Made by a program: the position numbers and the translations under genes. A stretch of DNA of 23,708 nucleotides. Source: a virus. Shown in pieces: positions 1 through 23,708 of this stretch. Position 1 is the first letter of the stretch. Every line of letters begins with the position of its first letter. The stretch lies in the IMG/VR virus record IMGVR_UViG_3300023176_002665, positions 1-23,708 of that record; one strand, given 5' to 3'. The notes under the pieces are model-generated. The model ran no database searches, was not told where the DNA came from, and was given only the letters and a program-made list of their open reading frames with translations.

Positions 1-60
1 AGATTTGCCAGGAGAGTAGTAACCTCGTTCGTTACCACCACGTCGAAAAGTCTTACCCAT
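1..60 (-). CDS. Start of a small hypothetical protein, cut by the left window edge
   Basis: An ATG at 60 reads leftward without a stop to the window edge, giving 20 residues that begin MGKTFRRGGNERGYYSPG. The segment is basic and glycine-rich. It lies 43 bases beyond the stop of the 70-residue gene at 104-316, in the same direction, so it is probably the next member of the same transcription unit. No clear Shine-Dalgarno is visible before it and no T4-type late promoter lies between the two genes. I do not recognise the family. The call rests on the open frame and on the tight gene packing typical of this genome, so it is tentative. Confidence 0.45.
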   Translation of the reverse strand, partial: MGKTFRRGGNERGYYSPGKS

Positions 61-103
61 TGTGTTGTGTGTTGAAATTAGAATAAACTACTAATAATAT
101 GTA

Positions 104-316
104 TCAGTCTACATCCTTGTAAATGGAACGATAATCATCGTCGTCATTAGTTTCAGGAATAGCATAGATTTGAGTGTGCAATTCTTCAAAGACGAACCCC
201 ACACCGTGCAGAAAGTCTTGCATCTTGTCAACAACATCGTCAAGATAGTCTGCTTCAAAAGTTTTAGTTGTCTTAGTCTCGTCCTCATCAATAGCGGACA
301 AAACGAATCGGGGCAT
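104..316 (-). CDS. Small acidic hypothetical protein, 70 residues
   Basis: The frame is open upstream to 430, but the ATG at 316 (MPRFVLSAIDEDE...) is chosen because a strong Shine-Dalgarno, AAGGAGGA on the minus strand at about 321-330, sits 5-8 bases before it. The upstream extension would run back through a terminator hairpin and a promoter. The protein is acidic (many D and E; it ends NDDDDYRSIYKDVD) and soluble, with no membrane segment or known motif. It is the first gene after the terminator at 354-377 and has its own extended -10 promoter at 343-351, so it is probably expressed separately from the oxygenase island, perhaps early. The function is unknown. Confidence 0.75.
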   Translation of the reverse strand: MPRFVLSAIDEDETKTTKTFEADYLDDVVDKMQDFLHGVGFVFEELHTQIYAIPETNDDDDYRSIYKDVD

Positions 317-342
317 TGGATTTCCTCCTTGATTACTCACAT

Positions 343-371
343 AGTATAGCACGAAAAAAGGGGGTTCAAGA
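343..371 (-). promoter_or_regulatory. Extended -10 sigma70-type promoter for the 70-residue gene
   Basis: On the minus strand TGCTATACT (343-351) is an extended -10 element. TTGAAC (364-369) lies 15 bases upstream and TCTTGA (366-371) 17 bases upstream; either could be a weak -35. The start point would be near 336, leaving a leader of about 20 bases that contains the Shine-Dalgarno. The string TGCTATACTATG is also present in the promoter at 20829-20836. The possible -35 falls inside the preceding terminator stem. Confidence 0.55.
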
Positions 372-377
372 CCCCCT
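354..377 (-). terminator. Rho-independent terminator closing the oxygenase island
   Basis: A perfect 7-bp stem (371-377 with 359-365, five G-C pairs) around the 5-base loop 366-370 is followed on the minus strand by a run of Ts (354-359). It lies 13 bases after the stop of the oxygenase gene at 390. There is no T tract on the plus-strand side, so it acts only on minus-strand transcripts. Confidence 0.8.
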
Positions 378-389
378 GTGACACTTGTT

Positions 390-1004
390 TCAACTGGCAC
401 AGTACCGCATCCGATTAACCATGCCATCAAATATACCTGAAATCATGAAATCAAAGGCAAGAGAGTATCTACAACCGTTAGAAAGATTCTTTGCTACTGA
501 GTGTTTCAAACATGATGGAAATAATAGTAACATTCCATTGCGACACTCGATTGTACCCGTATGTGTGTTGCGTCTGTGTACTTCATCATAAGAAAGTACA
601 GTAAAGAACTTACCAAATGGTCCACCATTATCATGATGAAACTGTATTGCTCCCTGCTCAGATGGATCTACATCGATGTAATAAACGCCACTGATTAACG
701 AGTTGGAGTGATGATGAATTGGTGTGCTATCTCCAGGACTATTCTTATTCAACCATGCTCCATGGCACACCAGTTCATATTGCTTACTGATGCACATCTC
801 ATCGTATGCATATACTTCAGCGTGATACATTATCTTACTCTTGATAGTATCAAATCCAGGTGATAGTTGTAGGTCAGTCACACTCACCCATGCATCATCG
901 TCTGCATTTCGATACATTGGAAGGTCATACAGATATTGTCTCTCTTGTGGAGAAATATCAAACTCATCAATGTATATTGGTGTAGGAAATAAATCAATAA
1001 TCAC
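390..1004 (-). CDS. 2OG-Fe(II) oxygenase-like protein (oxygenase A)
   Basis: This 204-residue protein is a probable Fe(II)/2-oxoglutarate-dependent dioxygenase, an enzyme class that hydroxylates a substrate using O2 and 2-oxoglutarate. The core is seen as PIHHHSNSLISGVYYIDV (residues 95-112), the form typical of the small phage and bacterial family of putative 2OG-Fe(II) oxygenases with an H.H....SGVYY signature. A distal metal histidine follows at H168 in LFPSCLKHS, and R179 in CRYSLAFDF is the likely 2-oxoglutarate-binding arginine. The usual acidic second ligand of HxD is not obvious; the window has H97-H98-H99 and N101 instead. The start is GTG at 1004, overlapping the upstream oxygenase by 11 bases, so translation is probably coupled. 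It is the last gene before the terminator at 354-377. The substrate is unknown. Confidence 0.7.
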   Translation of the reverse strand: MIIDLFPTPIYIDEFDISPQERQYLYDLPMYRNADDDAWVSVTDLQLSPGFDTIKSKIMYHAEVYAYDEMCISKQYELVCHGAWLNKNSPGDSTPIHHHSNSLISGVYYIDVDPSEQGAIQFHHDNGGPFGKFFTVLSYDEVHRRNTHTGTIECRNGMLLLFPSCLKHSVAKNLSNGCRYSLAFDFMISGIFDGMVNRMRYCAS

Positions 1005-1509
1005 TGTTCAAAGTCTTATACCAAGTTGCAATAGTGTAACGTTTTCCAGATGTTACTGGTTCAACTCCATGGATAATATATCTTCCTTGAAATAATATCA
1101 TATCACCTTTTTTAGGTTGGATGAGTTCACCATCAACGTATGTTTGTCCACCTTCAAATTCATCATTCAAATACAGAATAGATGTCCAAGTATGATAATA
1201 GAAGTCTTGATGATGGGGTTGATGTATTGGTGCTTCCCATTCTACCAAATGACTATAGTTGATAAATGCTAATTTGTCATGCTCTTTTACAGCACTCGTA
1301 TGCTTAGACATAATAAACCTAAGATAGTCTGCTGATGTTTGAGGTTCATCAACAAATGTCGATTCTGCTACCTTTTGAATATTCAAAGTCTTTCTGTTTG
1401 CAAACTGAGAACCATAAAGGGGGAAGTATGTTTTATGATATGAAATACACCAATCACAGAAGTCTGGAGGTAAAAAGTTCTCATAATAAAATACTTCTTT
1501 ATTGGACAT
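994..1509 (-). CDS. 2OG-Fe(II) oxygenase, prolyl-4-hydroxylase-like (oxygenase B)
   Basis: This 171-residue protein has the complete facial triad of the superfamily: H100-Q-D102 (HHQDFYYH), distal H147 (GRYIIHGVEP) and R157 (GKRYTIATWY) for 2-oxoglutarate. The segment SILYLNDEFEGGQTYV (110-125) and KKGDMILFQG are typical of the P4Hc/2OG-FeII_Oxy_3 double-stranded beta-helix fold. The size fits a single catalytic domain with no added substrate-binding region. It starts at an ATG and overlaps the end of oxygenase C by 11 bases and the start of oxygenase A by 11 bases, so the three are probably translated as one unit. Prolyl hydroxylation is the family precedent, but the substrate cannot be read from the sequence. 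Confidence 0.85.
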   Translation of the reverse strand: MSNKEVFYYENFLPPDFCDWCISYHKTYFPLYGSQFANRKTLNIQKVAESTFVDEPQTSADYLRFIMSKHTSAVKEHDKLAFINYSHLVEWEAPIHQPHHQDFYYHTWTSILYLNDEFEGGQTYVDGELIQPKKGDMILFQGRYIIHGVEPVTSGKRYTIATWYKTLNSDY

Positions 1510-2056
1510 CAGTTATCACCACGTTGAAAGACATTGTTTTTCTAATTATATCAGATTGATGAGGAGTTACACCATGCATCATATGTGATGGGAACAATAT
1601 TACATCACCTGCTTGTATTTTTGGATAGTATATGTTGGACTCCTTTATTCTAGTAATTATCTTCACCCAAGGTTTAGTAAACTGAGTGTGATTTGCATCA
1701 AAGAAATAAAACTTAGAGAAATCTGGTTCATCATTCAAGAAGATAACTGCTGCAATATCACAGTCATCATGCCAATGAACCTCTTGAAAACTACCCCGTT
1801 CATACATGTTAATCCAGGGATGTAGAATCTTAGCAGAGAATGTAACGCCAAGTTCTTCAGACAACATGCGTAGTGGATTGACCAAAATATCCTGATAGTC
1901 ATTGATATTTAAGGCAGTCCTATTTACCTTGCAGAGATTACCCCAGGTAAAGTTCTTGTCTACTACATTGTCCTTTGGAATACGATCTAAAAGTTTATCA
2001 AACTCTGGCATCCTATAGTGAAAGTAAAAACCAGTATTAGAAATAACTTCTTTCAT
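1499..2056 (-). CDS. 2OG-Fe(II) oxygenase-like protein (oxygenase C)
   Basis: In this 185-residue protein the core begins EVHWHDDCDIAAVIFLND (residues 92-109), with H96-D-D98 as the HxD pair (H94 is also nearby). It continues with GDVILFPSHMMHGVTPH, where H161 is the distal ligand, and IRKTMSFNV, where R172 is the 2-oxoglutarate contact. The pattern matches phage 2OG-Fe(II) dioxygenases of the type often labelled 'putative 2OG-Fe(II) oxygenase' in T4-like cyanophages. The gene overlaps oxygenase D by 20 bases and oxygenase B by 11. There is no signal peptide or membrane segment, so it is presumably cytoplasmic. The substrate is unknown. It is clearly divergent from B, so this is not a recent duplication. 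Confidence 0.8.
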   Translation of the reverse strand: MKEVISNTGFYFHYRMPEFDKLLDRIPKDNVVDKNFTWGNLCKVNRTALNINDYQDILVNPLRMLSEELGVTFSAKILHPWINMYERGSFQEVHWHDDCDIAAVIFLNDEPDFSKFYFFDANHTQFTKPWVKIITRIKESNIYYPKIQAGDVILFPSHMMHGVTPHQSDIIRKTMSFNVVITDVQ

Positions 2057-2582
2057 AACGAAAATCTAGATTCAATGTGTGTCTCTTATCAGCAGTTTGC
2101 GGATAAGTACCATGCCAAGTTTTTGCGGGAAATATTAAAATGTCTCCATCTTCAGGACCAAATAAGTTTAACTTATTTTCGTACCAATATACAAACGTCC
2201 CATGTTTTTGAGGTACTGGTTCAGGTTCTACATCCAGGTAAATTACTGTGCAGATGTCATCATTATCATTATGTCTGTGCATTGTATGATAAGCACCCTT
2301 TTCACCATAAACAGTCCAAGCAGATGCTAAGTGCAATTTAGTTCTATCTAAAATAAGAGAATCTGTAATAATATCCTTCACGGTTTCAATAACAGTATCA
2401 ATCATTGGAGTTATTACAGGTTCCATTAAATGATGCTGCAATCCCCCAACAGTTGAAATGTCGAGCACTGTAGGGTCTAACGGTGGAAGTTTAGACTTTC
2501 CTACAGCAGCATCGACATCTAACTTAAATTGATTTGTTAGTTCAGGACTCAGTTTATAATGATAAAAATAATCTTGATGCAT
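2037..2582 (-). CDS. 2OG-Fe(II) oxygenase-like protein (oxygenase D)
   Basis: In this 181-residue protein the catalytic region reads HTMHRHNDNDDICTVIYLDV (residues 99-118), with H104-N-D106 as the metal pair. GDILIFPAKTWHGTYPQ follows with H157 as the distal ligand, then KRHTLNLDF with R167 for 2-oxoglutarate. The N-terminal 90 residues (Pro-rich, then helical) probably form the cap over the beta-helix core. The layout matches oxygenase C, suggesting C and D belong to one subfamily. It starts 5 bases after the stop of the fibre gene at 2588-3289 and has no promoter of its own, so it should be co-transcribed with that fibre. Confidence 0.8.
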   Translation of the reverse strand: MHQDYFYHYKLSPELTNQFKLDVDAAVGKSKLPPLDPTVLDISTVGGLQHHLMEPVITPMIDTVIETVKDIITDSLILDRTKLHLASAWTVYGEKGAYHTMHRHNDNDDICTVIYLDVEPEPVPQKHGTFVYWYENKLNLFGPEDGDILIFPAKTWHGTYPQTADKRHTLNLDFRYERSYF

Positions 2583-2587
2583 AATAA

Positions 2588-3289
2588 TTAAGGTGCGTAT
2601 TCTGTTGCTGTAATGACTATATTAGCACGCCATCCCCAGTTGGTGTTATCACCACTAGAATATCCGAAACGAATATTATTAACACCAGACGTTTCTTGCT
2701 TACACTCGAATCCGTAATAAACTTCACTGGTAGTGTTAGGAACGTCAATAACCCTCCATTGTCTAACACTCATGTCATTAGTATCATAACCATTACCAGG
2801 GCGATGACCACCACCAGCAACTCGCCATCTGCTGCCACTACTAGGACCACAAGAGGTAATATTTGTTCTGCTACCATCTCTAGTGGCACCAAGAATGAAG
2901 ATTGTGTTGTTACCGCACTGCTCGTTTAGAGGAATCATGTAGTCAACTACGATAATACTATCAGCAGCAGTTGGAGTAATATATACTCGATAATCACTGT
3001 TAACCTCAATCATACTGGTTGAGTTGTGAGTATCAGTTGCAGTAGAAATCTTATACTTAAATTGTCTGATTACTCCACCACCACCGCCACTACCAGCGAT
3101 TGCTGCCCAAGCAGAACCATCATTAACTTTAATTGCTCCATCATCGGTATCATATACCATTTTACCTTGAGCGTTTGCAGGTAAGTTTGCAGTAGTGAAC
3201 AATGGTAACTGTACACCAGATGAAGCATCTAAAGTGGCACAACTAACTGTATTAGTTGCAGTCACTGCTCCTACATTTAACTGTCCCAT
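2588..3289 (-). CDS. Tail-fibre-like protein with C-terminal beta-sandwich
   Basis: This 233-residue virion protein is probably a short tail fibre or fibre tip. The N-terminal module LPLFTTANLPANAQGKMVYD (28-47) followed by NDGSAWAAI is a divergent copy of the 'GTTAQRP...G.iR.Nt...W' module seen in the other fibre genes of the window. A glycine linker (GSGGGGG, about 66-72) leads into a beta-strand-rich domain (75-233) ending WGWRANIVITATEY, which may be the receptor-binding head. A Shine-Dalgarno (AAGGA) sits just before the ATG at 3289, and a late-promoter-like ACTAAATA lies at 3318-3325. It is sandwiched between the small fibre-associated genes and four oxygenase genes. The exact function is inferred. 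Confidence 0.65.
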   Translation of the reverse strand: MGQLNVGAVTATNTVSCATLDASSGVQLPLFTTANLPANAQGKMVYDTDDGAIKVNDGSAWAAIAGSGGGGGVIRQFKYKISTATDTHNSTSMIEVNSDYRVYITPTAADSIIVVDYMIPLNEQCGNNTIFILGATRDGSRTNITSCGPSSGSRWRVAGGGHRPGNGYDTNDMSVRQWRVIDVPNTTSEVYYGFECKQETSGVNNIRFGYSSGDNTNWGWRANIVITATEYAP

Positions 3290-3316
3290 CTTTAGTCCTT
3301 ATTCGGTAACTTTTTA

Positions 3317-3658
3317 CTATTTAGTTCCAGGTTCAACTCCACTGAGTCCACCTTCACCACCTTTTTCGTTAGAACCGCCGTGCATAGTGTTTTCATCATA
3401 TGGATGAATACCAACAGTTATATTTTCTGTTTCTTGTGCTGGGTCAAAGGATTGTGTCTTTTGTTCTGGAAGAAGAATGTAATCAATACTTTCTTCAAAC
3501 TCTTTAATTTTGGCAATAGTTGCCTGAATCTCTTCTAGAGTTGGCATTGGTCTGGGGTCATTCCACTCAAATAAACCATGTGATAATGACCATTTAGCGC
3601 CAGGTCTTAACAAGTTCACCGCAGCATCAAATGCAACAAATTCATACCTGTGTTTCAT
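3317..3658 (-). CDS. Small fibre-associated protein, XkdW-like
   Basis: This 113-residue protein starts MKHRYEFVAFDAAVNLLRPG and contains GLFEWNDPRPMPTLEEIQ (residues 28-45), a 'W.d..P.Pt.eEi' pattern found in small tail-associated proteins such as XkdW, often encoded beside fibre genes. The C-terminus is flexible and rich in E, G and N. It shares a 4-base ATGA overlap with the upstream 123-residue gene, so the two are translationally coupled. A role in fibre assembly or as a small accessory is possible; the family assignment rests on motif resemblance only. Confidence 0.55.
   Translation of the reverse strand: MKHRYEFVAFDAAVNLLRPGAKWSLSHGLFEWNDPRPMPTLEEIQATIAKIKEFEESIDYILLPEQKTQSFDPAQETENITVGIHPYDENTMHGGSNEKGGEGGLSGVEPGTK
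3318..3325 (-). promoter_or_regulatory. Late-promoter-like element ACTAAATA
   Basis: ACTAAATA on the minus strand, 29 bases before the fibre start at 3289. It overlaps the stop codon (3317-3319) of the preceding gene, as several other late elements in this window do. The first bases differ from the T4 consensus TATAAATA, so this is a weaker call. Confidence 0.4.
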
Positions 3659-4026
3659 TGTTCTTCAATCTCCCATCGTTGTTCTGTTTCATTCCAATCC
3701 CAGTGAGTGTTACCTTCAGTTTCTGGTTTTGGTACTGGAGGTTGCCAGTCATAGTTTTCATCTAATGTCCAACTTGCGTATGGTTGGGGGTTAATGAAAA
3801 CATCCCCTTCTGCATGATATCTATCTCCAATACAGGCAAATCTTCCTCTGATATTATGATTATATGAGGTTTTTTTCCACCTAGTATTTTCACCATGAAG
3901 TTTCTTCAAATGCAATTCTGCACGATACTCATCTACTTCACAGTATGCGTCCATTTCATAAATGTCATCAATTTTACTAACACGAAGGACGTAATTATCA
4001 TCGTCTAATTGTGCATAGTGTGCCAT
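3655..4026 (-). CDS. Conserved cyanophage fibre-associated protein (MAHYAQLD family)
   Basis: This 123-residue protein starts MAHYAQLDDDNYVLRVSKID and contains WKKTSYNHNIRGRFACIGDR (residues 50-69), then PQPYASWTLDENYDWQPPVP and WDWNETEQRWEI. I recognise this order (AHFAkLD start, 'W.qTSYN.niR.nfA.iG', 'P.PYpSW.Ld...W..P.P', C-terminal W-D-E-...W) as a small protein frequently carried by marine T4-like phages next to fibre or structural genes; its role is not established. A late promoter (4058-4065) lies 32 bases upstream and the gene is coupled by ATGA to the next. It is co-located here with tail genes and oxygenases. Confidence 0.7.
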   Translation of the reverse strand: MAHYAQLDDDNYVLRVSKIDDIYEMDAYCEVDEYRAELHLKKLHGENTRWKKTSYNHNIRGRFACIGDRYHAEGDVFINPQPYASWTLDENYDWQPPVPKPETEGNTHWDWNETEQRWEIEEQ

Positions 4027-4057
4027 GTTTATCCAGAAAACCTAAGACTTATGTACT

Positions 4058-4065
4058 TATTTATT
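4058..4065 (-). promoter_or_regulatory. T4-type late promoter AATAAATA
   Basis: AATAAATA on the minus strand, 32 bases upstream of the start at 4026, in the 42-base gap after oxygenase E. It matches the NATAAATA late consensus of T4-like phages. Confidence 0.6.
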
Positions 4066-4068
4066 GAT

Positions 4069-4644
4069 TTAAGTGACACAGGAATCGAAAGCGTGATGTA
4101 CCAAATAACCGTCCCTCCTAACAAAGTGCATAAAGATTTGATGATAATAAGTATTATGATCTCCCTTCAATGGTTCTCTCCAGTGTGGTAAATCCATGCC
4201 CCGATAGAGTACAGCGTCACCTGGTTTTGTTACCATTTCATGAACCTCACCATTTTCCAGTTCAAAGTATATTGGCCAATCATAATCAGCGTTTGTACTG
4301 ATATGCATAGAGACGCTAATCTCACATGATTCTCTATCAGTATGCCGAGACAAATCCTGACCCTTAAAGTAAAACCTATCGTAGTAATACGTTGGATACA
4401 ACTTTTCGTGTATCACCTTCTCTACAACATCCTTCACATGATAGTAAATATCCCTAAACTTAGGATGATTATACCGAGCGAGACTACCTACAACTTGTAG
4501 TTCTTCGCTGTAAGATGTCATCTTACCAGTGTGTCTATCATACCCAAACTTACCTCTTTCCATTGGTGGAAATTCAAGAACACCACCAAACTGAAATAAA
4601 TTTTTTAACTGAACTAAACTCCATTCACCTTTAGTAATCTTCAT
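4069..4644 (-). CDS. 2OG-Fe(II) oxygenase-like protein (oxygenase E)
   Basis: This is 191 residues from the ATG at 4644. That start is preferred over the in-frame ATG at 4671 because it overlaps the TGA of oxygenase F by one base and is preceded by GAGGTGG, a good ribosome-binding site. The metal pair is H101-T-D103 in GQDLSRHTDRESCEIS. KPGDAVLYRGMDLPHWREPL supplies the distal H154. The 2-oxoglutarate-binding arginine is not in the canonical position; the conserved tail YYHQIFMHFV takes its place, as in a distinct marine-phage subfamily. Tyrosine-rich strands (YYYDRFYF) precede the core. The substrate is unknown. This gene is the least canonical of the six, together with oxygenase A. Confidence 0.7.
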   Translation of the reverse strand: MKITKGEWSLVQLKNLFQFGGVLEFPPMERGKFGYDRHTGKMTSYSEELQVVGSLARYNHPKFRDIYYHVKDVVEKVIHEKLYPTYYYDRFYFKGQDLSRHTDRESCEISVSMHISTNADYDWPIYFELENGEVHEMVTKPGDAVLYRGMDLPHWREPLKGDHNTYYHQIFMHFVRRDGYLVHHAFDSCVT

Positions 4645-5198
4645 CACTTCCACCTCGGACCAATAATCCAACCAACAAGACTTCTTCGAGTTCCAGAATG
4701 TATTTTTCTAACTCGATGTCTTGTTCTACTATCAAAAACAATTATAGTTCCCCTCATTTTAGGGGCAATATACATATGCCCAGACTCGTTTAGTAACTGG
4801 AACTCTCCACCTTCATATTCGGATGGGTCTGAAAGTTGAAGGACTACCGATAACTTTCTACATTTTTCTTGCTCTAGTGCTTCGATACCAGCATCTTGAT
4901 GCCAATTATAGTATTGACCAGGTTCATAGATAGTATATTGCATGTCACCACCGTCAAATCCTTCAATATCATATTGAAAGTTTGCTCTGTTTGCCATCAA
5001 AACATATGACATACACAGTCCAGCAATCCAGTGATTCTCTTTGAACCAAGATGTTTTACTGTCTCGAATCTTTAGATTCACACCAGCGCGAACTACAGCA
5101 GTCGATGCAGCATTTTCAAACGTCTCTGCTTCTCTTGCAATGATGTCAACAATCTCTGTTGGGATGTTGGTTTCAAACCACGTTGTTTGATATGTCAT
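4644..5198 (-). CDS. 2OG-Fe(II) prolyl-4-hydroxylase-type oxygenase (oxygenase F)
   Basis: This is the most canonical oxygenase in the window (184 residues). It has YNWHQDAG with H100-Q-D102, KLSVVLQLSDPSEYEGGEFQ (115-134), RGTIIVFDSRTRHRV with distal H161, and GTRRSLVGWIIGP with R171/R172 for 2-oxoglutarate. The order and spacing match the P4Hc/PKHD-type hydroxylases of cyanobacteria and T4-like cyanophages. Hydroxylation of a protein side chain is the family precedent; the target here is unknown. It starts at 5198 and is divergent from the carbamoyltransferase, with only 33 bases between the two starts. It is coupled to oxygenase E through TGATGA. Confidence 0.88.
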   Translation of the reverse strand: MTYQTTWFETNIPTEIVDIIAREAETFENAASTAVVRAGVNLKIRDSKTSWFKENHWIAGLCMSYVLMANRANFQYDIEGFDGGDMQYTIYEPGQYYNWHQDAGIEALEQEKCRKLSVVLQLSDPSEYEGGEFQLLNESGHMYIAPKMRGTIIVFDSRTRHRVRKIHSGTRRSLVGWIIGPRWK

Positions 5199-5219
5199 GC
5201 TATAAAGTCGTGCTATAAT
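5198..5219 (+). promoter_or_regulatory. Tandem extended -10 elements before the carbamoyltransferase
   Basis: TGCTATAA occurs twice (5198-5205 and 5211-5218). The second copy forms the perfect extended -10 TGCTATAAT. No good -35 lies 16-18 bases upstream of either. The second core, ATAATTAT, is palindromic, so it could also serve the divergent oxygenase F. Initiation from the second would leave a leader of only about 6 bases before the ATG at 5232. Confidence 0.5.
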
Positions 5220-5231
5220 TATGTAGTTGAT

Positions 5232-6839
5232 ATGGAAGATGTCTTGAGAAATCTAGGTATTAGTAGAGTTCACAATTCTGCAGTTACTTTACTACAAAAC
5301 GGTCAAATTGTCTACCATTTGGAAAACGAGAGGTTATCTGGTAGAAAGTATGATGCATTTCCATTTCAATGTCTAACACAGTTAGATACTAAGGATTTGG
5401 ATAATATTTGTATTGCTGGGGTTGGTAAAACAACTCCAGTGGATTGTTTTGTTGATGATGATGCATACAGTCTATATGTAAAGACGAAAGAAAACAAGTA
5501 TGACACGAAAGTACATGACCTTTCGTTATCTCATCATGAACTACATGCAGCACATGCCTTTTACAATTCTGGATTTGATGAGGCAATCTGCATTGTAAAA
5601 GATGGCATGGGTTCTGATGTTCCATTGAACGGTGATATGTTTCAACCAGGAACATATGGAAGAGAATTAACTACAACATTTACAGCATCATATCCTGCTA
5701 AGTTTGATGTTGTGGACAAACACGTTGCTGTACCCTTTGAGGCAAATCACAGGTTTGGTGATGTACTTATTTCCAACAATCTTGGTGAGGGTATGGCATT
5801 TCAAAAGACATCTATGGCATTTGGTTTTCATGAACTAGATGCAGGAAAAGTAATGGGAATATCATCTTATGGAGAAGAACTGCCAATCTCAATCTATCGA
5901 GATGGATTGATTGACAATGGATTGTTCTACATTGGTCGTGACTTACATGATACTGGCGTTAATTATATTTTTGAAGATTTCCAAACTAAAGCAGATTTTG
6001 CCTTCACTTTGCAGAAACAAACTCAGGAGTATGTTGGGCAGTACATTATCAGTATGATTGAAAAAACTGGATGCAAAAATGTATGTTTATCTGGAGGATT
6101 CTTCCTTAATTGTGTAGCAAACTACTATTATCTGAGCATTCTTCCTGAAGATGTAAATCTGTATATTGAACCAGTATCGAGTGATGCTGGCACATCAATT
6201 GGTGCAGCAAAATATATTTGGTACAAAAAGACTGGAGATACAACTAAGAGACCACTGACAAGTTTATATCTTGGACCAGAACGATATGTCTGTCCAAAGG
6301 GTAAGTATGTAACTGACGAAGATGTTGCTGACCTGTTAATTGACGGTAAGATTGTTGCTATCTACCAGGGAAGGTCAGAGGCAGGACCAAGGGCACTTGG
6401 CAATCGTTCTATTCTCTTTGACCCTAGAAATGCACAGGCAAAAGATATTATTAATCGTATCAAAAAGAGAGAATCATTCAGACCTTTTGCAGGCACTGTA
6501 TTAGCAGAACATGCAGATGAATACTTTGATATGCGAGGACTAAAAGAGAGTCCTTTCATGATGTATGCAGTGGAAGTATTGTCAGATGAAATACCTGGCA
6601 TTACACACGTTGATTATAGTTGTAGGATTCAAACTGTCACTAAAGAACAGAATCCCCACTATTACAATTTAATCAAATGTTTCCATGAAAAAACAGGAGT
6701 TCCTATTTTGTTCAATACATCCTTCAACCTTGCGGGCGAATGTATTGTAGAAACTCCTGAAGATGCTATCAGAACATTAGAAAATTCTGATATTGATTAT
6801 GTGTATTTTGCTGAGTTTAAGGTGTTAAGTAACGGATAA
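5232..6839 (+). CDS. Carbamoyltransferase, NodU/CmcH/TobZ family
   Basis: This 535-residue enzyme is predicted to move a carbamoyl group from carbamoyl phosphate, through an ATP-activated carbamoyladenylate, onto a hydroxyl of a sugar or similar acceptor. The N-terminal Kae1-like domain shows LGISRVHNSAVTLL, LSHHELHAAHAFYNSGFDEA (H101, H102, H105), MGISSYG (209-213), LSGGFFLN (287-) and EPVSSDAGTSIGAA (313-326). The C-terminal domain shows GRSEAGPRALGNRSIL (380-395), RPFAGTVL and FNTSFNLAGE. Length and order are complete for the family. The start is uncertain: ATG at 5232 is used, but TTG at 5244 has GGAAG five bases before it and would give the usual 'M-x-x-LGIS' beginning. It is the only plus-strand gene and lies between oxygenases and a fibre; its 3' end overlaps that fibre by 23 bases. 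Confidence 0.9.
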   Translation: MEDVLRNLGISRVHNSAVTLLQNGQIVYHLENERLSGRKYDAFPFQCLTQLDTKDLDNICIAGVGKTTPVDCFVDDDAYSLYVKTKENKYDTKVHDLSLSHHELHAAHAFYNSGFDEAICIVKDGMGSDVPLNGDMFQPGTYGRELTTTFTASYPAKFDVVDKHVAVPFEANHRFGDVLISNNLGEGMAFQKTSMAFGFHELDAGKVMGISSYGEELPISIYRDGLIDNGLFYIGRDLHDTGVNYIFEDFQTKADFAFTLQKQTQEYVGQYIISMIEKTGCKNVCLSGGFFLNCVANYYYLSILPEDVNLYIEPVSSDAGTSIGAAKYIWYKKTGDTTKRPLTSLYLGPERYVCPKGKYVTDEDVADLLIDGKIVAIYQGRSEAGPRALGNRSILFDPRNAQAKDIINRIKKRESFRPFAGTVLAEHADEYFDMRGLKESPFMMYAVEVLSDEIPGITHVDYSCRIQTVTKEQNPHYYNLIKCFHEKTGVPILFNTSFNLAGECIVETPEDAIRTLENSDIDYVYFAEFKVLSNG

Positions 6840-8001
6840 TAACAACACCCGATCCGCCAGCACCAGATGCACCAGAGGGCCAGGGGTTTCCTGCCCCACC
6901 TCCACCTCCACCGCCGAGGTTGGTGGCGCCGTTTTCTCCTCTACCGTTACCACCACGGTTTGGTGCTTCACCACCATGTCCGCCACCACCAGAACCGCCG
7001 TTGCCACCTCTACAAGAACCAGGGTGACCACCGCCGCCACCGCCGCCGCCAGCGTAGGTTACAGAAGAACCAGAGAGGGAACTAGCGCGACCATTACCCC
7101 CAGGCGCTTGACGACCATTACCACCAGTCGCTCCATTCCCAGACGCTCCACCACCACCAGAACCTGAATAACATGCCTGATTGGGGTTAGGACCACCAGA
7201 ATTTCCATGTCCGTTAGAACCAGAAAGACCAGGTGCTCCAGGTTGAGTAGCGGATCCACCAGAACCAGGGCTGCCGCCACCACCTCCAGCACCACCACCA
7301 GAACCTCCAGGACCACCAGGACGGTTACCAGGACCAGACGCACCGTATCCGCCGCCGTATGCTACCAAACCATCAAATGTAGAGGGTGAACCATTTCCTC
7401 CAGGTTGTTGACTGCCTGGCGATGCTGCTGCTCTTCCTCCACCACCAACACTAATGGGATAAGTACCATCTTGTAAGGTTCTTCCTGTTACTTGAACCCA
7501 TCCGCCTGCTCCACCACCAGAACCTCCATCAGTTCCACCAGAATCGGGACCAGCATTTCTACTACCACCGCCAGCACCACCGCCGACTAGGAGAACATCA
7601 ACATCTACAGGACCACCAGAAACAGTCATACTACCATCACCAGTGAATCTGAGAATATTATATCCGCCAGAACTTGATGGAGTAACAGAACCAGTAGTAG
7701 TAACTTCTAATGGAATACCACCAGCATCTGCCCAAGCAGAACCTATCCAAATTTGAATAACTTCTTCTTGAGTATTGTAGATAACCTGACCAAGACCTAC
7801 TCCAGTTAAAGCATCTCTCTGTGCAGTTGTATAGTTTGGAAGAACAAATCTACTGCTAATAGTTGCATCATCAATTGTAGTATCACCAGTAAGATTAGCA
7901 TTACCATCATATGTCAAGTTACCAGCACTATCAAAGGTTACTTCAGGACCAGACGCGCCGACCTGCAAACCTTTAATTTTATCAACTTTAATTTCAGACA
8001 T
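6817..8001 (-). CDS. Glycine-rich tail fibre / adhesin
   Basis: The 394-residue protein has an N-terminal attachment part (1-130) carrying LPNYTTAQRDALTGVGLGQV and IGSAWAD, the fibre module shared across the window. A long glycine-rich domain follows (about 134-385) with many GGG and PGG runs, framed by VDVDVLLVGGGAGGG at the start and GSGVVIIRY at the end. These borders are typical of glycine-rich domains in phage fibres. By analogy with T-even gp38 adhesins, glycine-rich loops may bind the receptor. Segments such as QPGAPGLSGSNG are loosely collagen-like. The DNA is GC-rich and repetitive. It has a late promoter at 8024-8031. Its stop lies inside the 3' end of the convergent carbamoyltransferase gene. 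Confidence 0.75.
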   Translation of the reverse strand: MSEIKVDKIKGLQVGASGPEVTFDSAGNLTYDGNANLTGDTTIDDATISSRFVLPNYTTAQRDALTGVGLGQVIYNTQEEVIQIWIGSAWADAGGIPLEVTTTGSVTPSSSGGYNILRFTGDGSMTVSGGPVDVDVLLVGGGAGGGSRNAGPDSGGTDGGSGGGAGGWVQVTGRTLQDGTYPISVGGGGRAAASPGSQQPGGNGSPSTFDGLVAYGGGYGASGPGNRPGGPGGSGGGAGGGGGSPGSGGSATQPGAPGLSGSNGHGNSGGPNPNQACYSGSGGGGASGNGATGGNGRQAPGGNGRASSLSGSSVTYAGGGGGGGGHPGSCRGGNGGSGGGGHGGEAPNRGGNGRGENGATNLGGGGGGGAGNPWPSGASGAGGSGVVIIRYLTP

Positions 8002-8023
8002 TTTCTACTAATGACCTTTTGAT

Positions 8024-8031
8024 TATTTATA
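8024..8031 (-). promoter_or_regulatory. T4-type late promoter TATAAATA
   Basis: Perfect TATAAATA on the minus strand, 23 bases before the start at 8001, placed one base beyond the stop of the fibre gene at 8033. Confidence 0.7.
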
Positions 8032-8032
8032 G

Positions 8033-8070
8033 TTATTTGACCCAGAGGAATCCGTTAGATGCACCTAAAG
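8033..8070 (-). repeat. 38-base exact repeat, copy 1 (partner 9814-9851)
   Basis: Positions 8033-8070 and 9814-9851 are identical. They encode the last residues (ending SNGFLWVK) of fibre paralogues 1 and 3, including the stop codons. Such identity favours recombination between the genes. Confidence 0.85.
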
Positions 8071-8899
8071 TGTCTTCACGGAAACCGCAGTTGCCACCAG
8101 ACTCAGGATGTCTACCCCAAGCAAAATATGTACCACCAGAAGTATGGTGGTCACCAAAACCTCTAGTACCAGTGTTAGGGTTTCTATCATCTAAAGTTCC
8201 TTCATAAGTTAATGAAACTCTAGTTCTAGCGTTTTGATTACTAGCACTAGCAAGTAAGTCAACGGTTGCACTGCTGTCAATAAATACATTCTTATTAAAT
8301 CCAGTTGCTTCCATCCAATAACGTGTAGGACCTGTATATGTTGAACCTTGAACAAGTGCATTGATCCAAGTATCTGCAAACTTTTCAGTGCTAGTAGCAC
8401 TTATATTAGGTCCATTACTGCCAGTAATACGAACAGCACTATTCGTCATATGGTCTTGGCAAGTTGCTGTTCTAACACTAGCACATAAAACCCAACCTCC
8501 ACCATTTCTATCATTATCTACATATACATTATATGCAGTTTCACCTGCTGGTTGAATCCAATAGTTCCCAGTAGGTAATCCTGCATCATTGATTGCATTG
8601 CCATCTGTTGCTGGATTTGCTTGAGTCCCAAGGTTAGTTGCTCCAGCAGGAACACGAAATACATTAAACCAAGCAGTTCCATCATACACTTCCACATATC
8701 GAGTTTCAGTGTTAGTCCTTATCATTCCTGCTTGAGGGGATGCTGGTCTTTGAGCAGTTGTCCCTTGAGGAAAAGTAAAGGCACTCATTCTGTTCCTAGT
8801 TAAAGAACCAGATACGACAATATTTTCGCCACTCTCCATAATAATATGTCGATTGGTTGCTACCGAACCTTCTATTTCTCCAACTCTAATAATACTCAT
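8033..8899 (-). CDS. Tail fibre with fibrinogen-like C-terminal domain, paralogue 1
   Basis: In this 288-residue protein, residues 41-65 carry the fibre module FPQGTTAQRPASPQAG. Residues 101-288 form a fibrinogen-like domain opening with AGLPTGNYWIQP, YNVYVDNDRNGGGWVLCA; the G.Y.I.P....VY.D....GGGW pattern is the hallmark of fibrinogen-related and similar secreted recognition domains. The end (TRGFGDHHTSGGTYFAWG..., CGFRED..., GFLWVK) is nearly the same in the next two genes, with cysteines C139, C147 and C271 kept. This is probably the receptor-binding head of a tail fibre. It has its own late element at 8919-8926. N-terminal residues 1-40 are unlike the two paralogues. Confidence 0.75.
   Translation of the reverse strand: MSIIRVGEIEGSVATNRHIIMESGENIVVSGSLTRNRMSAFTFPQGTTAQRPASPQAGMIRTNTETRYVEVYDGTAWFNVFRVPAGATNLGTQANPATDGNAINDAGLPTGNYWIQPAGETAYNVYVDNDRNGGGWVLCASVRTATCQDHMTNSAVRITGSNGPNISATSTEKFADTWINALVQGSTYTGPTRYWMEATGFNKNVFIDSSATVDLLASASNQNARTRVSLTYEGTLDDRNPNTGTRGFGDHHTSGGTYFAWGRHPESGGNCGFREDTLGASNGFLWVK
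8112..8173 (-). repeat. 62-base exact repeat, copy 1 (partner 9001-9062)
   Basis: Positions 8112-8173 and 9001-9062 are identical, including synonymous sites. They encode the block from TGTRGFGDHH to FAWG in paralogues 1 and 2. The identity of silent positions points to recent conversion or duplication, not only protein-level selection. Confidence 0.88.
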
Positions 8900-8918
8900 T
8901 TTTTCTGAGAGTTTCTTT

Positions 8919-8926
8919 TATTTATT
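8919..8926 (-). promoter_or_regulatory. T4-type late promoter AATAAATA
   Basis: AATAAATA on the minus strand, 20 bases before the start at 8899, overlapping the stop codon (8922-8924) of the previous fibre gene. Confidence 0.6.
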
Positions 8927-9791
8927 TCACCCAAAGATAACCATCAGATGCACCTAAAGAGTCTTCTCTAAATCCGCAGTTACCACCCGACTCGGGATGC
9001 CTACCCCAAGCAAAATATGTACCACCAGAAGTATGGTGGTCACCAAAACCTCTAGTACCAGTATTGGGGTTTCTATCAGAGATACCACCCTGATAACTTA
9101 ATGTAACTCTAGTTCTCTCGTTTTGGTCGCTAGCACTATCGTTTAGGTTGACAGATGCATTACTGTCAACAAACATATCTTTGTTAAAATCAATTGCCTC
9201 TAACCAATAACGTGTAGAACCTGTATATGTCGAAGCATTTACAAGTGCTTGAATCCAAGTATCTTCCATTTTATAAGTAGCATCCTGTGATAGTCTCGGT
9301 CCAATGCTGTTAGCAACACGAACAGAACTTCTTGTCATATGGTCTTGACAAGATGATGTTCTAACTGTAGCACAAAGAATCCAACCTCCACCATTTCTAT
9401 CATTATCTACAAACATCCGATACATTGATGCTCCTGGTGGATGAATATACCAGAGACCCGTTGGCAATCCTGCATTTTGAATTTCCTGACCGTTTTGTGC
9501 TGGGTTGCTAGCACTACCAACACCCTCATATACTCCACTTGCATCGGTAATCTGTGCCCAATCAGAACCATCCCAATATTCTAAAAGTGCATCAGTTGTA
9601 TTGAATCGCATATAACCTACTGCGGGAGAACCAGGTCTTTGTGCTGTTGTTCCCGTTGGTAATTGATACGCTCCAGTATTACTATGTTGATGAATATCTC
9701 CTTGAACAGACAAACCATGTCCAACAGGAACAGTTATTTGTCCCAATGTAGTTGGAAGTCCACCCAAGTGTGATACGATTAACTTACTCAT
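8922..9791 (-). CDS. Tail fibre with fibrinogen-like C-terminal domain, paralogue 2
   Basis: In this 289-residue protein, residues 44-66 hold LPTGTTAQRPGSPAVGYMRF, followed by YWDGSDWAQI, the shared fibre module. The fibrinogen-like domain spans about 102-289: AGLPTGLWYIHPPG, MFVDNDRNGGGWILCA, SCQDHMTRSSVRV, then the conserved end CGFREDSLGASDGYLWVK. It differs from paralogue 1 mainly in the first 100 residues and in scattered positions of the head (for example LWYIHPPG instead of NYWIQPAG), which could alter receptor fit. A late element lies at 9811-9818. The ribosome-binding site is weak (TGAG). Confidence 0.75.
   Translation of the reverse strand: MSKLIVSHLGGLPTTLGQITVPVGHGLSVQGDIHQHSNTGAYQLPTGTTAQRPGSPAVGYMRFNTTDALLEYWDGSDWAQITDASGVYEGVGSASNPAQNGQEIQNAGLPTGLWYIHPPGASMYRMFVDNDRNGGGWILCATVRTSSCQDHMTRSSVRVANSIGPRLSQDATYKMEDTWIQALVNASTYTGSTRYWLEAIDFNKDMFVDSNASVNLNDSASDQNERTRVTLSYQGGISDRNPNTGTRGFGDHHTSGGTYFAWGRHPESGGNCGFREDSLGASDGYLWVK
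8946..8987 (-). repeat. 42-base exact repeat, copy 1 (partner 9838-9879)
   Basis: Positions 8946-8987 and 9838-9879 are identical and encode the block around GNCGFREDSLGAS of paralogues 2 and 3. With the other two repeats, every pair of paralogues shares an exact run in the last 150 bases. Confidence 0.85.
9001..9062 (-). repeat. 62-base exact repeat, copy 2 (partner 8112-8173)
   Basis: Second copy of the repeat described at 8112-8173. The copies are 889 bases apart in direct orientation. Confidence 0.88.
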
Positions 9792-9810
9792 CTCAGTAGA
9801 TAGTTTTTTC

Positions 9811-9818
9811 TATTTATT
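9811..9818 (-). promoter_or_regulatory. T4-type late promoter AATAAATA
   Basis: AATAAATA on the minus strand, 20 bases before the start at 9791, overlapping the stop codon (9814-9816) of paralogue 3. Same geometry as at 8919-8926. Confidence 0.6.
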
Positions 9819-9851
9819 TGACCCAGAGGAATCCGTTAGATGCACCTAAAG
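9814..9851 (-). repeat. 38-base exact repeat, copy 2 (partner 8033-8070)
   Basis: Second copy of the 38-base repeat, at the 3' end of paralogue 3, 1781 bases from the first in direct orientation. Confidence 0.85.
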
Positions 9852-10707
9852 AGTCTTCTCTAAATCCGCAGTTACCACCACTTTCAGGATGCCTTCCCCA
9901 AGCAAAATAAGTGCCACTTGAAGTGTGATGGTCTCCAAATCCTCTAGTACCAGTATTAGGACCTCGATCGGATAAACTACCTTCATAACTATTTGATATT
10001 CTGGTCCTAGCATTTTGGTCCTGGGCACTATCGTTTAGGTTGACAGATGCCCCCGAATCAATAAATACGCTCTTATTAAATCCAGTTGCTTCCATCCAAT
10101 ATCTAGTAGACCCAACATAACCAGAGCTAGCAACAAGACGGTTAATCCAAGTGTCTGCCATTTTAGTTGTACTGGTATCGCCAGTTCTAGGTCCAGTAGT
10201 TCCACTAATACGAACAGCATTTCTTGTCATATGGTCTTGACAGGTTGATGTTCTAACTGTAGCGCATAAAACCCAACCTCCACCATTTCTAGTATTGTCC
10301 ACATACATTTCGTATGCTGTTGCTTCACCTTCAGGTTGAATCCAATAGTTTCCACTACCTAATCCAGCAGCATAAATTTGAGTACCATTTAATGCTGGAT
10401 TTTCTTGACTGCCTATTTGTGCAACATTACCACCTGTTCCAATGCTTGAACCAAAACTACCGTCACTATAAATTCTTGGTTCATTCAAAGTTGTATCATA
10501 AAAAAGTTGATAGTCAACAATTCTATCGGCATTATGCATTGCATCCCACTCTGCTGTTGTGCCATATGGCAATAAAAGATGACTAGTTGCTGTAGATGGG
10601 TGTGAAATATGACTCCCTTCTCTAAAATCCAAAACAGTATTGGATGGGATAGTTACGTTATAACTATTTGCTACTAATCCTTGAATTTGAGCAACATTCA
10701 GTTTCAT
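9814..10707 (-). CDS. Tail fibre with fibrinogen-like C-terminal domain, paralogue 3
   Basis: In this 297-residue protein the fibre module is degenerate (LPYGTTAEWDAMHNADRI, residues 46-63, then DTTLNEPRIYSDGSF). Residues about 110-297 are the fibrinogen-like domain: AGLGSGNYWIQPEG, MYVDNTRNGGGWVLCA, TCQDHMTRNAVRISG, ending CGFREDSLGASNGFLWVK. The ATG at 10707 directly abuts the TAA of the 138-residue gene (TAAATG), so translation is coupled and both share one transcript; no late element lies between them. It is probably the first-expressed of the three paralogues, as a receptor-binding fibre subunit. Confidence 0.75.
   Translation of the reverse strand: MKLNVAQIQGLVANSYNVTIPSNTVLDFREGSHISHPSTATSHLLLPYGTTAEWDAMHNADRIVDYQLFYDTTLNEPRIYSDGSFGSSIGTGGNVAQIGSQENPALNGTQIYAAGLGSGNYWIQPEGEATAYEMYVDNTRNGGGWVLCATVRTSTCQDHMTRNAVRISGTTGPRTGDTSTTKMADTWINRLVASSGYVGSTRYWMEATGFNKSVFIDSGASVNLNDSAQDQNARTRISNSYEGSLSDRGPNTGTRGFGDHHTSSGTYFAWGRHPESGGNCGFREDSLGASNGFLWVK
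9838..9879 (-). repeat. 42-base exact repeat, copy 2 (partner 8946-8987)
   Basis: Second copy of the 42-base repeat, 892 bases from the first. It overlaps the 38-base repeat by 14 bases. Confidence 0.85.
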
Positions 10708-11124
10708 TTAGACAACACTCCATGCGCCACCCGATTCAACAGTAACAGTATAACCATTTGCAATAGTGATGGGACCAGCACTCATACCGTTTGCAAACTC
10801 TGAACCAGCAGTAGGTCCAACAGTAAGATTCTCGGAAATAGTTGTAGGATTTGTTCTAATAATGCTATCAGCACCAATAGAAGGACCACCACCAGAAATA
10901 GAACCCCAACCAGGATTTCCAGTTCCGTCATCTGCCTTGTAAATTTCAGCGTTATCGTTATCGCTGTTGAATCTAATTGTACCTACAGAGGGACTGCTAG
11001 GACGTTGTGCAGTTGTTCCTGTTGGTATTCTCAACACACTTTCACCATCTAAGAATGAAAGTGTGTCAACAATTGCTTGTGTGGCAGTGTTAATCTGATT
11101 ACCACTAATTTTTGTGAGTGCCAT
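10708..11124 (-). CDS. Short fibre or fibre-connector protein with the GTTAQRP module
   Basis: This 138-residue protein starts MALTKISGNQINTATQAI and carries the cleanest copy of the shared module, IPTGTTAQRPSSPSVGTIRF (33-52), followed by NSDNDNAEIYKADDG...GWGSI. The C-terminal part (SIGADSIIRTNPTTISENLT, GPITIANGYTVTVESGGAWSVV) is a repetitive beta strand pattern typical of a fibre tip or trimerising 'peg'. It lacks the large head of the neighbouring genes, so it may be a connector or collar on which the paralogue fibres sit; this is inference. A weak late element is at 11147-11154. AAGGAGGA is present but 13 bases from the ATG. Confidence 0.65.
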   Translation of the reverse strand: MALTKISGNQINTATQAIVDTLSFLDGESVLRIPTGTTAQRPSSPSVGTIRFNSDNDNAEIYKADDGTGNPGWGSISGGGPSIGADSIIRTNPTTISENLTVGPTAGSEFANGMSAGPITIANGYTVTVESGGAWSVV

Positions 11125-11146
11125 ATTACTACTGTGTCCTCCTTAG

Positions 11147-11154
11147 TATTTAGA
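11147..11154 (-). promoter_or_regulatory. Late-promoter-like element TCTAAATA
   Basis: TCTAAATA on the minus strand, 23 bases before the start at 11124, overlapping the TAA stop (11150-11152) of the 1320-residue gene. One core mismatch to the T4 consensus. Confidence 0.4.
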
Positions 11155-14100
11155 TAGGCAGTTCTAAAATATGAATGGTATCACTAGATAATGGAGCATC
11201 ACCACCATTAAACACAATATTTGCACCGTTAACATCGACAGTGTAATTAGTTCCAGGAATCTGTGCTACACCATTCAAGAATACAAGGACGGAATCATCA
11301 ACGTGCTGAATACCACCCGCATATGTTGTGATTGCAAATGTCAGAGTATTTCCATCACCAGTATATGTCCTAGTGATATAAGAAGATGCACTGATTCCAC
11401 CACGACCAGTAACAACTAAGTCTCCATCAACTCTTACAGAACCATCTACGTTAACCCTGTAAGAATTATTAGGAGCAGTGCCAATACCGATAATTGTGCT
11501 GTTGTTGTAAGAACTAATATTGATGTCACCAGTATCCGTGAGACCAAACTCTTTCCACGCTCCATTGTAATATATCCAACCAAGCGACTTGCCAGGTGTC
11601 CAGTTGATATTGTAAACAAGATCACCATCAGCGGGCGTAGTGTATCCCGTGATATTAGCAAAAGAGGGTTGTCCGTTTGCATCTTCAGGTGCCAGTAAGG
11701 TTTGCTTAATTACCGTGCCATCCTGATTGTAATAGGAAATTTTCCTTGCTTGCAGGTTGTTAGTGAAGGTAGTGAGTCCTTGGAAGGTAACAGGACCAGC
11801 GAAGATAGATTCTAACTGGTTAGATGCACCACCGATAACCGTGAGTTTGTCGGTAAGAACCAACTCAGAGAATGTCTCAATCGTTGTATTCTCTTCACCA
11901 ACAACATTCAGTTGTGCAATATCTTCGTTTGTAATTTGACCAGTAACAGGGTTAATAACCTGGTTACCAATAAACAGGTCGCCGTTAGAGTTAAGACCAG
12001 AGTAGAAGGCAACACCCGCTTCTTCTTTAATAGACTGAGAGAACTTAATCTGGTCAGCAGATAAGGTCTCTACCTGTGTCTGAGGGAACGCTGTTGAATA
12101 GTTACCAGGACCAAAACCAAGGTATTCAAACGTATGGTTACCAGAACGAAGAATAGAGTGTCTACGTAATTCAACCGCAATGGGTGCAACAGTGCCATCA
12201 TTGTTTTCGCGGATGTTAATCTTACGAGTTTCTTCATCACCAGAACGTGCAGTTAACTCAACACTAGAAAGGCGATTATTAACAGAGTCATAGTTAGGTG
12301 TTGTACCTGGTTGTGTCCAACCAGTATCACTCAAAAGGAATTGTGCTGCTTCCTTAGTAATAGAAAGTTGAGGGTCTTTATTGGGTGTAGGAGTTGCACC
12401 ATCGGTAGCATATACTAGACCGATAGTTTCGTTGTCAGCGACGGATACAGCAGCATCAGGGTCAGCAAGAGGGTTGTCTCTGTCAAACGTAGGATAGACT
12501 TCGTTGACGTTTTGACTGAACTTCCTGTTGTTGAAGTTAGAAGTCGAAGGTGCAATAGATGCACAAAGGAGGGTAAGGTAGTAAATTCCATCTGTAACGC
12601 CTCTCTCAAATTCTTGAACAGTTTCGATGTCGTAGATGTAAAAAGTCTTCGACAAGTTGTAACTAGTAGTGTCACTATTCAGAGGTTGCATTACATAACC
12701 GCTGATAGGATCACGAGGCAGAGGATTAGTCTTATCTTTATCAATTACATAGCGGACACGATAAGTTCTGTCTGCTAAGTCACGACTATCAGGAATCCTC
12801 TTAAGGAAAGTTGTAGGAGTAAAGTTAACCGTATTGTATTGTGTATTTGTAGAAAGTGTTGTATAAATTTCATTGTTAGTGGAACTAACATTCAGATACC
12901 AACCGCCGACTTGGTTTGCAACACCACCAATAGTGTATGTGTTACTATCATATTGAATAGGAGAACCATTTACACCAGCAGACAAACCAGAAACACTAGG
13001 ACCATAAGGAGAAATAGATGCAGACTGAACTGTTGCTTCAGTAGCACCATTTGCTACCAGAAGACAGTTAATTTTATCTGCTACAGCATTAACACCTGTA
13101 CCGTCTTGACGTGCTCCAACTGTGTAACCCTGAACTCTAGTTGTTGGTGGAGATGCTTCGGTTACATATCCATAAAGGTACAATCTTGTTCCAGGAGTGC
13201 CACCTTGTCCAGCAAGTGCAGCGTTGACAACTTTAGTTCTTTGGATGTCAATATTCACCCAGTTAACAGAAGTCTCTTCACCAAAAATAACATTGCCATT
13301 AACAGTTGATGTGTTTGTTGCAGTTAATGTAATGACTCTAGTATTGGTGTTGATAGAACCAACTGTAGCACCAGTTCCAATGCCAGTACCAGTAACAGTC
13401 ATTCCTTGGATAATACCATTTACAGAACCATCATTTGCAAGTGTGATAGTAGATGTAGAATTGGTGCCCGTCGCAGTTGTCGAAATGACGTTAAGTGCTT
13501 TAGGTGGAATAATGTGTGTAATTTCGCCTGCTTTATCCTTCGAGAATGCCTTTGCCTTAAATCCAGCGGAGCGAAGTGCAGTATTACCGAAGTTGGAGTT
13601 AGAGTTAGTAATCGACATGTCACCACCACTCTCAGCGGTGAAGTGTGTGCCGTAACCAACAGCGAACACCGAAACTGCCTGAATGAAAGCATCATTGGAA
13701 CACTTAATGTGCTCGTGTGCCCAACCTTTACGATACTCAGCAAAACCGTCTAAGTGAGCACCATCACCAGCAGTTGCTACATCATAGCTACCAGTAGAAG
13801 CATTATATCTTACAAACGCTCTATCGTCTTTCTGCAGAGACAGACCAGTAAACTGTGCAACAACCATCGATTTGAAACCTGTTGCTTTACTGCCATCTGC
13901 GTGCATACCATTCATGCCCCAGACACTTCTCAGGGACAAGTTAAACGCATAAGGAGACGCAGAGTCAACAGTATCAATCTCAGTCTTTACACTGATGTTG
14001 GACCCAACGGCATTTCCTGTTGGTTCTCCTTGCATTTGGTAAGTAAAAACGTTACCAGATGCGGACGTGACTGTGAAAGATCCGTTATAAAGTCCTGCAT

Positions 14101-15112
14101 CAACTTCGGACTGCGGTCCAGTTGATCCAGTAACACCTGAAATGTTAATGTTAACGCCAACGGAAAATCCGTGCTCCCTGGGGTTATCAAACTCATCAAC
14201 AGTAACTGCCGTTGCTGTCTGACCATTTCTTGTAATCTGAAGGATTCTATATTCATCAGAAATAGGACCAACGATTCTGTTTTCTTCTACCCTTGCTTGA
14301 ATCTGGTCAGTTGCTGGGTCACCAGATGTATCAGGAATTGTAGCAAATGCCTTAGAAATCTTTTGATAGTAAATCTCAAGGTCCGTTCTTTCCAGGATGT
14401 TAGGAACAGCAGAGTAATCTGCATTAGGAACAGTTCCACCTGTAATCAAAGTAGACAGACTATTCAAACCATCTGCAAACTCAAAACAAGTTAATCTATG
14501 GTGAGAATATTTGGGTGCAAGGGTTTCAACACTATCGGGTTTGAAATATACACCCTCTTCAGCGCCATCAAAGAAAGAGAATTGCCAAAAGTAAGTACCA
14601 CCAGTTACCTTAAAGATAGCACTACGAGGGGGTACTTGGTCCTCTGTATTAATACCTTTAGCAGCGTATGTTGTAGGATAAGGAACATACTTAGGAATAA
14701 TTTTTGTACGACGAAGGTCAGTACCAACGAGAGAACAACCTCTGGGTACGATTACACCACCTTCAATCGAATTGTACTTATACAGTACATTATTGGGGGA
14801 AGTAATGTCTAAGTTAGAGTTCTCATCAATAGGAGCAACGTTTGTATAGAGGACATCTCCAGGACGATTGTCAATGACATATTCTGCTGGATACAGCATA
14901 ATCGAGAAGGCATCGAATTCGTCGTTCGACAGACCTACTCGATACGAAAATCTAGCAACTTCAAGAAATGCACGCTGAATAGTCTTGAACGGACGCAATG
15001 CTGAGTTACCCCTATTATCAATAGCATCAGATGCATCGAAGTCGTCAGGGTTGACGTAGATAATACGTCCCGTTCTGGACGTAATAATATTCTTAAGTCT
15101 AGTAAGGGACAT
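11150..15112 (-). CDS. Large virion structural protein, beta-helix-like tail fibre
   Basis: At 1320 residues this is the largest protein in the window. The N-terminus reads GRIIYVNPDDFDASDA...NRGNSALRPFKTIQRAFLEVAR (residues 15-54); 'G..PFKTIQ.A' is the usual entry to a pectate-lyase-like parallel beta-helix in phage tail proteins. The middle is beta-rich with many T/N/G turns. The C-terminal 120 residues contain GDLVVTGRGGISASSYI and a final unit, DDSVLVFLNGVAQIPGTNYTV...SSDTIHILELPI, a small domain common at the end of phage fibres. It is probably a long tail fibre or baseplate-attached structural protein of T4-like cyanophages; the exact T4 counterpart is unclear. It has a late promoter at 15134-15141 and AGGA very close to the start. 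Confidence 0.75.
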   Translation of the reverse strand: MSLTRLKNIITSRTGRIIYVNPDDFDASDAIDNRGNSALRPFKTIQRAFLEVARFSYRVGLSNDEFDAFSIMLYPAEYVIDNRPGDVLYTNVAPIDENSNLDITSPNNVLYKYNSIEGGVIVPRGCSLVGTDLRRTKIIPKYVPYPTTYAAKGINTEDQVPPRSAIFKVTGGTYFWQFSFFDGAEEGVYFKPDSVETLAPKYSHHRLTCFEFADGLNSLSTLITGGTVPNADYSAVPNILERTDLEIYYQKISKAFATIPDTSGDPATDQIQARVEENRIVGPISDEYRILQITRNGQTATAVTVDEFDNPREHGFSVGVNINISGVTGSTGPQSEVDAGLYNGSFTVTSASGNVFTYQMQGEPTGNAVGSNISVKTEIDTVDSASPYAFNLSLRSVWGMNGMHADGSKATGFKSMVVAQFTGLSLQKDDRAFVRYNASTGSYDVATAGDGAHLDGFAEYRKGWAHEHIKCSNDAFIQAVSVFAVGYGTHFTAESGGDMSITNSNSNFGNTALRSAGFKAKAFSKDKAGEITHIIPPKALNVISTTATGTNSTSTITLANDGSVNGIIQGMTVTGTGIGTGATVGSINTNTRVITLTATNTSTVNGNVIFGEETSVNWVNIDIQRTKVVNAALAGQGGTPGTRLYLYGYVTEASPPTTRVQGYTVGARQDGTGVNAVADKINCLLVANGATEATVQSASISPYGPSVSGLSAGVNGSPIQYDSNTYTIGGVANQVGGWYLNVSSTNNEIYTTLSTNTQYNTVNFTPTTFLKRIPDSRDLADRTYRVRYVIDKDKTNPLPRDPISGYVMQPLNSDTTSYNLSKTFYIYDIETVQEFERGVTDGIYYLTLLCASIAPSTSNFNNRKFSQNVNEVYPTFDRDNPLADPDAAVSVADNETIGLVYATDGATPTPNKDPQLSITKEAAQFLLSDTGWTQPGTTPNYDSVNNRLSSVELTARSGDEETRKINIRENNDGTVAPIAVELRRHSILRSGNHTFEYLGFGPGNYSTAFPQTQVETLSADQIKFSQSIKEEAGVAFYSGLNSNGDLFIGNQVINPVTGQITNEDIAQLNVVGEENTTIETFSELVLTDKLTVIGGASNQLESIFAGPVTFQGLTTFTNNLQARKISYYNQDGTVIKQTLLAPEDANGQPSFANITGYTTPADGDLVYNINWTPGKSLGWIYYNGAWKEFGLTDTGDINISSYNNSTIIGIGTAPNNSYRVNVDGSVRVDGDLVVTGRGGISASSYITRTYTGDGNTLTFAITTYAGGIQHVDDSVLVFLNGVAQIPGTNYTVDVNGANIVFNGGDAPLSSDTIHILELPI

Positions 15113-15133
15113 TTCCTACGCTGCTTTTTAAGT

Positions 15134-15141
15134 TATTTATG
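15134..15141 (-). promoter_or_regulatory. T4-type late promoter CATAAATA
   Basis: CATAAATA on the minus strand, 22 bases before the start of the 1320-residue gene at 15112. Confidence 0.6.
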
Positions 15142-15149
15142 AGAGTGAA

Positions 15150-16640
15150 TTAGACAGGAGCATTAGTTCCCTCATACATTGTACGAGTTGGGAAACCAGT
15201 AGAAATATCTTCAAATCCAATTAGAGTGAAGACATTATTAGCAGTTGCACTATTGACGATTAATCTTTGTCCTGGTCCAATAACAAGAGAAGTAATTCTA
15301 TCAACGTTGTTGTTTGTGTTAGACTTGCCTTCTGTAAGATAGTGCTGTGCTTCAACCGCGTCAGTTGCAACCTGAACGCTACTTACTGTAACAGTGGACC
15401 TATCTGCGGTTGTGAGAAGTGGACAATCTTGGAAAGTGTTTGTTCCAGCAAAATCTGCTGAATTGATACCTTTAACAATCTCCAGGGCAGTTCCAGAATA
15501 AGAACGAACGATACCGTAAGGACCAGCAGTTTGTGCTGTAACTGTATATGTAACAGAGTTTAATGTGAAACCATCAGTAGAATTTACCCAAGTTCCCTCA
15601 ACGTCATAAACATAGAAAGAAGTAAATGTTGGGGAAGAAGTTGTATCAATGTAATCACCACTACTACCATAAGTATTATTGGTTGCAGTACCTAGGTCTC
15701 CATTGTACCAATACAAGATTGCTGGTGTTGCATCGGATTGTGAGAAATCATATTCAACATATGCATTGGCACTTCCTGCAGTACCACTAACTGTTTTATT
15801 AGTTGTAAACTCAGTATTAGCGTCACCTGCATCAGATGGATCTGAAGGTGCCAATCCATCAGAACCCCATTCACCATTAAATCCAGAAGAAAGTTGGAAT
15901 AAATGACCTGTCATGGAAGAATCTGATACATCAAAGCGATATAAACGCTCATTAAACAGATTTAGATAATTACCAGCAGAGGTGAGGTGAAGGTCATAGG
16001 TTCCACTAATAGTTGTAGTAGAGAAAACGAATTTGTTTTCGGCAGTTCCTACACCACCAGTAGAAACAGTGCCAGTTGCTCCACCAGATAATGTAGCAGC
16101 GTCACCATCGGTAAATTCTGTTCCGCTACCGTTGATTGTAGATGGACCGATATAAAGTACTGTACCGTTTACTCCATAAATTGTTGCTGTACTATCATTG
16201 GGAGAAACTCCCTTAGAAACTGTTTCTCCAACTGCAAGAGTGCCAGTTACGCTCTCAAGCGTAAGAGTTCTGATAGCAACACTCTTAACAAAAACGTCTG
16301 TTTGTGCTGGTTTAATGTGAGACTCAAAACGGAAAGACTTTTCTCCATCAGTACTAGTAACTTTCAATCCACCACTAAGACCAGAATTAGCGGGTTCAAA
16401 TGGAGTATTTACAGTGACTTGATACCCAGTAACAATATCTCCAGGATGCAACAGATATGTCGATGCATTTAATACAAGTTTTTGATCATAATCTTTGATT
16501 GCAACGTCATACGCTGAACCAGTTCCGTCGTTAGCAATCGTTAAGACGGCACTGACAGATTCATCTATTTTAGCACTATACAATACAGTATCTGTTGCTG
16601 CAGATGGTTTTAATTGTGCAAGAATACCTTGGTTTGCCAT
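15150..16640 (-). CDS. Virion structural protein, tail-associated, 496 residues
   Basis: It starts MANQGILAQLKPSAATDTVL and opens with a strand-rich domain resembling an immunoglobulin-like or sheath-decorating fold (SAVLTIANDGTGSAYDVAI). VGETVSKGVSPNDSTATIYG (137-) and TLSGGATGTVSTGG follow; the 'G.tvt....g.ta.v' pattern is common in phage structural repeats. The composition (high T, S, G, N, few K and R) matches a secreted or virion protein. It follows the 440-residue gene by 6 bases and has no late promoter, so the two should be co-transcribed. I assign it to the virion by composition and context; the specific position in the tail is unknown. Confidence 0.65.
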   Translation of the reverse strand: MANQGILAQLKPSAATDTVLYSAKIDESVSAVLTIANDGTGSAYDVAIKDYDQKLVLNASTYLLHPGDIVTGYQVTVNTPFEPANSGLSGGLKVTSTDGEKSFRFESHIKPAQTDVFVKSVAIRTLTLESVTGTLAVGETVSKGVSPNDSTATIYGVNGTVLYIGPSTINGSGTEFTDGDAATLSGGATGTVSTGGVGTAENKFVFSTTTISGTYDLHLTSAGNYLNLFNERLYRFDVSDSSMTGHLFQLSSGFNGEWGSDGLAPSDPSDAGDANTEFTTNKTVSGTAGSANAYVEYDFSQSDATPAILYWYNGDLGTATNNTYGSSGDYIDTTSSPTFTSFYVYDVEGTWVNSTDGFTLNSVTYTVTAQTAGPYGIVRSYSGTALEIVKGINSADFAGTNTFQDCPLLTTADRSTVTVSSVQVATDAVEAQHYLTEGKSNTNNNVDRITSLVIGPGQRLIVNSATANNVFTLIGFEDISTGFPTRTMYEGTNAPV

Positions 16641-16646
16641 GGTTAA

Positions 16647-17969
16647 TTAGAATCCAGCGTAGAAGAATTGTTGTTGTCTTGTTCGACCAGTTAGGTTAGC
16701 AGCACTAATACCTGCACCAAAACTAACATCATCGAAAGTAACGTTTTCCGTAGAAAGCAGAGTTGCGTCTGCGTCGGGGAATCGAATAGTGCGTGCTTCT
16801 GTGATGTTATCTACTTGAATGTTAATAACACCTTGGGAAGTAGTATCTGCAGAACGGAGTGTTGGGTTAACTAATGTTTTGCCACTCAGAGTTTGAGTTG
16901 CTCTTTCAGTCACTAAAGTATGATTACCAACATTATTTAGAATATTTGTTGGTGGGAACTGGAATGTTTGAGTTGTTAACGTGTTTGAATTTGCAACACT
17001 AAATACTGCCTTTTTAGTATTATCAGTTGGGTCTTGTAGAATCAAAGACTCAATAGATTTATTTTGAAGAGTTTGTGTTGCATCAGTACCAACCAGTTCA
17101 ATATTTTGGTCGGGAACAGTAATTGTTCTGTTTGCTGTTAAAGAACTAGTGTTAATTTGTGCCCATTCTGTTGCATCTTCAGCGTCAGCAGCAAACTTAA
17201 CATCAACAAATGTTTTATTCAGAGAAGTTTGTTCTGCTTTAGTATCAAGTAGTGTAGAAGCGGTAGCAGTAGGTTCTGCTGTTGTAGTTACTGTTCCACC
17301 ATCAGGCAGGAAATACGAACGTCTTGTATCAGAGGTTTGCACCCAGTTAATTTGGAAGATTGCTTCTTCTGTACCATCAGTAATAACAAAATTATCTTCG
17401 TCAATGAGAATTGTTTTATTTCTCAGTGTTTGTTGAGTATCATCACCAACAAGAACTGTACCATTTCCAGCAGTAATAGCAGGTAATGTCATAATTCTGG
17501 TATTTGTACCAGTACCAACATTACTTACTTCAAATCGCGCTTTAGGTCCTTGAGCATCTTCAAGAATAAATTGATTGTCAGACATCAAGAACTGTCCTGT
17601 AACTTTTACAGAACCAGTGCCTTTTGGTGCAAAAACAATATCCGCATTATCTGCAGAATCATCGACAGCAGTAACATAAAGAGATGCACTTGTTGCTGTA
17701 TTGACAATTCTAGATAAGTAAAGACCGCCTTCACCAAATGCAATACCAATTTGATTATATGCATTTTGATATAAACCAGAATCTCGGTCTAAGTCAAAGG
17801 ATAAACCAGGAGCAGTTTTAGTCCCCTGTGCAACTCCACGAAAGAGTTGATTGACTTTTGCTTTTCGGTTAGGAATCAAAGGGTCAGATACGACAATGGG
17901 GAGAATTGCTTCTCCCGATATATTCGCATCTGAAATTGTTTCCAGTTGAGAAATTTTTCTGGTTCCCAC
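16647..17969 (-). CDS. Tail-fibre-like structural protein with TQTL..K repeats
   Basis: This 440-residue protein starts with GTG at 17969 (MGTRKISQLETISDANISGE). Four repeats with the pattern 'TQTLxNKxI' are visible: residues 174-187 (DDTQQTLRNKTI), 243-253 (KAEQTSLNKTF), 293-306 (GTDATQTLQNKSI) and 353-366 (ERATQTLSGKTL). Each links beta-rich units of about 50-70 residues, a layout common in phage fibres. The N-terminal ISQL...D.tLPIV pattern resembles the attachment module of many cyanophage fibres. A perfect late promoter lies at 17997-18004. It heads the whole fibre block, so it is a candidate proximal fibre part. Confidence 0.7.
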   Translation of the reverse strand: MGTRKISQLETISDANISGEAILPIVVSDPLIPNRKAKVNQLFRGVAQGTKTAPGLSFDLDRDSGLYQNAYNQIGIAFGEGGLYLSRIVNTATSASLYVTAVDDSADNADIVFAPKGTGSVKVTGQFLMSDNQFILEDAQGPKARFEVSNVGTGTNTRIMTLPAITAGNGTVLVGDDTQQTLRNKTILIDEDNFVITDGTEEAIFQINWVQTSDTRRSYFLPDGGTVTTTAEPTATASTLLDTKAEQTSLNKTFVDVKFAADAEDATEWAQINTSSLTANRTITVPDQNIELVGTDATQTLQNKSIESLILQDPTDNTKKAVFSVANSNTLTTQTFQFPPTNILNNVGNHTLVTERATQTLSGKTLVNPTLRSADTTSQGVINIQVDNITEARTIRFPDADATLLSTENVTFDDVSFGAGISAANLTGRTRQQQFFYAGF

Positions 17970-17995
17970 GAATAATCACACGATTTGCTACAAGT

Positions 17996-18181
17996 TTATT
18001 TATACGGGTACAATTCGTTGTATCTTAGGAATCGTTTTGCATTGGGTTGTACATCAAGAGATGCACATACTGCTAGATATGACTCCCATTCACTCTGCAG
18101 TTGCGAGGGAATCTGCACATTCAAGGAGGTCACATTCTCTATGTCCGAGCATGAGGGATTTGAGTTCGACTGCTTTGTCAT
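17996..18181 (-). CDS. Possible small protein, or frameshifted C-terminus of the 103-residue gene
   Basis: A 61-residue frame with an ATG at 18181 lies in the +1 frame of the 103-residue gene and overlaps it by 92 bases. Beyond that gene's stop (18090) it continues with a protein-like segment, SEWESYLAVCASLDVQPNAK, then FLRYNELYPYK. Its TAA (17996-17998) overlaps the late promoter at 17997-18004, exactly as real gene ends do at 8922, 9814, 11150 and 23408. This supports a genuine gene end here. Translation could begin at 18181, at internal GTG codons (18133, 18118), or by a +1 shift from the 103-residue frame. No Shine-Dalgarno is clear. Confidence 0.4.
   Translation of the reverse strand: MTKQSNSNPSCSDIENVTSLNVQIPSQLQSEWESYLAVCASLDVQPNAKRFLRYNELYPYK
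17997..18004 (-). promoter_or_regulatory. T4-type late promoter TATAAATA for the fibre block
   Basis: Perfect TATAAATA, 28 bases before the GTG at 17969. The 18 bases at 17985-18002 (late element plus the following leader) are repeated exactly at 23397-23414 before gene 5, so promoter and early leader are conserved together. Confidence 0.75.
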
Positions 18182-18401
18182 ATTCTTTTTTATGATAGTT
18201 GATTACATCATCGACACAAGATAGAATCTCTTCATACGCTCGTCGTGCTGATACTTTATCATCTTGGAGATACTCGTCAATAGAATCTTGGAGACGATTT
18301 TTGCGTTGGATTTCATACTCTTTCTCCCAGTCATGTTGAATGTCAGGTCGTCCCTCAATAGGAGGTTTTGCAGTCCAATAGTCAGTAATAGCGTCAGACA
18401 T
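18090..18401 (-). CDS. Conserved cyanophage hypothetical protein, 103 residues
   Basis: It starts MSDAITDYWTAKPPIEGRPD, then HDWEKEYEIQRKNRLQDSID (23-42) and DDKVSARRAYEEIL. It is a highly charged, mainly helical protein likely to form a coiled coil. I recognise the 'DYW...hDWEKEYe..RK..LQDSIDEYl.DdkVSAR' pattern from small proteins of T4-like cyanophages; their function is unknown. A very strong Shine-Dalgarno (AAGGAGG) precedes the ATG at 18401, suggesting high translation. It overlaps the end of the upstream gene by 8 bases. Its C-terminus (ECDLLECADSLATAE) overlaps the possible ORF at 17996-18181. Confidence 0.78.
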   Translation of the reverse strand: MSDAITDYWTAKPPIEGRPDIQHDWEKEYEIQRKNRLQDSIDEYLQDDKVSARRAYEEILSCVDDVINYHKKEYDKAVELKSLMLGHRECDLLECADSLATAE

Positions 18402-18594
18402 TTTTTTCCTCCTTAGCGGTTTTGTAGTACAACTTGTAGTATCTAGTCTTTATCTCATCTATTATAGCATTATCTTCGTCAAATGCCATATACTTTGTTA
18501 GTTGGTAACATCCTTCTAACTCAGAGATTAAACGAAGAAGATTGATGGACGTTGGTTTTAGTCCACCATGTTGAAACTCACTCCTTGGGCGCAT
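18394..18594 (-). CDS. Small hypothetical protein, 66 residues
   Basis: The ATG at 18594 (MRPRSEFQHGGLKPTSINLL) is preferred. A longer frame could begin at TTG 18618, but there is no ribosome-binding site for either. The protein is mainly helical, with SINLLRLISELEGCYQLTKYMAF (residues 16-38) as the core and a basic, lysine-rich end. It overlaps the 46-residue gene upstream by 17 bases and the 103-residue gene by 8 bases, fitting a translationally coupled small-gene operon. No known motif. Confidence 0.65.
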   Translation of the reverse strand: MRPRSEFQHGGLKPTSINLLRLISELEGCYQLTKYMAFDEDNAIIDEIKTRYYKLYYKTAKEEKNV

Positions 18595-18718
18595 TGGGTT
18601 TAATTGCTCGATTCTCAACTACAGTTTTATGAAGTTGCTTGAGTGCGGCAACAGTTTCGGGAGTTTCTTCCCAATTCCAAGTATTGCCGTTTTTGTCGAT
18701 AAATTCACGCTTAGTCAT
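18578..18718 (-). CDS. Very small hypothetical protein, 46 residues
   Basis: This short frame starts at the ATG at 18718, one base after the TGA of the 71-residue gene, and reads MTKREFIDKNGNTWNWEETP, ending ENRAIKPNAPKE. The segment REFIDKNGNTWNWEETPET looks like a genuine small protein with a W-x-W pair. Tight packing and coupling to the upstream stop support it. There is no known family. Confidence 0.6.
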   Translation of the reverse strand: MTKREFIDKNGNTWNWEETPETVAALKQLHKTVVENRAIKPNAPKE

Positions 18719-18719
18719 G

Positions 18720-18935
18720 TCATTCAAAAATAGGTTGGGATTTAAAGTAGTTTTGTCTCATGCGTTCAAGAAGTTTAGGGTCATTACCATAATAACCCAT
18801 ATTCATGTAAACACAATCGATATATCGCAAATCTTCACGGTCTGCATCTAGTGTAAAAGAATCACAATAGTACAAAATCTCTTGAGGGACTTGCACTTGT
18901 TTGTAATCATGCTCAATATAATACGGGACAGTCAT
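18720..18935 (-). CDS. Small hypothetical protein, 71 residues
   Basis: It starts MTVPYYIEHDYKQVQVPQEI and is rich in tyrosine and acidic residues (DADREDLRYIDCVYMNMGYY), ending in a basic helix, PKLLERMRQNYFKSQPIFE. There are no membrane segments or known motifs. Its ATG shares a 4-base overlap (ATGA) with the end of the 169-residue gene, so it is translated by coupling. It belongs to the small-gene block under the promoter at 20829-20857 unless an internal promoter exists. Confidence 0.7.
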   Translation of the reverse strand: MTVPYYIEHDYKQVQVPQEILYYCDSFTLDADREDLRYIDCVYMNMGYYGNDPKLLERMRQNYFKSQPIFE

Positions 18936-19441
18936 TTCAAATAATATGCTTTGTAGTCACAGTTGTAACGGTCAATGTATTTTTGAGCATGTTGCTCACA
19001 CTGAAACCAACAGATTTTATTTTCTGTTTTGTCCTCTAGTCTGATAGGAAACGTTTCGGAATGAGGAAACAGTTCAACCTTCCCAGATGCGGTCATCTTT
19101 AGTAGGGAATCCTCCTTCTTTGAGCGGCGGGAGCTCCCAGAAGGTTTCTTCGTTTGTTGCTTGGATGTAGTTGGAGTCTTCTTGCTCCGTGATGTCGTCG
19201 CCTTCCCAGAAGTCTTCGTAGTCTTTTTCGGTTGCTTCGGAGATTCCGCTAGTTTCTTGAGATTTTCCTCCAAACTTTTCTGCGTTTTTACCGACGTACT
19301 CTTCCTGGGACTTTTCGAGACCGAGGCGGTAGTTGAAGAAGTCGATGAAGTCTTCTTTCGTCCAGTCGTTGAGGATGCTTTCTTGCGGGTCGTTTTCGTC
19401 CCATTCGATGATGAACGAACCGTCGCCGTTGTCTTTGACAT
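18932..19441 (-). CDS. Basic S/T/K-rich protein with conserved C-terminal domain; overprinted
   Basis: In this 169-residue frame, residues 1-114 are low-complexity (S, T, K and R in short repeats such as KKTSSTSSTTASVSKS) and strongly basic, as in DNA-binding or histone-like tails. Residues 115-169 (KVELFPHSETFPIRLEDKTE, ICWFQCEQHAQKYIDRYNCD) form an ordered domain with two cysteines and a CxxH-like arrangement. The basic part lies entirely on top of the acidic 124-residue frame, in another reading frame, with starts 7 bases apart. The alternative is a 55-residue protein from the ATG at 19099, with AAGGAGG 14 bases upstream. The C-terminal domain is well supported; the basic tail is uncertain. 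Confidence 0.6.
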   Translation of the reverse strand: MSKTTATVRSSSNGTKTTRKKASSTTGRKKTSSTSSTTASVSKSPRKSTSVKTQKSLEENLKKLAESPKQPKKTTKTSGKATTSRSKKTPTTSKQQTKKPSGSSRRSKKEDSLLKMTASGKVELFPHSETFPIRLEDKTENKICWFQCEQHAQKYIDRYNCDYKAYYLK

Positions 19442-19448
19442 TAATCAT
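19074..19448 (-). CDS. Acidic conserved cyanophage hypothetical protein, 124 residues; overprinted
   Basis: It starts MINVKDNGDGSFIIEWDEND, then PQESILNDWTKEDFIDFF. I recognise the 'inVkdNgDGSF.IeWDENDP.ES..NdWTe.DFI' beginning from small proteins common in T4-like cyanophages; their function is unknown. The remaining 80 residues are acidic and less ordered. Codon third positions are strongly C-biased (GAC, TTC, AAC, ATC, TAC), which supports true coding. The start (ATGA) overlaps the stop of the 121-residue gene. The frame overprints the basic N-terminal part of the 18932-19441 ORF. Confidence 0.75.
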   Translation of the reverse strand: MINVKDNGDGSFIIEWDENDPQESILNDWTKEDFIDFFNYRLGLEKSQEEYVGKNAEKFGGKSQETSGISEATEKDYEDFWEGDDITEQEDSNYIQATNEETFWELPPLKEGGFPTKDDRIWEG

Positions 19449-19810
19449 GGTCTGTTCAGAACTTCAGTCATTATACCATCTTTGAACAGCAGTTGGCAAG
19501 TAGGATACGCTGCATATTTACAATCCCACACCGATGGATAAACTTTAATGGTTTTAGTGAGGTAGTATGGTCGAACTTTACCATGATTACCATTAGGAAC
19601 AGGTTCAAAAGTATTCCAAGGAGCAGTCATCTCCTCTTCAGGAATATTTACAAAATCTTGTGTACCGCTATAGTCAATTTCAAACAATCTTCCTGCTGGG
19701 TCTAACCAGAATTCAATCATCAGGCACTCAATATCCTTTGTCTGGAGTTGTCTATTCCAGAAACCAGGACCTAAATCGTAACTACATCTGATAGTATCAA
19801 ACATTCCCAT
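19445..19810 (-). CDS. Conserved cyanophage hypothetical protein, 121 residues
   Basis: It starts MGMFDTIRCSYDLGPGFWNR, then LQTKDIECLMIEFWLDPAGR and FEIDYSGTQDFVNIPEEEM. It is a compact mixed alpha/beta protein with many aromatic residues. The 'MGMFDtIrCSYdLGpGFwNr.LQTKD.E' beginning is one I associate with a recurrent T4-like cyanophage protein of unknown function. AAAAGG lies at suitable distance before the ATG at 19810. It follows tRNA-Asn directly, with 21 bases between, and is coupled to the acidic gene by ATGA. It is likely on the same transcript as the tRNAs. Confidence 0.75.
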   Translation of the reverse strand: MGMFDTIRCSYDLGPGFWNRQLQTKDIECLMIEFWLDPAGRLFEIDYSGTQDFVNIPEEEMTAPWNTFEPVPNGNHGKVRPYYLTKTIKVYPSVWDCKYAAYPTCQLLFKDGIMTEVLNRP

Positions 19811-19831
19811 AGCAGTACCTTTTGGAAATAA

Positions 19832-19903
19832 CTCCCCCGCCAGGATTCGAACCTGGGACCAATCGATTAACAGTCGATGGCTCTACCGCTGAGCTACAGA
19901 GGA
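19832..19903 (-). tRNA. tRNA-Asn (GUU)
   Basis: Full cloverleaf on the minus strand: acceptor TCCTCTG paired with CGGGGGA (two G-U pairs), D-arm GCTC..GAGC, anticodon GTT at 19869-19871 and T-loop GGTTCGAATCC. Discriminator G; CCA is not encoded. It is the last of four phage tRNAs. Confidence 0.92.
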
Positions 19904-19908
19904 TTAAA

Positions 19909-19949
19909 GGAGGGCGCTCTTTCTATACAGAGTCTTTTGTACTCCCTCC
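19909..19949 (-). other. Dyad in the tRNA-Ala / tRNA-Asn spacer
   Basis: GGAGGG (19909-19914) pairs with CCCTCC (19944-19949), bracketing most of the spacer. It could form a hairpin in the precursor and mark processing sites. There is no T tract, so it is not a terminator. Confidence 0.35.
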
Positions 19950-19950
19950 A

Positions 19951-20023
19951 TGGAGAATAGCGGACTCGAACCGCTGACATCCTGCTTGCAAAGCAGGCGC
20001 TCTACCAACTGAGCTAATTCCCC
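19951..20023 (-). tRNA. tRNA-Ala (UGC)
   Basis: Full cloverleaf: acceptor GGGGAAT paired with ATTCTCC, D-arm GCTC..GAGC, anticodon loop TTTGCAA with anticodon TGC at 19988-19990, T-loop GGTTCGAGTCC. Discriminator A; CCA is not encoded. Confidence 0.93.
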
Positions 20024-20027
20024 AAGG

Positions 20028-20101
20028 AGCCCCAGACCCGACTTGAACGGGTGACCTACGGTTTACAAAACCGTTGCTCTATCCAGCTGAGCTACTAGGG
20101 C
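20028..20101 (-). tRNA. tRNA-Thr (UGU)
   Basis: Full cloverleaf: acceptor GCCCTAG with CTGGGGC, anticodon stem ACGGT/ACCGT, loop TTTGTAA with anticodon TGT at 20065-20067, T-arm ACCCG/CGGGT. Discriminator T; CCA is not encoded. It follows a hairpin (20106-20122) in the spacer. Confidence 0.92.
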
Positions 20102-20137
20102 AAAAGAGAGTCAAAGACTCTCAGGGAAGGGGTTCCC
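20102..20137 (-). other. Two hairpins between tRNA-Leu and tRNA-Thr
   Basis: GAGAGTC (20106-20112) pairs perfectly with GACTCTC (20116-20122) around a 3-base loop, followed on the minus strand by TTTT (20102-20105). A second stem, GGGAA/TTCCC, is at 20124-20137. The first could be a weak terminator or a processing element just before tRNA-Thr. Confidence 0.45.
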
Positions 20138-20174
20138 GACCAGGGCAAGTTTATAGTCATTCCGAGACTATGTA

Positions 20175-20258
20175 TAGGACGAGAGAGACTTGAACTCTCA
20201 CGGGCTATTGCCCAACAGATTTTAAGTCTGGTGCGTCTACCGATTCCGCCACCGTCCC
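20175..20258 (-). tRNA. tRNA-Leu (UAA)
   Basis: An 84-base class II tRNA: acceptor GGGACGG with TCGTCCT (two G-U pairs), D-arm region TGGCGGAATCGGTAGACGC, anticodon TAA at 20222-20224, a long variable arm (GGGCAATAGCCC) and T-arm GAGAG/CTCTC. Discriminator A; CCA is not encoded. Its 5' part overlaps the 3' end of the small gene at 20205-20402. Confidence 0.93.
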
Positions 20259-20402
20259 ATAAGTGGGAGGATGAAAAGCACAATACTCATTGAAGGTGAT
20301 TTTCATTTCCTTGTTAGTAAGATTAGCATGGTTTGCTGCTTTTGGCAAGTTCCACTTGGCACAGAACAGCATTTCCATTGATTTACGAGTTTCAGGACGC
20401 AT
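20205..20402 (-). CDS. Small hypothetical protein whose end runs into tRNA-Leu
   Basis: It starts MRPETRKSMEMLFCAKWNLP, then KAANHANLTNKEMKITFNEY (residues 21-40), which resembles a helix-turn-helix-like helical pair and looks like real protein up to HPPTYG. The last 17 residues (GTVAESVDAPDLKSVGQ) are read from the tRNA-Leu gene, and its stop lies inside the tRNA. The natural stop may have been replaced when the tRNA was placed here. The ATG at 20402 overlaps the upstream gene by 11 bases. The function is unknown. Confidence 0.55.
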   Translation of the reverse strand: MRPETRKSMEMLFCAKWNLPKAANHANLTNKEMKITFNEYCAFHPPTYGTVAESVDAPDLKSVGQ

Positions 20403-20610
20403 TTTCTTCGATAAAAGATTTACGAAATTCTTCTACTTGGTCTTGGATTTCTTCAGACACAGGAGGAATTTCATTTACAGGAACCATCATCACAGACTTA
20501 CCATCTGGACGAGTAATCTTCCAACAAACTCTTTGCTTGTCAGTCAAATCTAAAATAAAATCAAAATGGTCTTCTGCTTGTCGAAGCGTAATTCCAATCG
20601 GTCCAATCAT
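20392..20610 (-). CDS. Small hypothetical protein, 72 residues
   Basis: The ATG at 20610 (MIGPIGITLRQAEDHFDFIL) is chosen because it overlaps the upstream stop in ATGA. An in-frame upstream ATG at 20625 lies inside the previous gene. It is a soluble, mixed-charge protein with LDLTDKQRVCWKITRPDGKS in the middle and an acidic helical end. No known motif. It is the second gene after the promoter at 20829-20857, so it is probably early-expressed. Confidence 0.68.
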   Translation of the reverse strand: MIGPIGITLRQAEDHFDFILDLTDKQRVCWKITRPDGKSVMMVPVNEIPPVSEEIQDQVEEFRKSFIEENAS

Positions 20611-20804
20611 TTTACAGCAAAACAATAAGTGATAAGGTCAGGGTCAACAACTTGTTGAATTTGGTCAATGGTTTCAGAGAAACCTTCAGAACCTTCTTGG
20701 TCCCACTTCCACTGCACATCTCTTTCGTAACCTTCGTCATCAACGATAGTCACTTTCCGCTTAGAAAAGTTGATAAAAACATGTTGTAGAGTTGTCTCGG
20801 ACAT
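20607..20804 (-). CDS. Small hypothetical protein, first gene of the early-type operon
   Basis: The ATG at 20804 (MSETTLQHVFINFSKRKVTI) is chosen. The longer frame from 20828 would start upstream of the expected transcription start, because the promoter's -10 ends at 20829. The predicted product is 65 residues with FINFSKRKVTIVDDEGYERD as a beta-strand core and an acidic, helical second half (ETIDQIQQVVDPDLITYCF). The ribosome-binding site is weak (GAG). The function is unknown. Its place directly after a consensus sigma70 promoter suggests early transcription by host polymerase. Confidence 0.7.
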   Translation of the reverse strand: MSETTLQHVFINFSKRKVTIVDDEGYERDVQWKWDQEGSEGFSETIDQIQQVVDPDLITYCFAVK

Positions 20805-20828
20805 GTGCCACTCGTTGATTACCCCCAT

Positions 20829-20857
20829 AGTATAGCAGGGTTTGGGGGACGTGTCAA
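20829..20857 (-). promoter_or_regulatory. Consensus sigma70 promoter, TTGACA-17-TATACT
   Basis: The -35 TTGACA is at 20852-20857 and the -10 TATACT at 20829-20834, with exactly 17 bases between. TGC before the -10 makes it an extended -10 promoter as well. It starts four bases after the stop of gene 5 and drives the small-gene/tRNA block. The flanking CCCCC/GGGGG dyad (20822-20826, 20844-20848) overlaps it and could modulate access. Confidence 0.88.
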
Positions 20858-20860
20858 GGA

Positions 20861-23386
20861 TTAGTTAAGGAAAATAGATGTGCCTGTAACAGTTACAACT
20901 CCACCTGCTTTAAGTGTCAATGCAGCTCCAGCAGCAAGTGTGGCAGCAGCAGACGCATTCATATTGATAAGACCAGCAGCAACATTGACGTTAAATGCAC
21001 CAGTAGTGACATTACAGTTATATCCTGTCGCTCCACATGTCATTGAAATAGGACCTACAGGATTGACTACAGTATATCTAGGAATAGCGTCAGTGCTAAG
21101 TCCAGGTGTCATGATAGTTTCACAAGAACCTCCGACCAATCTAGTAATGCCAGTTGTAAGTACAGGCAAGACTGAAGGAACATTAATAAACTCATACAAG
21201 TGAGGTGTGCTAAGTTCAATAGAGTTACTACCAGCAATCATAACTTCTGCACCAGAATAAGACTGGTTTGATGAAGAATTTTCAAATACACTACCAGTAA
21301 TTTTATTGGATATAGATGCAAGATTACATTCAGCACCTTGGAATTCTAATTTTGCACCTACAGTGTTGATGTCAAGGTCAGAACCAAATCTCATAGTGTG
21401 CTTCTGAACTTTTGTGCTAACTGCTTCTCCTTGCTTATTGACAATTTTAGGAGAACCTTCAGCGCCAAAGAAGAATCCACCACCAACTTCAATATGACAG
21501 TCACCAGTAATTTTAAGTCTAAAATCACCTTCAATAGTTCTATCAAAGTCACCTTGAATATCACAACAGTCATCACCAGCAACACTCTTAGTCTTGTTAC
21601 CAGCATAAGATGAGTGGTCAGCAACTAACGAACCTGTGTCACCTTGACCACCAGTTGCCGCTTTAACAGCAGCAGCGGTTTTCTTTTGAATTTCTTCTTC
21701 AGAAGCATTTGGATATTGCTCTCTAACTTTTTCTGCTGCTTTATGCTGTTGGTATTCTGCGTTATTGTGTCTTATACTTGTATGAGTAGTTCCACTTGCA
21801 CTTTTTTTAACTGTTGTCTGACGACCAGGAGTTCCAACGAACATTTCATAGGAACCATCCAAAAATGTTTTTGCTGCAGTAAGATGGGGTTTTGCTTCTT
21901 TTAAAACAGAATCAATAAAACTTCCGCCATCTCCACCACCGCAAGCTCCTCTAGCATTTCCTCTAATTTTATTGATAGCATCAAGTTCTGCATCAGTACA
22001 ATGAGTAACACCAAACAGGGGGAACCAACCAACAGTATCAACACCACCTTCAGCTTCTCTGTTACAGTTACTTCCAGCAAACTTGATAAACAGTGCAATC
22101 AAACCAGTAATACTATTGATTCCTTTTTTAATCAAGTCAGTAGTATCTTCAAAAATCTGACTTCCTTTTTTCCATGCTTCGATGATTTCTTGTGCTTGCT
22201 GAACTCCCTTTACAATAGTAGAAACCGTATCGACAATAGCAAGAACTTGGTCAAGAATGTTTTGAACTTGGCAGATAACTCTATCAATTACTTCCTGAAT
22301 ACCAGAAAGAACAAACTGTGCCTTACTAATAGCACCCTCAAGGAAAGATTCTAAAATACCAGTGATAGCTCCAATGGGGTCAGAGATAAAACTAATAATC
22401 TGAGCATCAATATTACATAACTGACTGAGAATTGTAGTAACCGCTGACTGAATTGCTGTAAAAATTACAAATGGGGTTCCAGTAGCACCACCTAACAAAT
22501 TAACAAGTTCTAACTGTTCTGTTAAGTTTGCAAATGATTGCCTAATAGCAGAAACAACTTGAGTAAATACTGCCCCCAAAAAGTTTTGAAGTTTTGCTGT
22601 TAATGCTTTTGCCTTTACTAACTTTCCAGTAGTAACTTCTAGGAAATCTCCATTCTCTGCTTTGACTAAACTTCCAGCACTATCTGCCAAGTCTTCTAGC
22701 AGATACATCAACTTATACTCAAGCGTCTTCCAAGGTCCACCAACACCATTTGCAGAGGGAATTGGTTTAGTTGGATTCTTTGGTTTACTTGGATTAGCAC
22801 TACTACCAGCAACACCAGGAGTGGTAGCAATACTTTTAGGAGAACCAATACCACCAGTTTGTGCTACTGGGTCAGCAGGAAGAGCAACGGTATTATTAGC
22901 ACCAGGACGTTTAAAAGAACCTTCTGACATTGTATTTGCTTCACCAACAGGTAAAGCAGCAGGATTAGGTGCTACTCCAGGTTCCATGTTTTCGCCAGTG
23001 AAGGCAAAAACTTTTTTATCTCCACTTTCGGTAGATTTTTTAGTACGAAGTACACCAATCACAATAGGCATCTGTGCAGATTCGCCATCCATGAAGAAAC
23101 CCATGACAATCGCACCAGGTTGCAGTTGTCCAGAACTTTCACCCTGTCCGTCATTACCTGGCTGAGAGGTATGCTGCAACACTGTTGCCCATGGGAGATT
23201 TTCTGTAGGAAGGTCTGCTACAGTACCTCCTCTTACATTTGTATAGTAACCAAGAACTCGGACTTTAACTCGTCCAAGTCCCATTTTGTCATCGTTATCT
23301 TCAACTTCACCAACCCACCAGAAAAATCCGTCTTTACCGACGAAGTTTACTGTAGGTTCATTTATAATACCATCAATCGTTTGCAT
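20861..23386 (-). CDS. 5: Baseplate hub subunit, gp5-like, without lysozyme domain
   Basis: This 841-residue protein is the likely central hub and spike of the contractile-tail baseplate. Residues about 20-116 match the gp5 OB-fold: FFWWVGEVEDNDDKMGLGRV, KVRVLGYY, LPWATVLQ, PGAIVMGFFMDGESAQMPIV. Residues about 230-440 are helical, with FIKFAGSNCN near the end. The C-terminal part (about 600-841) is strand-rich and repetitive (GDCHIEVGGG, ALTLKAGGVVTVTGTSIFLN), as expected for a trimeric beta-helix spike. The T4 gp5 lysozyme domain is not recognisable; the middle has another composition. A late element with a leader shared with the fibre block is at 23409-23416. It follows the metallopeptidase-like gene. 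Confidence 0.85.
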   Translation of the reverse strand: MQTIDGIINEPTVNFVGKDGFFWWVGEVEDNDDKMGLGRVKVRVLGYYTNVRGGTVADLPTENLPWATVLQHTSQPGNDGQGESSGQLQPGAIVMGFFMDGESAQMPIVIGVLRTKKSTESGDKKVFAFTGENMEPGVAPNPAALPVGEANTMSEGSFKRPGANNTVALPADPVAQTGGIGSPKSIATTPGVAGSSANPSKPKNPTKPIPSANGVGGPWKTLEYKLMYLLEDLADSAGSLVKAENGDFLEVTTGKLVKAKALTAKLQNFLGAVFTQVVSAIRQSFANLTEQLELVNLLGGATGTPFVIFTAIQSAVTTILSQLCNIDAQIISFISDPIGAITGILESFLEGAISKAQFVLSGIQEVIDRVICQVQNILDQVLAIVDTVSTIVKGVQQAQEIIEAWKKGSQIFEDTTDLIKKGINSITGLIALFIKFAGSNCNREAEGGVDTVGWFPLFGVTHCTDAELDAINKIRGNARGACGGGDGGSFIDSVLKEAKPHLTAAKTFLDGSYEMFVGTPGRQTTVKKSASGTTHTSIRHNNAEYQQHKAAEKVREQYPNASEEEIQKKTAAAVKAATGGQGDTGSLVADHSSYAGNKTKSVAGDDCCDIQGDFDRTIEGDFRLKITGDCHIEVGGGFFFGAEGSPKIVNKQGEAVSTKVQKHTMRFGSDLDINTVGAKLEFQGAECNLASISNKITGSVFENSSSNQSYSGAEVMIAGSNSIELSTPHLYEFINVPSVLPVLTTGITRLVGGSCETIMTPGLSTDAIPRYTVVNPVGPISMTCGATGYNCNVTTGAFNVNVAAGLINMNASAAATLAAGAALTLKAGGVVTVTGTSIFLN

Positions 23387-23407
23387 ATCTGAACAATTGC
23401 TACAAGT

Positions 23408-23708
23408 TTATTTAGTAAGGTATCCTTCCTCTTCCAACCATTTGCGTGTCAATGGTGTGATTTCATAATCAGTCCACATTGTACCAGCAGCACAAGACTT
23501 AAGTGCTTTCTGTGTCATACCAGCAGTTTTACCTGCCCACATTGCTTCTGCTTCCCAGGGAACAGCAGATGCTGGATAAGTCTTTTCTGTAATCTCACGC
23601 CACAGAGGAGGAACATCTTCTTCATTGTGAATGATAGCAATCATAGAGTTCTTGATAGAACCTGCCATACAATCTTGTGCAGCGTGCCATCCTTCATGAC
23701 GCATTACA
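23408..23708 (-). CDS. Metallopeptidase-like protein, C-terminal part, cut by the right edge
   Basis: The frame is open to the window edge. At least 99 residues are visible, beginning VMRHEGWHAAQDCMAG. HEGWH is an HExxH zinc motif, and PWEAEAMWAGKTAG about 40 residues later could provide the third (Glu) ligand, as in gluzincin-like peptidases. The C-terminus TPLTRKWLEEEGYLTK is a short helical tail. Its TAA (23408-23410) overlaps the late element of gene 5. It could be a virion protease or a peptidoglycan- or maturation-related enzyme beside the baseplate hub, but the function is inferred and the N-terminus is outside the window. Confidence 0.6.
   Translation of the reverse strand, partial: VMRHEGWHAAQDCMAGSIKNSMIAIIHNEEDVPPLWREITEKTYPASAVPWEAEAMWAGKTAGMTQKALKSCAAGTMWTDYEITPLTRKWLEEEGYLTK
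23409..23416 (-). promoter_or_regulatory. Late-promoter-like element ACTAAATA before gene 5
   Basis: ACTAAATA, 23 bases before the ATG at 23386, overlapping the stop of the metallopeptidase-like gene. The bases at 23397-23414 equal those at 17985-18002 exactly, including the leader after the promoter. Confidence 0.5.

Follow-up and report, generated by a model that had tools for sequence, protein, structure and literature searches.

Oxygenase genes in marine phages

Few accessory genes are as numerous in marine phages as those for oxygenases, whose presence is usually explained by an effect on host metabolism. T4-like cyanophages are known to carry 2OG-Fe(II) oxygenase (2OG) genes, as stated in the first-pass annotation of the present locus. 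High numbers per genome have been published, with counts of 24 in S-SCSM1 and 10 in S-CREM1 (PMC9602691, PMC9964418). The cyanophage repertoire (T4-GC 101, 155, 412, and 615, and the genes of S-SCSM1 and S-CREM1) comprises the same families as the locus described here, and the members found in one genome are strongly diverged from each other (PMC3037559, PMC9602691, PMC9964418). In their available portions, these sources count accessory genes and do not describe a linkage to fibres or adhesins, a placement behind late promoters, or an oxygenase-like "ferrochelatase" group.

Counterparts of the locus occur in S-SSM5 (SSSM5_041-049, NC_015289), S-CAM8 (KU686203), and S-TIM4 (NC_048015). The same six oxygenase genes, two small genes, and a carbamoyltransferase gene are found there, in the same order and at the same position after the glycine-rich adhesin and fibre genes; hence, the set is not new. 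The labels "ferrochelatase", "DNA endonuclease", and "TPR protein" mask several of the oxygenases in these relatives. Newly added here are the clustering near the main fibre, the linkage to Gly_rich_2 proteins, the late promoter boxes, and the adjacency or fusion of OX5-type genes to other oxygenase genes.

Gene content of the locus

The window, i.e., the whole stretch of 23,708 nt that was analyzed, is a fragment of a T4-like cyanophage, and the host group of the virus is the marine cyanobacteria. All six oxygenase reading frames were found at the coordinates given in the first-pass annotation, on the minus strand, and the overlaps between oxygenase genes (11, 11, 20, and 1 nt) match those it described. 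The features are as follows:

OX1, 390..1004, minus strand: predicted 2OG-Fe(II) oxygenase, PF13759/TIGR02466 type; T4-GC 101 orthologue in S-SSM5
OX2, 994..1509, minus strand: predicted 2OG-Fe(II) oxygenase, PF13640; the S-SSM5 and S-TIM4 annotations call it "DNA endonuclease"
OX3, 1499..2056, minus strand: predicted 2OG-Fe(II) oxygenase, PF13759 type; T4-GC 155 orthologue
OX4, 2037..2582, minus strand: predicted 2OG-Fe(II) oxygenase, PF13759 type; the S-SSM5 and S-TIM4 annotations call it "TPR domain protein"
Short fibre-like protein, 2588..3289, minus strand: confined to the close relatives of the window
Late-promoter-like CTAAATA box, 3318..3324, minus strand: 28 nt ahead of the start at 3289; kept in 6/6 close relatives
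S1, 3317..3658, minus strand: small protein, phrog_21526; a conserved member of the cassette, with a weak XkdW match below threshold
S2, 3655..4026, minus strand: small protein, phrog_7759; a conserved member of the cassette; AATAAATA late box 31 nt upstream
OX5, 4069..4644, minus strand: phrog_2954, database label "ferrochelatase"; predicted 2OG-oxygenase fold, invariant HxD...H
OX6, 4644..5198, minus strand: predicted 2OG-Fe(II) oxygenase, PF13640, PKHD/prolyl-hydroxylase-like; T4-GC 412 orthologue
O-carbamoyltransferase, NodU/TobZ/GdmN type, 5232..6839, plus strand: divergent from OX6
Glycine-rich adhesin-like protein (Gly_rich_2, PF21722), 6817..8001, minus strand: proposed as substrate; a late box lies 22 nt upstream
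Three tandem adhesin-like paralogues and a small fibre gene, 8033..11124, minus strand: weak, sub-threshold fibrinogen-C matches in two paralogues
Main tail fibre (phrog_529), second tail fibre (phrog_693), and virion structural protein (phrog_692), 11150..17969, minus strand

The carbamoyltransferase frame is open from 5187, with 5232 as the likely ATG; the Pfam domains Carbam_trans_N and Carbam_trans_C are both present, as in O-carbamoyltransferases of the NodU/TobZ type. The Rfam scan of the window returned tRNAs only. The description of the oxygenase genes as interleaved with tail-fibre genes needs one refinement: within 390-5198, only the short protein at 2588-3289 is fibre-like, besides two small open reading frames, and the main fibre genes lie outside, at 6817-17969, past the opposite-strand carbamoyltransferase gene. 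A defence role was considered with PADLOC and discarded, the hits being generic 2OG models listed as CRISPR-associated, which are no evidence of defence.

Families, motifs, and predicted folds

The profile searches suggested by the first-pass annotation placed five of the six proteins above the Pfam cut-off of 27 bits for 2OG-Fe(II) oxygenase families: OX1 (PF13759, 74 bits), OX2 (PF13640, 47), OX3 (PF13759, 58), OX4 (PF13759, 34), and OX6 (PF13640, 59). Against the curated TIGR02466 cut-off of 62.5, OX1 scored above (66.8), and OX3 (49.4) and OX4 (20.6) below. The residues H100-x-D102...H147...R157 of OX2, H100-x-D102...H161...R171 of OX6, and H101-x-D103...H154 of OX5 are invariant across orthologues. 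OX1, OX3, and OX4 have an equally invariant H-x-H...H...R, a non-canonical variant of the first iron motif, mostly with D or N two residues past the second His. The Arg some 10 residues past the distal His is invariant in OX1-OX4 and OX6 and missing from that place in OX5. The first-pass observation is confirmed, with five of the proteins recognized by Pfam cut-offs and OX5 by the invariant HxD...H and the predicted fold.

With dN/dS values of 0.02-0.26, all six genes are under purifying selection, and all are real genes. Identity among the oxygenases is about 18-28%; this strong divergence argues against a recent amplification, in agreement with the first-pass annotation, and each gene is predicted to encode a different 2OG/Fe(II)-dependent oxygenase.

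Structure models were made for OX5 and OX4, the two with the weakest sequence support, and OX1, OX2, OX3, and OX6 were assigned by Pfam family. The double-stranded beta-helix was predicted for OX4 (pLDDT 87) and OX5 (pLDDT 77, rising to about 90 in the core blocks) and is expected for the other four from their families. For both models, the top 50 solved structures listed consisted of 2OG-Fe(II) oxygenases and of uncharacterised proteins of the same type. The nearest PDB entries of OX2 and OX6 by sequence, and of OX4 by fold, are prolyl/PHD-type and PKHD-type hydroxylases, bacterial prolyl 4-hydroxylases in the case of OX2. Several of these hydroxylases have protein substrates. Fold similarity extends to the collagen prolyl hydroxylase vCPH of virus PBCV-1 (5c5t) and to bacterial P4Hs (4iw3, 3itq), with sequence similarity for OX2 and OX6; in contrast to these systems, no collagen-like substrate was identified in the window, and the likeness is one of sequence and fold.

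By fold, OX4 comes closest to a Pseudomonas prolyl hydroxylase solved with EF-Tu, and this would suit a metabolic effect, i.e., hydroxylation of host EF-Tu or other translation factors, or 2OG consumption that shifts the nitrogen status of the host, NtcA control, or the supply of succinate. A 2OG-consumption model is proposed in Sullivan et al. 2010 (PMC3037559). Draining 2OG alone, however, needs no six separately conserved active sites, and the late timing and fibre linkage (see below) would be left unexplained, so that such an effect seems very unlikely.

OX5 and its pairing with OX6

OX5 matches phrog_2954 (9e-64), a group labelled "ferrochelatase". Ferrochelatase identity was not supported: no ferrochelatase Pfam match was found in OX5 or six relatives, and the fold search led to 2OG oxygenases, with AlkB as the best hits. 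Even with E values up to 10 allowed, OX5 itself matched no Pfam family; its relatives gave sub-threshold PF13532 matches. Compared profile to profile, OX5 showed no significant match to OX6 or to OX1/3/4 (probabilities 0.15% and 2%), and a profile search of the PDB found nothing; OX5 is therefore assigned by fold, invariant motif, and weak PF13532 signals rather than by direct homology. The marine-virus auxiliary gene known as "ferrochelatase" is probably an oxygenase instead.

In 71/80 IMG/VR environmental loci, OX5-type genes adjoin or are fused to another 2OG gene, with clear fusions in ACG-2014f and S-SCSM1. In the pelagiphage HTVC023P, the order is 2OG-2OG-"ferrochelatase", one gene from a tail protein. 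Judging from adjacency and fusion, OX5 probably works together with OX6. Co-occurrence of phrog_2954 and phrog_61, enriched in seasonal marine viruses, has been reported (PMC11561400). These are the PHROGs of OX5 and OX6, but the pair was taken there as a ferrochelatase and an oxygenase, whereas we read it as two oxygenases, sometimes fused. The reassignment touches published ecological statements on seasonal "ferrochelatase" genes in marine viruses.

The AlkB hits and PF13532 signals could also point to modification or repair of nucleic acids. The enzymes would then act on DNA or RNA of the phage or host in the manner of AlkB or TET, and carbamoylation might follow, as in 5-carbamoyloxymethylcytosine. 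A 5-hydroxymethylcytosine carbamoyltransferase is encoded on a phage-type contig (PMC8670742), and a repair role was proposed for the Syn9 genes (PMC2984593). The Syn9 homologues, however, adjoin uvsX and uvsY (PMC2984593), whereas the present set lies by late fibre genes, and the Tet_JBP matches in the Pfam scan were below cut-off. Action on nucleic acids is accordingly given little probability, and DNA hypermodification via carbamoylation was kept as a rival only.

Conservation of the cassette

The full cassette is present in the same order in S-SSM5, S-CAM8, S-TIM4, and many IMG/VR contigs, and gene order is kept across roughly 50-65% protein identity. These comparisons show that the six oxygenases, the two small proteins, and the O-carbamoyltransferase form a conserved cassette in a group of T4-like cyanophages, where it occupies the fibre/adhesin end of the late region. 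Compared to S-SSM5, S-CAM8, and S-TIM4, the short fibre gene between S1 and OX4 is an insertion of the window. This gene, OX4, and the carbamoyltransferase gene are variably present between relatives; for instance, no OX4 match was found in loci L023 and L024. In L028, S2 also adjoins OX6/OX5. S-M1, the nearest relative by DNA, has the fibres and lacks the cassette, which is therefore dispensable.

Six oxygenase genes in 5 kb had been called striking. This has to be moderated in view of the 24 in S-SCSM1 and of runs of 8-9 2OG genes in Syn9 and S-SM1. The grouping of these genes exceeds chance: runs of at least four were found in 11/21 surveyed genomes (random-placement mean 0.2).

Late promoters

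The T4-type late motif NATAAATA was taken from the literature (PMC2984593), and boxes resembling it 10-35 nt ahead of the first gene were counted, with CTAAATA accepted by us as a variant. By itself, CTAAATA is not enriched in the window and is informative only through its position ahead of gene starts. Late boxes precede 9/24 minus-strand genes of the window (0.3 expected), among them S2, the short fibre, the glycine-rich adhesin, and fibre genes. Like the fibre genes, the run from 4026 to 390 begins at such boxes, and S2-S1-(short fibre)-OX4-OX3-OX2-OX1 are probably transcribed late together with them. A clear late box for OX6 was not found in the window. The coordinated expression proposed earlier is thus backed for the run and not for OX6-OX5. 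In L028, late boxes were found at only 2/13 starts, and not at those of the oxygenases.

Late boxes would also be expected if the enzymes hydroxylated and carbamoylated glycans or proteins of the host surface, e.g., for superinfection block or progeny release. The carbamoyltransferase, encoded divergently from OX6, is related to antibiotic and small-molecule O-carbamoyltransferases. Its gene, however, is on the opposite strand and missing from arrays such as that of S-RIM50, and the nearest relatives of OX2, OX4, and OX6 are prolyl/PHD-type hydroxylases. Host-surface modification is quite improbable.

Linkage to fibres and the glycine-rich adhesin

Among sampled genomes that are mutually related and partly selected by similarity to the window, 110/236 2OG genes lie at most 20 kb from the main fibre versus 50 expected, a figure reached in 0/20,000 circular shifts. 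For nine genomes picked by fibre alone, the count was 51/113 (24 expected; Wilcoxon p 0.004). Several 2OG genes per genome are far from fibres. A 2OG gene follows at most 2 kb downstream of a Gly_rich_2 adhesin in 10/13 records, where a local null gave 2.5 (0/20,000). Pelagibacter phage Mosig and IMG contig L028 are among these records. Gly_rich_2 proteins of S-SCSM1 and P-SSM2 have no adjacent 2OG gene. The Gly_rich_2-2OG pair of L028 is also upstream of a collagen-like fibre, yet collagen-like repeats occur in only 3/80 OX5-recruited loci, and a collagen-specific role was not favoured.

The first-pass annotation named two observations that would speak against it: several of the six without a cupin-like fold, or random gene neighbourhoods in related phages. 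Both were looked for on samples. The two models gave 2OG-oxygenase folds, and neighbourhoods in the related phages were not random, with the cassette recurring in order and 2OG genes enriched near the main fibre. Its interpretation as a whole is supported.

The main rival is a gene hot spot beside the fibres, i.e., a recombination and insertion region by gp5, tRNAs, and fibres that gathers unrelated accessory genes, the oxygenases having separate functions and their proximity to fibres being incidental. Such a hot spot near gp5 with tRNAs is named in Sullivan et al. 2010 (PMC3037559), and the missing cassette of S-M1 and the gain or loss of OX4, short fibre, and carbamoyltransferase are in line with it. 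Nevertheless, the kept gene order, the Gly_rich_2-to-2OG linkage above the local null, the late boxes heading the run, and similar arrays adjoining adhesins or tail genes in Pelagibacter phages make this explanation unlikely.

Possible function

Late promoters and the recurrent linkage to the glycine-rich adhesin suggest, but do not prove, a role of the enzymes in the chemical finishing of the fibres of the virus itself. Late hydroxylation of the phage's adhesin and fibres by the predicted oxygenases may tentatively be put forward as the most likely function. The OX1-OX4 run would be expressed late alongside the fibre genes, OX5 and OX6 would work as a pair, and adhesin or fibre proteins would be hydroxylated post-translationally, with the glycine-rich adhesin as the first candidate substrate; hydroxylation could tune stability or receptor binding. 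A wider statement is more doubtful: that marine T4-like cyanophages and some pelagiphages have a dedicated late virion-maturation system, in which a 2OG oxygenase array including the misnamed "ferrochelatase" (phrog_2954) and a phrog_61-type partner hydroxylates their own glycine-rich receptor-binding adhesin and fibres. If fibre-side arrays act on virion adhesins, the host-metabolism explanation would be wrong for a large share of marine phage oxygenases, and phages would rely on post-translational hydroxylation to recognize their hosts.

Counted against fibre hydroxylation were the accumulation of varied accessory genes around gp5, tRNAs, and fibres, OX6 without a clear late box, S-M1 without the cassette, the non-canonical iron motif of OX1/3/4, 2OG genes far from fibres, Gly_rich_2 proteins without a 2OG gene, and the kinship of the sample.

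Mutations linked to host adaptation in S-TIM4, which carries the cassette, were located mainly in genes for fibres and the baseplate, but also in ORF23 (PMC6224464). ORF23 is a 2OG gene that adjoins a fibre gene and lies near gp5, and its mutation was counted in favour of fibre hydroxylation. Against this, the authors tied ORF23 to nutrient response, and it is not among the six oxygenases.

Gene layout and nearest relatives

The 23.7-kb window is an IMG/VR record and a fragment of a T4-like cyanophage. Its closest public DNA is that of S-M1, QB2, WH25-B, S-IOM18, S-H25 and S-CAM8 (~79-83% identity over 38-41%). The gene series has gp5 at one end, and the oxygenase genes (OX1-OX6) close the window:

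20861-23386, minus: gp5, baseplate hub
past gp5: four tRNAs
after the tRNAs: virion structural protein, two tail fibres, small fibre gene
8033-10707, minus: three adhesin-like paralogues
6817-8001, minus: Gly-rich adhesin-like protein (Gly_rich_2, PF21722)
5187-6839, plus (opposite strand): carbamoyltransferase
4644-5198, minus: OX6
4069-4644, minus: OX5
3655-4026, minus: small protein S2
3317-3658: small protein S1
2588-3289, minus: short fibre
2037-2582, minus: OX4
1499-2056, minus: OX3
994-1509, minus: OX2
390-1004, minus: OX1

The adhesin-like paralogues stand in tandem with nearly identical C-terminal ends, and two have weak Fibrinogen_C matches. The carbamoyltransferase is of the NodU/TobZ type and divergent from OX6; relatives of it are present in 140 phage records, in some cases as multiple copies. 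Two putative minus-strand ORFs in different frames (18932-19441, 19074-19448), one Lys/Ser/Thr-rich and the other acidic, overlap by ~370 nt; each is matched in ~180-200 cyanophage records, and they have the same location in S-RIM8.

Oxygenase families, folds and active sites

The first-pass annotation had assigned a 2OG-Fe(II) oxygenase core to six genes, and this was borne out. Five pass curated Pfam cut-offs; OX5, without a match in the Pfam search, is assigned by its model and an invariant HxD...H. OX1 passes TIGR02466, and OX3 and OX4 fall below it. By sequence, OX2 is closest to bacterial prolyl 4-hydroxylases, OX6 to PKHD/P4H enzymes and OX1 to two uncharacterised proteins of solved structure. 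OX5 and OX4, the least supported by sequence among the six, were chosen for structure modelling, a proposed check that placed both nearest to 2OG oxygenase folds. The OX4 model (pLDDT 87) matches the Pseudomonas EF-Tu prolyl hydroxylase, the PBCV-1 collagen prolyl hydroxylase and PHD2 (TM ~0.65-0.70). For OX5 (pLDDT 77, core blocks near 90), the best 50 solved structures listed are 2OG-Fe(II) oxygenases or uncharacterised proteins of this kind, with AlkB and prolyl hydroxylases on top (E ~1e-6 to 1e-4, TM 0.4-0.6).

The core motif ascribed to all six differs between them. OX2 and OX6 keep HxD...H...R in all aligned orthologues; OX1, OX3 and OX4 keep the variant H-x-H...H...R. In these three, D or N mostly stands two positions past the second His, and either that His or the D/N may be the iron ligand. 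OX5 orthologues keep HxD...H and lack the +10 Arg. All six genes are under purifying selection (dN/dS 0.02-0.26 against close relatives).

The cassette in related phages

The six-oxygenase set is not new. The same gene set and order occur in S-SSM5 (SSSM5_041-049; public since 2010), S-CAM8, S-TIM4 and many IMG/VR contigs; to this the window adds the short fibre gene, upstream of OX4. In S-SSM5 and S-TIM4, OX1, OX3 and OX6 are labelled 2OG oxygenases, OX2 a DNA endonuclease, OX4 a TPR domain protein and OX5 a ferrochelatase. No match to OX4 was found in two relative loci (L023, L024), although the flanking genes are present. The OX1 and OX3 orthologues, T4-GC 101 and 155, appear as dioxygenases in the cyanophage core lists within PMC3037559, and PMC9602691 gives a maximum of 24 oxygenases in one genome. 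The OX2 orthologue in the S-TIM4 record (L021:12378-12905) carries an in-frame 15-residue duplication of the G-G-x-T strand, with GGNTIIEGEKIPPKK repeated.

OX5 and its pairing with OX6

OX5 is named ferrochelatase in PHROGs (phrog_2954) and in relatives. Judging by the OX5 model, its motif and its pairing, phrog_2954, of which this one member was modelled, is probably an oxygenase group. OX5 and six relatives gave no match to ferrochelatase Pfam families; a profile comparison of OX5 with other oxygenases found no link. The label, widespread in marine phage annotation, appears wrong for what looks like a 2OG oxygenase. The cyanophage core lists of PMC3037559 give T4-GC 615 as having a 'ferrochelatase' domain, and in a seasonal-virome study phrog61 (the OX6 group) and 'ferrochelatase' phrog2954 were reported as enriched and co-occurring (PMC11561400).

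Among 80 IMG/VR loci recruited solely by the OX5 homologue of the Pelagibacter phage Mosig, 71 have a second 2OG profile match close by: in 59 it is an adjacent gene no more than 700 nt away, in 16 it shares one open frame with the OX5 type, and 4 loci show both arrangements. The nine unpaired include some ending early at a contig end. Single proteins with OX5-type and OX6-type domains occur in ACG-2014f (362 aa) and S-SCSM1 (453 aa). OX5 and OX6 are thus probably partners. On one IMG/VR contig (L027:79-2668) the pair is duplicated in tandem (OX6-OX5-OX6-OX5).

Linkage to fibre and adhesin genes

A non-random neighbourhood had been expected, and the shared set and order in relatives, together with enrichment of 2OG genes near the fibre, agree with it. 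With 2OG genes taken as phrog_81, 61, 2954 and 274 over whole records and phrog_529 as the main-fibre landmark, 110 of 236 in 20 genomes are no more than 20 kb away from it (50 expected; reached in 0/20,000 circular shifts). Since some of these genomes were picked for likeness to the window, the count was repeated on nine picked by fibre alone: 51/113 against 24 expected, with 8/9 exceeding expectation (Wilcoxon p 0.004). Because the genomes are related, these p-values are optimistic.

PF21722 was matched in 13 of 22 records searched, several picked by window likeness. Ten of the 13 have a 2OG gene no more than 2 kb downstream of the match, where 1.4 would be expected genome-wide, oxygenase strand being left free (the first is on the other strand in S-RIM50 and ACG-2014b); for records picked by fibre alone the count is 3/5. 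The strongest rival reading holds that the fibre side is a gene hot spot where the oxygenase position is incidental; under a ±20 kb local null 2.5 records are expected, and 0/20,000 reach 10. Runs of 2OG genes are longer with Gly_rich_2 (median 5.5 vs 2 without; p 0.005). In Mosig, a Gly_rich_2 protein and one small gene precede six oxygenase-type genes, and one IMG contig (L028) has the order Gly-rich protein, S2, OX6, OX5, small gene, collagen-like fibre. Pelagiphage HTVC023P carries two 2OG genes and a 'ferrochelatase' one gene away from an annotated tail protein.

Late-promoter boxes and possible function

In PMC2984593 the late promoter of cyanophages is given as NATAAATA. With CTAAATA accepted as a variant and boxes counted 10-35 nt ahead of the start, nine of the window's 24 minus-strand starts have a late box, against 0.3 expected: gp5, structural protein, main fibre, small fibre, two adhesins, Gly-rich protein, S2 and short fibre. 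Because the boxed S2 and short fibre lead the run S2-S1-short fibre-OX4-OX3-OX2-OX1, its four oxygenase genes are probably transcribed late together with the fibres, as judged from sequence. These boxes support the coordinated expression proposed earlier, although OX6 has no clear late box in the window. The S2 box also occurs in S-TIM4 and S-SSM5; in S-CAM8, CTAAATA precedes ATGGCACACTACGC, which resembles the S2 start, and was uncounted as the annotated start lies elsewhere.

Beyond the observed identity, conservation, order, linkage and promoter boxes of the cassette, we infer that the enzymes would act on the adhesin or fibres of the phage itself and would be co-expressed late with the fibres. 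In a host-adaptation experiment with S-TIM4, mutations fell mostly in fibre and baseplate genes (PMC6224464). Two of the mutated non-virion genes could be assigned a function; one of these was ORF23, a 2OG gene adjoining a fibre gene and close to gp5, which the authors read as nutrient-related (PMC6224464). S-TIM4 carries the cassette, and ORF23 lies outside the six.
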